Source of the DNA: Candidatus Polarisedimenticolia bacterium
Lineage (GTDB): Bacteria > Acidobacteriota > Polarisedimenticolia > Gp22-AA2 > AA152
Direction: 5' to 3'
Assembly (NCBI GenBank): GCA_036004685.1
Contig: DASYRE010000016.1
Location: 1-64,000, forward strand
Length of the DNA stretch: 64,000 nucleotides
Shown: positions 1 through 64,000 of the stretch, in pieces
Position numbering within the stretch: position 1 is the first letter of the stretch
How the letters are laid out: the number at the start of each line of letters is the position of its first letter
Position numbers and translations under genes: made by a program
The notes under the pieces: generated by a model
Told to the model about the DNA's origin: nothing
Databases searched by the model: none
The model's input: the letters and a program-made list of their open reading frames with translations, nothing else

Positions 1-112
1 CGAGGTCGCCGAGGCGCCCGGATCGCAAGGCGCGCCAGAGCGTCGCGTACCCAAGGCGGTACGCAAGCGAGGCGCAACGCGGCGAGCCGGGATGGATCGG
101 GGGCCGAATGTA
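1..112. repeat. Imperfect palindromic high-GC element, possible dispersed repeat
   Basis: No gene covers the first 140 bases. The stretch holds a perfect 7-bp inverted repeat (GCGTACC at 45-51, GGTACGC at 58-64, loop of 6) nested in an outer CCCGG/CCGGG pair at 17-21 and 97-101, with GGCGC-rich arms between. The design resembles the dispersed palindromic elements found between genes in some GC-rich genomes. Only one clear copy lies in this window, so repetition is not shown. The left edge may be cut by the window. Confidence 0.35.
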
Positions 113-140
113 ACATGATTTTTGAGACGCGACACTAGGC

Positions 141-1049
141 CTACCAGCGGTGGAAGCCTTCGCCCGTCTTCTTGCCGAGCTTCCCGGCGCGCACCTTCTC
201 CCGGAGGATCTCCGGCGGCTCGAAACGGTCGTCTTGCAGCTCCCGCCGGAGGGTCTCGGCAATGGCCAGCCGGACATCGAGCCCGACCAGATCCGAGACG
301 CGCAGCGGCCCCATCGCGTGACCGTAGCCGAGTTCCATCGCCCGATCGATGTCCTCGGCACCGGCCACTCCCTCTTCCAGCATGCGCATCGCTTCCAGAC
401 CCAGAGCCACCCCGAGGCGGGAGGTGGCGAAGCCCGGGGAGTCCTTCACCACGATGGCCGTCTTTCCGAGCTGCCGCGCCAGGACTCGGGCTGCCTCCAG
501 GATCTCCGGCGCCGTCCGGGCGGCCCGGATGATTTCGAGGAGCTTCATGACCGGGGGCGGGTTGAAGAAGTGGAGTCCCAGGACGCGCTCGGGGCGCCGG
601 GCGGCCTCGGCGATCTTCGTCACGCTCAGCGAGGAGGTATTGGTCGCGAGAACGGCTTCGGGCGCGGCTTCCTCACCGAGCCTGCGGAAAAGCTCGCGCT
701 TCGACTCCAGGTCCTCGGGAATCGCCTCGACGACCCAGGCCGCCCGCGAAACGGCCTGCCGGAGATCGCCCGGAAGCTCGATGCGGCTCAGGGCGGCGTC
801 GCGATCCGCCGCGCCCGCCTTCCCCTTGGCGACCGCGGTGGCGAGGCTCTCCCCGATGCGCGCGAGTCCCGCCGCCGCGGCTCCCGGCCGGGCGTCGACC
901 AGGCGCACCCTCCATCCCGCCGTCGCAAAGACCTGGGCGATGCCGTGCCCCATGGCGCCGCTGCCGATCACCGCCGCGACGCTCGGCGGCTCTCCCGTCT
1001 CGCCGCGCGTCAAATCTTCCGGCGTCAGGATTTGAACAGGCGCCTCCAT
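141..1049 (-). CDS. 3-hydroxyacyl-CoA (3-hydroxybutyryl-CoA) dehydrogenase
   Basis: NAD-dependent oxidation of 3-hydroxyacyl-CoA to 3-ketoacyl-CoA in beta-oxidation or butyrate-type metabolism, cytosolic. The 302-residue protein has an N-terminal Rossmann domain with GSGAMG at residues 29-34. It is followed by the family signatures TNTSSLSVT and LHFFNPPPVMKLLEI, and by a C-terminal helical dimerisation domain ending GEGFHRW. Length is normal for the short single-domain family. The ATG at 1049 was chosen because GAGGAGGAAG lies just upstream and homology begins soon after; longer readings are implausible. The start overlaps the end of the small zinc-protein gene by 25 bases, so the two are probably translated together. 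The exact chain-length preference cannot be read from sequence. Confidence 0.9.
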   Translation of the reverse strand: MEAPVQILTPEDLTRGETGEPPSVAAVIGSGAMGHGIAQVFATAGWRVRLVDARPGAAAAGLARIGESLATAVAKGKAGAADRDAALSRIELPGDLRQAVSRAAWVVEAIPEDLESKRELFRRLGEEAAPEAVLATNTSSLSVTKIAEAARRPERVLGLHFFNPPPVMKLLEIIRAARTAPEILEAARVLARQLGKTAIVVKDSPGFATSRLGVALGLEAMRMLEEGVAGAEDIDRAMELGYGHAMGPLRVSDLVGLDVRLAIAETLRRELQDDRFEPPEILREKVRAGKLGKKTGEGFHRW

Positions 1050-1315
1050 TTCTTCCGGGCTTCCTCCTCGGCCGATTTTGGCTTCGCGGGCGAGGGGGAG
1101 GAGCCGGCTAAGCTGAAGTAATCGCAGAAATTGGCGCGCTCCTTGTCGGCGACCCATTCCGCGACGACCTCCAGGCATTGGTTGTGCGCGCCGGGGTGGA
1201 AATGACGGCAATTCCTGCAGCAGCGAAGATCGCGGCCGCACCCGGCGCATTCCTCCGTGCGGAGGACCTTCTCCGCACCCTGGAATTCCGTGCCGCACGC
1301 GTGACAGCTTCGCAT
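1025..1315 (-). CDS. Small cysteine-rich zinc-ribbon protein
   Basis: A 96-residue cytosolic protein with paired cysteines C4/C7 and C23/C26, then C32, C33, C36, C47 and C64, which looks like two small zinc-binding knuckles. The C-terminal third is charged (KPKSAEEEARKKW). I recognise the central pattern CRNCRHFHPGAHNQC as a conserved small bacterial family, but I know no function for it. The ATG at 1315 has GGAGGAG five bases upstream. An upstream ATG at 1333 lies inside the predicted -10 element and is rejected. It overlaps the downstream dehydrogenase start, which suggests one transcript. Confidence 0.75.
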   Translation of the reverse strand: MRSCHACGTEFQGAEKVLRTEECAGCGRDLRCCRNCRHFHPGAHNQCLEVVAEWVADKERANFCDYFSLAGSSPSPAKPKSAEEEARKKWRRLFKS

Positions 1316-1331
1316 CCGCTCCTCCGGGCGC

Positions 1332-1340
1332 ATTGTAGCA
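1332..1340 (-). promoter_or_regulatory. Extended -10 promoter of the zinc-protein/dehydrogenase pair
   Basis: Reads TGC-TACAAT on the minus strand, 16 bases before the ATG at 1315. No convincing -35 is seen, which fits an extended -10 promoter. It is divergent from the tmk promoter. Confidence 0.5.
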
Positions 1341-1380
1341 GACGCAGCCTCCGGGCGGCCCGCGGCGCGCCGCGTCCCTG

Positions 1381-1389
1381 TGCTATCAT
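1381..1389 (+). promoter_or_regulatory. Extended -10 promoter of tmk-holB
   Basis: TGC-TATCAT, placing transcription start near 1396 and leaving a leader of about 40 bases with GAGAGGAG before the GTG at 1436. Confidence 0.45.
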
Positions 1390-1435
1390 CCCCCGCCCGA
1401 TAGGTAGCGTCGCGCTGACTCGAGAGGAGCCTCCC

Positions 1436-2086
1436 GTGCGCGCCTTCATCACCTTCGAGGGAATCGAAGGATCCGGCAAGACGACCCAAATCCAGCTGCT
1501 CTCCGAGAGACTCGATCAGCGCCAGATCGAGCACGTTCTCACGCGCGAGCCCGGCGGCACCGAGATCGGCAATCAAATTCGGAGCATCCTGCTGAACCCC
1601 GTCAACCGCGATCTCACTGCCCTCTCCGAGCTTCTCCTCTACCAGGCGGCGCGGGCGCAGCATCTCGCGCGGATCATCTTCCCCGCCCTCGCCGAAGGCA
1701 AGCTCGTCCTCTGCGATCGCTACAAGGACGCGACGCGCGCCTATCAGGGCCGGGGGAGGGAGCTGCCGTCCGAGCTCCTCGAGCAGCTCAACGGGCTCGA
1801 TATTCTCGCCCTGGAGCCCGATCTCACTTTGCTGTTCGACCTGGACCCCGCGGTGGCCGTCGCGCGCGCCAGGATTCGCGAGCAGGATCGGCTTCCCGAG
1901 GAGGCGCGGTTCGAGCAGGAGGGCCTGGAATTCCACAAGCGGGTGCGCGAGGGATACCTCGACTTGGCGAGCACCTATCCCCAGAGGATCCGGATCGTCG
2001 AGGCGTCGGGCCGCCGCGACGAGGTCCAGGCGCGCGTCTTGTCGGTGATCTCCTCCGTCTTCCCGGCGCTGGTCCCGGGTCCGTGA
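1436..2086 (+). CDS. tmk: Thymidylate kinase
   Basis: Phosphorylates dTMP to dTDP with ATP, the step that commits thymidylate to DNA synthesis. The 216-residue protein has the P-loop GIEGSGKT at residues 9-16, the DRY motif (D94) followed by the Tyr/Gly-rich dTMP-binding segment, and a lid region with several arginines (RIREQDRLPEEARFEQ). Length is standard. The GTG at 1436 is preferred over an upstream in-frame start because GAGAGGAG precedes it and the protein then begins directly with the first beta strand. The stop overlaps the next gene as GTGA, so tmk and holB are translationally coupled, a common pairing. Confidence 0.95.
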   Translation: MRAFITFEGIEGSGKTTQIQLLSERLDQRQIEHVLTREPGGTEIGNQIRSILLNPVNRDLTALSELLLYQAARAQHLARIIFPALAEGKLVLCDRYKDATRAYQGRGRELPSELLEQLNGLDILALEPDLTLLFDLDPAVAVARARIREQDRLPEEARFEQEGLEFHKRVREGYLDLASTYPQRIRIVEASGRRDEVQARVLSVISSVFPALVPGP

Positions 2087-3189
2087 CGCCGACGCCGTTC
2101 GACGACATTCGCGGACACGAAGCCCTTCGGGGCACGCTTTCCCGGGCGTTGGAGGCGCGACGGGTCGCCTCCGCGCTGTTGTTCCACGGCCCCCCGGGAA
2201 TCGGCAAGCTCTCGGTCGCTCTGGCGTTCCTCCAGGCGCTGTTCTGCGAGAATCCAGGCGCCCCGTGCGGCGCATGCGACTCCTGTCGCCGCCTTCTCGG
2301 GGAGACGGTCTCGCATCCCGATCTCGCCCTGCTCTTTCCGCGCCGGGCGCGGCCGGAAGCCAAGGAGGAACCGGGAGAGTCGGGCGCGGCCTCGGGCGCG
2401 GTCGATCTTCACCTCCTCCAGGACGAGATTCGACTGAACCCCTCTTGGAAGATTCTCGCCGATTCGACTCGGGAAGCGCTCTCGACCCTCCATCTCTCTC
2501 CCCGGCAGGCCCGCCGCCGCGGGCTCCTGATCCTCTTCGCGGAAAGGCTGGGAAGCGTCTCGGGGAACATCCTGCTCAAGGCCCTGGAGGAGCCGCCTGG
2601 AAAGAGCGTGATCCTGCTGTTGACCGAAAGCCCGTCCGCCCTCCTGGCGACGATCCGCTCGCGCTGCCAGCCTTGCCGGTTCGCCCCGCTGGCCCGGGCG
2701 GCAGTGGAGAGCTACCTGCAGGAGAGGGCGGGCGTGTCGCCGGAGACGTCGAAGCGGATTGCCTCGCTGTCGGGAGGTCGTATCGGATCGGCGCTCGCCC
2801 TGGCCCGCGACTCCGACGCCTATCTCGAGCGGCGCGATCTCCTCTCACGCCTGCTCTCCGAAATCCGGCGCGATTCCTCCGCGGCGGTTTGCCTCGCCGC
2901 GGCGGGCGTTCTGCTTTCCGAGCAGGAGGGCACGCTCGAGGATCTCTCCATCCTGATGGACATTCTGCGAGACGCCATGCTCGCGGGCGCGGGCGCTCCG
3001 GCCGCGCCTCTCACGCGCCCGCCCGGCCCGTCCGATCCGCCGATTCCCCCGCTCCAGGCCGCTTTCCTTCTTGCCCGGGTCGAAAAGGCCCGCGAGGATC
3101 TCCGCCGCAACGTGAACCGGCAAATCGCCCTGGAAGCTCTCTGCCTCGATCTGGCGAACGCTTCGCTCTCCGACGCCGCCGATGCCTGA
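2083..3189 (+). CDS. holB: DNA polymerase III delta' subunit
   Basis: Clamp-loader subunit that helps open and place the beta sliding clamp at replication forks. The 368-residue AAA+ protein has GPPGIGK at residues 36-42, a zinc module with C55, C62, C65 and C68, and the sensor-1 arginine motif SRC (IRSRCQPC). A helical collar domain follows. The Walker A lysine is kept. An insertion of charged residues (about 85-105) follows the zinc module. The C-terminal collar is poorly conserved, as is usual for delta'. Starts with GTG overlapping the tmk stop. Confidence 0.9.
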   Translation: MTPTPFDDIRGHEALRGTLSRALEARRVASALLFHGPPGIGKLSVALAFLQALFCENPGAPCGACDSCRRLLGETVSHPDLALLFPRRARPEAKEEPGESGAASGAVDLHLLQDEIRLNPSWKILADSTREALSTLHLSPRQARRRGLLILFAERLGSVSGNILLKALEEPPGKSVILLLTESPSALLATIRSRCQPCRFAPLARAAVESYLQERAGVSPETSKRIASLSGGRIGSALALARDSDAYLERRDLLSRLLSEIRRDSSAAVCLAAAGVLLSEQEGTLEDLSILMDILRDAMLAGAGAPAAPLTRPPGPSDPPIPPLQAAFLLARVEKAREDLRRNVNRQIALEALCLDLANASLSDAADA

Positions 3190-3409
3190 GCGACTCCTCC
3201 CGCCAGCCCTCGCCGCCGCGGGACCGCCCGATCCCTGACGCCCGCGGCGCCGATCCGTGCGGCCACTTCGGAAACGTAATCGCCGCGTCAAATCTCTAGA
3301 CGCTTTCTGCCGCAAGGCTTTCGAAGACTTCAACGGCCGCGGATTTGTCTTGTTTTCCGCGCGGCTCACGGCATACTTCGAGAGATCCACTCGGCCGAGG
3401 GCCTCCAGC

Positions 3410-4519
3410 ATGGAAACCGGAAAACCCGATCGACTTCGCGACCGCAGGCCCGCCGCGGCGGCGCCGCGCGGCGCCGGCGCGGCCGCCCTTTGGCGCGACG
3501 GCGCCGGGGCCTGGCGGTACGTCCCGACCCGCTGTCCCGCGATGCACGCGGTCGAGCAGCGGGCGCTGCGCGTCGCCCCGTCGGCCGAGTCGGTTCTGAT
3601 CCTCGGAGAGACCGGCGTCGGCAAGGACCTCCTGGCGCGGCTGATCCACGAGAACTCCGGCCGAAAACATCGGCCCTTCGTCCATTTGAACTGCGCCTCC
3701 CTTTCGGAGAGCCTCCTGGAATCGGAGCTGTTCGGCCACATGCGCGGTTCGTACACGGGGGCCGACGAGAGCCGGGCCGGTCAGTTCGAGACCGCCTCGG
3801 GCGGGACCTTCTTCCTGGACGAGATCGGGGAGATCCCGGCGCGCCTCCAGGCGAAGCTCCTGCACGTGCTGCAGGAAAAGAAGATTTACCGGATCGGGGG
3901 CCGTCAGGCCGTCGACGTGGACGTCCGCGTGATCGCCGCCACGAACCGGGATCTTACGAAGGACATTCGGGCCGGCATCTTCCGCCGGGACCTTTTCTAT
4001 CGCCTGGGGGTCGTCACCCTTCGCGTGCCTCCGCTCCGGGAGCGGCCCGAAGACGTCGAGGATCTCGCGGCCCATTTCCTGTCGCGTTACGGCGCGCTCT
4101 ACAACCGGCCCGATCTGGCGGCGCCGACCCGGGATCTCCTGGACCGGCTGCGCGGCCACGCCTGGCCCGGCAACGTGCGCGAGCTCGAGAACCTGATCAA
4201 GCGCCTGGTCTTGATGGGAGGGACCGAACTGCTCTCGGCCGAGGCGCTCGCGGTGGACGAGGAGGAGCTCTTCGAGCGGCCGGAAACGCCGGGCGCCGAG
4301 TCCTCTCCTCCCCGGTCGCTGCGCGAGGCGGCCCGGCGCGCGGTGAAGCAGGCCGAATGCCGCATGATTCTCGACGCGCTTCGCCGCACCGCATGGAACC
4401 GCAAGCGCGCGGCGCGCGAGCTCGGCGTCAGCTATCGTGCTTTGTTGTACAAGATGAAGGACTACACGCTTCGTCCCGCCGCGACCGCGTCGCCGGCGGA
4501 TCCCTCCGGCGAGATCTAA
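3410..4519 (+). CDS. Sigma-54-dependent transcriptional activator (AAA+ plus Fis-type HTH)
   Basis: Activator that uses ATP hydrolysis to open promoters bound by RNA polymerase-sigma-54. In 369 residues it shows Walker A GETGVGKD (66-73), a GSYTGA loop (113-118) in place of the usual GAFTGA, Walker B GGTFFLDE (131-138), the ATNRDL and R-finger regions, and a Fis-like helix-turn-helix near the C-terminus (NRKRAARELGVSYRALLYKM). No receiver, PAS or complete GAF domain precedes the ATPase; the N-terminus of about 40 residues is low-complexity and basic. The upstream signal may therefore come from a partner. It sits beside the Tad pilus locus, whose first gene has a sigma-54 promoter, so it is the obvious candidate regulator. 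Start is uncertain: the ATG at 3410 has only GAGG nine bases upstream. Confidence 0.88.
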   Translation: METGKPDRLRDRRPAAAAPRGAGAAALWRDGAGAWRYVPTRCPAMHAVEQRALRVAPSAESVLILGETGVGKDLLARLIHENSGRKHRPFVHLNCASLSESLLESELFGHMRGSYTGADESRAGQFETASGGTFFLDEIGEIPARLQAKLLHVLQEKKIYRIGGRQAVDVDVRVIAATNRDLTKDIRAGIFRRDLFYRLGVVTLRVPPLRERPEDVEDLAAHFLSRYGALYNRPDLAAPTRDLLDRLRGHAWPGNVRELENLIKRLVLMGGTELLSAEALAVDEEELFERPETPGAESSPPRSLREAARRAVKQAECRMILDALRRTAWNRKRAARELGVSYRALLYKMKDYTLRPAATASPADPSGEI

Positions 4520-4529
4520 GCTCCGATTC

Positions 4530-5579
4530 TCAGCTCCCGGCGCGCCGCGATTCCGCTTCGCCGGCGGTGGCCAGGACCTTGAGCAGCTCCGCGCCGCTCG
4601 CGCCGTCGACGGGGTGGCTGGCGGAGGAGATCCGGAGCGAGAGTATCACCCCGTTTTCCGCGCCGAGGACTCGTGACTGGACGAGGTTGCGGCGGATTGT
4701 CTGGGCGACGATCGCGGCCTGTCCCGGATTCGCCCCCGGAAGCGCCACGATCAGCTCGCCCTGCGGTCCGGCGGCCACGAGATCGGAAGGGCGGATCGAA
4801 CGGTGCACGAGGCGCGCGGCCCGGAGCAGCGGACGCGAATCTCCGGCCGGATCCGGCGCGAGAGAGCGCCAGTCGAGGCGCAGGAGGCTCAACGGCCGTC
4901 CCGACCAGCCGAGACGCCCGATCTCGTCTTCCAGACGGCAAAGGAACGTTCCGTAGTCGAGCAGGCCGTCGTCCCCCGCCGGCTCGCCCGAAAAGGCGAA
5001 CCGCACCGCCAGAAGCGTTTTCGACAGCGCCTCCTCGAGGACCATGACGTAGATCCAGATCAAGACGGCTTCTTCTTCGTGAAACGGCTCCGGGCGCAGC
5101 AGCTGGATCGCGCCCCAGGGATATCCCCCGGGGACGATGGGCACCGTCAGGCAGGAGGCCGCCCCGAGAAGCCGCAGCTCCGATATCAGCTCGGGTTCCG
5201 CAGGATCGGACACCAGCAGCGGCTTGCGCGCCCGCAGCGCCGCGCCCGCCATCCTCCCCGCCTGTCCCGCCCGCCCCCGTCCTCCCCGGGGAAAGCCCAG
5301 GTGGGCCCGCACCCGGAATTCGCCTTGCGCGTCCGGCGCGACGAGGAGGGCGTGCGAGGCCGAGACGATGGTGCGCGACGTTCTGAGGATGTGCGGGCTC
5401 ACGTGCCGGTCGTGAAGATCGCCGTGCAGCACCATGAGCGAGTGCAGGAGGCTGTTCAGCTCCCGCCATCGCTTCGCCGCCATCGCGGCGTTGATCTCCG
5501 GCGGGCGCTTCAGCTCATAGCCTTCGAAGGGTCGGCCTCCGCGCGCTTCGCCCTGGGGTCCCCGATTGTGTTCCCTCAA
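4530..5579 (-). CDS. GAF-domain protein with degenerate GGDEF-like domain
   Basis: A cytosolic signalling protein of about 349 residues. An N-terminal helical segment leads into a GAF-like domain (about residues 65-190, including LTVPIVPGGYPWGAIQLL). A C-terminal domain follows the GGDEF fold (RPLSLLRLDWRSL, then AARLVHRSIRPSDLVAAGPQGELIVALPG). The catalytic GGDEF is replaced by GPQGE, so cyclic-di-GMP synthesis is not expected. It may be a sensor or scaffold. It converges on the sigma-54 activator and has its own sigma-54-like promoter facing the pilin promoter. The TTG at 5579 is preferred because GGAGG lies six bases before it; an ATG at 5585 abuts GGAGG directly. Confidence 0.7.
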   Translation of the reverse strand: MREHNRGPQGEARGGRPFEGYELKRPPEINAAMAAKRWRELNSLLHSLMVLHGDLHDRHVSPHILRTSRTIVSASHALLVAPDAQGEFRVRAHLGFPRGGRGRAGQAGRMAGAALRARKPLLVSDPAEPELISELRLLGAASCLTVPIVPGGYPWGAIQLLRPEPFHEEEAVLIWIYVMVLEEALSKTLLAVRFAFSGEPAGDDGLLDYGTFLCRLEDEIGRLGWSGRPLSLLRLDWRSLAPDPAGDSRPLLRAARLVHRSIRPSDLVAAGPQGELIVALPGANPGQAAIVAQTIRRNLVQSRVLGAENGVILSLRISSASHPVDGASGAELLKVLATAGEAESRRAGS

Positions 5580-5613
5580 CGGCATCCTCCGATGGGTTCG
5601 ACGCGTGCCCGCT

Positions 5614-5628
5614 GCGATTCCCGTGCCA
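5614..5628 (-). promoter_or_regulatory. Sigma-54-like promoter of the GAF gene
   Basis: On the minus strand it reads TGGCACGGGAATCGC. GG and GC are in the correct -24/-12 spacing, with a single mismatch to TTGC. Transcription would start near 5602, about 20 bases before the start codon, with GGAGG between. Confidence 0.55.
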
Positions 5629-5735
5629 GAATCGGGGGGCGGATCGCCCTTCTGGCGCGTCTTTCTGCCCCTTCCCTCCCTCTATTTCAAGCGCCCATCC
5701 TCCCGCCAGGCATCCCAAGGTGAACCGTTTTTCAT

Positions 5736-5759
5736 GAGTGTGCAAAACGATGCACTCTC
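5736..5759. promoter_or_regulatory. Imperfect palindrome, candidate activator binding site
   Basis: GAGTGTGCA and TGCACTCTC flank a 6-base spacer and pair at 8 of 9 positions (one T-T mismatch). It lies about 145 bases upstream of the leftward sigma-54-like start and about 300 bases upstream of the rightward one. Both distances are workable for an enhancer site bound by the adjacent Fis-type activator. Confidence 0.4.
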
Positions 5760-5980
5760 CCCACGGGAGCCGCCGCCCCGGGGTTCCCGGCCATGCGGCC
5801 GCCCTCAAGCCTCCGTCGATGCGGGGCTTTACGCAACTCATCGCGCCCGGGCGCTCCTTTTCCGATCCTCCTAACCCTCCGCGGCGCTCCGCCGCGCGCC
5901 GCTCGACATGCAAAGTCTTGCGACCCTTCGCTTCGTCGCGATCGACCCGCCGGGACCCGCCCTCCGCGAAAGAACGGTTT

Positions 5981-5993
5981 GTCGTTCAACGAC
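5981..5993. promoter_or_regulatory. Perfect 6-bp-arm palindrome upstream of pilin promoter
   Basis: GTCGTT-C-AACGAC, centred about 64 bases upstream of the predicted pilin transcription start. It could be a proximal operator for the sigma-54 activator or another regulator. Confidence 0.35.
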
Positions 5994-6024
5994 TTGGCGC
6001 CCTGTGAAGAGTGACAAGCGACAC

Positions 6025-6039
6025 TGGCACGCGCCTTGC
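6025..6039 (+). promoter_or_regulatory. Sigma-54 promoter of the Tad pilus operon
   Basis: TGGCAC-N5-TTGC, a full match to the sigma-54 consensus, with GG at 6026-6027 and GC at 6038-6039. Transcription should start near 6051, about 45 bases before the first pilin ATG. Confidence 0.85.
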
Positions 6040-6095
6040 CATAGTCCGCCTCCATCGGGTTGTTTCCATTCAAACCATTTTTCTAAGGAGGGACC

Positions 6096-6263
6096 ATGAA
6101 GGCTATGTTCACCCGTTTCTGGAGGAGCGAGGAGGGCCAGGACTTGGCCGAGTATGCGTTGCTGATCGCGCTCATCGCGCTGGTCGTCATCGCCGCGGTC
6201 ACGTTGCTCGGCACTCAGATCCAGGCCGTGTTCAACAGCATCGCCAACAGCTTGAACCCATAG
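6096..6263 (+). CDS. flp: Flp-type pilin (major Tad pilin)
   Basis: Short type IVb prepilin of 55 residues that should polymerise into the Tad/Flp pilus after leader cleavage by the prepilin peptidase encoded just downstream. A basic leader with aromatic residues (MKAMFTRFWRSEEG) ends in the cleavage signature G|QDLAEY. This is followed by a long hydrophobic helix (ALLIALIALVVIAAVTLLG) and a short polar tail ending NSLNP. A strong AAGGAGGG ribosome site lies four bases before the ATG. It is the first gene after the sigma-54 promoter and is followed by a strong stem-loop, which fits high expression of a major subunit. Confidence 0.93.
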   Translation: MKAMFTRFWRSEEGQDLAEYALLIALIALVVIAAVTLLGTQIQAVFNSIANSLNP

Positions 6264-6290
6264 TTTTCCCGTCAGAGTCGCAAGTCTTGT

Positions 6291-6318
6291 GGGGAGGGGC
6301 CCGGCCGGTCCCCTCCCC
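6291..6318 (+). promoter_or_regulatory. Strong stem-loop between the two pilin genes
   Basis: GGGGAGGGG (6291-6299) pairs perfectly with CCCCTCCCC (6310-6318) around a 10-base loop. No U-tract follows, so it is more likely a processing or stabilising barrier, or an inefficient terminator, than a complete stop. Confidence 0.5.
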
Positions 6319-6378
6319 TCCTCTGACACTACTTCCGGCGGCGGCACGCTGCCGCTGGATGGACGATCCAAGAGCCCG

Positions 6379-6591
6379 ATGAGCGGACCGCGAATCGCGG
6401 AGCCGAGCCGGAGATTCTGGAGGGAGCTGGTCCGCTCTCTTCTGCGGGATCGGCGGGCCCAGGACCTGGCGGAGTACGGCATGCTGGCAGCGCTCATCGC
6501 TGTGGTCGCCATTGTAGCCATCGCGGCGGTCGGCAGCACGCTCACGGCGCTCTGGTCGACCATCACCTCGGCGTTCGGGGCGCTTCCCTAG
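6379..6591 (+). CDS. Second Flp-type pilin
   Basis: A 70-residue type IVb prepilin. The basic leader is longer than in the first pilin (about 29 residues, rich in Arg) and ends DRRA|QDLAEY. The usual Gly before the cleavage site is replaced by Ala. A hydrophobic helix (GMLAALIAVVAIVAIAAVG) and a short tail ending FGALP follow. Likely a minor or alternative pilin of the same pilus. The ATG at 6379 has only a weak AAGAG upstream; a start further upstream would read through the stem-loop and gives no conserved sequence. Confidence 0.8.
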   Translation: MSGPRIAEPSRRFWRELVRSLLRDRRAQDLAEYGMLAALIAVVAIVAIAAVGSTLTALWSTITSAFGALP

Positions 6592-6623
6592 GAACCCTTT
6601 TCAGAGTCGGAGAGGAACACCCC

Positions 6624-7145
6624 ATGATGCTTCATCTATCCGTCATCCTCCTCTCCGGGGCCGCCTGCGTCACCGATCTGAGGTGGCGCCGCATTCCGAA
6701 TCTGATGGTCCTCTCCGGCCTGTGTCTCGGTTTCGCCCTGAACGCCTGGGCCGGCGGCCTGCCGGGTCTGGGACAGAGTCTTCTCGGCGCCGCGCTGGGA
6801 CTCCTTCTGTTCCTCCCCTTCTTCGCGCTCGGCGGGATGGGGGCCGGAGACGTGAAGCTTCTGGCGGCTCTCGGGGCGCTCCTCGGTCCCCTGGATCTGC
6901 TGCGGGTGGCCCTGGCCGCGGCGCTGGCCGGCGGCCTCCTCGCCCTGGCGGCCGCCGCCTGGCAGCGCCGGCTGGGTGCGACGTTTCGCGCCGTCGGCGG
7001 CCTGCTCTCGTTTTGGATTTCCGGCGGGCTGCGACCCGCCTATGAATGGAGTCTTGATAACCCCGGGACTCTGAAGATTCCTTACGCAGTTCCCGTCGCG
7101 GTAGGCGCCTGGCTGATGGTTCTGGCTCGATGGAGCGCGCCGTGA
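6624..7145 (+). CDS. tadV: Prepilin peptidase, TadV/CpaA type (A24 family)
   Basis: Inner-membrane aspartyl protease that removes the leader from the Flp pilins and TadE-like pseudopilin. The 173-residue protein lacks the methylase domain of PilD, as is usual for TadV. The two catalytic aspartates are visible: D18 in CVTDLRWRRIPN and D76 in the GMGAGD motif. Several membrane helices surround them. GGAGAGGA precedes the ATG. It is part of the pilus operon. Confidence 0.9.
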   Translation: MMLHLSVILLSGAACVTDLRWRRIPNLMVLSGLCLGFALNAWAGGLPGLGQSLLGAALGLLLFLPFFALGGMGAGDVKLLAALGALLGPLDLLRVALAAALAGGLLALAAAAWQRRLGATFRAVGGLLSFWISGGLRPAYEWSLDNPGTLKIPYAVPVAVGAWLMVLARWSAP

Positions 7146-7594
7146 GGACCACCCGGCGCCGCCTCAAAAGCTCCCTGCGACGGGAAGGCTCGGGTCAGAG
7201 TCTGGTCGAGTTCGCCTTGGTCGTCGTGATGTTCCTCCTGCTCGTCGTGGGAATCGTGGAGTTCGGCAGGGCGTGGAATCTATATCAGATTCTCGCCAAC
7301 GCCAGCCGGGAAGGGGCGCGGCTCGCCGCCCTCCCCAACGGCTTCACGAGCGCGGCCGCCGTGAGGACCACCGTTCAGAACTACCTGGCGACCGGCAACG
7401 TCCCGCCGGGAAAGACGACGATCGCCATCGGCGGCGCGGGTGTCGACGGCGGCACGGGCACCCAGGTCTCGGTCACGTTGACCTATCCGTACACGTTCCT
7501 TTTCGTCGGCCCCATCGTCCGTCTGATCAATCCGGGTGCGACGGCCGGGGCCGACGTGACTATCCAGGCGCAAAGCGTGATGCGCAACGAATGA
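7142..7594 (+). CDS. tadE: TadE-like pseudopilin
   Basis: Minor pseudopilin of the Tad machine, about 150 residues. A basic N-terminus runs into the prepilin-like site G|QSLVEFAL. One membrane helix (VVVMFLLLVVGIVEFG) and a periplasmic domain follow (ASREGARLAALP is typical of TadE). The GTG at 7142 overlaps the tadV stop as GTGA and has GGAG upstream; an in-frame ATG at 7130 is the alternative. Confidence 0.85.
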   Translation: MRTTRRRLKSSLRREGSGQSLVEFALVVVMFLLLVVGIVEFGRAWNLYQILANASREGARLAALPNGFTSAAAVRTTVQNYLATGNVPPGKTTIAIGGAGVDGGTGTQVSVTLTYPYTFLFVGPIVRLINPGATAGADVTIQAQSVMRNE

Positions 7595-7649
7595 AAGACC
7601 GTTTTCCGGCCGGGCCCATGAACGTCCCGAGCCCAAGGAGGTTCGCATC

Positions 7650-8483
7650 GTGAGAAGGATTTTCGTGATCAGCATCCTGATTCTGGCGATCGGCTCGGGC
7701 GGCGCCGCCAGCATCCTCACCTACCGGATTCTCAAGAACCGGCAGATGAGCGATCTCGCCGGCGGCCCGAAGCCCGCCCCCACCTTCCCGATGGTGGTGG
7801 CGGCCGTGAAGCTTCCGTATGGAACGGTGCTCCAGGCGGAGCACGTGAAGACGATGGAATGGGCCTCCACCGTGCGCCCTGAGGGATCGTTCTCGGATCC
7901 GCAGGCGGTGCTCGGCCGCGCCATCACCGAGGGGGTCGTTCCCGGCGAGCCCGTTCTCGAGGGACGCCTGGCGCCCCGGGATGCCGGCGGCGGCCTGGCC
8001 AGCGTCATTCCCAAGGGGAAGCGGGCGGTGAGCGTGCGCGTCAACGAGATCATCGGGGTGGCGGGCTTCGTCCTGCCCCGGACGCGGGTGGACGTTCTGG
8101 TGAGCGTCAACCCGGGCGGGGAGAAGGGGCGCAGCGCCAGCAAGATGATCCTCCAGAACGTCGAGGTCCTGGCGGCGGGCCAGAAGATCGAGCAGGACGC
8201 CGAGGGCAAGCCAGAGACGGTGAACGTCATCACGCTCTTGGTCAATCCCGAGGAGGCCGAGAAGCTCACGCTCGCCAGCCACGAAGGCGAGCTGCAGCTG
8301 GCTCTCCGGAACAGCCTCGATCTCGACTCCGTCACGACGGGAGGAGCGAATCTCTCGGCGATGGTCCAGGGGACGCGCCGCGAGCCGGTTCGCATCCGCA
8401 CCGAAGCGCCGGGGCCGCGGCCTCCGGCCGCTCCGACCGTGGAAGTGATCCGGGGCAGCAAGCGGACCACGGAGAGCTTCTGA
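7650..8483 (+). CDS. cpaB: Flp pilus assembly protein CpaB/RcpC
   Basis: Periplasmic, membrane-anchored assembly protein that works with the secretin. The 277 residues start with an N-terminal signal anchor (IFVISILILAIGSGGAAS). A SAF domain (about residues 45-110, PYGTVLQAEHVKTMEW) and the CpaB C-terminal region (RAVSVRVNEIIGVAGFVLPRTRVDVL) follow. AAGGAGGT lies eight bases upstream of the GTG start. The C-terminal 40 residues are Pro/Arg-rich. It lies directly upstream of the secretin gene with one base between. Confidence 0.93.
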   Translation: MRRIFVISILILAIGSGGAASILTYRILKNRQMSDLAGGPKPAPTFPMVVAAVKLPYGTVLQAEHVKTMEWASTVRPEGSFSDPQAVLGRAITEGVVPGEPVLEGRLAPRDAGGGLASVIPKGKRAVSVRVNEIIGVAGFVLPRTRVDVLVSVNPGGEKGRSASKMILQNVEVLAAGQKIEQDAEGKPETVNVITLLVNPEEAEKLTLASHEGELQLALRNSLDLDSVTTGGANLSAMVQGTRREPVRIRTEAPGPRPPAAPTVEVIRGSKRTTESF

Positions 8484-8484
8484 C

Positions 8485-10326
8485 ATGAAAAACATCCAGC
8501 GATTCCCGATGCGTCGATTCCTGGTCGCGATCCTCCTCGCGGCGCTCCTGGCGGACGGGACGACCGGCCCCCGGGCCGCCGCGCCCCCGGCCGCCGCGCT
8601 GCCGAGCCCGCCCAACGTCCTCGCCTCGCTCGCCGCCGAAGGGTCGCGGGACGGGTCCGGCACCCGCGTCACCATGCAGGGGAACCTCCCTCTGAGCTAT
8701 TCGCTGGCCGCCCCCTGGGAGAAGCCCTGGTACCTGACCCTGAACAACGTCGATCCCGGGAAGGTCGGCGGCGAGCTGCCGGTGGGCACGCCGCAGGTCG
8801 ACCGCATCGTCGTCCGCTCGCTTTCCGACGCCGCCGGCGGGCCGGCCACCCGCCTGGAGTTCCAGGGCGGCTCCGCCGACAGCCGCCGCGTGGTCGTGAG
8901 GGGGAACAGCCTGATCGTGGAACTCGCCGGAGGGCAGCCGGCGGCGGTCCAGCCTGCTTCTCCCGCGCCGGTTGCGCCTCCCGTTCCCGTCGCCGAGACG
9001 CGCGGCTACCGTCCGGCCGAGCTGCGCAGCGCGGCGCCGGTTGCCGCCGCGTCACCCGCCCCCGGTCCAATGGATCTGACGGTCGCGGCGGGAAAATCGC
9101 GGACGCTCGATCTGTCCTCCCCCGCCACGCGCGTCTCCGTGACGAACCCGGCCATCGCGGACGCGGTCGTCATTTCGCCCCAGCAGATCCTGATCAACGG
9201 CATCGCGCCGGGAAGCACCAGCCTGCTGGTGTGGACGCGCTCCGGCGAGTCACGGAACTACAACCTGTCGGTCGCCATGGACACCGAGACGCTGTCGGGC
9301 AGGCTGCGTGACATCTTCCCCGATCAGCAGATATCGGTCGCCGCTTCCAAGGACACGCTGGTCCTCTACGGTACGGTCACCAAGCCGGAGATCGGGGAGA
9401 AGGCCGTCAAGGTCGCGGCCGATTATTCCTCGAAGGTGGTGAACAACCTCACCTACCCCGCCAACGGCCGCCGGCAGATCATGCTGAAAGTGATCTTCGC
9501 CGAGGTGAACCGTGAGGCGATGACCGAGCTGTCGGCTTCTCTCGTCCGGGTCGATCCCAACCATCCACGCGGCGACCACGAAGGATTGAGCGGCACCGGA
9601 GTGCCCGGCGCTCTGGGGAACTGGATCAACCGGCCCCAGGGACCCGACTTCCCCTTCGGCGAAGCCATCAACCTTTACGCCTTCAATTTCGCCGACAAGA
9701 TCGGCGCCTTCGTCACGGCGATGAAGACGCGCGGGCTGCTCCAGGTCCTCGCCGAGCCCACGCTGATCACGGCCGACGGACAGAAAGCGTCGTTCCTGGC
9801 GGGAGGCGAGTTCCCCATCCCGGTGGCCCAGGCGGGCGCCGGCTTCACCTCCGTCACCATCATCTTCAAGAAGTTCGGCATCAGCCTCGACTTCACCCCC
9901 GAGATTCGCGAGGACCAGACCATCGTCCTGAAGGTGGAGCCCGAGGTGTCGTCCCTCGACTTCGCCAACTCCGTCGTGCTCGCGGGGTTCTCCATCCCCT
10001 CGCTGCGGGTGCGCCGCGCCAATACCGAGGTGGAGCTCAAGAACGGCCAGAGCTTCGCCATCGCCGGACTCTATTCGGCGGACCTCCAGCAGACGAAGAA
10101 GAAGATTCCGCTCCTCGGGGACATCCCGCTGCTCGGCTACCTGTTCAAGAGCAAGAACCTGAACCGGAACAAGAGCGAGCTGCTGGTGATCGCCACGCCG
10201 GAGCTGGTGGAGCCGTTGCCCGTCGGAGAGAAGCCGGCGCTGCCGAAGTTCGACATGACATTCGACCTCGACAAGACGCCGAAGTCGAAGTCGGGCGCGC
10301 CCAAGTCGCACGCCGAGGTGAAATAG
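8485..10326 (+). CDS. cpaC: Tad pilus secretin CpaC/RcpA with N-terminal AMIN-like domain
   Basis: Outer-membrane pore for the Tad pilus. In 613 residues I see a signal peptide; a region of about residues 48-150 with the AMIN pattern (DGSGTRVTMQGN through RLEFQGGS to NSLIVELAGG); a Pro/Ala-rich linker; the pilus-formation N-domain (about 196-263, KSRTLDLSSPATRVSVTNP); a BON-like domain (about 268-325); and the secretin domain (about 331-590) ending in LLVIATPELVEPL. AMIN domains bind peptidoglycan in PilQ and AmiC but are not usual in CpaC, so this may anchor the secretin to the wall. Confidence 0.92.
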   Translation: MKNIQRFPMRRFLVAILLAALLADGTTGPRAAAPPAAALPSPPNVLASLAAEGSRDGSGTRVTMQGNLPLSYSLAAPWEKPWYLTLNNVDPGKVGGELPVGTPQVDRIVVRSLSDAAGGPATRLEFQGGSADSRRVVVRGNSLIVELAGGQPAAVQPASPAPVAPPVPVAETRGYRPAELRSAAPVAAASPAPGPMDLTVAAGKSRTLDLSSPATRVSVTNPAIADAVVISPQQILINGIAPGSTSLLVWTRSGESRNYNLSVAMDTETLSGRLRDIFPDQQISVAASKDTLVLYGTVTKPEIGEKAVKVAADYSSKVVNNLTYPANGRRQIMLKVIFAEVNREAMTELSASLVRVDPNHPRGDHEGLSGTGVPGALGNWINRPQGPDFPFGEAINLYAFNFADKIGAFVTAMKTRGLLQVLAEPTLITADGQKASFLAGGEFPIPVAQAGAGFTSVTIIFKKFGISLDFTPEIREDQTIVLKVEPEVSSLDFANSVVLAGFSIPSLRVRRANTEVELKNGQSFAIAGLYSADLQQTKKKIPLLGDIPLLGYLFKSKNLNRNKSELLVIATPELVEPLPVGEKPALPKFDMTFDLDKTPKSKSGAPKSHAEVK

Positions 10327-10329
10327 CTC

Positions 10330-11466
10330 ATGAAAACCGAAGGTGCCACGGCCGATCTCCGAGGGGCGCGATGCTCTGCGAACCCCGGAGCCCGCCGGGG
10401 TGAGCGCGGCGCCATCATCATCCTGGCCGCCTTGGTCATGATCGTGGTGCTCGGCGCCGCGGCGCTGGCCATCGACGTGGGGGTGCTCTACACGGCGCGG
10501 ACGCAATGCCAGAACGCCGCCGATTCGGGGGCGCTCGCCTGCGCCGGGTACATGCTGACCCTGAACAACCTGAACGCCGGGGCGGTGAGCAAGCTCAAGA
10601 ACAAGGGAGTGGAGTACGCCAATCTCAACAAGGTGCTCTCGCAGCCCGTCACCATCACTCCCGCGAACGTCACGGTCAATCTGGGCTTGAAGCGCTGCAA
10701 GGTTTGCGTTCCGCGGACCACGGCGAGTGGCAATCCCGTGCCAACCTATTTCGCCCGCGTCTGGAACCGCTACTCCGCCGACGTCTCGGCGTGCGCCACC
10801 GCCGAGATCGCCAACGCCCAGACGGCGAACTGCATCAAGCCGTGGGCCCTTCCCGACGCCTTCGACGACGCCAATGGTAACGGCGCCTTCGACGCCGGTG
10901 AGTACTACGCCCCGGGAGTCACCTCCTACGGCACCGATTACCGTCACAACGGCAACGACGTCGGGGTCTCGATCATCGTGAAGCAATCCAACCCGCAGTC
11001 GGCCATCGCTCCGGGACAGTTCTTCCCCATCGACCTCCCGATCCCGACCTCCCCGGACACCGGGGGCGATCGCTACCGCGACAACATCGTCTCGTGCAAC
11101 ACCACGGGGGTGAACATCGGCGACACCCTCTTCACCGAGAACGGTAACATGATCGGCCCCACCAAGCAGGGCGTCGACGACCTCATCGCGCTCGATCCGA
11201 ACGCCGTCTGGGACTCGGCCGCCGGGCAGATCGCCAACAGCGCCTATGGCGCGGCGGGAAGTCCCCGGATCATCCGGATTCCCTTCTTCGATCCCAACGC
11301 GCCCCCGGTTTCGGGAAAGACCACGGTGATCGTGACGAACATCGCGAGCCTGTTCCTGGAGAGCATCGACGGCAACGGCGTCGTGCACGCCAGGATCATG
11401 CTCGCCACGGGGCAGAGCCCCGGCGGGAGTCCGGGCGGCCTCCAGTTCGTGAGGCTGGTCGAATGA
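10330..11466 (+). CDS. TadG-like pilus protein
   Basis: 378 residues. After a short basic N-terminus comes a TadG-type anchor (RGAIIILAALVMIVVLGAAALAIDVG) followed by the conserved DVGVLYTARTQCQNAADSGALACAG, which is diagnostic for the TadG/TadE-associated family. The long periplasmic domain contains cysteine pairs and a 12-residue EF-hand-like loop, DDANGNGAFDAGE (Asp, Asn, Asn, Gly, Asp and Glu at the ligand positions), so calcium binding is likely. No von Willebrand domain is evident, unlike classic TadG. Its stop overlaps the cpaE start as ATGA. Confidence 0.8.
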   Translation: MKTEGATADLRGARCSANPGARRGERGAIIILAALVMIVVLGAAALAIDVGVLYTARTQCQNAADSGALACAGYMLTLNNLNAGAVSKLKNKGVEYANLNKVLSQPVTITPANVTVNLGLKRCKVCVPRTTASGNPVPTYFARVWNRYSADVSACATAEIANAQTANCIKPWALPDAFDDANGNGAFDAGEYYAPGVTSYGTDYRHNGNDVGVSIIVKQSNPQSAIAPGQFFPIDLPIPTSPDTGGDRYRDNIVSCNTTGVNIGDTLFTENGNMIGPTKQGVDDLIALDPNAVWDSAAGQIANSAYGAAGSPRIIRIPFFDPNAPPVSGKTTVIVTNIASLFLESIDGNGVVHARIMLATGQSPGGSPGGLQFVRLVE

Positions 11467-12707
11467 CCCCCAAGACCCCGTTCAGCGAGCTGCTCGTCCT
11501 TTCGGATCGTCCGGCGTTCCTCGCCGAGATCCGGCAAGCCCTCGGCGGCGCCGAGGGCATCTCCGTGACGCCGGTCGACGGCACGCCGCGGCCCGGCAGC
11601 CTGGCCGCCTGCCTCGCGGCCCTCGATGCGCGCCGCCACGGGATCCTTCTCGTGGACGCCCACGGCGATGCTTCGGCGGCGCTCCTCCTGGCCCAGGCGG
11701 TTTTCGACCACCGGCCCGGCTCCCGGGTATTCCTCGCCGGGGCCGCCGGCGATCCCGACCTGATCCTGCGGGCGCTGCGCGCCGGCGCGGCCGAATATCT
11801 TCCCCTGCCGGTAGAGCGGCGCTCGCTGATGGAGGCGATCCTACGCCTCTGGCGCCGGCTCTCTCCGGAGACGCCGGGCGCGGCGCCCGGGCGAGGGAAG
11901 ATCCTCACCTTCCTGGGAAGCAAAGGGGGCTGCGGGACGACCACGCTCTCCGCCAACCTGGCCGTGACGCTGGCCGCCCGGGGAAGCTCCACCCTGCTCG
12001 TCGACCTCGACTTCACCGGGGGAGACGCCGCAATGTTCCTCAACCTCACTCCCGCTTTCACCGTGGCCGACGTGGTGCAGAACGCCCACCGCCTGGATCG
12101 CGACCTCCTCGGCGGGATGGTGGTGAAGCACGTCTCCGGGGTCGAGATGCTCGCGGCCGGCGAGGACCCGCTCCGATCCCGCACGCTCGAGCCGGCGAGA
12201 ATCGGCCAAGTCCTGGCGTTCTGCCGGGACCATTACGAGCACGTGGTGGTGAACACCCGCGAAACCGACGACCCGATCACCCAGGCCGCGGTGAGCCAGG
12301 CCGACCTGATCCACCTCGTCACGTGCCTCGACTTCCTGGCGCTGCGGCGGGCCCAGTGGTCGCTGCGCCGGCTGGCCCGCTTCGGCATCTCACGGGACGT
12401 CATCCGGCTGGTGGTGAACCGCTACGAGAAGAACCCCTACATCTCGCTCGAAGAGGCGGAGAAGATCCTCGACATCAAGGCCGCCTGGACGGTTCCCCTC
12501 GATCTCAAGACCGCGCAGGAAGCCTTGAACGACGGGATTCCGTTCGTGACCCGCAGCCGCAACGGGATCTTGAAGAGCTTCGAGTCCTACGCCGAGAACC
12601 TCCTCCCGGCCGGCCGGACGGCAAGCCCCCCGGCCGCACCGCGGCGGTCCCGCTGGTTCGGATCGCGGGCCTCGGCCCGCCCGAGCGAAGGAGGAGCCAC
12701 CGCATGA
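11463..12707 (+). CDS. cpaE: Tad pilus localisation ATPase CpaE/TadZ
   Basis: Directs the Tad machine to its place in the cell. The 414 residues comprise an N-terminal receiver-like domain (about 1-130, [17 protein letters not shown] and [15 protein letters not shown]), without a clear phosphorylation pocket, and a MinD/ParA-type ATPase domain. The deviant Walker A is KGGCGTTT, followed by [16 protein letters not shown]. The protein ends in a basic, Pro-rich tail. It sits between the TadG-like gene and cpaF, the usual order. Confidence 0.9.
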
Positions 12708-12726
12708 GCCGATCAGGAGGATTACG

Positions 12727-14055
12727 ATGAAGCCGGCTGTCGAATACTCGGGCGTCCCGACGACCGCGGAGTTCCAGCAGCTCAAGGCCAAGCTGCACCG
12801 CACCGTCCTCGATCGCCTGAACCTCGAGTCGCTGCAGCAAATGGAGCGGGAGGCCGCGGTCTCCGGAATACGCTCCCTGATCACCGACCTGATGAACCAG
12901 GAAATCACGCCGCTGAGCACCGCGGAGCGCCGGCTGATCATCGACGAGATCCTCAACGAGATCTTCGGCCTCGGGCCCCTGGAGCCGCTTCTGGCCGACC
13001 CCGCGATCAACGACATCCTGGTGAACACGCACGATCAGATCTTCGTCGAGCGCAACGGCCGCCTCGAGAGGTCGCCCGTGGGATTCAAGGACGACAACCA
13101 CCTGATGCAGATCATCGATCGGATCGTTTCGCGGGTCGGGCGCCGGATCGACGAGTCGTCGCCGATGGTGGATGCGCGGCTTCACGACGGCTCCCGGATC
13201 AATGCGATCATCCCGCCGCTGTCGATCGACGGCCCGCACCTTTCCATCCGCAAGTTCCGCAAGGACGCGCTCGTCGGCGAGGACCTGATCCGCTACGGAT
13301 CGCTGACCGCCCCGATCCTGGAGCTGATGGCGGGGTGCGTGAAGGCCCGGCTGAACGTGCTGATCTCCGGCGGCACGGGCGCGGGCAAGACCACCCTCCT
13401 GAACGTGCTCTCGTCATTCATTCCGGCTGCGGAGCGGATCGTCACGATCGAGGACTCGGCGGAGCTCCAGCTCCGCCAGGAGCACGTCGTGCGGCTCGAG
13501 ACCCGGCCGCCCAACATCGAAGGGGAGGGCCAGGTCACGCAGCGCCAGCTCGTCATCAACAGCCTGCGGATGCGCCCCGACCGCATTGTCATCGGCGAAG
13601 TCCGGGGCGGCGAGGCGATCGACATGCTCCAGGCGATGAACACGGGGCATGACGGCTCGCTCACGACGATCCACGCCAACACCGCCCGGGACGCCCTGGC
13701 GCGCCTCGAGACGATGGTCGCCATGGCCGGCTTCCAGCTTCCTCCGCGCGCCGTGAAGGAGCAGATCGCCTCCGCCATCGACCTGGTGATCCAGGTGGCG
13801 CGGAATTCCGACGGCACGCGCCGCGTGACGAGCCTGTCGGAAATCATCGGCATGGAGGAAAACGTCATCACGATGCAGGAGATCTTCCTCTTCGAGAAGC
13901 AGGGAATCGACGAGGAAGGGCGGGTCGTCGGACGGTTCCGGCCCACCGGAATCCGTCCCCGTTTCGCCGACCGCCTGCGGATCGCCGGCATCGTCCTGCC
14001 CCTGGAGATGTTCGACGAGGACCTCGCCGATGCCCCTGCGCGGGCCTGGAGATAA
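12727..14055 (+). CDS. cpaF: Tad pilus secretion ATPase CpaF/TadA
   Basis: Hexameric cytoplasmic ATPase that powers pilus polymerisation. The 442 residues show the N-terminal helical domain, then GGTGAGKTT (Walker A), the Asp box region ([10 protein letters not shown]), Walker [13 protein letters not shown], and the His box TIHANT. Length and order are typical. AGGAGG lies seven bases before the ATG. It is followed by the two platform proteins TadB and TadC. Confidence 0.96.
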
Positions 14056-14058
14056 CCG

Positions 14059-15030
14059 ATGCTGGCGGTGATCTTGCTGGTCTTCTTCTCCACCTCGCTG
14101 CTGGTGCTCGGCGCCTCCTTCATGTTCGTCCGCCGTCCCAGCCGGAGCGTGGAGCGCCTGATGATGGCGCGCGCCGGCGTCGCGGCGCTCTCCGCCGCCG
14201 GGGCGGGCGAGGAGGAGCTCAACATCCTCCGCGATCGGTCCCTGAGCGGCATCGCCCCCATGCACCGGACGTTGGCGAAGCTGCGGATTGGAGCCTGGCT
14301 CTCCCGGCTGCTGACGCAGGCGGACGTCAAGATGAAGACGGGGACCCTGGTCCTGTCGATCGGCGTTTTCGCGCTCGTCGGCTACCTCCTCGCGACGCTC
14401 TTCCGGTTCGGCATCCCGCTCGCCGTCCTGGTGGGGGTCCTGACGGGAACCATCCCGGTCCTGATCGTCCTGCGCATTCGCAGCCGCCGGCTCCGGAGGT
14501 TCGAGGCGCAGTTCCCGGACGCGATCGATCTCCTGTCGCGCGCCATCCGCGCCGGGCACGCCTTCAACACCGGAGTCAAAATGATCGCCGACGAGATGCC
14601 CGAGCCGGTGGGCAAGGAATTCCAGCGCGTCTTCGAGGAGCAGAACTACGGGCTCCCGATGAAGTCGGCCCTGCTCAACCTCCTGGAGCGCGTCGAGCTG
14701 CTCGATCTCAGGCTCTTCGTGGTGGCGGTGCTGATCCAGAGGCAATCGGGCGGCAACCTCGCGGAGCTCCTGAGCAAGATCGCCCAGACCATCCGCGAGC
14801 GCTTCCGGATCTTCCGGCAGCTGAAAGTCCACACGGCCCAGGCCAAGATGACGGGCATCATCCTCATGTGCCTGCCTCCGGTGATGGGCGGCGTGACTTT
14901 GGCCTTGAACTACGAGTACATGAAGATCATCTTCCAGGATCCGTGGGGGATCCGGATGCTGATCGGGGCCGCGGTGCTTCAACTCGTGGGCCTGGTCTGG
15001 ATTCGCAAAATCGTCAACATCGAAGTGTGA
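14059..15030 (+). CDS. tadB: Tad inner-membrane platform protein TadB
   Basis: Polytopic inner-membrane protein that couples the CpaF motor to pilin assembly. 323 residues: an N-terminal membrane helix, a pair of central helices ([21 protein letters not shown]), the T2SSF domain ([18 protein letters not shown] through [20 protein letters not shown]), and C-terminal helices. It starts three bases after the cpaF stop with GGAG upstream. Confidence 0.93.
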
Positions 15031-15037
15031 GGGCGAC

Positions 15038-15976
15038 GTGGAACTCATCGTGCTGCTAGGCCTGATTCTGACCTTCATGCTCTCCGCCACCGCGGCTGGG
15101 TATCTCGCGCTGCGGCCGCGCCATGCCGCGGCCCGCCGGCTCCGGGAGCTCCCGTCACCTCAGGCGATGGAAGAGATCGCGGCACCTGTCGCGGCCCCGA
15201 CCGATCCCGAGACCCTTCGCTCGATCCGCAAAAAGGCCTTCAAGGCCCCCCTGTCGATGGCCGACGCCTCGGCGACCCAGAAAGCGCTGTTTCACGCCGG
15301 CTATCGATCCGGGACGGCTCTCGCCACCTACAATCTCTGGAGGGTCGTGACGCTCGCCGGCCTGCCGGCGCTGTTCTGGATTGGCACCCTCCACCTCCCC
15401 ATGACCCCCGCCTACCGTTTCCTGGGGATCGTCCTTCTGGCGCTCGCCGGACTCATCCTGCCGAAGCTGGTTCTGCGCGCCCTGGCCCGCCGCCGGCAGC
15501 ACCGGCTGCGCCTGAGCCTGCCCGATGCTCTCGATCTCCTGGTGGTCTGCGTGGAGGCCGGCATGGGGCTCAACCAGGCGATCGTCAAGGTGGCGGAGGA
15601 GCTGGAGCGCACCCATCCGGAGATCAGCCAGGAGCTGAAGCTCGTGAACCTCGAGATTCGCGCCGGGCGCACCCGGGGGGAGGCGCTGCGCAATCTCGGG
15701 GAGAGGACCGGCGTGGACGACATCATCTCCCTCGCCGCCATGCTGATCCAGACCGACAAGTTCGGCACGAGCATCGCGCGGTCGCTGCGCGTCCATTCCG
15801 ACTCCCTCCGGACCGAGAGAATCCAGAGAGCCGAGGAGGCCGCGGCCAAGACCACGATCAAACTGATTTTTCCGCTGCTCTTCTGCATCTTTCCGGCGCT
15901 GCTCACGGTGATCCTGGGCCCGGCTTTCCTGAACCTGGCCCAGATCTTCAGTAACACGCTGCAGACGACGAAGTAA
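15038..15976 (+). CDS. tadC: Tad inner-membrane platform protein TadC
   Basis: Second platform protein, partner of TadB. 312 residues with an N-terminal helix and a central pair of helices. Its T2SSF domain (LPDALDLLVVCVEAGMGLNQAIVKVAEEL and MLIQTDKFGTSIARSLR) is followed by a C-terminal helix with FPLLFCIFPALLTVILGP. The start is GTG, seven bases after the tadB stop. Confidence 0.93.
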   Translation: MELIVLLGLILTFMLSATAAGYLALRPRHAAARRLRELPSPQAMEEIAAPVAAPTDPETLRSIRKKAFKAPLSMADASATQKALFHAGYRSGTALATYNLWRVVTLAGLPALFWIGTLHLPMTPAYRFLGIVLLALAGLILPKLVLRALARRRQHRLRLSLPDALDLLVVCVEAGMGLNQAIVKVAEELERTHPEISQELKLVNLEIRAGRTRGEALRNLGERTGVDDIISLAAMLIQTDKFGTSIARSLRVHSDSLRTERIQRAEEAAAKTTIKLIFPLLFCIFPALLTVILGPAFLNLAQIFSNTLQTTK

Positions 15977-15990
15977 GGGGGACTCGAGCC

Positions 15991-16350
15991 GTGCGGGCGA
16001 TGAATCGGGACCGGGGGACGGAGCTGGCGCGCCGCGTCGAGAAAGCCGACCGCTTCTGGAAGCGGCTGCGGGGCCTGTCCGGCCGCCGGGAGCTGCCGCG
16101 CGGCGAGGCCCTCTGGATCGTCCCGTGCCGGGGCGTCCATACGCGCGGGATGAGCTTCCCTATCGACGTGCTGTTCCTGGACCGGGACCGCCGGGTGCTC
16201 GGCGTGGAGGAGAATCTCGCCCCGGGGCGGGTCGCTCCCGTCCGCTGGCGGGCGCGCACCGTGCTGGAGCTGCCCGCCGGGACCGTCCGGGGATCCGCCA
16301 CGCGGATTGGGGATCACATCGACTTCGAAACTCGGGAGGAAACGCGATGA
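15991..16350 (+). CDS. DUF192 family protein
   Basis: A 119-residue protein of the DUF192 family (RFWKRLRGLSGR, then VPCRGVHTRGMSFPIDVLFLD and ELPAGTVRGSATRIGDHIDF). The family is often found next to pilus or secretion loci, but its biochemical role is unknown. No signal peptide is visible, while many relatives are exported. It starts with GTG 14 bases after tadC and overlaps the next gene as ATGA, so it belongs to the same transcript. Confidence 0.85.
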   Translation: MRAMNRDRGTELARRVEKADRFWKRLRGLSGRRELPRGEALWIVPCRGVHTRGMSFPIDVLFLDRDRRVLGVEENLAPGRVAPVRWRARTVLELPAGTVRGSATRIGDHIDFETREETR

Positions 16351-17678
16351 GCGGCGCGCCTTTGGAAATCCTGACCGAACCTTGCCCCCTTACCGGCGCC
16401 CCGCGCGCTCCGCGGACCCTGGCGGAGACGGGTCTCTCGGCCTCCTTCCTGTTCGACCTGACGCTGAAGACCCTCTACTACCAGAACGAGATGAAGGGGT
16501 CCGAGATCGCCGATTCCCTGCGGCTTCCGTTCCACGTGGTCGAGGAGACGCTCGAGTCGCTCAAGCGCGAGAAGCTGATCGAGCTCAAGGGCACCGAGGG
16601 GCCGAGCCGGGCCTCCTACCGGTTCCTGATCCTCTCGGCGGGCCGCGACCGGGCGCGCGAAGCGTTGTCGGTGAGCCGCTACGTGGGACCCGCCCCCGTC
16701 TCCCTCGAAGATTATTCCCGCAAGGTGATCGACCAGAACCAGGGGCTGGAGAGAATCCCCACCGAAAGGCTGAGCGAGGCCTTCTCGCACCTCGTCCTCC
16801 CGGAGGGGACGCTCGAGCGCGTCGGGCCGGCGGTGGCCGCGAGAAAATCGGTCTTTCTCTACGGCGCCCCGGGAAACGGCAAGACGGTCCTGGCGGAGGC
16901 CGTGGGACGCGCTCTGGGCGGGTCGATCTTCGTGCCGCACGCGGTGGAGATGGACCAGCAGGTGATCCGGATCTACGACCCCGTCTTTCACGGCGAGGAG
17001 TCCGGCCCCGCCGGCGCCGAGGTGCCGCTCGCGGGAGCGCTCGCCGATCGCCGCTGGGTACGGGCCGGACGCCCCGTCGTCTTCAGCGGCGGCGAGCTGA
17101 CCCTGGAGATGCTCGACCTGATCTTCAACGATCGCGAAGGCTTCTACCAGGCGCCGCTGCAGATGAAAGCCAACGGGGGCGTCTTCATCCTGGACGATTT
17201 CGGCCGGCAGCTCGTGCAGCCGCGAGACCTCCTGAACCGCTGGATCGTTCCCTTGGAGAAGGGGGTGGACTATCTGACGCTCCACACGGGGCGGAAATTC
17301 CCCGTCCCCTTCCGGACGCTGGTCATCTTCGCCACCAACCTCAGGCCGCACGATCTGGTGGACGAGGCGTTCCTGCGCCGCATCCGCTACAAGATCGCCA
17401 TGACCGATCCGACGCGCCGGGAATACCGGGAGATTTTCCGGTTGGAATGCGACCGCCGGGGGATCACCGAAGGGTGGGAGTGGGCCGCCGAATACCTGTT
17501 CACCGAGTACTACGAGAAGCAGGGCTTTCCCCCCCGCGCCTGCCATCCGCGGGACATCCTGGAGAAGATCGTCGACGCCGCCCTGTTCGAAGGGATCACG
17601 CCGTCACTCGACGCCGAAACCCTCGATCGCGTGTGCGGCTCCTATTTCCTCACCGATTCGGCCGATCTGATTCTCTGA
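16347..17678 (+). CDS. AAA+ ATPase with N-terminal winged-helix-like domain, Tad-associated
   Basis: 443 residues. Residues about 30-110 look like a winged helix (YQNEMKGSEIADSLRLPFHVVEETLESLKREKLIELKG). The AAA+ domain has GAPGNGKT at about 172-180, Walker B GGVFILDDFG, and a sensor region (IFATNLRPHDLVDEAFLRRI). A C-terminal helical domain follows. It resembles MoxR-like remodelling ATPases. Its place as the last gene of the pilus operon, overlapping DUF192, suggests a role in pilus function or its control, but this is inference. GGGAGGA precedes the ATG at 16347. Confidence 0.8.
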   Translation: MSGAPLEILTEPCPLTGAPRAPRTLAETGLSASFLFDLTLKTLYYQNEMKGSEIADSLRLPFHVVEETLESLKREKLIELKGTEGPSRASYRFLILSAGRDRAREALSVSRYVGPAPVSLEDYSRKVIDQNQGLERIPTERLSEAFSHLVLPEGTLERVGPAVAARKSVFLYGAPGNGKTVLAEAVGRALGGSIFVPHAVEMDQQVIRIYDPVFHGEESGPAGAEVPLAGALADRRWVRAGRPVVFSGGELTLEMLDLIFNDREGFYQAPLQMKANGGVFILDDFGRQLVQPRDLLNRWIVPLEKGVDYLTLHTGRKFPVPFRTLVIFATNLRPHDLVDEAFLRRIRYKIAMTDPTRREYREIFRLECDRRGITEGWEWAAEYLFTEYYEKQGFPPRACHPRDILEKIVDAALFEGITPSLDAETLDRVCGSYFLTDSADLIL

Positions 17679-17700
17679 GGCGGGCGAAGGGACCCCCGCC
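17679..17700. terminator. Hairpin between convergent genes
   Basis: GGCGGG (17679-17684) pairs with CCCGCC (17695-17700) around 10 bases, directly after the AAA gene stop and just before the end of the convergent dehydrogenase gene. No U-tract, so a weak bidirectional terminator at best. Confidence 0.3.
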
Positions 17701-17704
17701 CGGT

Positions 17705-18724
17705 TCAGGCCAGACGCGGCGGGCCGTGGGGAACCACTGGCAGCGTCAGCATCGTGTGCAGCCCCGGAGGCACCGCGACGATCCGCCGGATGGCGTTGAC
17801 CACGATCGACGCCGTGGCCGAGTCGCCCGGGATTCCTCCAGGAATGATCAGCTTCAGAGGAGGGTCTCCCTCGATCTGGACCCGATCCTCCTCCACCTCG
17901 ACCCCCGCGGCGATCGTGACTTCGAGAGACACCCGCTCGAGATCCTCGGTGAACAGCGCCGCCCGGGTGCGCGTGCCCAGCACCGATCCCACCGGAATCG
18001 TCATGCTCCCCGCCCGCACTTCCCGTTGGGCGATCACCGGCTCGGAGGATTCCGTGACTTGCCGCGCCGCCCATCCGAGGGCCGAGCCCAGAAGGGCGGC
18101 CGACTCGCCCAGCCCCACGTGGCCCATGCTTCCTTGCGCGGCTCCCTTCGTCCGGTAGGCGTCCAGGCTCAGCCCCATGCCGACCTTCAGGCGCAGCGGC
18201 TCGCGACGCCGGGCCACGTCCACCATCCGCGAGGCGCGCACCTTGTCGACCCTCCGGCAGGCGCTCGCCAGCACCGCCGGCACGAGATCGAGGATGAACC
18301 CCGGATTGACACCCGCTCCGACCAGACCGACGCGGTGCTCGCGGGCCAGGGCGTCCAGACGCTGGGCAAGCAGCGCGTGATGCAGCCAAGGGTAGGCCAG
18401 CTCTTCGCACGTCGAGATGCAGTGATATCCGGAGGAGAGGATCTCCTCCAGTTGGGGGAGCACCGAGGGAAGCCGGGATCCGGTCGCGTGCAGGACGACC
18501 CGCGAGGGTTGCGGCATCGGCAGATCCCCTAGGTTCGGAACGATCCGCGGAAGCCGGTGGGCCTGCGGGCCCAGCACCTCCTCGAGGGGGCGCCCCGCGA
18601 CTCCGGGTGCCCGATCGACGCCGCCGATGAGCTCGAGATCCTGGCGCGCGAGCGTCTCCTTCGCCAAGGTCTGGCCGATCGGCCCCAGGCCGAACTGGAT
18701 CACTCGAATCTTCTGGCTGCTCAT
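17705..18724 (-). CDS. NAD(P)-dependent dehydrogenase of the DapB-N / 2,4-diaminopentanoate dehydrogenase type
   Basis: 339 residues. An N-terminal Rossmann fold (VIQFGLGPIG, glycines at 12, 14 and 17) is followed by CISTCEELAYPW and GVNPGFILDLVP, and by a C-terminal domain. This is the pattern of the 2,4-diaminopentanoate dehydrogenase family (DapB-like N-domain), known from ornithine fermentation. No other ornithine-degradation gene is nearby, so the true substrate is open. The ATG at 18724 has GGGAG seven bases upstream, and a promoter lies behind it. Confidence 0.75.
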   Translation of the reverse strand: MSSQKIRVIQFGLGPIGQTLAKETLARQDLELIGGVDRAPGVAGRPLEEVLGPQAHRLPRIVPNLGDLPMPQPSRVVLHATGSRLPSVLPQLEEILSSGYHCISTCEELAYPWLHHALLAQRLDALAREHRVGLVGAGVNPGFILDLVPAVLASACRRVDKVRASRMVDVARRREPLRLKVGMGLSLDAYRTKGAAQGSMGHVGLGESAALLGSALGWAARQVTESSEPVIAQREVRAGSMTIPVGSVLGTRTRAALFTEDLERVSLEVTIAAGVEVEEDRVQIEGDPPLKLIIPGGIPGDSATASIVVNAIRRIVAVPPGLHTMLTLPVVPHGPPRLA

Positions 18725-18775
18725 GGAATCTCCCGAAGAGAGGCCGCTGGCTGCCGAGGGCCGGCCGCGCCGCCC

Positions 18776-18804
18776 ACGATAGGCGCGCCCGCCGCCTCTG
18801 TCAA
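18776..18804 (-). promoter_or_regulatory. Sigma-70-type promoter of the DapB-like gene
   Basis: Minus strand TTGACA (18799-18804), 17-base spacer, TATCGT (18776-18781). Confidence 0.6.
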
Positions 18805-18884
18805 ACCTCGCCGCCTGCCTTCCCTTGCAGAGCCGGCGTGGGCGATGTGCTACTCTCGGCGCTTCACGGAGAGGAGGAGCTTCC

Positions 18885-19892
18885 ATGCGCCGCGCCCCTT
18901 CCACGGCGATCGCCGGCTCGATCACCGACGTCCCGGGCCTCCGCGCCGGCCATGCCCAGGACTTCGCCGCCGTCACTGGCTTCACGGTCGTCCTGTGCGA
19001 CCGCGGGGCGATTTGCGGCGTCGATCTGCGGGGCGGGGCGTCGAGCGTCCGCAACCCGACCGTGGCCCGGCCCGGACACGTGGTGGAGCGGGTTCACGCC
19101 GTCTTCCTGACGGGCGGCAGCGCCTTCGGCCTCGACGCGGCGGCGGGAGTGATGCAATACCTCGAGGAAGAGGGCGTCGGAGAGCCGGTGAGAGCATTCC
19201 GCGTGCCCATCGTGACGGGAGCCGCGCTCTTCGATCTGGCGATCGGCAGCCACCTCCGGCGGCCCGACGCCGCGATGGCCTACGGCGCCTGCCGTGGCGC
19301 GCGCGGGGCGGGCCTTGCGGAAGGCAGCGTGGGAGCTGGAACGGGAGCGACGGTCGGCAAAATCTTTGGCATGTCCCGTGCCATGAAAGGCGGAATCGGC
19401 ACCGCCTCCCGCGCGCTCGGGCGGCTGCGCGTCGGGGCGCTCGCGGTGGTCAACGCCTTCGGCGACGTGGTCGATCCCGCGCTCGGCCGGATCGTGGCGG
19501 GCGCCCGCACCGCCTCGGGCCGCGGCCTGGCCGGCACCGAGAGCCTGCTGCGCTCCGGGGTCCGGCGGCAAGGCTCCCGGATCGAGAGCACGACGCTGGG
19601 GATCGTGGCCACCAACGCCCGTCTGGATCGGCCGGCGGCCTGCCGGCTTGCCGCCGTTTCGCAGGTGGCGCTCGCCCGGACCCTCTTCCCGGCCCACACC
19701 TCCTGGGACGGCGACCTGGTCTACGCCCTTTCCACGGGGACGCTCGAGGCCGATCGATCGGTGGTGGAGGCTCTCGGCGTGGAGACGCTGACGCAGGCCA
19801 TCCTGCGGGGCGCCTCCCGCGCGCGCGGCCTCGGCGGGATCCCGGCGGCTCGCGATCGCCGTCGCCCGCCGGGATGGCTCAGAAAGCCCTGA
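18885..19892 (+). CDS. P1 family peptidase (S58, DmpA/BapA superfamily)
   Basis: 335 residues of an N-terminal-nucleophile hydrolase that matures by self-cleavage. Relatives are aminopeptidases or beta-aminopeptidases. Conserved blocks are ITDVPGLRAGH near the N-terminus, GGSAFGLDAAAGVMQYLEE, SVGAGTGATVGK, and STTLGIVATNARL, whose first Thr is the probable nucleophile by comparison with family members carrying NTTIGV. No export signal is seen. GAGGAGG lies before the ATG at 18885, and a TGC-TACTCT element at 18848-18856 may be its promoter. Its 3' end overlaps the convergent aroC by 14 bases. Confidence 0.85.
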   Translation: MRRAPSTAIAGSITDVPGLRAGHAQDFAAVTGFTVVLCDRGAICGVDLRGGASSVRNPTVARPGHVVERVHAVFLTGGSAFGLDAAAGVMQYLEEEGVGEPVRAFRVPIVTGAALFDLAIGSHLRRPDAAMAYGACRGARGAGLAEGSVGAGTGATVGKIFGMSRAMKGGIGTASRALGRLRVGALAVVNAFGDVVDPALGRIVAGARTASGRGLAGTESLLRSGVRRQGSRIESTTLGIVATNARLDRPAACRLAAVSQVALARTLFPAHTSWDGDLVYALSTGTLEADRSVVEALGVETLTQAILRGASRARGLGGIPAARDRRRPPGWLRKP

Positions 19893-21045
19893 GCTGCCGG
19901 AGGAACCCGGTGAAGTTGCGGCGCGTTTCGGGCAGGCTGTCGCCGCCGAATTTCTCCAGGAAAGCCTCCGCGAGGCTGTAGGCGACCATCGCCTCGCCAA
20001 TCACGCCGGCCGCGGCGATCGCCGTGGCATCGGTCCTTTCCACCGCCGCTCCGAAGCTCTTCTTGGACACCAGATCCACCGATCGCAGCGCGCGCGGCAG
20101 CGTGGAGAGCGGCTTCACGTAGGCGCGCGCCCGGATCTCTTCGCCGTTGGTGATCCCCCCTTCCAGTCCCCCGGCCCGGTTCGTTTTCCGAAGGAAGGCC
20201 CGTTTCCGCGCATCGTAGAAGATCTCGTCATGGACCTCGGAGCCGCGGGCCAGGGCGTTGGAGAAGCCCGAGCCGATCTCGACCCCCTTGACCGAAGGGA
20301 TCGAGAGGAGCACGCGGGCCAGGGTCCCCGAAAGGCGCAAGTCCCAATGCCGGTGACCGCCGAGGCCGGCGGGCACGCCGCGCGCGACCACCTGAAAGCT
20401 GCCCCCGACCGAATCGCCGCGCGCTCGGGCCGCGTCGATCTCCCGGATCATCCGCCGCTCCAGCCGGGGATCGGCGCAGCGCAGCGCCGTGCGCTCGCAC
20501 GCCACGATCCGAGACCACGGAGCCTCGCGCGTGGCGGGGGCGGCGGCCCGTCCCACGGACGTGGTGTGGCTGGCGATCTCGATTCCAAAGCGCCCCAGCA
20601 ACGATCGGCACACCGCCCCGACGGCCACCCGGGCCGCCGTCTCGCGGGCCGAGGCCCTTTCCAGGACGTCGCGGGCGTCGTGCGTGCCGTACTTGAGCGC
20701 CCCCGCCAGATCGGCGTGGCCGGGCCGCGGGCGCGTCACCCTCCGGGCGCGCTCCCCGCGGGGGGCGCTCTCCAGCGCCATCGCCGCGCTCCAGTTGGCG
20801 AAGTCGCGGTTCTCGATGAGCAGGGCGATGGGGCTTCCGAGCGTCTTGCCGAAGCGCACCCCCGCGAGAATCCGGATCTCGTCGGTTTCGATCTTCATCC
20901 GCCCTCCCCGGCCGTATCCTCCCATGCGCCGGCGCAGCTGGGACTGGATGTCGCCAGGCCGGAGCGGCACTCCCGCCGGAACGCCGTCCAGGATGGCGAC
21001 CAGGGCCGGACCATGCGATTCTCCGGCGGTGAGGAAGCGCAGCAC
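19879..21045 (-). CDS. aroC: Chorismate synthase
   Basis: Last step of the shikimate pathway: 5-enolpyruvylshikimate-3-phosphate to chorismate with reduced FMN. 388 residues with LRFLTAGESHGPAL at the N-terminus, RRRMGGYGRGGRM, RPRPGHADLAGALKYG, ARDVLERASARETAARVAVGA and GGITNGEEI. All are family signatures. The GTG at 21045 is chosen because GGGAGG lies nine bases upstream and it gives the canonical N-terminus. A strong promoter lies behind it. Confidence 0.95.
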   Translation of the reverse strand: MLRFLTAGESHGPALVAILDGVPAGVPLRPGDIQSQLRRRMGGYGRGGRMKIETDEIRILAGVRFGKTLGSPIALLIENRDFANWSAAMALESAPRGERARRVTRPRPGHADLAGALKYGTHDARDVLERASARETAARVAVGAVCRSLLGRFGIEIASHTTSVGRAAAPATREAPWSRIVACERTALRCADPRLERRMIREIDAARARGDSVGGSFQVVARGVPAGLGGHRHWDLRLSGTLARVLLSIPSVKGVEIGSGFSNALARGSEVHDEIFYDARKRAFLRKTNRAGGLEGGITNGEEIRARAYVKPLSTLPRALRSVDLVSKKSFGAAVERTDATAIAAAGVIGEAMVAYSLAEAFLEKFGGDSLPETRRNFTGFLRQLRAF

Positions 21046-21076
21046 GCCGACGGGCCTCCCGATGCAAAGGGCGCCC

Positions 21077-21105
21077 ATTATGATCCGCCAGCCCGGGGGT
21101 GTCAA
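21077..21105 (-). promoter_or_regulatory. Sigma-70 promoter of aroC
   Basis: TTGACA (21100-21105), 17-base spacer, CATAAT (21077-21082) on the minus strand. Confidence 0.7.
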
Positions 21106-21125
21106 AACGGCCCGGGGCGCGCCGG

Positions 21126-21155
21126 TTGCGGGGCCGGGAACCCTTCGAGTATAGT
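21126..21155 (+). promoter_or_regulatory. Promoter of nnr-tsaE
   Basis: TTGCGG (21126-21131), 18-base spacer, TATAGT (21150-21155), giving a short leader before the ATG at 21179. Divergent from the aroC promoter. Confidence 0.5.
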
Positions 21156-21178
21156 TTTTCGCCCGAGGAGATCTCCCC

Positions 21179-22747
21179 ATGAAAATTCTCGACAGCCGCC
21201 AGACGAAAAGCATCGATCAGCGCGCCACCCGGGACTACGGCATTCCCGGGATCGTGCTGATGGAGAATGCCGGGCTGCAGATCGTCGACTTCCTCGAATC
21301 GCGCTACGACGACCTCGAGGATCGGGGCATCCTCATCCTCTGCGGCAAGGGGAACAACGGGGGGGACGGATTGGTCGCGGCGCGCCACCTCCACAACCGC
21401 GGCTACGACCTGCAGGTGCTCCTGTTCGGCCGGCGCTCGGAGATCAAGGGCGAGCCGCTGACCAACCTCTCCATCCTGGAAAAGATGAGCGTCGAGGTTC
21501 GCGAGATCGTCGACGTCCGCGCCTGGCACGAGTTCCTCCCTGAGCTGGCGCGCTACGACATGGTGCTCGACGCGCTGCTGGGCACGGGCGCCCGGGGCGG
21601 CGTCAAGGGATACCTCGAGGAGGTCATCCGGGACGTCAACAACGCCGCGGCGGAGCGGGTCGCGGTGGATCTCCCCTCGGGCCTCTCGGCCGACAGCAAC
21701 GAAGTCCCCGGACAGTGCGTCCAGGCCGACGCCACCGTGACCTTCGCCTGCCCGAAGATCCCGCTCGTCTTCCTGCCGTCGGAGGAGAAGGCGGGTGAGG
21801 TCTACGTCGCCGACATCGGAATTCCGGAGGAGGCGGTCGACGCGGAGGAGGTCCGCCTGAATCTCGTCGAGCCCGGCCAGCTGGCACATTACCTGCCTCC
21901 GAGGAAGGTCGAGAGCCACAAGGGCGACTATGGGCACCTCCTCGTCGTCGCCGGCTCCAAGGGAAAGCCGGGGGCCGCCCGGATGGTCGCGGAAGGGGCG
22001 TTCCGCGCCGGCGTCGGTCTCGTCACCGTCGCCACGCCGGAAAGCGTGCAACCCATCCTCGCCCCCCAGGTGATGGAGATGATGACCGAACCGCTTCCCG
22101 AGACGCGCGAGGGGACGGTTTCCACCAAGGCGGCGGCGCGCGTGCTCAAGCTGCTGGACGGGAAAGGGGTGCTGACGCTGGGACCCGGACTTTCGACCGC
22201 GGCGGAGACCCAGTCGTTCATCCGGGAGATCGTGTCGGGGACGAGGCTCCCGCTGATTCTCGACGCCGACGGTCTGAACGCCTATTCGGCCGCGCCCGAG
22301 CAGCTGTCCGGAAAAGATCGGCCCCTCATTCTGACTCCCCACCCCGGCGAGATGGGCCGCCTGCTAGGGACCTCGTCGCAGGAGATCCAGAAGGACCGCA
22401 TCGCCGTCTGCCAGAGATTCTCCACCGAGCATTCCTGCTTCCTCGTGTTGAAGGGATATCGGACCCTCATTGCGGATCCGGAGGGAAACGTCTGGGTCAA
22501 CCCCACGGGAAACCCCGGGATGGCGACGGCCGGATCCGGCGACGTCCTGACGGGGATCCTCTCGGGGCTCGTGACCCAGGGGATCCCAATCCTCCATGCC
22601 GTTCTCCTGGGGGTCTACCTCCACGGCCTGGCGGCCGATCTCTGCGCCGAGCAGCGCGGCGAGCTCCCGCTGATGGCGCGCGATCTCATCGCCTTCCTTC
22701 CCGACGCCATGGCGCACCTTCTCAAGGGTCTGGACGGAGAGGAGTGA
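21179..22747 (+). CDS. nnr: Bifunctional NAD(P)H-hydrate epimerase / ADP-dependent NAD(P)H-hydrate dehydratase
   Basis: Repairs hydrated NAD(P)H. 522 residues. The N-terminal epimerase (about 1-215) shows LMENAGLQIVDFL and CGKGNNGGDGLVAARHL. The C-terminal dehydratase (about 235-515) shows the ATP-site motif NPTGNPGMATAGSGDVLTG. The fusion is the usual bacterial form. GAGGAG precedes the ATG. Ends in a GTGA overlap with tsaE, a very common pairing. Confidence 0.95.
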   Translation: MKILDSRQTKSIDQRATRDYGIPGIVLMENAGLQIVDFLESRYDDLEDRGILILCGKGNNGGDGLVAARHLHNRGYDLQVLLFGRRSEIKGEPLTNLSILEKMSVEVREIVDVRAWHEFLPELARYDMVLDALLGTGARGGVKGYLEEVIRDVNNAAAERVAVDLPSGLSADSNEVPGQCVQADATVTFACPKIPLVFLPSEEKAGEVYVADIGIPEEAVDAEEVRLNLVEPGQLAHYLPPRKVESHKGDYGHLLVVAGSKGKPGAARMVAEGAFRAGVGLVTVATPESVQPILAPQVMEMMTEPLPETREGTVSTKAAARVLKLLDGKGVLTLGPGLSTAAETQSFIREIVSGTRLPLILDADGLNAYSAAPEQLSGKDRPLILTPHPGEMGRLLGTSSQEIQKDRIAVCQRFSTEHSCFLVLKGYRTLIADPEGNVWVNPTGNPGMATAGSGDVLTGILSGLVTQGIPILHAVLLGVYLHGLAADLCAEQRGELPLMARDLIAFLPDAMAHLLKGLDGEE

Positions 22748-23196
22748 GGGGGACCGCCACGGCTGCCCCGGCGAACCTCATGCGGACGGTTTCGGAGGCC
22801 GAGACCTTTCAGGCGGGACGCGATCTGTCGGCGGACCTGCGCGCCGGCGACACCGTGCTGCTCGACGGGGACCTCGGGACCGGGAAGACGGTGTTCGCAC
22901 GCGGCGTGGCGGCGGGACTCGGCGTCGATCCCCGCAGCGTCCACTCCCCCACCTTCACGCTGGTCAACGTCTACGCCGGCCGCCTTCCGGTGTATCACAT
23001 CGATCTGTTCCGCATCGAGAAACCGGAGGATCTCAGGGAGCTCGGGTTGGAGGATGTCCTGGGCACCGACGGCGTCGCCCTGGTCGAATGGCCGGGGAGG
23101 CTGGGGCGCTACCGCCCCGCTGGAGCGATTCAGGTGACCTTGCGGGACGGCGGGGGGGAGCGGCGCGAGATCACCGTCGAGAGGCCGGCATCCTGA
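22744..23196 (+). CDS. tsaE: tRNA threonylcarbamoyladenosine biosynthesis ATPase TsaE
   Basis: Part of the machinery that places threonylcarbamoyl on A37 of ANN-reading tRNAs, with TsaB and TsaD. 150 residues with the P-loop GDLGTGKT, SPTFTLVNVY, YHIDLFRI, and LVEWPGRL. All are expected. It starts with GTG overlapping the nnr stop. An internal ATG at residue 13 is the alternative start and would give a more typical N-terminus. Confidence 0.93.
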   Translation: MRGTATAAPANLMRTVSEAETFQAGRDLSADLRAGDTVLLDGDLGTGKTVFARGVAAGLGVDPRSVHSPTFTLVNVYAGRLPVYHIDLFRIEKPEDLRELGLEDVLGTDGVALVEWPGRLGRYRPAGAIQVTLRDGGGERREITVERPAS

Positions 23197-23232
23197 GCCC
23201 GAGCCACGCCGGGGAGACGCCGGGCCCGCTCG

Positions 23233-27402
<4,170 letters not shown>

Positions 27403-27424
27403 CCCGCCTCTTCCTAAATAATAG

Positions 27425-27454
27425 AACATACCCCAGAGCCCGACGGAGCGTCAA
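27425..27454 (-). promoter_or_regulatory. Promoter of secA-guaB
   Basis: TTGACG (27449-27454), 18-base spacer, TATGTT (27425-27430) on the minus strand. The predicted start near 27418 leaves a short leader. Confidence 0.55.
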
Positions 27455-27520
27455 ACAGTCCGCGGCTCCGGCGTCCTTGGAAAGCGCGCCGGGCGGCCCC
27501 GCGGCCGAGGGAGCGAGTTT

Positions 27521-28420
27521 CTAGAAACTGTTGAATTCGTCGAGGATGTAGCGGAGGGGGTCGACGTTGCGCTGGTGCAGGAGGACCTCGTAATGCAGGT
27601 GGGGACCGGTGCTCCGTCCCGTGCTTCCGACGGTGCCGATCACGTCGCCGCGATGCACCTTCTGGCCCGGCTTCACGCTGAAACTCTGCAGATGACCGAA
27701 GCGCGAGACCAGCCCGTATCCGTGGGAGATGAAGATCGAATTGCCGAAGCCGCCGCTCACCCCGGCCTGCGTCACCACCCCGTCAGCGGGAGCCACGACC
27801 CGGCTTCCCGGCGGGGCCACGATGTCGAGTCCCTGGTGGAAATCGCGCACTCCGGTGAACGGATCCCGCCTCCATCCAAAACCGTTGCCGTAGAGTCCCT
27901 TGACCGGCATGATGGAGGGTGTCGAGGAAAGCACCAGCGCCTGTTTGGCGTACGCCACGTCCAGGACCTTGAAGCTGTCCTGCAGCGCGCCCGTCCTCTG
28001 CTCCAGCATCTCGAGCTCCCCTTTCACGAAACGCGAGCCCTCCCCGGGCGAGAGGCTCCCCAGATCCAGGCCTCCCCCGGCCGCCGGCTGGTGCATCAGC
28101 GGTAGATTGTTCACGCCGATCATCAGGGCGAGCTGACTCGCCTTGGCCTCGAAATTGTTCATTTTGGCGCGCAGATCGCCCAGCGCGGCATCGATTTCCT
28201 CGTTCGACTTCTTGAGCTCGGCGTTCTGCCGGGCCAAGCGGGCCGAGACCCAGCTCAGGTAGGTCGAGCGGATGATGAAGTGGGGAAGAAGGACGCCGGA
28301 GAGGAAAAGGGCTCCCAGAAACACCCCGGCTCCCATCGCAAGGTTCTTGGAGACCCGCAGCCGGCGGAACTTCGCGGCGGCGTGCGGAACGATCATGATG
28401 GTGTAGAACTTTCGGCTCAC
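27521..28420 (-). CDS. M23 (LytM-type) peptidoglycan peptidase, membrane-anchored
   Basis: 299 residues. A cytoplasmic basic stretch is followed by one membrane helix (AMGAGVFLGALFLSGVLL), a coiled coil (about 60-105, RLARQNAELKKSNEEIDAALGDL), and a C-terminal LytM domain with the zinc motifs HQGLDI and HLHYEV. It probably cuts peptide cross-links in the periplasm or regulates amidases. Both zinc-motif histidines are present, so it should be active. GTG start with GGGGAG upstream. It lies just upstream of secA on the same strand but has its own promoter. Confidence 0.9.
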   Translation of the reverse strand: MSRKFYTIMIVPHAAAKFRRLRVSKNLAMGAGVFLGALFLSGVLLPHFIIRSTYLSWVSARLARQNAELKKSNEEIDAALGDLRAKMNNFEAKASQLALMIGVNNLPLMHQPAAGGGLDLGSLSPGEGSRFVKGELEMLEQRTGALQDSFKVLDVAYAKQALVLSSTPSIMPVKGLYGNGFGWRRDPFTGVRDFHQGLDIVAPPGSRVVAPADGVVTQAGVSGGFGNSIFISHGYGLVSRFGHLQSFSVKPGQKVHRGDVIGTVGSTGRSTGPHLHYEVLLHQRNVDPLRYILDEFNSF

Positions 28421-28453
28421 GTCGCTCCCCTCGACGCCCGCAAAAAGCGGGTA

Positions 28454-28482
28454 ATGCTAACACTCCCTGAGGGATGGTTCAA
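28454..28482 (-). promoter_or_regulatory. Promoter of the M23 peptidase gene
   Basis: TTGAAC (28477-28482), 17-base spacer, TAGCAT (28454-28459), preceded by TG in the extended -10 position. A small hairpin (CCCGC, 5-base loop, GCGGG at 28437-28451) lies in the leader. Confidence 0.6.
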
Positions 28483-28561
28483 GAAAGGCGCCGCTGGAAT
28501 CCCTGACCTTCCCGTGCTGCCTGCGACTCCCGCTCCCGATCTGGCTCCCCCATCGTCCGCT

Positions 28562-28660
28562 CAGCAGTATACATTATTGTAATTACTCATATCCTATCTT
28601 TTGACATTATATATCTCTTAAGAGGTTAATCAATATATTAGTTCTAGAGATATCATAACG
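28562..28660. other. Low-GC island upstream of nagZ
   Basis: About 100 bases of visibly AT-rich sequence in an otherwise GC-rich region. It contains a TTGACA (28601-28606), a perfect 10-base palindrome CTCTTAAGAG (28615-28624), and an 8-bp inverted repeat ATATCTCT (28611-28618) / AGAGATAT (28646-28653). No coding potential. It may be a regulated promoter region of nagZ or a small acquired remnant. Confidence 0.55.
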
Positions 28661-28752
28661 GCGTGCTATCTGGATGGAGCAACGCCAGTTGTTTCAGCAA
28701 AATGGAGACTTCCGGTTGCGCGCCATCTTGGCCGCGTGCAAGAATGCCTTGC

Positions 28753-29847
28753 ATGAGCGTGCAGTCCTTCCCTCAGGATGAAAAGGACCAGGCGGGGCAG
28801 CTCCTATTCGTCGGGTTCGAGGGCTCCGTCATGAACTCGTCCCTGGAACGGGATTTGCGCCGCATCCGTCCCGGCGGGATCATCCTCTTCAGCCGGAACC
28901 TCAAGGATGCTTCGCAAGTCGCCGACTTCTGCCGGGCTCTGCAGGGGCTTTCCGCCATTCCGCCCTTTCTCGCCATCGATCAGGAAGGGGGCCGCGTCAG
29001 CCGCTTGAAGGGGATCTTTCCGCCCATTCCCGCGAACCTTCCGATGTCCCGCTCCCGGGACGCCGGGTCGCTCATCGGCGAGCATGGACGGATGACCGGC
29101 CGGGGTCTGGCGCTTCTCGGGTTCAACCTGAACTTTGCTCCGGTCCTCGATCTCTCTGCCGCCGACAGCCCGAACGGCATCGGCGATCGGGCCTATGGCG
29201 AGGACCCGGAAACGGTCGCGCCGCTGGCGCGCGCTTTCTTGGAGGGACAGCGCGAGGCGGGGGTCCTCGGATGCGGCAAGCATTTCCCCGGGCTGGGCGG
29301 AGGGAACGTCGATTCGCATCTCGACCTGCCAAGGATCGAGCGCCCCGCCGACGCGCTGTGGAAACAGGATCTCGCTCCTTACCGCCGGCTCCGGGAGGTG
29401 CTGCCGATGGTGATGGTCGGCCACGCCTATTACCCGGCGCTCCAGGGATCGACCCGCGGCCCCGCCACGCTCTCTCGCGCGCTGGTGACGGATCTCCTGC
29501 GTTCCCGCATCGGATACCCGGGAGTGGTGGTCACCGACGACTTGGAGATGGGCGCGGTGGATCAGAAGCGTCCGGCGGGGGACGTCGTCCGGGAGGCGAT
29601 CGAAGCGGGGAATGACCTCGTCATGTATTGCAACTCGTGGGAGCGCGTCGAGGAAGCCCACGCCTCCCTCGCCCGGGCCCTGAAGACGGGGAGAATCGGC
29701 CGCGCCCGCCTGGAGAGCATCCTCACCCGCGTCCTCGCGCTCAAAAAATCGCTGGCGGGCCCCCGCCAGACTCCCGGCTTCGACGCCGCGGCGTTCGAAG
29801 AAGTCTGCCGCTCCCTCGGGTCCCTCGAAGGCCGTCTCACGGCCTGA
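28753..29847 (+). CDS. nagZ: Beta-N-acetylhexosaminidase, NagZ type (GH3)
   Basis: Releases N-acetylglucosamine from muropeptides during cell-wall recycling, cytosolic. 364 residues of a GH3 barrel with LAIDQEGGRVSRLK, NLNFAPVLDL, GDRAYGEDPE, and the loop KHFPGLGGGNVDSHLDLP, which keeps the catalytic Asp-His dyad (DSH) but has Leu where many homologues have His in KHFPGHG. The nucleophile Asp is in VVVTDDLEMGAV. Start is uncertain: no good ribosome site precedes 28753 or the alternative ATG at 28744. Confidence 0.88.
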   Translation: MSVQSFPQDEKDQAGQLLFVGFEGSVMNSSLERDLRRIRPGGIILFSRNLKDASQVADFCRALQGLSAIPPFLAIDQEGGRVSRLKGIFPPIPANLPMSRSRDAGSLIGEHGRMTGRGLALLGFNLNFAPVLDLSAADSPNGIGDRAYGEDPETVAPLARAFLEGQREAGVLGCGKHFPGLGGGNVDSHLDLPRIERPADALWKQDLAPYRRLREVLPMVMVGHAYYPALQGSTRGPATLSRALVTDLLRSRIGYPGVVVTDDLEMGAVDQKRPAGDVVREAIEAGNDLVMYCNSWERVEEAHASLARALKTGRIGRARLESILTRVLALKKSLAGPRQTPGFDAAAFEEVCRSLGSLEGRLTA

Positions 29848-29853
29848 CGGCCC

Positions 29854-30756
29854 TTAATCCTCCAAAGTCGGACGGCCCGTCAAGCGCCGGAATATTTCCA
29901 GATACTTCTCGCGGGTTCCGGCCACCACCTCCTCCGGCAGCGCGGGGACGGGAGGCTGCTTGTTCCAGCCGATGCGCTCCAGATAGTCCCGGACGTACTG
30001 CTTGTCGTAGGAGTCCTGCCCGCGACCCGGCTCGTACTTGTCGGCGGGCCAGAACCGTGAAGAGTCGGGGGTCAGGACCTCGTCGGCCAGGACGATTTCC
30101 CCTTCCACCGTCCCAAACTCGAATTTCGTGTCGGCGATGATCACCCCCGAGGACTCGGCGTGGCGGCTCGCCGCCTGGTAGAGCGCCAGGCTCAGCTCCT
30201 TCAGCTTCCGGGCGGCGTCGGACCCCACCCGGCGCATCAGGTCGTCGTAGGAGATGTTCTCGTCGTGGGCGTCGATCGCCTTGGTGGAAGGGGTGAAGAT
30301 CGGCTCCGGCAGTTTCTCCGACTCCTTCAGGCCGGCGGGCAGGCGCACTCCGGAAACCGACCCCATCTTCTGGTACTCCTTCCAGCCCGAGCCCGCCAGA
30401 TAGCCGCGGACCACGCACTCCGCCTCGAACATCTTCGCCTTCCTCACCAGCATCGATCGGCCGGAAAGCAGCTCGCGATGCCGTCCCAGGGAGCCAGGGT
30501 ACTCGGCCGCCTTGCCGGTAATCAGGTGGTTGGGAACGATCTCGCGCGTCTTGCCGAACCAGAAGAGCGACAACTGATTCAGCACGCGCCCCTTGTCCGG
30601 GATGCCATTGGCCAGGACGTAATCGAAGGCCGAGATCCGGTCGGTCGAGACGATCAGCAGGCTCTCGCCGCAGGCGTAAAGATCCCGGACTTTTCCCCGG
30701 TTCAGGAGCTGCAGTTCGGAAAGCTCGGTTCGCAGAACGACGGGCGCGGCTGCCAT
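29854..30756 (-). CDS. purC: Phosphoribosylaminoimidazole-succinocarboxamide synthase
   Basis: De novo purine synthesis: couples CAIR to aspartate with ATP. 300 residues of the longer, yeast-like form. Motifs include RGKVRDLY, STDRISAFDYVL, ECVVRGYLAGSGWKEY, DTKFEFG and DEVLTPDSSRFW. The ATG at 30756 has GGGAGG upstream; an ATG at 30786 falls inside the -10 and is rejected. It stands alone, not in a pur operon. Confidence 0.95.
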   Translation of the reverse strand: MAAAPVVLRTELSELQLLNRGKVRDLYACGESLLIVSTDRISAFDYVLANGIPDKGRVLNQLSLFWFGKTREIVPNHLITGKAAEYPGSLGRHRELLSGRSMLVRKAKMFEAECVVRGYLAGSGWKEYQKMGSVSGVRLPAGLKESEKLPEPIFTPSTKAIDAHDENISYDDLMRRVGSDAARKLKELSLALYQAASRHAESSGVIIADTKFEFGTVEGEIVLADEVLTPDSSRFWPADKYEPGRGQDSYDKQYVRDYLERIGWNKQPPVPALPEEVVAGTREKYLEIFRRLTGRPTLED

Positions 30757-30784
30757 CGGTCCTCCCTGGTATGGAAAACCGGGC

Positions 30785-30814
30785 ATTCTAACGTCCCGCT
30801 CGCCGGGGAGTCAA
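30785..30814 (-). promoter_or_regulatory. Promoter of purC
   Basis: TTGACT (30809-30814), 18-base spacer, TAGAAT (30785-30790) on the minus strand. Confidence 0.6.
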
Positions 30815-30846
30815 CGGCCTCCTGGCGCGGAGGAGCGGCGCGATCT

Positions 30847-31554
30847 TCAGCGAAGAGGGCGGACCTCCTGGACACCTTCGATCATCCAGAGGTCCGACAG
30901 AAGCTTGCGATGCTCGGCGTGGCTGTCACAGTATTGGAGGGTGAGCGTGATGCTCCCGTTGGTCGTCTTGAACTGCAGATTCTCCAGGGATTTCTCGTAG
31001 GAGGCGAGAAGCCGGGTGATCTGCTTGCGCGTCTTGCCGCCGTCGTCCGCGAAGACCACCAGGCAGTCGAACGTCCGGCATCTCGAGAGAATCTTCCGCT
31101 CCCCCATCCCGAGAACCGTCAGCGTCAGGAAAATCAGGAGGGTGCCCACCGCGGCCGGAATCATGTAGCCGGCGCCGATGAACAGCCCCACTGAGGCGAC
31201 GACCCAGATCAGCGCCGCCGTGGTCAGGCCTGCGATGTGCCCCCGGGACTGGATGATCGTCCCGGCGCCGATGAAGCCGATTCCCGTCACTACCTGGGCG
31301 GCGATGCGTCCGGGATCCCCCGTCTTGCCCATCCCGCTGGCTCCCACCAGAATCGAGACCATCATGAAGTAGGTCGACCCCAGGCAGATTAAGATGTTCG
31401 TCCGGAAGCCCGCCGGCTTCTTCTTGAGCTCGCGCTCGATGCCGATGAGCCCGCCGCACAGGATGGCGGCCCCCGATTTGACGAGAAAGTCGTTCAGGAA
31501 ATGCGATCCGACGGAGAGTTCCGGAAACAAGGGGCCTCCTGGGAGCACCGGCAT
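30847..31554 (-). CDS. MgtC/SapB family membrane protein
   Basis: 235 residues. About five membrane helices in the first 150 residues, with the family motifs GGLIGIERELKKKPAGFRTNIL and TGIGFIGAGTIIQ. A C-terminal cytoplasmic ACT-like domain follows (TFDCLVVFADDGGKTRKQITRLL). Members affect magnesium homeostasis or F-ATPase activity, but the precise function varies. The ATG at 31554 would sit two or three bases after the predicted transcription start (TTGCCG at 31586, TAGATT at 31563-31568). A TTG at 31530 with AGGAGG just upstream is a strong alternative. Confidence 0.85.
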   Translation of the reverse strand: MPVLPGGPLFPELSVGSHFLNDFLVKSGAAILCGGLIGIERELKKKPAGFRTNILICLGSTYFMMVSILVGASGMGKTGDPGRIAAQVVTGIGFIGAGTIIQSRGHIAGLTTAALIWVVASVGLFIGAGYMIPAAVGTLLIFLTLTVLGMGERKILSRCRTFDCLVVFADDGGKTRKQITRLLASYEKSLENLQFKTTNGSITLTLQYCDSHAEHRKLLSDLWMIEGVQEVRPLR

Positions 31555-31596
31555 CAGGCAACAATCTAATGCCGGAAGCAGTCCGCGGCAATCCGC

Positions 31597-33234
31597 TCAG
31601 GGGTTGGGAGCCTGGTAGGCGTGGGCGATTCCCTCCCGGGCCGCCTCCAGCGAAGTGGCCTCTTGCCCGCCGACGCGCACCGGGCTGTCCTCCTGAAGCG
31701 CCTCGGCCCTGCGATAGGCTTCGAGAGCCTCCTGCCGCTTTCCCTGCATGTCCAGTATCTGGCCGCTCCAGACGAGACTCCAGGCCAGCTGCATGCGGTG
31801 CGTCCGATCGGCGCGCGCGGCGACCTCCCCATAGGCCGCCAGGGCGCCCGGGTAGTCCTTGCGGAGGTGGAGCGCCTGGCCGAGCCAGAATCGGGCGTCC
31901 ACGTCCGCGGGCTCCTTCTCCACCGCCGCCCGGAGAAGCCGCTCCGCTTCCGGCGCCGACCCCGAAGTCAGCAGGACCTTCGCCCGGGCCACGAGATAGG
32001 GCACGGTCTCCTCGCGGACGACCCGCCGGATCATCTCCACGGGGACGCGGCTGCGGGCGCGCGAAAGCTCCTCCCTCCAATCGGCTTCCGCCTCCTCGAA
32101 ACTCACTCCGAAGATCTCCCGGAAGCGGATCCCGTTGCGCGAGCGCTCCTCCGGATTCTCGCTTCCCACCAATTCCGCGTAGGCGCGCCGGAATTTCTCC
32201 CATCCGTAACGCTCCGACAGGTAGCGGACGAAGCAGGCCGCTTCTGGGTACGCCACCCGCGGGCGGGTCAGGTCCTCTCCCAGGCTCCTCACCTCCATCA
32301 GCTCGGAAAGCGGCAGCAGCGCGCCTTCCGCCAGAAACCCCCGGCACCAGTCCTCGACGTCGGCCGCATACCGGCCGGCATTGTCGAAGTCCTTCTCCCG
32401 CGCGGTGGCGAATCCCTCGGAAAACAGAACCGGCGGGGAGCCGACGCGCCCCGCCACGAGATGCACCAGCTCGTGATGCGGATCGACTTTGCGGCGGGCT
32501 CCGTAGACTTCCACGATGGTGTTCCCGTAGGTCCATCCATCTCCCCGGTGCCCGGTCATTTTGCGGGCCAGCTCGGCGTCCGGATAAAGGAAGAAGACCA
32601 CCTTACCGCGCAGCGTGACGGAGAGCTCACGACAAAGGCGCGACAGAATCTTCTCTCTTTGCTCGGTGATTCTCGTAAGGTCGGACGCCGCCTCGGAGCC
32701 CGGAAACACATAGAAAATGAAATGCTCGCTCTCGCGGACGCGGAACGGCGACAGGACCCGTCCCTCCCAGGCCACCCCTTCCCGGGCGGGGCGATAAGGC
32801 TGCAGAACGTAATCGCCGCGGTAGGGGGGCTCGAACAGGAACTCCTTGGCCGCTTCGTGGACTTTCCGGCCGGCGGCGGTCTCGGCGCTCAGGTCCACCC
32901 GCAGGCGGCCGTGATCGGGGCGCACGAAATAATCGAGCGTGATTTCCCCTTCCTGGCGCGGCGGCACGAGAGCCGGATATGCCGCTTCCCACAGCACTCC
33001 CGACCCGGAATCGAGGAACGCCGAGCGCACGCGCAGCCTCAGGGTCGCCGCCCGATCCCCGTCATTCCGCAGCCGCGCGCGCAGCGAGTTCCTTCCCCAG
33101 GCGACGCGCCCGAAGTCGACCGCGGTGACGGAGATGCCGGAATCGAGCTCCGCGGCCGGCCCGGAGGGAGGGGCGTCAGAGCCCCGGAGCGCTAGCAAGG
33201 CGAGCAGTGGAGGCAGGAGTGTGCTCCAGTTCAC
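31597..33234 (-). CDS. Secreted HExxH metallopeptidase (peptidase MA-like) with TPR domain
   Basis: 545 residues with a signal peptide (LLPPLLALLALRGSDA), a beta-rich N-terminal region, and a gluzincin-like domain. The zinc motif HELVH is followed by FSEGFA, whose Glu is the likely third ligand. The C-terminal 130 residues form tetratricopeptide repeats (SAPEAERLLRAAVEKEPADVDARFWLGQAL). Probably a periplasmic or outer-membrane protease with a protein-binding tail; the substrate is unknown. Starts with GTG six bases after a TGC-TAGAAT box, so its transcript may be leaderless. The start overlaps the end of the glycosyltransferase gene by 59 bases. Confidence 0.8.
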   Translation of the reverse strand: MNWSTLLPPLLALLALRGSDAPPSGPAAELDSGISVTAVDFGRVAWGRNSLRARLRNDGDRAATLRLRVRSAFLDSGSGVLWEAAYPALVPPRQEGEITLDYFVRPDHGRLRVDLSAETAAGRKVHEAAKEFLFEPPYRGDYVLQPYRPAREGVAWEGRVLSPFRVRESEHFIFYVFPGSEAASDLTRITEQREKILSRLCRELSVTLRGKVVFFLYPDAELARKMTGHRGDGWTYGNTIVEVYGARRKVDPHHELVHLVAGRVGSPPVLFSEGFATAREKDFDNAGRYAADVEDWCRGFLAEGALLPLSELMEVRSLGEDLTRPRVAYPEAACFVRYLSERYGWEKFRRAYAELVGSENPEERSRNGIRFREIFGVSFEEAEADWREELSRARSRVPVEMIRRVVREETVPYLVARAKVLLTSGSAPEAERLLRAAVEKEPADVDARFWLGQALHLRKDYPGALAAYGEVAARADRTHRMQLAWSLVWSGQILDMQGKRQEALEAYRRAEALQEDSPVRVGGQEATSLEAAREGIAHAYQAPNP

Positions 33235-35044
33235 GAGGCGATTCTAGCATGCCGGTTAACGGCGCCGCGGAGCCCCGCGCCGGGCCTGAAACGCCTGCCC
33301 CCGGCGCGGCATCCCCGACCTCCAGGACGAACGCCACCGGGGCCCCGTCCCCTCTTCGGGCATCCGACAGGACGCTCCTCCGGCAGTCCGGAAAGGTCCG
33401 CCGGAGCTCCTCGAAAACCGCGCGGAATCGTCCGTGATTCTCGACCACGAACTCCTTGCGTCCGGGCATGGATCGGATGCGCTCCAGGTCGAGCGCCGCC
33501 GGATCTCTCAAGAGCGTCGTCGCCCGGCGCCGCGGAAACGTCAGGAACTGGAGCGTTTCCGGCTCCTCGCTGTAGAGGACGTAAATCGGGTGGTCCGGGG
33601 GGCGATGCGCCACGTAGCCCCCCATGAGGGTTTGAGTGGCCGCGAAATAGAACATCGCCCGGCGGCTCGTCCCGGCGCGCGCGAAATACTGCTCGCCGCA
33701 GAGCAAGCCGGCCGCCGTCAGGAGCGCCGCGACGGCGCCCCGTCCGAGGCGCGCCGAGAACCGGCTCCGCATCTCGCCCTCGAGCTCCTCGAGAAAGCGC
33801 CCTCCGGTCAGGCAGAACAGCGGCAGGTTGCCGATCAGGCGCGTCAAGCTCGGTCCGGCGAGCCCCACCGTCACGATCGTGCCTCCCAGGAACAGGAGAA
33901 GCACCATGTCTCCCTCGGAGCGGCGGCGGATCACCCCCGTCATGACCAGCACCAGACCGCACGCCATGAGAGCGGCCGAAACGGCGGTTTCCGGGAATCG
34001 GCCGATCGCCGCGTAGACGAGGCTCACGCCGTCGCCGAAATAGTAGAGCGATTGCATCACCCCGTAGCGGGCGGGATAGAACCCCGGCATGAGGAGCGCA
34101 TACCAGACGTTGGCCGGGAGGGAGGCCTGGGGCGTTTGCCCGAGAACGTAGGCGCCGCGAGTGAAGATCTCGGCGGGATGCTCGCGCGCGTAGGCCATCT
34201 GGGGAACGAGGAGGAGCGCGAAAGGGATCGCGATCGCCGCCGTTTCTTTCCATCCGAGGGGTCTTTCCCGCGTCGTGAAACGCCTCAGGAATGCCCAGGC
34301 GGCCAGCAGCGGCGGCACGATGCGGAAGCTCGTGTAGCTGTACATCCCGATTCCGAGGATCGCCCCCAGGATCACGAACCAGCGCGTTCTCCTGGTCTCC
34401 AGGGCAATGCGGAATCCGGCGATCGAGGCCAGAACGAAAGCCGGGAGCAGGATGTTGCGCAGTCCGGTGCGGCTGTAGAGCAGGTGCCAGGGAGAGACGG
34501 CCAGAAGAGCCGCCGCCAGCAATCCCGTCTTCTCCGAAAAGAGCTTCCGGCCGGCAAGATAAAGGATTGGCAGCGTGGCCAGGGAGATCGCCAGGGAGAG
34601 GAGGCGCAGCGGGACGATGCCGGGGCCCAGCGCTCCGAAGAGCGGCATCAGCAGGACGTGAAACAGAGTCTCCCGCGACAGCCCGATCGAAGAGAAGGGC
34701 GCGATCCGCTCGCCCGCCAGGAAGCGGCAGGCGATGAGCCCCTCGATTCCCTCGTCGTTGTTCAGCCCCCACGGGATCGATCCGATGGCGTATCTCCTGA
34801 CCGCGAAGGCGGCCGCGATGAGCAGCGCCAGAAGGACGAGGGGACGCCGCGGGGCGGAAACGGGCGCGGCGGCGGCGCTCCCCCGCCGCCCGGAGCCCCA
34901 GGCCACCAGGGCGGCCGCCGCCAGATGCAGAATCGCTCCCGCGGCAATCCCGCCGGCCAGGAGCAGCCCCTGCCCCGACAGGGCCGCGGCCAGCGCCGCG
35001 CCGTAGAAGGGGAAGCGGCGGAACCCTCGCGCGGCGGCGCTCAA
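33176..35044 (-). CDS. Membrane glycosyltransferase, GT39/ArnT-like
   Basis: 622 residues with about 10-12 membrane helices and the first-loop acidic pair in WGLNNDEGIEG. This is the pattern of PMT/ArnT-type enzymes that move sugars from lipid-linked donors in the periplasm. A C-terminal periplasmic domain of about 130 residues follows. The most upstream sensible start is TTG at 35044, forming a TTGA overlap with the sulfatase-like gene; no ATG or GTG lies nearby. The acceptor is unknown. Confidence 0.75.
   Translation of the reverse strand: MSAAARGFRRFPFYGAALAAALSGQGLLLAGGIAAGAILHLAAAALVAWGSGRRGSAAAAPVSAPRRPLVLLALLIAAAFAVRRYAIGSIPWGLNNDEGIEGLIACRFLAGERIAPFSSIGLSRETLFHVLLMPLFGALGPGIVPLRLLSLAISLATLPILYLAGRKLFSEKTGLLAAALLAVSPWHLLYSRTGLRNILLPAFVLASIAGFRIALETRRTRWFVILGAILGIGMYSYTSFRIVPPLLAAWAFLRRFTTRERPLGWKETAAIAIPFALLLVPQMAYAREHPAEIFTRGAYVLGQTPQASLPANVWYALLMPGFYPARYGVMQSLYYFGDGVSLVYAAIGRFPETAVSAALMACGLVLVMTGVIRRRSEGDMVLLLFLGGTIVTVGLAGPSLTRLIGNLPLFCLTGGRFLEELEGEMRSRFSARLGRGAVAALLTAAGLLCGEQYFARAGTSRRAMFYFAATQTLMGGYVAHRPPDHPIYVLYSEEPETLQFLTFPRRRATTLLRDPAALDLERIRSMPGRKEFVVENHGRFRAVFEELRRTFPDCRRSVLSDARRGDGAPVAFVLEVGDAAPGAGVSGPARGSAAPLTGMLESPRELEHTPASTARLASAPGL
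33241..33249 (-). promoter_or_regulatory. Extended -10 promoter of the HExxH protease gene
   Basis: Minus strand TGC-TAGAAT, exactly six bases before the GTG at 33234, inside the 3' part of the glycosyltransferase gene. Predicts a leaderless transcript. Confidence 0.45.
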
Positions 35045-36795
35045 CGGAGGTATCCCAGCGAGCGGAGGCGCTCTTTCATCGCGTCGCTCAGCTCGACGGC
35101 GTCGGACGGGGACCCGGAGGGGCTTCTCCAGAGGAAGTATCCCGTCTCCCCGCCCGGCGTGAAGACCGGTCGTGTCAGCACGTCCGATCGCAGCGGAGAG
35201 GAGAGACTGAAAGGGTTCGACGGCGGCGGGGTGCGATCGCCTCCGATACGCACGAAATTGACTCCCGGAGAGCCGTCGAGCGCCAGGGAAAAGTTGACCC
35301 GCGCGTCGTCCGGCTCGACCGAGAAGGACAGGCCGCCGCCGCGCACCACGCCCTCGAGGTCGAAGTCGATACGCCGGCCGCGCACCACGCGATGACGCCC
35401 CGCCTCCGGGAAGAGCGGCACGAGTGAGAGGATGAGCCCATCGGTTTCGATCGTCCCCGAGAAACGATGGGCCGAGCCGTCGGAGCTCCATCTGAGGTTC
35501 CAGCCCCCGGCGAGCCCGTCCGTCTCGGAGAACAGGGCCTCCTCCAGCCTCAGCGCCTCCGGCGCGCGCTCGCTCAGGACGTTCCGGGTCTCCCCGGGGT
35601 CGGCGACGAGATCGTAGAATTCCCGGCGGTTGTCCTCCAGGCGGACGATGACCTTCCGTCCGGCCTCCCGGTACGACTTCCGATAGGCGTCGAAGCGGAT
35701 GGTCTCGCTGAGCGCCCCTCGGGAGGCGTCCTTCCGACCTTCGAGCCACGGGACCAGGCTCTTCCCCTGCACGCCGGAGGGGATCGCCGCGCCCGCCAGA
35801 TCGCAAATCGTCGGGAAGAGGTCGATCGACCTCACCTGCTCGGCCACGCGCCGCGCCGGGGCCGCCGCGCCGATCCGCGAGACGATCAGCGGCACCCGAA
35901 GCACCTCATCGTAAAGAGTCCGGCCGTGCCCGAGCCCGCCGTGCTCCTTGAACTCCTCGCCGTGATCGGCGGTGATCGCCACGACCGCCTCGGAGACGCC
36001 CGCGCCGCGCAATCCGTCGAGGAGCCTGCCGATCTGGGCGTCGGTGTAGGCGATCTCCCCGTCGTACAGATCGATCAGATGCTCCCGATCCGCGGCGGGC
36101 AGCTCGGCCCCTATCTGAGCGAAGCGCGAGAAGCTCTGATAGCGGCCGTCGATCTTCCCGGAGTAGGGGCGCGCGAAGCGCTCCGCGTAGGGCGCGGGAG
36201 GATCGTAGTCCCAGTGCGGATCGAAATAATGCGCCAGCAGGAAGAAGGGCCGCCGCTTGAGCGCCCGCACCTGCGCCAGGGCGTGATCGGTCACCGCTTC
36301 GGCCCGCGGCTCCAGACCCGCTTCGAACCGGTAGGCGCGGGACAGCCCGAAGTCGTCGAAGCGATCGAATCCCCGATCGAACCCGAACGGGGCCGCGACG
36401 TAGATATGGCTCACGACGGCGGAGGTCGAATACCCCTCCCGCTTGAGGACCTCCGCGAGCGTGGGAATCGAGCGCGACAGCCGGAGCCCGTCGTTCTCCA
36501 CGCGATGACTGGAGGGGAGGCGACCCGTGACGACCGCCATGGCGGCGGGCAGGGTCCAGGGCGCCTGGGTGATCGCCGTCTGGAAAAGGGTCCCCTGCGC
36601 GGCGAGCGCGTCGATCCGCGGCGAAGTCGGCCGCCGGTAGCCATAGGCGCCGAGATGGTCGGCGCGCAGCGTGTCGACGAGGATGAGGACGAAGCTGGGG
36701 CGGGATCGGGCCGGGCCGCAGCCCGAGCCGAGAGCGGTCAGCAGGAGAAGGAGGAGCGTGAGCGCCGGCGCGCCGCCGGCCTCACGACCGCGCAT
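35041..36795 (-). CDS. Sulfatase-like (alkaline phosphatase superfamily) lipoprotein
   Basis: 584 residues with a lipobox-like signal (LTALGSGCG). The metal site is recognisable: LILVDTLRADHLGAYGY for the first Asp pair and ITADHGEEF plus HGRTLYDE for the second metal. The nucleophile position reads APWTLP, so the catalytic residue is probably Thr rather than the Cys/Ser of true sulfatases. It may be a phosphotransferase or phosphodiesterase acting on envelope glycans or lipids. The start overlaps the pyrC stop by 14 bases, and its stop overlaps the glycosyltransferase start. A C-terminal beta-rich domain of about 150 residues is present. Confidence 0.78.
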   Translation of the reverse strand: MRGREAGGAPALTLLLLLLTALGSGCGPARSRPSFVLILVDTLRADHLGAYGYRRPTSPRIDALAAQGTLFQTAITQAPWTLPAAMAVVTGRLPSSHRVENDGLRLSRSIPTLAEVLKREGYSTSAVVSHIYVAAPFGFDRGFDRFDDFGLSRAYRFEAGLEPRAEAVTDHALAQVRALKRRPFFLLAHYFDPHWDYDPPAPYAERFARPYSGKIDGRYQSFSRFAQIGAELPAADREHLIDLYDGEIAYTDAQIGRLLDGLRGAGVSEAVVAITADHGEEFKEHGGLGHGRTLYDEVLRVPLIVSRIGAAAPARRVAEQVRSIDLFPTICDLAGAAIPSGVQGKSLVPWLEGRKDASRGALSETIRFDAYRKSYREAGRKVIVRLEDNRREFYDLVADPGETRNVLSERAPEALRLEEALFSETDGLAGGWNLRWSSDGSAHRFSGTIETDGLILSLVPLFPEAGRHRVVRGRRIDFDLEGVVRGGGLSFSVEPDDARVNFSLALDGSPGVNFVRIGGDRTPPPSNPFSLSSPLRSDVLTRPVFTPGGETGYFLWRSPSGSPSDAVELSDAMKERLRSLGYLR

Positions 36796-38071
36796 CGAAG
36801 ACGATCCGGCCGCCGACCATCGTGAGGATCGGAGCCCCCCGCAGCTTCCACCCCTGATACGGGGCGTTGCGGCTCTTGGATCGCTGCGTCGAGGAGTCCA
36901 CCGTCACTTCCTTGTCCAGGTCGAGGACGGTCACGTCGGCCACGGCGCCCGGCGCCAGCGTGCCGCGCTCGAGATTGAGGATGCGGGCCGGACCGGTCGT
37001 GTACAGCGAGATCAACCGCCGGAGATCGACCACCTTCCCCCGGACGAGCCGATCCAGCGCCAGGGGGACCGACGTCTCGAGACCCACGATGCCGAACGGG
37101 GCCTGATCGAACTCTACGCTCTTCTCCACGATGTTGTGCGGGGCGTGATCGGAGGCGATCGCGTCGAGGGTCCCGTCCGCCAGACCCTGAAGCATCGCGT
37201 CCCGATCCTCCTCCGCGCGCAACGGCGGGTTCATCTTGGTGTTGGTGTCGTAGCCGCTCCGGGCGACGTCGGCGTCGGTCAGGGCAAAATGGTGCGGCGT
37301 GACTTCCGCGGTGACGCGCACTCCCCGCTCGCGGGCGCGGCGCACCAGCTCGAGGCTTCCCCGGCAGGAGAGGTGCGCGATGTGGATCCGTCCTCCGGTC
37401 GCCTCCGCCAGAACCACGTCCCGGGCCACCATGATCTCCTCCGCGGCCGCCGGGATCCCCCGCAGCCCCAGCACCGTCGAGGTGAACCCCTCGTGCATGA
37501 CGCCGCCCGCCGACAGGCTCCGCTCCTCGCAGTGGTCGATCACCGCAAGGTCGAAAATCTTCGTGTACTCCAGCGCCATCCGCATGAGGTGCCCGGAGGA
37601 GACGGGGTGGCCGTCGTCGGAAACGGCGACGACGCCGCTTTTCACCATGTCGCCGATCTCCGCCAGCTCCTCCCCCTTTCCCTGCTTGCTGATGCACCCG
37701 ATGGGAAAGACGTTGACCACCGCCCGGCTGCGCGCCTGCGACACGATGTACTCCGTGACGCTCTGCGAGTCGTTCCACGGATCGGTGTTCGGCATGACGG
37801 CGATCGACGTGAAGCCCCCGGCGGCCGCCGCCGCGCTCCCGGTCTCCATCGTCTCCTCGTCCTCCCGGCCGGGCTCGCGCAGGTGCACGTGCATGTCGAT
37901 GAACCCGGGCGCCACGATCTTTCCCTTGAGATCGAGGACCGTGACGTTGTCCGCCGCGAGGGTCTCCGCCACGCGCGCGATCTTGCCGTCGCGGACCAGC
38001 ACGTCCATCACGCGGTCCGTCTCCGAGGCCGGATCGACGACGCGCCCCCCCTTAAGCAGCCAGCTCGCCAA
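36782..38071 (-). CDS. pyrC: Dihydroorotase
   Basis: Third step of pyrimidine synthesis: carbamoyl-aspartate to dihydroorotate. 429 residues, class I type, with the zinc motif [22 protein letters not shown], and [12 protein letters not shown] carrying the catalytic Asp. Overlaps pyrB by 20 bases upstream and the sulfatase-like gene by 14 bases downstream, so it is firmly within the pyr operon. Confidence 0.96.
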
Positions 38072-39008
38072 CCGCCCCTCCCGACAGGAGATACAGGACC
38101 GCCATTCGGACCGCCACGCCGTTCGTGACCTGGTCCAGGATCACAGAGTAGCGTCCGTCGGCCACCTCGTGGGCGATCTCCACCCCGCGATTGATGGGCC
38201 CCGGATGCATGATGATCACGTCCGGCTTCGCCTGGCGCACGCGCTCCTGGGTGAGACCGTAGAGATTGAAATACTCCCGCAGGGAGGGAAAGGCACCGCG
38301 CGCCATCCTCTCCCGCTGCACCCGCAGCATCATCACCACGTCGCATCCCTCCAGGGCGCGCTCCATCCGCGCCTCGACCTCCACGCCCAGGCGCTCCATG
38401 CCGGGCGGCAGGAGCGTGGGGGGGCCCGAGATCACCACGCTGGCTCCCAGCTTCTTCAGCAGGAAGACGTTCGAGCGCACCACCCGGCTGTTCAGGATGT
38501 CCCCGATGATGGCGATCCGGAGGCCCGCGATCTTCCCTTTCTTCTGCCGCATCGTGAAGGCGTCCAGGAGCGCCTGGGTCGGATGCTCGTGGGCGCCGTC
38601 GCCGGCGTTCACGATGGAGGAATGGCACACCTTCGCCAGGAGATGCGGAGCGCCGGCGGCGGAGTGACGGATGACGATCATATCCGGAGCCATCGCCTCC
38701 AGATTCCTCGCCGTGTCGATCAGGCTCTCCCCTTTCGCGACGCTGCTCCCGGCGGCGGAGAAGTTCAGCGAATCGGCGGAGAGCCGCTTCTCCGCGATCT
38801 CGAAGGACGAGCGGGTGCGCGTCGACGGCTCCATGAAGAGATTGACGATGGTGCGGCCCCGCAGGGTCGGGACCTTCTTGATCGGGCGGCGCGAGACTTC
38901 CAGGAACGACTCGGCGGTGTCCAGGATGAGCCGGATCTCGTCCGCGTCCAGAGGCTCAATCCCCAGGAGGTGCTTATGGCGCATCTGGAATCCCGCCTCC
39001 GGCGTCAT
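38052..39008 (-). CDS. pyrB: Aspartate carbamoyltransferase, catalytic chain
   Basis: Second step of pyrimidine synthesis. 318 residues with [16 protein letters not shown] (carbamoyl-phosphate site), [11 protein letters not shown], and [12 protein letters not shown]. No regulatory pyrI chain is found nearby, so control is expected at the RNA level through PyrR. Starts directly after the pyrR stop; AGAGG provides a ribosome site. An ATG at 38984 is a weaker alternative. Confidence 0.96.
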
Positions 39009-39712
<704 letters not shown>

Positions 39713-39726
39713 GTGAATCGTCCGCT

Positions 39727-39754
39727 ATTCTAGCATCGGCGCGGGATCTGTCAA
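39727..39754 (-). promoter_or_regulatory. Promoter of the pyrRBC operon
   Basis: TTGACA (39749-39754), 16-base spacer, TAGAAT (39727-39732), with TGC in the extended position. The -35 overlaps the stop codon of the upstream gene. Confidence 0.8.
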
Positions 39755-41421
39755 GGATCAAATCCGGCGCCCGCGCCGCCCTCGTAGGAGGGGATCAGAA
39801 GAATCGGGTTGTCGGCCGTGAAGGCGCGCTCGAAGAGACGCGTCAGGACGTGGCCGTCCATGTCCATGGCGATCGGAAGCCTCTGGAGGTACAGGAGGGT
39901 CGGGACGAGGTCCAGGACCGACGCCTTCCCCAAGGGGAGCCCGTGCCGGATGCCCGGCCCCACGGCGAGGATCAACCCGTCGGGGCCGCGGGCGTGGACC
40001 CCGCGCTCGAGGCGGCTTCCCTCCAGCCACCCGCTCAGCCGGCGCGGCAGGGTCGGCGGCTCGATCCCGTGGGGCGAGATTACCAGGACGACCGCCTGTC
40101 CCGGCTTCGGCTCGCTCGCCAGCTCCTCCCCCAGAAAAAGCCCGAGCCAGTCATCCAGGAATCGATAGTAGCGCTCGAGGACGGCGCCGTAGCGCTCCAC
40201 CTCTTCGGCCGGGACGTTGCCGAATCCGGAGGGCATGCTGTAGCGCAGGAATAAGTGGGAGACGCGATCCAGGCCCGGCAGGACCACGATGACCGACTGG
40301 GACGGGCGGCCCTGCCAGAGCGCCAGGCCGGCGGCGGCGACGTCCTGGTCCTGGCGCAGCGCGCGGCGCAATTGTCGCGCCAGGACGCCCGTCCCCGGCG
40401 GTGCGGCCATCTCCGGATCGAGGAACCGATCGAGGCGGATGTCGGGCAATCTTCCCGCCGGCGGCGCCGCGCCGGCGCCGCCCGCCTCGTCGATCGATCG
40501 GCCGGCGCCTCGCATGATCTGCGCCAGCGACAGGGCCCTCGATTCGCCGGAGCCTTGCGGCGCGCGCCGCATCCCGAAGGCGCGCGACAGGCGGTGGAAT
40601 CCGAACCCTCGCGGGGCCAGGCGGATTTCGCCTCCTCCCCCCGGCAGCCGGTATCGATCGACCCCCAGGATTCCGTGCTTTTCCGGGAGCTTTCCGGTCC
40701 ACAGGCTTTGCCAGACGGCGGGCACGACGCAGGGCTTGAAGGGGGAGAGCCTGCCGTGTGCCCCCTGCCGCAGAAGGCGGGAGAACCAGGGGAGCTTTCC
40801 CTGGGCGACCAGGGGAAGCACCTGGTCGAGCGTCGCCCCGCCGATTCCCACGATCAGGATTCGCGGCGTCCCTTCCGGGGCCCGGAACGCTTCAGCGGTC
40901 GACGGAACCCAGGCCCCCATGGCGGCCGGCCGGAGAAGCAACACGCCGACGGGGAGGGCCACCAGACAGAAGTGACAGCAGGCGCGCGCCGCGCGGAGCC
41001 GCCGGATTCCGGGGAACGCGGCAGCGATCGCCAGCCAGACGGCGACCAGCGAAACAAGGGCGGCCGCCGCTCTCACCCGGAACAGCGCCTGCGGAGGAAC
41101 CATCGCCGAGAGCAGGCTGCCGTTGAACCAGTAAATGCCGGCCACGATCGCCAGATCGGCCGCGACGAAGCCGTAGAGCACTTTGAAGGGAAGCCCCCGG
41201 AGCCGGAGCGGACGCCGCGCGAACAGGCGCAGGAACCGATAGGCCACCGGGAGGCCGATCCCGGCCTCAAGCGCCAGCACGAGGATCATCGGGACGAAGC
41301 CGGCGAAGACCCGAGGACGCGACGGCAGACCCGGATTCAGCAGCAGGGCCAGCAGCGCGAGGAAGAGGGCGGCGTAGATTCCGGCGAGCAGCGCAGGCGG
41401 GATTAACCGGAGGAACGCCAT
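39751..41421 (-). CDS. Membrane protein with degenerate alkaline-phosphatase/phosphodiesterase domain
   Basis: 556 residues. About six membrane helices (residues 1-170) precede a type I phosphodiesterase/alkaline-phosphatase-fold domain. Family landmarks are present but altered: the first metal-ligand block reads VGIGGATLD where family members have G-[ILV]-D-G-A; the nucleophile position in CVVPAVWQSLWTGK has Val; and the late block reads SPHGIEP instead of SDHG. LDRVSHLFLRY is kept. It is therefore likely inactive or changed in function. The ATG at 41421 is the simplest start; an ATG eight codons upstream is possible. Confidence 0.72.
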   Translation of the reverse strand: MAFLRLIPPALLAGIYAALFLALLALLLNPGLPSRPRVFAGFVPMILVLALEAGIGLPVAYRFLRLFARRPLRLRGLPFKVLYGFVAADLAIVAGIYWFNGSLLSAMVPPQALFRVRAAAALVSLVAVWLAIAAAFPGIRRLRAARACCHFCLVALPVGVLLLRPAAMGAWVPSTAEAFRAPEGTPRILIVGIGGATLDQVLPLVAQGKLPWFSRLLRQGAHGRLSPFKPCVVPAVWQSLWTGKLPEKHGILGVDRYRLPGGGGEIRLAPRGFGFHRLSRAFGMRRAPQGSGESRALSLAQIMRGAGRSIDEAGGAGAAPPAGRLPDIRLDRFLDPEMAAPPGTGVLARQLRRALRQDQDVAAAGLALWQGRPSQSVIVVLPGLDRVSHLFLRYSMPSGFGNVPAEEVERYGAVLERYYRFLDDWLGLFLGEELASEPKPGQAVVLVISPHGIEPPTLPRRLSGWLEGSRLERGVHARGPDGLILAVGPGIRHGLPLGKASVLDLVPTLLYLQRLPIAMDMDGHVLTRLFERAFTADNPILLIPSYEGGAGAGFDP

Positions 41422-41430
41422 GCCGCGGCA

Positions 41431-41439
41431 TGGTAGCAT
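41431..41439 (+). promoter_or_regulatory. Extended -10 promoter of pyrK-pyrD
   Basis: TGG-TAGCAT, 37 bases before the pyrK ATG, in the divergent region with the membrane phosphodiesterase-like gene. Confidence 0.4.
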
Positions 41440-41475
41440 AGGGCGCGATTTACATTTCGAGAGGCATCTGGTAGG

Positions 41476-42336
41476 ATGCGCCGCGAAATCGCGCACGGCA
41501 GCCTTCTCCGGGAAGCCAACATTCCTCCCACGAGCTCGCTCCTCGATCCGATCGCGCCGGTCCTTGAGAATCGTCCCCTTGGCGCCGATCACTTCCTCCT
41601 GACCCTGGCTTCCCCTTCGATCGCCGCGGCGGCCCGGCCCGGCCAATTCGTGATGGTGCGCTTGCCGGATCGTCTCGATCCGCTGCTCGCCCGTCCGATG
41701 AGCCTCCACGAAGCCCTGCCCCCCGAAGAGAGCCTTCCCGGTAGAATCCGGATCCTTCACAAGGTGGTCGGGAAGGGGACTTCCCTCCTCGCGTCGTTGG
41801 CTCCAGGCCAAAGCCTCCACCTCCTCGGGCCTCTGGGCCGGCCGTTCGAGATCCCCTCGCCGGGCGGATCGGATCGCGCCTTGATGGTCGCGGGAGGCGT
41901 CGGGATCGCCCTCTTCCCCTTTCTGGTCCCGGCCCTGCTTGCGGGAGGGTGGAAACCGATCCTTCTGTTCGGCGCCCGGAGCGCGCCGGATCTCGTGACC
42001 CGGGACGCCTTTTCCCGCCACGGCGTCGAGGTGCTCACCGCGACGGAAGACGGCTCGCACGGAACCCGCGGCCGGGTGACCGCGCTCCTCGAGGAGAGGC
42101 TCGCCGGCGCGGGCATGATCTACGCGTGCGGCCCCGACCCGATGCTCCGGGCGGTGAGCCGCCTCGCCAATGCCGCCGCCGTTCCCTGCCAGCTGTCGCT
42201 GGAATCGGCGATGGGATGCGGCTTCGGCGTCTGTCTCGGATGCGTCGTCCCGGTGCGTCGCGCGGAGGGCCAGGCTTACGCCCGGATCTGCGTGGAGGGG
42301 CCCACCTTCATGGCGACGGAGGTGATCTGGGAATGA
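41476..42336 (+). CDS. pyrK: Dihydroorotate dehydrogenase electron-transfer subunit
   Basis: Passes electrons from the class 1B dihydroorotate dehydrogenase to NAD through FAD and a [2Fe-2S] cluster. 286 residues with RPMSLHEA (flavin site), VAGGVGIALFPFLV (NAD site), and the cluster cysteines CGFGVCLGC plus a fourth in YARICVEGP. The first 30 residues are extra compared with typical PyrK. It overlaps pyrD as ATGA, as expected for the two subunits. Confidence 0.95.
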   Translation: MRREIAHGSLLREANIPPTSSLLDPIAPVLENRPLGADHFLLTLASPSIAAAARPGQFVMVRLPDRLDPLLARPMSLHEALPPEESLPGRIRILHKVVGKGTSLLASLAPGQSLHLLGPLGRPFEIPSPGGSDRALMVAGGVGIALFPFLVPALLAGGWKPILLFGARSAPDLVTRDAFSRHGVEVLTATEDGSHGTRGRVTALLEERLAGAGMIYACGPDPMLRAVSRLANAAAVPCQLSLESAMGCGFGVCLGCVVPVRRAEGQAYARICVEGPTFMATEVIWE

Positions 42337-43280
42337 GCTCTCTCCCCTCCCTCGCGGTGCAGCTCGGTCCTCTCCGGCTGAAGAACCCGGTGATCACCGC
42401 CTCGGGGACGTTCGGCTACGGGACCGAGTTCCTTCCCTACCTGGATCTCGGAAGGCTCGGGGGAATCTGCGTCAAGGGGCTGTCGCTCGCGCCGCGCCTG
42501 GGCAACCCGCCGCCGCGCACCTGCGAGACTCCCGCCGGAATGCTCAACGCCATCGGTTTGGCGAACGTCGGGGTGGAGGAGTTCGTGACGCACAAGCTCC
42601 CGCCCCTCCGCGCCTTCGACACGGCGGTGATCGCCAACATCTTCGGGGAAACGGTGGAGGAATACGCCGAGGTGGCCCGCATCGTCTCCGCCGCGCCGGG
42701 GATGGCGGCGGTGGAGCTGAACATCTCCTGCCCGAACACCGAGCGCGGCGGCCGCGTCTTCGGGTGCGATCCCGACGGCACCCGCCGCGCCGTGGCGGCG
42801 GTCCGGAAGGTATGCCCCCTTCCCCTGATCGTCAAGCTGACTCCCAACGTGACCGACATCGTCGCCATCGCGCGCGTCGCCGTGGACAGCGGGGCGGACA
42901 TCTTGTCGCTCGTGAACACCTTCCTCGGGATCGCCGTCGATCTGGATCGCCGCCGGCTCGTCCTCGCCAACGGCGTGGGCGGGGTCTCGGGGCCCGCGAT
43001 CAAGCCCCAGGCGCTCTACCTGGTGCACCGGGTCTGCAGCGCCATGAACGTGCCGGTGATCGGCATGGGAGGGATCCTGACGGCCCGCGACGCCCTGGAG
43101 TTCCTGCTGGTCGGGGCGGGGGCGATCCAGGTGGGCACCGCGAACTTCCTCGATCCCGCCGCCTCGATCAAGATCCTGGACGGGATCGGCGAGTTCCTCG
43201 CCGTGCGGGGCATCCCCGACGTCAACGACCTGGTGGGGGCGCTCGAGAGCCGATCCCCCAGGGCGGAATTCTCGACTTGA
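42333..43280 (+). CDS. pyrD: Dihydroorotate dehydrogenase, class 1B catalytic subunit
   Basis: Oxidises dihydroorotate to orotate with FMN. 315 residues with LKNPVITASGTFGYG, the catalytic Cys in NISCPNTERGG, VKLTPNVTDI, GGVSGPAIKPQAL, and GMGGILTARDALEFLLVGA. The Cys base marks class 1 enzymes, and the coupled pyrK supports 1B. Confidence 0.96.
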   Translation: MSSLPSLAVQLGPLRLKNPVITASGTFGYGTEFLPYLDLGRLGGICVKGLSLAPRLGNPPPRTCETPAGMLNAIGLANVGVEEFVTHKLPPLRAFDTAVIANIFGETVEEYAEVARIVSAAPGMAAVELNISCPNTERGGRVFGCDPDGTRRAVAAVRKVCPLPLIVKLTPNVTDIVAIARVAVDSGADILSLVNTFLGIAVDLDRRRLVLANGVGGVSGPAIKPQALYLVHRVCSAMNVPVIGMGGILTARDALEFLLVGAGAIQVGTANFLDPAASIKILDGIGEFLAVRGIPDVNDLVGALESRSPRAEFST

Positions 43281-43300
43281 TCATCCTCCGGAGGTGAAGG

Positions 43301-43711
43301 GTGAGAGCCGCGGGCCGCCGCTTCGTTCCGCTGGCGGCCGCTCCGATCCTGCTCCTATGGAGCGCCTGCGGCCGCCCGCCGGTCTCGCCCGCGCAGCTCA
43401 CCGTTTTCCGCCAGGTGGGAGAAGCCTCCTGGTACGGCCCCACGTTTCACGGCAAGACGACCGCCAACGGCGAGCGCTACAACATGCTCGAGATGACCGC
43501 GGCGCACCGGACGCTTCCCTTCAACACCCTGGTGCGCGTCACCAATCTCCAAAACGGGTTCAGCACCGTGGTCCGGATCAACGATCGCGGCCCCTTTTTG
43601 AAGGGCAGGATCCTGGATCTCTCCTACACCGCGGCGCGGGCCCTCGGCGCCAATGGTCCCGGGGTGATTCGCGTTCGGATCGAGGTCGTCGGGAAGGCGG
43701 TTCGGCCGTGA
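43301..43711 (+). CDS. rlpA: RlpA-like lipoprotein (septal lytic transglycosylase family)
   Basis: 136 residues: a signal peptide with a lipobox-like Cys (LLLWSACG), then a double-psi beta-barrel with GEASWYGPTFHGKTTANGERYN and RINDRGPFLKGRILDLSYTAARAL. The catalytic-type Asp and His of RlpA are recognisable (NDRGPF and MTAAHRTLP). The SPOR domain that targets E. coli RlpA to the septum is missing, which is common outside gammaproteobacteria. GGAGG and AAGGG precede the GTG start. Confidence 0.88.
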   Translation: MRAAGRRFVPLAAAPILLLWSACGRPPVSPAQLTVFRQVGEASWYGPTFHGKTTANGERYNMLEMTAAHRTLPFNTLVRVTNLQNGFSTVVRINDRGPFLKGRILDLSYTAARALGANGPGVIRVRIEVVGKAVRP

Positions 43712-43806
43712 CTTGGGCTGGGCTCCGGCGGCGACTCACGGCCAGGACTTGGAAGGGAACGAATCCGCGGCCCGGGCGATCGAGCGAGCCGGGTCGCCCG
43801 CTCGAT

Positions 43807-44262
43807 TCACGGGGCCGGCGCCGATCCGAAGCCGAACAGGCGCTGGAGATCGCCGTACGTCGCCTCGCCCTCCCGGATCATCGCCCCGTCGGGCCCGAAG
43901 AGCCTCAGAAAGGGAAGATCCTGGACTCCTTGCTGCGCCGCGACCGGGTGACTCCAGTCGACGATGTCGATTTTCCGGACGGCGAGATCGGGGCGCCGGC
44001 GCGCCAGCTCGACGAGCTGCGGCGAGAGCTCCCGGCAGGGCGGACACCAGTCGGCATAGTAATCGAAGAGAGTGTACTTCCCCGGGACGAGGTAATCGCG
44101 CAGGTTGACCGGCTCCCCTTTGGAAATCACCCGGACATCGGCCCCCGGCGCGACGTCCGCGCCGCCTCCTCCCCGGGCGAGCAGGCGGTACGCCCCCGTC
44201 CCGGCCGCCACGGCCGCGGCGCCCGCCAACAGAATCGGAATCCACCCGGCGCGTTTCCTCAC
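43807..44262 (-). CDS. Membrane-anchored thioredoxin-family protein
   Basis: 151 residues with an N-terminal membrane helix (WIPILLAGAAAVAAGTGAYRLL) and a thioredoxin domain with WCPPC. It probably reduces or exchanges disulfides in the periplasm. The cis-Pro region is QDLPFLRLF. GTG start with GAGGAG five bases upstream. Confidence 0.82.
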   Translation of the reverse strand: MRKRAGWIPILLAGAAAVAAGTGAYRLLARGGGGADVAPGADVRVISKGEPVNLRDYLVPGKYTLFDYYADWCPPCRELSPQLVELARRRPDLAVRKIDIVDWSHPVAAQQGVQDLPFLRLFGPDGAMIREGEATYGDLQRLFGFGSAPAP

Positions 44263-44286
44263 CCCGGCTCCTCGTCGATGCCTGCG

Positions 44287-44315
44287 ATTATCGGGGCCGG
44301 AACGGGCTCCGTCAA
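44287..44315 (-). promoter_or_regulatory. Promoter of the thioredoxin-like gene
   Basis: TTGACG (44310-44315), 17-base spacer, GATAAT (44287-44292) on the minus strand. Confidence 0.55.
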
Positions 44316-44374
44316 GGAGCCGCAGCCGGCGTCTTCTTGAACCGAATCGCGCTTTCGGAGAGAATCCTGACGCC

Positions 44375-45091
44375 ATGAAGGGAAAAGCGGAGATCATCGT
44401 CGCGCTGGACACGCCGTCACGGGATCGCGCCCTGGAGCTGGTGCGCATCCTGCGGGGGCAGGTGGCGCTCTTCAAAGTCGGCCTGGAGCTCTTCACCGCC
44501 GCGGGGCCCGCCGTCGTGAAGGAGATCAAGGGACTCGGAGTCGAGATCTTCCTCGATCTGAAATTCCACGACATTCCCCACACCGTCGCCCGGGCCGCCT
44601 GCGAGGCCGCCCGTCTGGGCGCCGCGATGATCGATCTCCATCTCTCGGGAGGCGAGACGATGATCCGGCGCGCGGTCGACGAGCTCGGCGCCTACTGCGG
44701 CCTCCACGGCATCCGCCGTCCGGCCTTGCTCGGAGTCACCGTCTTGACCAGTCTCGAGGCCGCCGACCTGGCAGCGCTGGGCATCGGGCGCTCCCCCGTC
44801 GAGCAGGTTCTCCTGCTCGCGGAAATCGCCCGGCGAGCCGGGCTCGACGGCGTGGTGACCGCGGGAAGCGAGCTGGACGCGCTGCGCCGGCGCTTCGGGG
44901 AGGACTGGCTTCTCGTCGTGCCGGGAATCCGACCGGCGGGCGCCGCCGCGAACGATCAGGCTCGCACGCTGACGCCGCGGGAGGCGGCCGAGGCGGGGGC
45001 CGACTACCTCGTTGTCGGGCGCCCCATCACCGGCGCCGAGGACCCCGCCGCCGCGACCCGCGCGATCCAGCAGACCCTCCGGCTGCGATGA
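44375..45091 (+). CDS. pyrF: Orotidine-5'-phosphate decarboxylase
   Basis: Final step to UMP. 238 residues with VALDTPSRDRALEL, the catalytic block FLDLKFHDIPHTV, VTVLTS, VVPGIRPAGA, and DYLVVGRPITGAEDP. GGAGAG precedes the ATG. With pyrK, pyrD, pyrB, pyrC and pyrR nearby, only pyrE and carA/carB of the de novo pathway to UMP are absent from the window. Confidence 0.96.
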   Translation: MKGKAEIIVALDTPSRDRALELVRILRGQVALFKVGLELFTAAGPAVVKEIKGLGVEIFLDLKFHDIPHTVARAACEAARLGAAMIDLHLSGGETMIRRAVDELGAYCGLHGIRRPALLGVTVLTSLEAADLAALGIGRSPVEQVLLLAEIARRAGLDGVVTAGSELDALRRRFGEDWLLVVPGIRPAGAAANDQARTLTPREAAEAGADYLVVGRPITGAEDPAAATRAIQQTLRLR

Positions 45092-45129
45092 TTCCCGGCC
45101 CCGGGGGACGCGGGGGCCGAGGACGATTC

Positions 45130-45138
45130 TGATAGAAT
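45130..45138 (+). promoter_or_regulatory. Extended -10 promoter of the PhnP-like hydrolase gene
   Basis: TGA-TAGAAT, about 55 bases before the ATG at 45193, upstream of a strong stem-loop. Confidence 0.45.
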
Positions 45139-45164
45139 GGCCGCGCCACCGGGGGCGCGCCGCT

Positions 45165-45186
45165 GACCCCGGAGCCCGCCGGGGTC
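45165..45186 (+). promoter_or_regulatory. Stem-loop just before the PhnP-like start codon
   Basis: GACCCCGG (45165-45172) and CCGGGGTC (45179-45186), 8 perfect pairs around 6 bases, ending six bases before the ATG. It could limit ribosome access. Confidence 0.45.
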
Positions 45187-45192
45187 CAGGCC

Positions 45193-45951
45193 ATGAAGAT
45201 CACCTTTCTCGGAACCGGAACCTCCACGGGGGTGCCGGTGATCGGATGTCGCTGCCGCGTCTGCACCTCGGAAGATCCCCGCAACCGGCGGCTGCGGCCT
45301 TCGATCCTTCTCGAGTGGGACGGCCGCAAGGTCCTGATCGACTCATCGAGCGATTTCCGCCAACAGGCCCTGCATCACCAGATCGACCGTCTGGACGCCG
45401 TCCTGTACACGCACAGCCACGCCGATCACGTGATGGGCCTGGACGATCTGCGCATCTACAACTTCCGGCAGCGCGCCCACCTGCCGGTCTACGGGAGCCC
45501 CGGAACGCTCGAGGAGATCCGCCGCACGTTCTGGTACGTCTTCACCGAGACGCAGGAAGGCGGCGGGAAGCCGCGTCTCGACCTGCTGCCGGTGGAGCGC
45601 CCGTTCGATCTCTTCGGAGCGCGGATCGAGCCGGTGCCGCTGGCGCACGGCGCGATGCAGGTGCTGGGCTATCGCATCGGGGGGTTCGCGTATTGCACCG
45701 ACTGCAATCGGATCCCGGAGCCGTCGATGGCGGCCCTGGGCTCCCTGGACGTGCTCGTCCTCGACGCCTTGCGCCCTACCCCTCACCCGACGCACTTCTC
45801 CCTGCCCGAGACTCTCGCGATGCTCGATCTTCTCCGGCCTCGCCGCGCCTACCTGATCCACATGGGTCATGACCTGGAGCACGCCGAGACCGAGCGGACG
45901 CTGCCGGCTTCGGTGAAACTGGCCTACGACGGCCTCGTTCTCGAGATCTGA
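45193..45951 (+). CDS. Metallo-beta-lactamase-fold hydrolase, PhnP-like
   Basis: 252 residues. MKITFLGTGTSTGVPVIGC with a Cys cluster (CRCRVC) that in PhnP binds a structural zinc, the catalytic THSHADH motif, GYRIGGFAYCTDCNRIPE, and a late His motif (YLIHMGHDLEH). Probably a cyclic phosphodiesterase; no phn genes are nearby, so the physiological substrate is unknown. Confidence 0.9.
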   Translation: MKITFLGTGTSTGVPVIGCRCRVCTSEDPRNRRLRPSILLEWDGRKVLIDSSSDFRQQALHHQIDRLDAVLYTHSHADHVMGLDDLRIYNFRQRAHLPVYGSPGTLEEIRRTFWYVFTETQEGGGKPRLDLLPVERPFDLFGARIEPVPLAHGAMQVLGYRIGGFAYCTDCNRIPEPSMAALGSLDVLVLDALRPTPHPTHFSLPETLAMLDLLRPRRAYLIHMGHDLEHAETERTLPASVKLAYDGLVLEI

Positions 45952-46809
45952 TTGAAAAGGCCCCGCACCCTCGCCGCGCTACTCCTCCTGCTCGCCGGGA
46001 CGGCCGTTTCGGCCGCGCCGCCGGCGGGCGATCCGCCGCTCACCAACGAAGATGTGGTGCGGATGGCGGCTTCCGGCCGCTCCGAGCCCGAGATCCTGGG
46101 CGTCATCGCCGCTTCCGCGGTCGACTTCGATCTGGAGCGGGACATGCTCGAGGAGCTGCGCCGCGCCGGCCTCTCCGAGACCATCCTGGCGGCCATGCGG
46201 GAGCGGCAGGCGGTCGCCGGCGCCCGTCCTCAGGCACCCCTTCCGGCGCGGCCGGAGCCGCCGCGCGGGACGCTTGCGCTGAGCTTCGTCCCTCTCGATG
46301 ATCCGGGCGGAAAGGGAGCGCCTTCCTTCCGGATGGTGAAGAAGATTCCCCGTTGGGCGGTGCAACGGATGGGCATGGAAGAGAAGGCCGAGGTGGAGGA
46401 TCTTGCTTGGTTCGTCGCTTGCGCGACGCCGGAGCACGTGCCGGATCACTGGCAGGACCGCTCGCCCGTCCATGAGCTCCGGCGCCACGAGATGCTGCGC
46501 TTCCTGCCGGGGAGCCGCGCCGAAAAAGTGAAAGGGTTCGAGATGCTCGCCCTGGTGCTTCCGGAGGCGCTCGAGCTGGCGGTTCCCGAGGGGACCCACT
46601 TCCTCGTGATCGGCGTGGCGGCCAAGATCGGCCCCGACTGGAGGCCGGTCGCCAGCGCCGAGCGGCGCGACGTCCCGATCGTCTCGGGCCGGACGACGCG
46701 GATCGTGGTCGGGGCAAAGGGAAGGCTCGCCGGGTCGGCGATGAAGGGCTTCAAGGAAGAGCAGGGGGTCACGATCGTGGAGGTGGGGCCGCCGGGAGGG
46801 AAGCCATGA
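45952..46809 (+). CDS. Secreted protein of unknown function with LTNEDV-type N-terminus
   Basis: 285 residues, TTG start immediately after the previous stop. Signal peptide (TLAALLLLLAGTAVSAAPPAG), then a small helical module, LTNEDVVRMAASGRSEPEIL to LRRAGLSETILAAM. I have seen this pattern in many secreted acidobacterial proteins. The C-terminal 180 residues are not recognised; they contain no obvious catalytic motif. Overlaps the patatin gene as ATGA, so the two probably work in the same envelope context. Confidence 0.7.
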   Translation: MKRPRTLAALLLLLAGTAVSAAPPAGDPPLTNEDVVRMAASGRSEPEILGVIAASAVDFDLERDMLEELRRAGLSETILAAMRERQAVAGARPQAPLPARPEPPRGTLALSFVPLDDPGGKGAPSFRMVKKIPRWAVQRMGMEEKAEVEDLAWFVACATPEHVPDHWQDRSPVHELRRHEMLRFLPGSRAEKVKGFEMLALVLPEALELAVPEGTHFLVIGVAAKIGPDWRPVASAERRDVPIVSGRTTRIVVGAKGRLAGSAMKGFKEEQGVTIVEVGPPGGKP

Positions 46810-47942
46810 CACCGGTCTTGCCGCCCGCCGCCCCGGAGCGCGGCAAGCGGGCGCTGGTCCTCGTCGGGGGGGGCATCACGGGCGCGATGTACGAGTTCGG
46901 ATGCTTGAGGGCCTTCGACGATTTCTTCGAAGGATCGTTCGCCTCGATCGACTTCGATATCTACATCGGAACGAGCGCCGGCGCCGTCGTCGCGACGCTC
47001 CTGGCGAACCGCGTCAGCCCCGGCTTCATCATGGACGTGATCGCCACGAGCCAGAAGCACCCGCTGAATTTCCGGCACGAGGACATCTTCCGGTTCGACT
47101 GGTTCAACTTCCGGCGCAGCCTGCGGCGGACGCTGCTCATGCTGCCGGCCGTCTATCGCTATTACCGGAGGCACCGGACGCCGTTCTCCCTCCAGAGCCT
47201 GCTTGGACTGATCCAGGAGAATCTCCCGTCGGGCATCTTCTCGATGCGGGACTACATCCGGTACCTCGACGGGCTCCTCCGCCAGATGGGACTCTGCGCC
47301 TCCTTCCGGGAGCTAAGCAAGGAGCTCTACATTCCGGCGATCAACCTGGATCGCGCCATGCGGACCGTGTTCGGCGACGAAGGCTCCCGCGACGTCCCCA
47401 TCCCGAAAGCGATCGCCGCCTCTTCGGCGCTCCCCTTCTATTTCGAGCCGGTGTCGATCGACGGAGCCGATTACGTCGACGGAGGCACGGCGCAGCTCGC
47501 CCACGTCGACGTGGCCATCAACAAGGGTGCGGACCGGATCCTGGTCCTGAACCCGATCGTACCGATCCAGAACGATCAGGCCCGCGTCTGCATCCCCTCC
47601 TTCGCGGGAGGCTGCGCGCGCATCGCGGAAAAGGGCATCTCGTACGTCTGGGACCAGGCCTCGCGCATCAACAGCCATGAAAAGCTCGAGATGGTGATCG
47701 CGCGGCTCCGCGTCTCCCATCCCTGGGCCAAGATCGTCCTCATCGAGCCGACCGGGTCCGACACCGTCCTCTTCGCGCAGCACATCCTCAGCTACGCCTC
47801 GCGCATCCAGGTCCTGGACTACGGCTACCGATCGACGCGATCCTTCCTGCGGGAGCGGGGGGAGGAGATGCGGGAGATCTTCGCGCCCGCCCCCGAGACC
47901 GCCGCGACCCGCCTCGACGCGTCGCTCGCCGATCGCGGCTGA
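46806..47942 (+). CDS. Patatin-like phospholipase
   Basis: 378 residues with the oxyanion loop VGGGITGAMYEFG, nucleophile motif GTSAG, and the catalytic Asp in YVDGGT. Probably a lipid acyl hydrolase with a Ser-Asp dyad. The first glycine-rich loop reads GGGITGAMYEFG, compared with GGG-RG in many patatins, so the oxyanion hole Arg is missing. No signal peptide, so likely cytosolic or at the inner membrane face. Confidence 0.88.
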   Translation: MTPVLPPAAPERGKRALVLVGGGITGAMYEFGCLRAFDDFFEGSFASIDFDIYIGTSAGAVVATLLANRVSPGFIMDVIATSQKHPLNFRHEDIFRFDWFNFRRSLRRTLLMLPAVYRYYRRHRTPFSLQSLLGLIQENLPSGIFSMRDYIRYLDGLLRQMGLCASFRELSKELYIPAINLDRAMRTVFGDEGSRDVPIPKAIAASSALPFYFEPVSIDGADYVDGGTAQLAHVDVAINKGADRILVLNPIVPIQNDQARVCIPSFAGGCARIAEKGISYVWDQASRINSHEKLEMVIARLRVSHPWAKIVLIEPTGSDTVLFAQHILSYASRIQVLDYGYRSTRSFLRERGEEMREIFAPAPETAATRLDASLADRG

Positions 47943-48034
47943 AGCGTCCGAGCGGCGCCGCGAGGTGCCTACGAAACTAGGTCAACCTCGAGGCCGGCGA
48001 GACGCTGGGCGGACAGGATTTTGGCGCGGCGAGG

Positions 48035-51000
48035 CTAGTTCTCCAACCTCATCGACACGACCTTCGAGATTCCGGGCTCTTCCATCGTGATCCCGTAGAG
48101 CAGATCGGCGGCCTCCATCGAGCGCCGGTTGTGCGTGATGACGATGAACTGCGTCTCCGGGGTCAAGTCGCGGAGCATTCGCGTGAAGCGCCCCACGTTC
48201 GCCTCGTCCAGAGGAGCATCCACTTCGTCCAGCACGCAGAAGGGCGAGGGGCGATAGCGGAACAGGGCGAACAGCAAGGCGACGGCCGTCATTGCCTTCT
48301 CCCCGCCCGACAGCAGAGTGATGCTCTGCAGCCGCTTGCCGGGGGGCGAGGCGGTGATCTCGATCCCGCACTCGAGCACGTCCTCGTCTTCCATGAGCCT
48401 CAGCTCCGCCTTGCCTCCCCCGAAGAGCGTGTGGAAGGTTTGATTGAAGCCTTCCTGGATCCTCTCGAAGGCCTCCAGGAATTTTTCGCGCGAAGTCCGG
48501 TTGATCTTGCGGATCGTGTCGTGGAGCGATTCGATGGAATCCTCCAGGTCTTTCTTCTGCTTCGCGAGGAACGCGTGACGTTCCTCCATCTCGCGGAACT
48601 GCTCGAGCGCCGCGAGGTTCACCGCGCCGAGGGTCTCGAGGCGGGCCTTGAGCTCCGCCACCTCCTGCTCGAGCTGCGCCGAGGAGATCTCCTGCTCCGG
48701 AAGGGGGAGGCCGCGGACGCCTCCCAGGGTCATGGCCAGCTCCTCCAGGCAGCTCGACTCCAGGTGCTTGAGCTCGACCGCGATCCGGGCCGCGGCGACG
48801 TCCGCCTCGGAAATCTTCGTCTTCACCTCGCCCACCAGGGACCGATCGATCTTCTCCGTCTGCTCCGCCTCGAGAAGCCCGCTCCGGACGGCGGCGAGAT
48901 CCTTCTCGCGGCCTTCCAGCCGCGCCGCCGCCTCCGTGCGCGCGGCCTGACCGCCGCGCAAGCTCTCCTCCAGGCCGGCGGCGGCCGATTCGAGATTCCC
49001 CACCTGCTCCGAAGCCGCCTGTCCCTCCCCCTCGGCCCGGCGCATGCGCTCCTCTTCCTCCGCGACCTCCCGCTCCGCGGCAGCGATCTCCTCGTCACCG
49101 GCGCGGATCTTCTCCCGCTCCACCGCGACCCGGGAGCGGAAGGAGGCCAGCAGATCGCCGCCGGCCGCCGTCGCCGCGCGCGCCTCAACGACCCGGCGCG
49201 CCGCCTCGGCGATTTGCGTCTCGAGATCGGCGCGCTGGCCCTCCGCTTCCGACAAGGTGGCCGTGACCCGCTGCCGCTCGGAGAGGAGGTCCCCGGTTTC
49301 AGTCTCCAGGCGCTGTCTCTCCGCCGCGGCCAGATCGAGGGTCCTCCGCACTCGCGCCGCCTCTTCCTGCCGCTGATCCAGTCGGAGCGCCGCCTCCATC
49401 TTCTCCCGCTCCTTGTCGCGGATCTTCTCCTCCAGCGCCGCGATGCGATCCAGGATCGCCTTGCGGGCGGCGGCGCGCTCCTCCTGCTCGGATTCCAGCC
49501 GATCGCGCTCCTTTCTCGCCGCCTCCATCAGCCGGCCCTGCTCCTCCCGAGAGCGGCGCCGCAGGAGGATGCCCTCCTGCTCCGACTCGGGCGCTCCGCC
49601 CTGGATGAGCCCTCCGGCCTGGAGAAGATCCCCTTCGCGGGTGACGAAAGTCCATTCCGGATGCCGCGTGGCGAGATCGAGCGCGGACTCCAGATCGGAG
49701 ACGAGCACCGTCTTCTGCAGGAGAGCCCGCAACGATCGCTCCAGGCCCCCCGAGCGGATTTTCTCCAGCAGGCGTCCGGCGCAGCGCGGATGGGAGGCCA
49801 GCTCCGCGGGCAGATCCGCCGGCTCCCGGGAACCTTCCCCGATCGGCAGGAAGGCGCACCGCCCGCCGCTCCCCTCGCGCAGGAACTCGACCGCGCGCAG
49901 CGCTTCCGCGGGCGCCTCCACCACCACCGCCCGCAGGACTTCCTTGAGCGCCGCTTCTGCCGCCGCCGTCCAGGCGGGGTCCACGTCCAGAGCGTCGGAC
50001 ACGCGGCCCTGAATCCGCAGCCTCCCTTCCCGCGCCCCGGTCAGGACGGCGGCGATCCCTCGCCCGCTTCCCGCCGAGCCGCCGGGGTCTTCCTCCAAGG
50101 CGCGGCGCCGCTCCTCGATCTGGGCCGTGGTTGCCGCGAGATCCTCGCGGCGGGCGGCGATCCCCGCCAGCGACTTGTCCTCCTGGGCGAGCGCCTCCTC
50201 GGCCCCTTCCCGCGCGCCCCGCAGCCTCTCCGCTTCCGAGCCGAGGGCCGCCCCGAGAACCGCGGCTTCGTCCAGCTCCACCCGGCGCTTCTCGAGATCC
50301 TCGCGGGCCGATTCGATTTCCTGCAGCAGGGTCCGCGATCGCTCCGTGTGGCTGCGCACCGCCTGCTCGAGCCGGTCGGCAAGACCGCGCGCCTCGGCCA
50401 GGCGGTCGAGCGCCGTCAGAAGCGCGGCGCGGCATTCCTCCGACGCGCGCTCGGCGTTCCCGAGGCTATCCACCCGCCGGCGCTGCTCCTCCTCCTTACC
50501 GTTGAGCTCGGCTTCCAGCGCCCGTGCGGCGTTCCGGCTCTCTTCGATCGCCGCGCGGCGCTCCCGCAGCCGCGCCGCCCGGTCCGCCAGCTTCCCGCGG
50601 ATGCCTTCGACCTCGCCCGCCCAGCGCGCAATCGCCCGCCGCGCCTCCTCCCGCTGCTCGCCCGCCTGCTGCAGCAGGAGGCGGTTTCGATCCATCTCCC
50701 GATCGAGATCGTTCAGCCGATCCCGGCCGGCGCGCGCTTCGAGCTCGGTTTCCTCGAAGCGGCGGCGCAGAGATTCGACTTGAGATTCCGAGCGCGACAG
50801 GCGGGCCGAGGCCTCCGCCTCGCGATCGGCAAGCTCCCGGCGCGCGGCCGCCCCGCGGCCTTCCTCGAGATCCAGATCGTTCAGTCGCGTGCGCAGCAGC
50901 ACGCCGCGGCGCGATCGGATCGCGTCCTGCAGGCGCTGGTAGCGGCGGGCGCGGGCTACCTGCCGGCGCAGCGAGCCCGCCTGCTTCTGGACCTCGGAGA

Positions 51001-51583
51001 GAATGTCGTGGATCCGCAGCAGATTCGCCTGGGTGGCCTCGAGCTTTCCCAAGGCCACCCGCCGCTTGGCCTTGTACCCGAGGATCCCCGCCGCCTCTTC
51101 GAAGAGGCCCCGCCGGTCCTTCGGCTTCGAGGCGAGGATCAGATCCACCTTCCCCTGCTCGATCACCGAATAGAGGCGCGAGCCCACGTTCGAGCGGGAG
51201 AGGGTCTCCTGGATGTCCTTGAGGCGGCAGCGCGAGCCGTTGAGGAGGTACTCGCTCTCCCCGCTGCGATACAGACGCCGCGAGACGAGAAACTCCTCGG
51301 GTTTCTCGGGACCGCCATTCGGTCCCAGGAAGCGCAGCGTCACTTCCGCCATCCCCAGCGGCTTGCGGGCTTCGCTCCCGTTGAAGATCACGTCGGCCAT
51401 CCGCTCCGCCCGCAGCGACTTCGGGCTCTGATCCCCGAGAACCCAGGAAATCGCGTCGCCGATGTTGCTTTTCCCGCATCCATTCGGCCCCACGACCGCC
51501 GTGATGCCGTGCCGGAACTCGAACTGAGTCCGGCCATAAAACGATTTGAATCCATGCACTTCCATTCGGTCGAGAGTGAACAT
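48035..51583 (-). CDS. smc: Chromosome segregation protein SMC
   Basis: ATPase that folds and resolves chromosomes with ScpA/ScpB. 1182 residues: N-terminal GPNGCGKSNIGDAISWVLGDQ at about 32-52, two long coiled coils rich in Glu/Arg, a hinge at about 500-680, and a C-terminal head with signature LLSGGEKAMTAVAL and Walker B FCVLDEVDAPLDEANVGRF. Length is standard. GGGGAG precedes the ATG. Convergent with the patatin gene, with 92 bases between. Confidence 0.97.
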   Translation of the reverse strand: MFTLDRMEVHGFKSFYGRTQFEFRHGITAVVGPNGCGKSNIGDAISWVLGDQSPKSLRAERMADVIFNGSEARKPLGMAEVTLRFLGPNGGPEKPEEFLVSRRLYRSGESEYLLNGSRCRLKDIQETLSRSNVGSRLYSVIEQGKVDLILASKPKDRRGLFEEAAGILGYKAKRRVALGKLEATQANLLRIHDILSEVQKQAGSLRRQVARARRYQRLQDAIRSRRGVLLRTRLNDLDLEEGRGAAARRELADREAEASARLSRSESQVESLRRRFEETELEARAGRDRLNDLDREMDRNRLLLQQAGEQREEARRAIARWAGEVEGIRGKLADRAARLRERRAAIEESRNAARALEAELNGKEEEQRRRVDSLGNAERASEECRAALLTALDRLAEARGLADRLEQAVRSHTERSRTLLQEIESAREDLEKRRVELDEAAVLGAALGSEAERLRGAREGAEEALAQEDKSLAGIAARREDLAATTAQIEERRRALEEDPGGSAGSGRGIAAVLTGAREGRLRIQGRVSDALDVDPAWTAAAEAALKEVLRAVVVEAPAEALRAVEFLREGSGGRCAFLPIGEGSREPADLPAELASHPRCAGRLLEKIRSGGLERSLRALLQKTVLVSDLESALDLATRHPEWTFVTREGDLLQAGGLIQGGAPESEQEGILLRRRSREEQGRLMEAARKERDRLESEQEERAAARKAILDRIAALEEKIRDKEREKMEAALRLDQRQEEAARVRRTLDLAAAERQRLETETGDLLSERQRVTATLSEAEGQRADLETQIAEAARRVVEARAATAAGGDLLASFRSRVAVEREKIRAGDEEIAAAEREVAEEEERMRRAEGEGQAASEQVGNLESAAAGLEESLRGGQAARTEAAARLEGREKDLAAVRSGLLEAEQTEKIDRSLVGEVKTKISEADVAAARIAVELKHLESSCLEELAMTLGGVRGLPLPEQEISSAQLEQEVAELKARLETLGAVNLAALEQFREMEERHAFLAKQKKDLEDSIESLHDTIRKINRTSREKFLEAFERIQEGFNQTFHTLFGGGKAELRLMEDEDVLECGIEITASPPGKRLQSITLLSGGEKAMTAVALLFALFRYRPSPFCVLDEVDAPLDEANVGRFTRMLRDLTPETQFIVITHNRRSMEAADLLYGITMEEPGISKVVSMRLEN

Positions 51584-51640
51584 CGGCTCCCCGGGGAGAT
51601 GGCGGCTTCGGAGCGGGGCATCCGCTCGTGGTCGGGGCGG

Positions 51641-51669
51641 ATTCTAACGGAAAGAGCAAGGGGTGTAAA
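51641..51669 (-). promoter_or_regulatory. Promoter of smc
   Basis: TTTACA (51664-51669), 17-base spacer, TAGAAT (51641-51646) on the minus strand, with a leader of about 50 bases. Confidence 0.7.
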
Positions 51670-51840
51670 GATCGAAGCGCAGGATCTGGTGGGGGAATCG
51701 GTCCGCTTCCCTATTCGTGGTGGGGAAGCCTGCCCCGCGCCGGGGGCGCTTCGGGAAGGCCCTGCCGCTCCGCCCAGGGCCGTTCCGAGCGAATTCCCTG
51801 GGTTGGCGCGAGCTTCTTAATTCGGAGGTGAAGGATCGCT

Positions 51841-52848
51841 TCAGCGATCGCGGGACAGGATTAAGTCGGGCAAGCATTCCAAGGCGCGGCGGGCCAGGGA
51901 GTCGGGGAAGCCGGTCAGCTCCCGGCGGGCCCGCTCCCCATAGAGCCGCGCGATCTCACGGGTCCTTTCGAGGGTTCCGTTTTCGCGCACCAGCGCGACG
52001 ATCTCGGCGCTGCCGACGCGCGAGAAATCGCGGTCCTCCAGGACCGCCCGGACCTTGGAGAGGTGCGCGGCGTCCCCCCGCTCGAGAAGGTAGATGAGCG
52101 GCAGGGTGAGCTTCCCCTCCCGCAGATCGGACGCGACCGGCTTGCCGAGCGTCTTCTCGTCGGCGGTGAAGTCGAGCATGTCGTCGACGATCTGAAACGA
52201 CATCCCGAGGTTCATGCCGTAGTTGCGCAGCGCTTCCTCACGCTCCGGGCCCGCGCCCGCCAGCACGCCGGCCACGTGGCCGCATCCCGAAAAAAGGTAG
52301 GCGGTTTTCCGGCGCACGATTTCGAGCTGCTCCTCGGCGGTGACGTGCAGGTCGCCCACCCGGCGTGACTGAATCAGCTCCCCCTCGATCATGCGCAGGG
52401 TGATGTCGGCGAGGATCTTGATGATCCGCAGATCGTCGGCGGTGAGGGCCATCGACATCGATTTAATGTAGAGATAGTCGCCGAGCAGGACGGTGAGGCT
52501 GTTTCCCCACGTGGCGTTCAGCGAGGACCGGCCGCGGCGGAGCGAGGCTCCGTCGATCACGTCGTCGTGGACCAGCGTGGCGGTGTGGATGAACTCGAAG
52601 ACGGAGGCGAGAAGGACGTCGCGCTCGCCGCGATAGCCGGCCGCCTGCGCCGAGAGGAGCAGAAGAAGCGGGCGGATGCGCTTGCCCCCGCCATTCGCCA
52701 GGTACGAGCCGAGCTCGTCGATGACGCCGATGTCGGAGCGGAGGTTGCGGCCGACCTCTTCCTCCACCGCCTTGAGCTTCTCCCCGACGAGCCCCAGGAT
52801 GTCGGAAAGGACGAGCGCGCCCGCGGCGGGCCGTGCCAAGTCGGTCAC
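51841..52848 (-). CDS. Trans-polyprenyl diphosphate synthase (octaprenyl/heptaprenyl type)
   Basis: Makes the long isoprenoid tail of quinones. 335 residues with the first Asp-rich motif in HDDVIDGASLRRG, GGKRIRPLL for IPP binding, and the second motif FQIVDDMLDF. Product length cannot be told with certainty. GTG start with GGGAG upstream. The 257 bases between it and smc hold the smc promoter and nothing else that I recognise. Confidence 0.92.
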   Translation of the reverse strand: MTDLARPAAGALVLSDILGLVGEKLKAVEEEVGRNLRSDIGVIDELGSYLANGGGKRIRPLLLLLSAQAAGYRGERDVLLASVFEFIHTATLVHDDVIDGASLRRGRSSLNATWGNSLTVLLGDYLYIKSMSMALTADDLRIIKILADITLRMIEGELIQSRRVGDLHVTAEEQLEIVRRKTAYLFSGCGHVAGVLAGAGPEREEALRNYGMNLGMSFQIVDDMLDFTADEKTLGKPVASDLREGKLTLPLIYLLERGDAAHLSKVRAVLEDRDFSRVGSAEIVALVRENGTLERTREIARLYGERARRELTGFPDSLARRALECLPDLILSRDR

Positions 52849-52879
52849 CGGTGCTCCCTCATGAAGCGGTTCTCCGCTC

Positions 52880-53539
52880 TCAGCTCGCGCGCCCCGGGGG
52901 GAGAACGGGATCGTAACGACGCACCTTCAGGAGCTCGTCGGAGAGAAACTGGTAGCAGATTCCCTTGGCGTAATACCACCAGTTCTCGCGTCCCGGCAAA
53001 TCCGAGAACGTCTCCCGGCGCTCCGGCAGTCCCAGCGAGCGCAGGATCCGGCCGCGGTTCGACTGCGCTCCGAACTCGTGGAGGAGCTCCTCCACCTGCC
53101 TCCAGTCGGGGTGATCGGGCACCACCTTGTCGACGACGAGCTCGGTCTTCGTCTTGATCGGCCGGGTGATGTCGACGTCTCCCGGGACGGCGTAACGGAC
53201 TGGGTCGAATGTCTTGGGATCATAGAAGCGAAGGTAGAAGTAGTCCGATTTGCGATCCGGAAGGACTCTCAGCTCGAAGCGGCCCGACGCGTCGGTCTGG
53301 GCCCGGGCCTCCTCGATCTGCTTGGAGCCGGTGCTGAAGTGGAGCAGGCTGAGCGTCGTCTTCGTTTTGATCAGCCGGACGGGGTAGCCGGCGAGCGGCG
53401 CGCCCGCCTGGTCCTTGACCTCGCCGCGAATCACCACTTCGGCGGGAGCCTCCACGGCCTCCGCCCGTCCGGCGAGAAGGCACGCGGCGCACAGGACGGC
53501 CGCGATCCGGAACGCCTTGACGGCCGCCTGGAAGCCCAT
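52880..53539 (-). CDS. Periplasmic protein with carboxypeptidase-regulatory-like domain
   Basis: 219 residues: signal peptide (FRIAAVLCAACLLAGRAEA), then one beta-sandwich of the carboxypeptidase-regulatory type (VVIRGEVKDQAGAPLAGYPVRLIKTKT, and DASGRFELRVLP). A C-terminal helical part (WRQVEELLHEFGAQSNRGRILRSLG) follows that I do not recognise. Possibly a binding or scaffold protein. GGAGG precedes the ATG at 53539. Downstream of yajQ on the same strand with 13 bases between. Confidence 0.7.
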   Translation of the reverse strand: MGFQAAVKAFRIAAVLCAACLLAGRAEAVEAPAEVVIRGEVKDQAGAPLAGYPVRLIKTKTTLSLLHFSTGSKQIEEARAQTDASGRFELRVLPDRKSDYFYLRFYDPKTFDPVRYAVPGDVDITRPIKTKTELVVDKVVPDHPDWRQVEELLHEFGAQSNRGRILRSLGLPERRETFSDLPGRENWWYYAKGICYQFLSDELLKVRRYDPVLPPGRAS

Positions 53540-53552
53540 CCTGCCTCCTTGT

Positions 53553-54044
53553 CTAGCGATAGTTCTCGAACTGCATGTCGATCGCCAGCGAGCTGCCACG
53601 CAAGACCTGCATGATTCCCTGAAGGTCGTCCTTGCTCTTGCCGCGGACCCGGACCAGATCGCCCTGGATGGCCGCCTGCACCTTGCGGCCCGTGTTCTTG
53701 ATGATCTTGACGATTTCCTTCGCCTGCTCGGTCGGGATCCCCTGCTGGAGCGCGATCTTCTGCCGCAAGGCGCCGCCGGCCGCCTCCTCGGGCTTGGAGA
53801 AGGTCAGCCCCTTCAAGGAGACTTTGCGCGCCGCCAAGCGCTGGCTGAGCATGTCCATGATGCTCTTCCGCTTGTACTCGTCGTCCGCGAGAAGCAGGAT
53901 CTCGTGGCTCTCCCGGCGGACGTCGCTCTTGCTTCCCTTGAAATCGTAACGCGTGCGGATTTCCTTCATGACCTGCTGGATGGCGTTGTCCACCTCCTGC
54001 AAGTCGATCTTGCATACGATGTCGAAGGAGCTCTCCTGCGCCAT
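53553..54044 (-). CDS. yajQ: YajQ family nucleotide-binding protein
   Basis: 163 residues in the two-domain YajQ fold: SSFDIVCKIDLQEVDNAIQQ, IRTRYDFKGSKSD, KIIKNTGRKVQAAIQGDLVRVRGKSKDDLQ, and the C-terminal MQFENYR. Members bind nucleotides and, in Xanthomonas, cyclic-di-GMP. Start at 54044 gives the canonical N-terminus. Confidence 0.93.
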   Translation of the reverse strand: MAQESSFDIVCKIDLQEVDNAIQQVMKEIRTRYDFKGSKSDVRRESHEILLLADDEYKRKSIMDMLSQRLAARKVSLKGLTFSKPEEAAGGALRQKIALQQGIPTEQAKEIVKIIKNTGRKVQAAIQGDLVRVRGKSKDDLQGIMQVLRGSSLAIDMQFENYR

Positions 54045-54079
54045 ATCCGATTGATTCTCCGGGTGAAATCGAGGCGCGG

Positions 54080-54109
54080 ATTGTAGCACCGGCCTCTCGG
54101 ACAGATCAA
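54080..54109 (-). promoter_or_regulatory. Promoter of yajQ
   Basis: TTGATC (54104-54109), 18-base spacer, TACAAT (54080-54085) with TGC in the extended position. Overlaps the lolA stop. Confidence 0.55.
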
Positions 54110-54798
54110 GGCGACGGGAAACCGGGGATGGCCTCGTCGCCCATCGTCTGGATGTCGACGCCGCGCGGAATCTTGTAGGTGAAGAGGCGATCGGACAGGT
54201 TCCGGACCGGCTGGACGTTCTCGAAGCGGTACTCCATCCGGTTGCCGAGAGGGTCCACGAGCTTGATCGAGCGGATCACTCCCGTCGCCTCCTCGACTTC
54301 GAGCGCCACCGAGTCGTACGGAAAGTCGGCGGCCTTCGGGGAGAGCTTGAGGAGCCATGCGCCGGGACGGACCGGCGAAGGCTCTCCCTCGATCCGGAAG
54401 TCGGCGGCGATCGGGCTGTTCCCGAGGAGGAGCCGCGTCGTCACCGCCCCCGCCTCGAGATCGCCCATTTTCCCGACCACGACCTGCCGGTCCTCCGGCA
54501 GGTACAGATAGGCGTGGCGGCCGTCCAGAACGGCGATCTTGCCGGCCGGCTTGCGGTATTCCCAGCGCATCCTTCCGGGAGGCTTGAGCCAGACGGTTCC
54601 CGATTCCTGCTGAGGCCGGCCCAAGGCCTTGGCGTCGAGCGTCTGCACGAACTGCGCCGTGATCCCGGGCGTGTCGCGATAAAACGACTGCATGCGCGCC
54701 AGCACCCTCAGAGCCCCCGCCTCGTCGGCGCGGAGTCCGGCCGCCGCCGTCGCGGCGAGCAGCAGGACTCCAATTCGGCCGGTAGCACGACCCGTCAT
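54106..54798 (-). CDS. lolA: Outer-membrane lipoprotein carrier protein LolA
   Basis: Periplasmic chaperone that carries lipoproteins to the outer membrane. 230 residues: signal peptide (GVLLLAATAAAGLRA), then MQSFYRDTPGITAQFVQTL, SGTVWLKPPGRMRWEYRKP, and a C-terminal beta-sheet with FPYDSVALEVEEATG. Its presence shows a diderm envelope. The ATG lies six bases after a TAGAAT box, so the transcript may be leaderless. Confidence 0.9.
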   Translation of the reverse strand: MTGRATGRIGVLLLAATAAAGLRADEAGALRVLARMQSFYRDTPGITAQFVQTLDAKALGRPQQESGTVWLKPPGRMRWEYRKPAGKIAVLDGRHAYLYLPEDRQVVVGKMGDLEAGAVTTRLLLGNSPIAADFRIEGEPSPVRPGAWLLKLSPKAADFPYDSVALEVEEATGVIRSIKLVDPLGNRMEYRFENVQPVRNLSDRLFTYKIPRGVDIQTMGDEAIPGFPSP

Positions 54799-54804
54799 CC
54801 CATT

Positions 54805-54813
54805 ATTCTAGCA
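54805..54813 (-). promoter_or_regulatory. Extended -10 promoter of lolA
   Basis: TGC-TAGAAT on the minus strand, six bases before the lolA ATG. Confidence 0.5.
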
Positions 54814-54871
54814 CCCGATGGAGGCTCGCCCCCTTTCCGGGACCGGTTGGAGCGCCGCCCCGCGAGTGCTC

Positions 54872-54877
54872 TATAAT
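54872..54877 (+). promoter_or_regulatory. -10 element of the TPR-UnbV operon
   Basis: Perfect TATAAT, six bases before the ATG at 54884, with a poor -35 (TTGGAG, 19-base spacer). Predicts a leaderless transcript. Divergent from lolA. Confidence 0.5.
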
Positions 54878-54883
54878 CGCCGC

Positions 54884-56086
54884 ATGGTGCCTTGCCATCC
54901 AGGCTTCTTCCGGCGTCCGGCTCTCGCCGTCTTCCTTCTCCTCCTGCCGTGGCTCGCGGCGTGCGGCAGGGGCGCGGGCTCCCCGCCCTCCCCCTCTTCG
55001 ACGGCGGCGCCCGGCGGACCATCGGTCCGGGCGCAGGCCGAAAACCTGCTGCGACGCGGCGATCCGCGCGGCGCGATGGAGCTCTTGTCGCGGTATTCCG
55101 ACCCTAAGGATCCGGACATCGCGTTTCTGCTCGGCGAGGCGGCACTGCGCAGCGGGCGCTACGCCCGGGCCGAGAAGGCCTTTCGAAGAGTTCTCGCCTC
55201 CCGGCCGGACGACCTCCCCGCGTCGATGCGCCTGGCCCGCATCGCGTTTCTCGAGGCCCGCTACGGCCCGGCCAGGGAGCAGCTCGACTGGATTCTGGCG
55301 CGCTCACCCGATCACGCCGAGGCCCGCGCCCTCCGCAGCCGGATCCGGCTCCGTACGGGCGACCTGAACGGCGCGGCCGCCGACGCGCGGCGCTGGTCGC
55401 AGCTCGCTCCCGACGCCGCCGAGCCGCTGCGAATTCTCGGGGCGGTCCAGCGCAAGCGCGGCGACCCGTCGGGCGCCGTGGAGGTTCTGAAGCGCGCCGT
55501 CGCCCTCGATCCCGCCGATCTGCCGTCCCGTCAGGAGCTGGCCAAGGCCTACTCCGAAGCCGGGCAGCCGGCCCTCGCCGAGGAGACCTCGCGCGAGGTC
55601 GCCCGCCTGGAGCGCCGCGAGCGCGAAGTTTCCCGCCGGCGCCTGGAAGCCAGCTACCATCGCGTGGCGGCGATTCAGGCTCTCGATCGCGGCAATCCGT
55701 CCCAGGCCCTGAAAAGCTATCAGGACGCGCTGTCGCACGATCCCGAGAACGTGGACCTCCTTCTCGAGGCGGGGGAGACGGCGCTCAAGGCGGGAATCCC
55801 CGCGGTCGCCGAGGAGTACCTCGATCGAGCCGTCAAGCTGGAGCCGTACCGGCCGGCGGTGCGTCGCGCCCGCGGCGAGGTGCTGCTCGAGCTCGGCAAG
55901 GCGGAGGCCTCCCTCGCCGACTTGTTGGAGGCGGCCCGCCTCGATCCGGGCGATCCCGCCGTTCATCGCTCCCTGGCGAAAACCTATGGCGTGCTCAACC
56001 GCCCCGAGGCCGAAGAGGAAGCGGCCCTGGCCGCGGATCTTGAGAAGGGCGCGGGCGTGCCGCCCCTTGCCGGGCCGACGCCTTGA
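54884..56086 (+). CDS. TPR-repeat lipoprotein
   Basis: 400 residues. Signal peptide with a lipobox (LLPWLAACG), a short Ser/Pro linker, then about eight tetratricopeptide repeats (for example DPDIAFLLGEAALRSGRYARAEKAFRRVLASRPDD), so a protein-protein scaffold on the periplasmic face. Alternating Ala/Arg-rich helices are typical. The stop overlaps the next gene as TTGA, tying it to the FG-GAP/UnbV protein. Confidence 0.85.
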   Translation: MVPCHPGFFRRPALAVFLLLLPWLAACGRGAGSPPSPSSTAAPGGPSVRAQAENLLRRGDPRGAMELLSRYSDPKDPDIAFLLGEAALRSGRYARAEKAFRRVLASRPDDLPASMRLARIAFLEARYGPAREQLDWILARSPDHAEARALRSRIRLRTGDLNGAAADARRWSQLAPDAAEPLRILGAVQRKRGDPSGAVEVLKRAVALDPADLPSRQELAKAYSEAGQPALAEETSREVARLERREREVSRRRLEASYHRVAAIQALDRGNPSQALKSYQDALSHDPENVDLLLEAGETALKAGIPAVAEEYLDRAVKLEPYRPAVRRARGEVLLELGKAEASLADLLEAARLDPGDPAVHRSLAKTYGVLNRPEAEEEAALAADLEKGAGVPPLAGPTP

Positions 56087-57810
56087 TCCGGGGCCGTCCG
56101 CCGCGCTGGCTAGGGACCGCCGTCCTGGCCCTGGCGCTGGCGGGCTGCCGGCGCGAGCCCCCCGCCACCTCCGCCCCGGCCGGGCCGCGCGCGGCCGCCG
56201 GGGCGGCGCTGTTCGAGGACGTCACCGAGCGCTCCGGCATCTCGTTCCGCCACACGACGGGGGCCACCGGAGAGAAGTACCTTCCCGAGACGATCGGGTC
56301 CGGCGTCTGCGTCCTCGATTTCGACTCCGATCGCCGTCCCGACATCTATTTCGTGAGCGGCTCGGAGCTTCCGCCCCCTTCCGGCGGCGGGGTCTCCCGG
56401 AACCGTCTCTATCGGAACCGCGGCGATGGGACGTTCGAGGACGTCACGGCCGCTTCGGGGACCGGCGCGCCGGGATACGGTCTCGGCTGCGCGGTCGGCG
56501 ATTTCGACTCCGACGGCCGTCCCGATCTCTACGTGACCAACTTCGGGCCGAACGTCCTGTACCGGAATCGCGGCGACGGCACGTTCGAGAACGTCACCGA
56601 GTCGACCGGAACGGGCGATCCCTCCTTTTCCACCGGAGCCACGTTCGTGGACATCGACAACGACGGCGACCTCGATCTCTACGTGGTCAACTACATGACC
56701 TACCGCCTCGCGGACAACAAGTACTGCGGAGAGCTGAAGCCCGGGTTTCGCGCCTATTGCGGGCCCGAGAGCTACCCGGGCCGGGCGGACGTCCTCTATC
56801 GCAACGACGGCGGCCGCTTCACCGACGTGTCCCAGAGCGCCGGCGTGGCCGATCCCGAAGGCCGGGGCCTCGGAGTGGTGGCGTTCGACTACGATGCCGA
56901 CGGCGACCAGGATCTCTACGTCGCCAACGACGGCATGGCCAATTTTCTCTACCGCAACGACGGCCGCGGACGCTTCCACGAAGTGGGATTGCTCGCGGGA
57001 GTGGCGCTGAGCGAAGAGGGCAAGACCCAGGCCGGCATGGGCGTCGATTACGGCGATTTCGACGGCGACGGCCGGCCGGACCTGTTCGTCGCCAACCTTT
57101 CCTTCCAGGCCTCGGCCCTCTATCGGAACAACGGCGACGGCACCTTCGACGAGAGGAGCTTTCCCTCGGGCCTGGCGGGGCCGACCCATCTCATGACCGG
57201 CTACGGCGCGGGATTCTTCGATTTCGACAACGACGGCTGGCCGGACCTCTTCCAGGCGAACGGCAACATGCTCGACAACGTCGAGCTGTATTACGACAAC
57301 GTCACGTTCAAGGAGCCTTCCCAGCTCTTTCGGAACCGCGGAAACGGCACCTTCGAGGAGGTGACCCGGACGGCCGGGCCCGATCTCGCCGTGCCGCGCG
57401 TCGGCCGCGGATCGGCCTTTCTCGACTTCGACGGCGACGGCAACGTCGATCTCGTCATGTCGACGATGGGGGACGAGGCGCGGCTCTTCCGCAACCGCGG
57501 GATGGCCGGCCGCCATCATCTTGACCTCCTGTTGTCGGGGCGAGTCTCGAATCGCAGCGGTTTTGGCGCGCGGGTCGTTCTGCAGGCGGGGGGGCGGAGC
57601 CAGTCGCGCGAGGCCCACGCTTCCTCCGGATTCGCCTCGCAGTCGGAGTCGGGAGTTCACTTCGGGCTGGGGGAGGCGGCGCGGATCGATCGGCTGGAGG
57701 TGAAGTGGCCTTCCGGGAAGATCGACCGGATCCCTCCCCCCGCGGTCGATCGGACGGTCGAGATCGTGGAGGGGAGCGGGCGCGCCGTTCCCGTCAAGCC
57801 GGGACGATGA
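56083..57810 (+). CDS. FG-GAP/VCBS repeat lipoprotein with ASPIC/UnbV domain
   Basis: 575 residues. Lipobox-like LALALAGC, then several FG-GAP/VCBS blades each with a calcium-type loop (DFDSDGRPDLYV, DIDNDGDLDLYV, DYDADGDQDLYV, DFDGDGRPDLFV, DFDGDGNVDLVM). A C-terminal UnbV/ASPIC domain (RSGFGARVVLQAGG and LEVKWPSGK) follows. It should form a calcium-bound beta-propeller outside the cell or in the periplasm. Such proteins are common with TPR partners in Acidobacteria and planctomycetes; function is unknown. TTG start coupled to the TPR gene. Confidence 0.88.
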   Translation: MIRGRPPRWLGTAVLALALAGCRREPPATSAPAGPRAAAGAALFEDVTERSGISFRHTTGATGEKYLPETIGSGVCVLDFDSDRRPDIYFVSGSELPPPSGGGVSRNRLYRNRGDGTFEDVTAASGTGAPGYGLGCAVGDFDSDGRPDLYVTNFGPNVLYRNRGDGTFENVTESTGTGDPSFSTGATFVDIDNDGDLDLYVVNYMTYRLADNKYCGELKPGFRAYCGPESYPGRADVLYRNDGGRFTDVSQSAGVADPEGRGLGVVAFDYDADGDQDLYVANDGMANFLYRNDGRGRFHEVGLLAGVALSEEGKTQAGMGVDYGDFDGDGRPDLFVANLSFQASALYRNNGDGTFDERSFPSGLAGPTHLMTGYGAGFFDFDNDGWPDLFQANGNMLDNVELYYDNVTFKEPSQLFRNRGNGTFEEVTRTAGPDLAVPRVGRGSAFLDFDGDGNVDLVMSTMGDEARLFRNRGMAGRHHLDLLLSGRVSNRSGFGARVVLQAGGRSQSREAHASSGFASQSESGVHFGLGEAARIDRLEVKWPSGKIDRIPPPAVDRTVEIVEGSGRAVPVKPGR

Positions 57811-58915
57811 TCGTCTTGTGATGGCACCAGTTGTTGACGTAGCCGGTGAGCGCGGAGGGATCCCGCTCCAAGGGCTGGCTTCTCCCCTTTCCGTCGGTGG
57901 CCCGGGCGACGATTTCGTGTTTTCCCGGGGAAGGAGTCCAGTCGTGGGTGAAGAGGGCCCAGGCGCACGGATCCCGGGATTCGAGCCTGGCGAGCTCCCA
58001 CCTCGCTCCCCCGTCGACGCTCACTTCGACCTTGGCGATCCCCGACCCGCCCGACCAGGCCGCTCCAAAGACGCGATAGGCTCCCTTGCCCTTCTCCGGG
58101 AGGGGCTCGACCCGGGCAATCTGCGATTTCACGCGCTGCCGCAGGACCTCGCGGACCTGAGCCCCGGCCTCCGTCCGCTGCATCGCGACGTAGCGCTGGG
58201 TCTGGTAGAAACCGCGGAAGGGTTCGCGCACGACCGTGAGCCGGGCGAGCCATTTGACCTGGAGGACCCCGTAGAGTCCCGGCAGGACGACGCGGATCGG
58301 AAAACCGTGCTCCGGCGGAAGAGGCTTGCCGTTCATGCGAAGCGCCAGGATCGGCTGGACCTCGCCGACCAGGGGCAGAGGAATGCTGCGGGCGAACTGC
58401 AGGGGAATCGGCAGGAATTCGTCCAACCCGGCGTCGGAACCTTCCATGACCAGCTCGAGCGCCCCCCCTTTCGGCCGCGCCCGTTCGAGCAGCGGGGCCA
58501 GGAGCGGTCCGGACCATTCGGCGGTGCCCACCATCCCCCCTCCGACGCTCGAGCCCGTGCACTCGAAGGTCACTATACGGCGGACCGCGGGAAGCCGCCC
58601 GATCTCGGAGAGCGTCAGGCTGAAGGGACGCTCCACCCAGCCCGCGAGCTTGAGCCGGTAGGCTGCGGGATCGATCCGCGGGATCTCCATGTGACTGCGC
58701 AGGTAGAAACTCTCATTCGGGACCAGGAAGGAATCGAGCTGGTCGAACGGGAAGGCGCGGACCTTCTGGCCGGCCGAGCCGGTCGGCACGCTCAGTCCCC
58801 TGGCCTGGGCGGCCCACGGCCGGGCGAGCGGCAGCGAGGCGGCCACCGCCAGGCCGCGCGCGGCGGCAAGAAGGAAGCGGCGGCGCGCGACGGATCGGGG
58901 ATTCGACTCTGCCAT
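57794..58915 (-). CDS. Tat-exported sulfite-oxidase-like molybdopterin enzyme
   Basis: 373 residues. Twin-arginine signal (RRRFLLAAARGLAVAAS), then a molybdopterin domain with the Mo-ligand Cys in VTFECTGSS, PLPPEHGFPIRVVLPGLYG and VKWLARL. A C-terminal Ig-like dimerisation domain (VSVDGGARWELARLE) follows. Resembles SorA/YedY-type periplasmic oxidoreductases; no heme subunit is adjacent. The ATG at 58915 has AGGTGG upstream. Its 3' end overlaps the UnbV gene by 17 bases. Confidence 0.9.
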   Translation of the reverse strand: MAESNPRSVARRRFLLAAARGLAVAASLPLARPWAAQARGLSVPTGSAGQKVRAFPFDQLDSFLVPNESFYLRSHMEIPRIDPAAYRLKLAGWVERPFSLTLSEIGRLPAVRRIVTFECTGSSVGGGMVGTAEWSGPLLAPLLERARPKGGALELVMEGSDAGLDEFLPIPLQFARSIPLPLVGEVQPILALRMNGKPLPPEHGFPIRVVLPGLYGVLQVKWLARLTVVREPFRGFYQTQRYVAMQRTEAGAQVREVLRQRVKSQIARVEPLPEKGKGAYRVFGAAWSGGSGIAKVEVSVDGGARWELARLESRDPCAWALFTHDWTPSPGKHEIVARATDGKGRSQPLERDPSALTGYVNNWCHHKTIIVPA

Positions 58916-58989
58916 GGATGCCACCTACGGGTTCCAATTCCGACAGCATCTTATTCTACGCCAACCCCCTCCGCCTCGCGGGACGCGGC

Positions 58990-59018
58990 TTGACACTCCG
59001 GGCAGCGGCGTCGAGAAT
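58990..59018 (+). promoter_or_regulatory. Promoter of the second TPR lipoprotein
   Basis: TTGACA (58990-58995), 17-base spacer, GAGAAT (59013-59018). Confidence 0.6.
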
Positions 59019-59045
59019 GACCGCGCCGCGCGCGGAGATCCTCAC

Positions 59046-60338
59046 GTGAAATCTGCCTCCTGCGTCCTCCTCTGCATGATCCTGGCGTGCCTCGCGGGCT
59101 GCCGTCCGCAGCGCCACGACCCGCGGGTCGCCGAAGCCCGCCGCGCCCTCGACGCGGGCAACGCTGGCTCGGCGCTGGAGATGCTGCGCGGCCTGACCCG
59201 CGAGGGCCGGGAGTCGGGCGAGATCCACGATCTGATCGGCCTATCGCTGCGATCCTTGGGAAAGGACGACGAAGCGGAGAAGGAGTTCCTCGAAACCCTC
59301 AAGAGATTTCCCGGCGAGCCGGGGCCCTACGATCATCTGGCGTCGCTCTATTTCCAAAAAGGAAGATCGGCGGAGGCGATCCGTCTTTGGACCGATGCCG
59401 CGCGGCGCTTCCCCTCCTACGCGCCGGCGCCTTACAACCTCGGAAGCACCCTGCTCGCCGGAGGGCGTCCGAAAGAAGCGGTCGATTGGTTCGAGCGCGC
59501 TCTTGCCGTCGATCCCGATCTCACCGCGGCCCGCATCAATCTCGGCGCGGCCCTCCTCACCCTCGGCCAGGCGGCGCGCGCCGAAGAAGCCCTCCGGCAA
59601 GCGGCCCGGCGCGCCCCGTCCGATCCCGAGGTCGCGTTCAATCTCGGGGCGCTCTACACGTCGGTCCGCAAGACCGGCGAGGCGATCCGCGAGTTGCGCC
59701 GCGCGCTCGACTTGAGGAGCGATTTCCCGGAAGCCAGGGAGCGCCTGGGGACAGCCTATTTCTACGCCGGCCAGCCGCAGGAGGCGCTGCGGGAGTTCCG
59801 GGAGGCCCTGCGGCTTCGCCCCGATTTCGCCGACGCCCATTTCGGCTTGGCGGTCCTGCTGACCGAGGATGGGCACGAGGGCGAGGCGATTCGCGAGTAC
59901 GAAAAGGTCCTGGAGATCCAGCCCTTGCACCCGGGGGCCACGACGAATCTCACCCTGCTCTACGCCCGCACCGCCTTGCCGCTCGCGCGCGCCGCCAATC
60001 GCGTCGCCGCGCTGGAGCTGTTCCGGCGGGCCATCCTCCGCCGGGACTGGCAGGGCGCATGGCAGCTCATCTCGAAGAGGTCCAGGGCGTTTTACCTGGA
60101 CGATCCGGAGCGTTTCCGCACCGCCTTCCTTCGGGGGTTCGCCGATCCCAAGGTCATCGCCCGCGCGCAATCCGCCTCGTTCTTCCTTCAATACCTGGAG
60201 CCGCCGCACGTCGATCCCGGCTCGGGCCTCCCGTACGATCCGGCCCGCCTGGGCGCCATCCTCGATCCCGCCTCCGGCGAGTGGAAGGTCGATTTCTGGG
60301 TCGTGGAGGCTCTCCCCGCCCCCGATCTCTATCCGTGA
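59046..60338 (+). CDS. TPR-repeat lipoprotein
   Basis: 430 residues. Signal peptide with lipobox (CMILACLAGC), then about eight tetratricopeptide repeats to about residue 315 (for example PAPYNLGSTLLAGGRPKEAVDWFERALAVDPD). A C-terminal domain follows with RDWQGAWQLISKRSRAFYLDDPERF, similar in feel to small NTF2-like or DUF-type tails. It lies divergent from the sulfite-oxidase-like gene and upstream of the SPFH-TPR gene. GTG start with GGAG upstream. Confidence 0.83.
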   Translation: MKSASCVLLCMILACLAGCRPQRHDPRVAEARRALDAGNAGSALEMLRGLTREGRESGEIHDLIGLSLRSLGKDDEAEKEFLETLKRFPGEPGPYDHLASLYFQKGRSAEAIRLWTDAARRFPSYAPAPYNLGSTLLAGGRPKEAVDWFERALAVDPDLTAARINLGAALLTLGQAARAEEALRQAARRAPSDPEVAFNLGALYTSVRKTGEAIRELRRALDLRSDFPEARERLGTAYFYAGQPQEALREFREALRLRPDFADAHFGLAVLLTEDGHEGEAIREYEKVLEIQPLHPGATTNLTLLYARTALPLARAANRVAALELFRRAILRRDWQGAWQLISKRSRAFYLDDPERFRTAFLRGFADPKVIARAQSASFFLQYLEPPHVDPGSGLPYDPARLGAILDPASGEWKVDFWVVEALPAPDLYP

Positions 60339-60351
60339 GGCTTTCGGACGT

Positions 60352-60380
60352 TTGACAGGCCGGGGCCCGGCGATTAACAT
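60352..60380 (+). promoter_or_regulatory. Promoter of the SPFH-TPR gene
   Basis: TTGACA (60352-60357), 17-base spacer, TAACAT (60375-60380). Leaves an 89-base leader. Confidence 0.65.
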
Positions 60381-60475
60381 GGCGCTCTTGTGAGAAACCA
60401 CGGCCGAAGCCCGATCCGCGCCACTTTCCCGGGATTTCCGCTTCCCGGCTCGGCCGCTCGACGGGTCGAACCGCG

Positions 60476-61756
60476 TTGAAGAAGCGCATCGCAGCGGCCG
60501 CGCTGGCCCTACTCCTTCTGCTGGCGGCTATCTCGGCGATCAGCTACGTCGGGAGCGGCGAAGCCGCCGTGCTGGATCCCCGTTTCGGGAATCCGGTGGT
60601 CCTTGCCCGAGGCTTCCACTTCCACGCCCCTTTCCTCAGCCGGGTGACCCACTACGACCTCGAGCCCCGCAAGGTCGAGGGCAAAGTGAAGGTGGAGACC
60701 CGCGACAACCTCAACTTCCGGGTGCTCTACAGCCTGAAGGCGGCGGTCGATCCGGACGCCTTGCTGGCGCTGCACGCGCGGCGCGCGGGGCGTCCTCTGT
60801 CGGCGGTGGTGCAGCAGCTGTCCGACGAGACGGTCCGCGGCGCCTCCTCCTTGCTGCGCGCCGACGAGATCCTCGGAACCGCTCCCCGCGAGCGCTGGGC
60901 CGCGGCGCTGGTCCCCCCGTCCAAGGAGCGCGGATTGAAGATCGAGGACATCCAGATCACCCCGGTGGAGCCGCGGGTGATGGTGAACACGGCGCTCGTG
61001 TACGAGCAGCGGCGGCTGCCGAACGCCGCGCTGCAGATCGCCAAGCTCGGAGTCCAGCGCTTCCCGAAAGAGGCGGGGGTCCACTACGGCCTGGGGCGCA
61101 TCTACGAATATCAAGGGAGGACGGCCGAAGCGGAAGAGGAGTACATCCAGGCGCTCCTCCTGGACCCCGCCGCCCGCGAGCCGATGGGCCGGCTGATCGG
61201 CGCGCTCTTGAAGCGCCGGGAATTCGATCGGGCGCGCCGGCTGCTGGACGCCGCGCTGGAGAAGAACGCCGCCTCCGCACCCCACTACAACTGGCTGGGA
61301 ATCACCCTGCAGCTCGAAGCGAAATACGACGAGGCCGAGCAGGCCATCCAGAAAGCGATCCAGCTCGATCCGAAGAATGCCAGCTATCGAGCCGGGCTCG
61401 GGGCGCTCTATCTCGCGAAAGGCGAACCGGCGCGGGCCGAGCAAGCGCTCAAGGAAGCGATCCGCCTGAAGCCCGACTTCGGCCTCGCCCTGTACAATCT
61501 GGGCGTCGCTCTGGCGATGTCCGGCAAGCCGGCGGAAGCCGTTCCCTTCCTCGAGCGCGCCGAGCAGACCGGGCCGGTCTCGGTGGGGCTGCTCAACGCC
61601 CTGGCGCGCGTCTATCAGGAGGCGGGACAGTCAGCCAAGGCAATCGCCGCCCTGGAGCGTTCCCTCAGGCTGCAGCCCGCCCAGCCGGAGCAGCAGAAGC
61701 TGCTCTCGCAGCTCCGCGCCAAGGGGGGCTCCCCGCCGCGCCGCAGCTCGCGCTGA
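60476..61756 (+). CDS. SPFH (band 7)-like domain fused to TPR repeats
   Basis: 426 residues. One N-terminal membrane helix (AALALLLLLAAISAISYVG) is followed by an SPFH/prohibitin-like domain (about 25-180: VLDPRFGNPVVLARGFHFHAPFLSRVTHYDLEPRKV, then TRDNLNFRVLYSLKAAVDP and RGLKIEDIQITPVEP). About seven tetratricopeptide repeats run to the end. SPFH proteins build membrane microdomain scaffolds; the TPR tail replaces the usual coiled coil. TTG start; alternatives are not better. I know of no well-described protein with this fusion. Confidence 0.8.
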   Translation: MKKRIAAAALALLLLLAAISAISYVGSGEAAVLDPRFGNPVVLARGFHFHAPFLSRVTHYDLEPRKVEGKVKVETRDNLNFRVLYSLKAAVDPDALLALHARRAGRPLSAVVQQLSDETVRGASSLLRADEILGTAPRERWAAALVPPSKERGLKIEDIQITPVEPRVMVNTALVYEQRRLPNAALQIAKLGVQRFPKEAGVHYGLGRIYEYQGRTAEAEEEYIQALLLDPAAREPMGRLIGALLKRREFDRARRLLDAALEKNAASAPHYNWLGITLQLEAKYDEAEQAIQKAIQLDPKNASYRAGLGALYLAKGEPARAEQALKEAIRLKPDFGLALYNLGVALAMSGKPAEAVPFLERAEQTGPVSVGLLNALARVYQEAGQSAKAIAALERSLRLQPAQPEQQKLLSQLRAKGGSPPRRSSR

Positions 61757-61792
61757 GCCCAGGCCGCCTCCGCCCCTTCCCGCCGAAGCGTC

Positions 61793-62386
61793 TCAAAGAG
61801 AAAGCGGAATCAGGCTGTGGTAGGACAGGCTCCGGATCCCCCGCCGGTAGAAATCGCCGCCCAGCGGCTGGAAGACGTGGCAGGTCTCCAGGTTCCTGCC
61901 ATAGACGTGAAGGCTGATGGCTACGTCGCGCGTCGCGTTGGCGATTTGATGATGCTCGACCGGCGGAATGAGGACGCCGCACGAACCCACCCCGGCGTGA
62001 ATCACCTCCCCGGGCGTCATGCGAACCCGATCCCCCGATTCCTCCCGCAGCTCGTAGCGGGTGACCTCGACGAGCCCTTCATAGACTCCCTCCACGCACC
62101 AGACCCCGGCATGGTCGTGAATCGCCGTCGCCTGCCCGGGTCCCCACACCATGGCGACCAGCACGAAGCCGTCGCCGGCCTCGCGGTAGAGGAGGTGGCG
62201 CGCGTAGCCGTCCCGATCGGGGGCGCGCGCCGGCTCAGGGAGCCAGCCGGGCTGCGCGAGAAGGCGCGCCAGGCTCTCCTTCACCGACGCGATCTGCGCA
62301 TCGAGCGGGACGCCGGATCCGAGACAGTCCCGCAGCTCGCCGATGAACCGCCGGAGCGCGGCGGCAGCCTTCACTTCGCCGGTCAT
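61793..62386 (-). CDS. Cysteine dioxygenase-family protein (thiol dioxygenase)
   Basis: 197 residues of a cupin with the iron-binding HDHAG (IHDHAGVWCVEGVYEG), and a third His in EHHQIANAT. Resembles bacterial cysteine or 3-mercaptopropionate dioxygenases. The Cys near the iron site (VWC) and the Tyr-containing segment HVYGRNLETC are visible. GGAGG precedes the ATG. Confidence 0.88.
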   Translation of the reverse strand: MTGEVKAAAALRRFIGELRDCLGSGVPLDAQIASVKESLARLLAQPGWLPEPARAPDRDGYARHLLYREAGDGFVLVAMVWGPGQATAIHDHAGVWCVEGVYEGLVEVTRYELREESGDRVRMTPGEVIHAGVGSCGVLIPPVEHHQIANATRDVAISLHVYGRNLETCHVFQPLGGDFYRRGIRSLSYHSLIPLSL

Positions 62387-62410
62387 TTCAGGTTCCTCCC
62401 TATTCCGGGC

Positions 62411-63019
62411 TCAGGATGATTCCTTCATCCGGGCCCGGAGGCTGTAGCGCAGGATCGTGAACGCCAGATAGCTCAAACAGAGGACTCCGAGAATCGAGCT
62501 GTAGGCCTTGAAAACTTCCTCGAGACGCTCCCAGGACGCGCCGAATCGATGCACGACCCAGGCCAAGAGGAGCACCCAGGCTAGGTTGCTCGCGTTGGCG
62601 CAGAAAAACGTGCTGGCCCATGGCATCCGGGCCGTCCCGGCGGCGTACAGAAAGAGCCCGCGCAGCACCGGGAGGAACCGGTTCACCAGAAGCAGCCGCC
62701 CCCCGTAGCGCCCCAAGTAACGCTCGAGCACCGGCAGCTGCGAGGCGGCGACCCGGGACCGTCTCAGGAAGAAATACGATTTCCCGAGGCGCGCTCCGAT
62801 CCGGTAGGCCGCCTCGGCCCCCACGAGAGAGCCGATCAGCGCGGCGGCCACCACTCCGGCCCAGGGAAGGCGGCCGCTCCCTGCCAGGAAAAACCCCAGC
62901 AGGATCACCGTGTCGCCGGGCACCGGAGGGAAGAGATACTCCAGCGCGGCGGCGATGGCGATGACGGCGAGGCCGGCCGCGGGTCGTCCCAGATCGAAGA
63001 TACGAATCCAGTCTTCCAA
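62411..63019 (-). CDS. DedA/VTT family membrane protein
   Basis: 202 residues with about five membrane segments and the family motifs FPPVPGDTVILLGFFLAG, IGARLGKSYFF, and RYGGRLLLVNRFLPVLRGLFLYAAGTARM. Members move undecaprenyl phosphate or other lipids. The start is TTG at 63019 with a weak GAAGG upstream. It is followed on the same strand by the cysteine-dioxygenase-like gene. Confidence 0.88.
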   Translation of the reverse strand: MEDWIRIFDLGRPAAGLAVIAIAAALEYLFPPVPGDTVILLGFFLAGSGRLPWAGVVAAALIGSLVGAEAAYRIGARLGKSYFFLRRSRVAASQLPVLERYLGRYGGRLLLVNRFLPVLRGLFLYAAGTARMPWASTFFCANASNLAWVLLLAWVVHRFGASWERLEEVFKAYSSILGVLCLSYLAFTILRYSLRARMKESS

Positions 63020-63032
63020 CGGCGGCGAGCCT

Positions 63033-63488
63033 TCAGAGACGTTCCACGAAGTCGCCCAGGAAGGGAATGCGCCACTTCTCCCCTTCGAACGCCTTCAGGA
63101 TGCAGGCCACGACCAACGCGAGCACTCCGAAGGCCGAGGTCATCAGGAGGATGAGAAAGAGCAATCCCAGCACCCAGGAAAAGTGCCAGAGGACCACGTT
63201 CGCGAGGATCATCCCGAACAGCGAGATCAGTGACACGCCGAACAGCAGCAGGCCTTGGCGCGCGTGCCACAGGACGAATTCCTTGCGGGCCGTCAGGTAG
63301 GGCACCAGCGCCAGGATCCCCAGATAGGCCAGCGCCAGGAGGATTCGATCCTGATCGGTCAGGGGAAGCTCCGCCGCCTCCGCCCGCCCCATCTCCTCGA
63401 TCTCGTCATCGTCGTCCTCGACGGCCTCGAGCGGCGAGGGGTCGTCCGCCGGCTCCTCCTCGCTCTCGGCAAAGGGCCTTTCCTCCAT
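63033..63488 (-). CDS. Membrane protein of the DUF4870/Tic20-like type
   Basis: 151 residues. A very acidic N-terminus (residues 1-45, rich in Glu/Asp) is followed by four hydrophobic segments with LALAYLGILALVPYLTA and FVLWHARQGLLLFGVSL. Function unknown. The ATG at 63488 has GGAGGAGG upstream. The strong promoter directly behind it fits a housekeeping gene, possibly leading the operon with dedA and the thiol dioxygenase. Confidence 0.78.
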   Translation of the reverse strand: MEERPFAESEEEPADDPSPLEAVEDDDDEIEEMGRAEAAELPLTDQDRILLALAYLGILALVPYLTARKEFVLWHARQGLLLFGVSLISLFGMILANVVLWHFSWVLGLLFLILLMTSAFGVLALVVACILKAFEGEKWRIPFLGDFVERL

Positions 63489-63505
63489 GCCCACCTCCTC
63501 CGGCC

Positions 63506-63534
63506 TTTATAGATGAGAGGCCGAGGGCTGTCAA
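63506..63534 (-). promoter_or_regulatory. Sigma-70 promoter of the DUF4870-dedA genes
   Basis: TTGACA (63529-63534), 17-base spacer, TATAAA (63506-63511) on the minus strand. Confidence 0.75.
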
Positions 63535-63584
63535 CGGCGCGCTCCGCGCGTCCCTCGCCCGGCGACCGGCGCGCCGGCCGGCCA

Positions 63585-63593
63585 TGCTAGACT
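63585..63593 (+). promoter_or_regulatory. Extended -10 promoter of mutS
   Basis: TGC-TAGACT, about 45 bases before the mutS start. Confidence 0.4.
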
Positions 63594-63639
63594 CTCCCTC
63601 CGTCGCCGCTTTTTCGCGCGGGGGTGCCTTCTGGATGAA

Positions 63640-64000
63640 TTGACCCCGATGCTGCGCCAGTACCACCGGCTCAAGAAGGCCCATCAGGACGCCATCCTGA
63701 TGTTCCGGATGGGTGATTTCTACGAGATGTTCTTCGACGACGCGGTGGCGGCTTCGCGGGATCTCGACATCACGCTCACGGCCCGCGGGAAGGGGACGCC
63801 GAACGCCGCCCCGATGTGCGGGGTTCCCTATCATGCCGTCGACGGTTACGTGGCCCGGCTGATCCGCAAGGGGCACAAGGTCGCCCTGTGCGATCAGACC
63901 GAGGACCCCGCGAAAGCCCGGGGGCTGGTGCAGCGCGAAGTGATCCGCGTCGTGACGCCGGGCACCTTCGCCGATCCCGAGCAGCTCGCCGGCGGCGATC
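63640..64000 (+). CDS. mutS: DNA mismatch repair protein MutS (5' part, cut by window end)
   Basis: Only the first 120 residues are in the window. They form the N-terminal mismatch-binding domain: [15 protein letters not shown], then [14 protein letters not shown], which holds the Phe-X-Glu that contacts mismatched bases, and [18 protein letters not shown]. The start is unclear: a TTG at 63640, an ATG at 63649, or a CTG at 63631 would all fit, and none has a strong ribosome site. The remainder lies beyond the right edge. Confidence 0.93.

Follow-up and report, generated by a model that had tools for sequence, protein, structure and literature searches.

We find that the 510-bp gap between a gene for a GAF/degenerate-GGDEF protein and flp1, the first gene of a Tad pilus locus, holds two predicted divergent sigma-54-type promoters, a proposal supported by the conservation of their GG/GC spacing in 4/4 members of one Acidobacteriota family. 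The best overall explanation of the arrangement is probably that of a divergent sigma-54 switch run by the activator gene that adjoins it. The window, i.e. the whole 64-kb stretch of DNA analysed here, is contig 16 of the 3.84 Mb draft genome of a soil acidobacterium (G000); the relatives G001, G002 and G003 belong to the same family, and the four genomes effectively represent a single evolutionary origin. The features are as follows.

3410-4519, plus strand: sigma-54 activator (bEBP; P0002), with AAA+ (PF00158) and Fis HTH domains
4530-5585, minus strand: GAF + degenerate GGDEF protein (Pfam, alignment and GGDEF-fold model)
5614-5628, minus strand: sigma-54 site facing the GAF gene, TGGCACGGGAATCGC, 1 mismatch, GG and GC cores kept
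5739-5756, no strand: distal palindrome TGTGCA-N6-TGCACT, candidate enhancer of the GAF-facing promoter, centre 120.5 bp behind the -24 GG
5908-5923, no strand: proximal degenerate palindrome ATGCAAAGTCTTGCGA, candidate enhancer of the flp-facing promoter, centre 110.5 bp behind the -24 GG
6025-6039, plus strand: sigma-54 site facing flp1, TGGCACGCGCCTTGC, 0 mismatches to TGGCAC-N5-TTGC, its end 56 nt before the flp1 ATG
6096-6263, plus strand: flp1 pilin (Flp/Fap; PF04964)
6379-6591, plus strand: flp2, a second Flp-like pilin, below the PF04964 cut-off (27 bits), conserved in relatives
6624-7145, plus strand: tadV prepilin peptidase (PF01478)
7130-15976, plus strand: tadE-like, cpaB/rcpC, secretin cpaC/rcpA, tadG-like, tadZ, tadA, tadB and tadC (Pfam; order kept in relatives)

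The sequence-only reading had described several elements of this map, i.e. the exact site facing the pilin operon, the one-mismatch site on the opposite strand, the GAF/degenerate-GGDEF gene, the neighbouring activator gene and the Tad locus from 6096 onward, and each was recovered at its position and as described. The Tad assignment follows from the presence of a Flp pilin, TadV, CpaB/RcpC, a secretin, TadZ, TadA, TadB and TadC in a single gene run; Tad pili serve attachment in many bacteria. In 3/3 relatives, holB is likewise followed by the activator, the convergent GAF gene, the gap, flp1, flp2 and tadV onward, with the locus divided between contigs in G002 and G003. Downstream of tadC lies a 741-aa frame (16307-18532) with no Pfam or NCBIfam match; a conserved counterpart (37-49% identity) follows the Tad genes of two relatives, and the product is perhaps a Tad-associated surface protein. 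Two further frames with no Pfam or NCBIfam match, of 474 aa (18557-19981) and 437 aa (20230-21543), sit between the 741-aa frame and a NAD(P)H-hydrate repair gene, and parts of them match one relative. No RNA elements or tRNAs were found in the window.

Within the window, TGGCAC-N5-TTGC is matched exactly at the flp1-facing site alone; genome-wide there are 17 exact matches vs 6 for the reversed control pattern. At ≤1 mismatch, the window contains seven matches vs 2.1 expected by chance, the five others all being one-mismatch matches; thus, isolated one-mismatch matches are not rare, and it is this surplus that speaks for reading both sites as chance matches in GC-rich DNA. In dinucleotide shuffles of the window's intergenic region (n=5000), however, an exact flp-facing site arose in 0.04% and a GAF-facing site at ≤1 mismatch in 0.9% of cases (0.04-0.24% and 0.9-2.7% across the four genomes), and both sites together arose in 0/5000 shuffles in each of the four genomes. 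Together with conservation in 4/4 genomes, these shuffles rule out chance matches, a reading that is effectively refuted and to which we give a negligible probability.

The sequence-only reading had named a lack of conserved GG/GC spacing in relatives as grounds for abandoning its promoters; what we observed is that the GG and GC cores and the TGGCAC-N5-TTGC spacing are conserved at the orthologous loci in 4/4 genomes. The flp-facing site is exact in all four, with 50-56 nt between its end and the flp1 ATG, and the GAF-facing site is present in all four as a one-mismatch match in the same orientation. The gap itself varies from 430 to 557 bp, i.e. by up to 127 bp, and outside the conserved promoter block most of it is unalignable among relatives. 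In the gap of G001 (L078, about 13770-13840), GGCACG-type sequence forms partial tandem copies next to the GAF-facing site.

Only the flp-facing site might be real, with the GAF-facing one a chance or relic match and a housekeeping promoter used instead: the mismatch of the GAF-facing site always falls in the -12 element (TCGC or TGGC, 4/4 genomes), and the site lies at a variable distance from the GAF ATG (28-113 nt). We regard this as quite improbable because the site recurs in 4/4 genomes at shuffle frequencies of 0.9-2.7% each and is backed in every one of them by a palindrome at a distance of 120-128 bp.

The adjoining activator matches PF00158 with 222 bits and the Fis HTH domain (PF02954) with 52.6 bits. 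Its Walker A motif (GETGVGKD), Walker B motif and G[SA]YTGA loop are conserved among the orthologs, the L1 loop reading GSYTGA in the window and GAYTGA in G001; the protein thus has the AAA+ domain with Walker A/B, the GAFTGA-type loop and the HTH of a sigma-54 enhancer-binding protein. No REC, PAS, GAF or other sensory domain was found in it by Pfam, and about 40 residues precede the AAA+ domain. Lacking a receiver domain, it is not of the response-regulator type (DVU2114/PilR), and it scores below the cut-offs for PspF equivalogs (263 vs 443.55 bits for TIGR02974 and 224.7 vs 529 for NF008622). Orthologs with 65-68% identity are present throughout the family (4/4 genomes) and in 0/56 other genomes at E ≤ 1e-100. 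In G002 (L081, about 295-400), the HTH end of the activator gene has shifted frame close to the end of the contig, perhaps through an assembly error or else because the gene is broken. The genome of the window encodes one match to the RpoN DNA-binding domain (PF04552, E 1.1e-62).

An unbiased dyad search with all 5-base arms and spacers of 0-14 across the gaps of the four genomes returned GTGCA-N6-TGCAC as the best common palindrome, at 39/40 positions vs a maximum of 38 in 300 shuffles. The centre of the distal copy lies 120.5/127.5/124.5/124.5 bp behind the GAF-facing -24 element in the four genomes, and that of the proximal copy 110.5/117.5/119.5/120.5 bp behind the flp-facing one, so that the spacing between palindrome and promoter is kept despite the differences in gap length. 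The proximal copy has 3 mismatches in the window's genome and 1-2 in the relatives, where it lies at 117-121 bp. Genome-wide, the exact palindrome occurs twice in G000, once in G003 (at the locus) and three times in G001 (one at the locus); G002 has two exact copies, none in the gap, where the copies have one mismatch only. Such near-uniqueness is consistent with a narrow regulon under a dedicated activator, and the palindrome is likely to be the activator's enhancer, for which it is our candidate.

Two broader roles for the palindrome were considered and rejected. A broad activator regulon finds no place, as the off-locus exact palindromes in the four genomes have no sigma-54 site at ≤1 mismatch within 500 bp, the one exception being a copy in G001 that has a 1-mismatch site at +419. 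None of the 16 remaining exact sigma-54 sites in the window's genome has the palindrome nearby. Nor is the palindrome a common element of sigma-54-controlled flp genes, since other families show just one 1-mismatch copy nearby.

We propose that the gap would serve as a common control region with one promoter for the Tad operon from flp1 and the other for the GAF gene. The sensorless activator would bind the GTGCA-N6-TGCAC palindrome that lies behind each promoter at a distance of about 110-128 bp and, once bound, would loop onto RpoN-RNA polymerase and open both promoters. That the local activator binds the palindromes and drives both promoters is, judged from sequence, likely, and we hold this part with good confidence.

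Flp pilins were found in 78/396 sampled genomes of the phylum. Among 90 flp upstream regions, a sigma-54 site pointing toward flp was present as an exact match in 12 and at ≤1 mismatch in 24, the reversed pattern giving 0 and 0. Outside the family of the locus, 19/83 flp regions have a site toward flp and 2 have one pointing away (shuffle mean 0.82). Regions from other Acidobacteriota families with such sites include L201-L211, L137 and L138. In 14 Tad stretches from other families, most of which carry flp-pointing sites, no activator or GAF relative was found beside flp within the 9-16 kb covered, a reach that is sometimes short. Thus, the promoter type has a wide distribution, and the module of activator and GAF gene appears to be family-specific. 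The sites suggest that control of Tad pili by sigma-54 has arisen as a recurring solution and not as a peculiarity of Desulfovibrio. In L206, one of these other-family Tad loci, the cpaB frame is preceded, at about 46 bp, by an exact site (11545-11559, minus strand), which suggests that this split locus has a second, internal sigma-54 promoter.

The finding of Tad loci with sigma-54 sites and no activator in the stretches examined, together with about 26 strong matches to Sigma54_activat domains in the window's genome, would also fit a pilin promoter that depends on sigma-54 and is activated by a distant enhancer-binding protein, the local activator controlling something else. The strict co-occurrence of the local activator with the locus and the nearly locus-specific palindrome point to a dedicated local activator instead, making a distant one improbable.

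For the GAF/degenerate-GGDEF protein, a search of 60 related genomes identified close relatives in only three, all of the same family. Its N-terminal half is a GAF domain (PF01590, 44.7 bits). The Pfam match to GGDEF in the C-terminal half is weak, and a structure model gives that half a GGDEF fold (residues 198-349, Z about 17). The model is weak overall (mean pLDDT 52.9), with the C-terminal GGDEF half alone usable, and PelD was not among the matches listed by its fold comparison, an absence that carries no weight for or against a likeness. The catalytic motif is lost in 4/4 proteins (PQGEL in the window; QAGDL, PTGDL and AAGDL in the relatives). By contrast with the lost motif, an RxxD I-site (R265-D268 in the window; RPSD/RPVD/RPAD/RGVD in the four genomes) is kept exactly 5 residues upstream of it in 4/4 genomes, and the downstream arginines R298 and R299 are invariant in the three full-length proteins. 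The protein thus combines GAF with degenerate GGDEF, and RxxD with a downstream Arg, as PelD-like receptors do. RxxD by itself is common in GGDEF domains. Proteins with an intact GG[DE]EF motif are encoded in the window's genome, implying that c-di-GMP is made; given this and an RxxD in a degenerate GGDEF domain as in c-di-GMP-binding PelD, it is plausible that the protein is a c-di-GMP receptor, for which it is a candidate.

How such a receptor would act can be read in two ways. It could be an effector co-regulated with the Tad machine and working on it at the post-translational level, in the way that PelD works on Pel export: GAF plus degenerate GGDEF with RxxD is the layout of PelD, which works post-translationally (PMC7112168), and the GAF gene and the pilus are under the same predicted promoter type. 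The other-family Tad loci examined are without the GAF protein, which here is always found with the activator, an association that weighs weakly, coming from one lineage; we consider an effector role possible and rather unlikely. The alternative is that the protein would supply, in trans, the sensor that the activator is missing, the signal probably being either a ligand of the GAF domain or c-di-GMP at RxxD, with feedback because the GAF gene is itself under the same control. We give this gating role slightly less than an even chance. The full scheme, in which a sensorless activator would be gated in trans by a catalytically dead c-di-GMP receptor whose own gene lies under the same enhancer region, forming a closed feedback switch for Tad, is more tentative and on balance doubtful. 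Gating of the activator by the GAF/degenerate-GGDEF protein, if real, would be a further route from c-di-GMP to sigma-54 transcription. The conserved promoters and palindrome make up an explicit, testable map of regulatory sites.

In comparison with known systems, the activator resembles PspF and other trans-controlled sensorless activators, which consist of AAA+ plus HTH with no N-terminal sensor. As in PspF-PspA, a sensorless activator adjoins a sigma-54-controlled gene that could feed back; the partner there is PspA and here a GAF/degenerate-GGDEF protein. PilS/PilR, which with RpoN controls type IVa pilA (as cited in PMC3333781), shares with the locus a sigma-54 promoter of a major pilin and an NtrC-family activator; it differs in serving type IVa pili through a histidine kinase/response regulator pair, in contrast to Tad and a sensorless activator here. 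PelD, which binds c-di-GMP via RxxD in a degenerate GGDEF domain and acts post-translationally (PMC7112168), shares the GAF plus degenerate GGDEF layout with RxxD kept and a setting in adhesion and biofilms; PelD is tied to Pel polysaccharide production, whereas the GAF gene here adjoins a transcription activator and a Tad pilus. In Pectobacterium, the authors were unable to confirm that the sigma-54 activator VasH regulates flp/tad (PMC3767616), and on Tad pilus control in Acidobacteriota little appears to be published, one full-text search of an open-access library having returned nothing on the subject.

The closest precedent is DVU2114 of Desulfovibrio vulgaris, a sigma-54-dependent response regulator that targets the Tad/Cpa-type pilin genes DORF39640-DVU2116 and whose motif is conserved in a few relatives (PMC3333781, PMC4641369). 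Sigma-54 control of Tad is thus not new in itself, and the suggestion in the sequence-only reading that it is unusual is not supported, given this precedent (PMC3333781) and the flp sites common in other Acidobacteriota families. Both systems have a sigma-54-dependent activator with Tad-like pilin targets; however, DVU2114 belongs to the two-component response regulators and carries GAFTGA, whereas the activator here lacks a receiver domain and carries GSYTGA, and here a separate GAF/degenerate-GGDEF gene shares a common divergent sigma-54 control region. Altogether, the compact layout of a local activator with a sensor-like partner looks like a new variant of sigma-54-controlled Tad.
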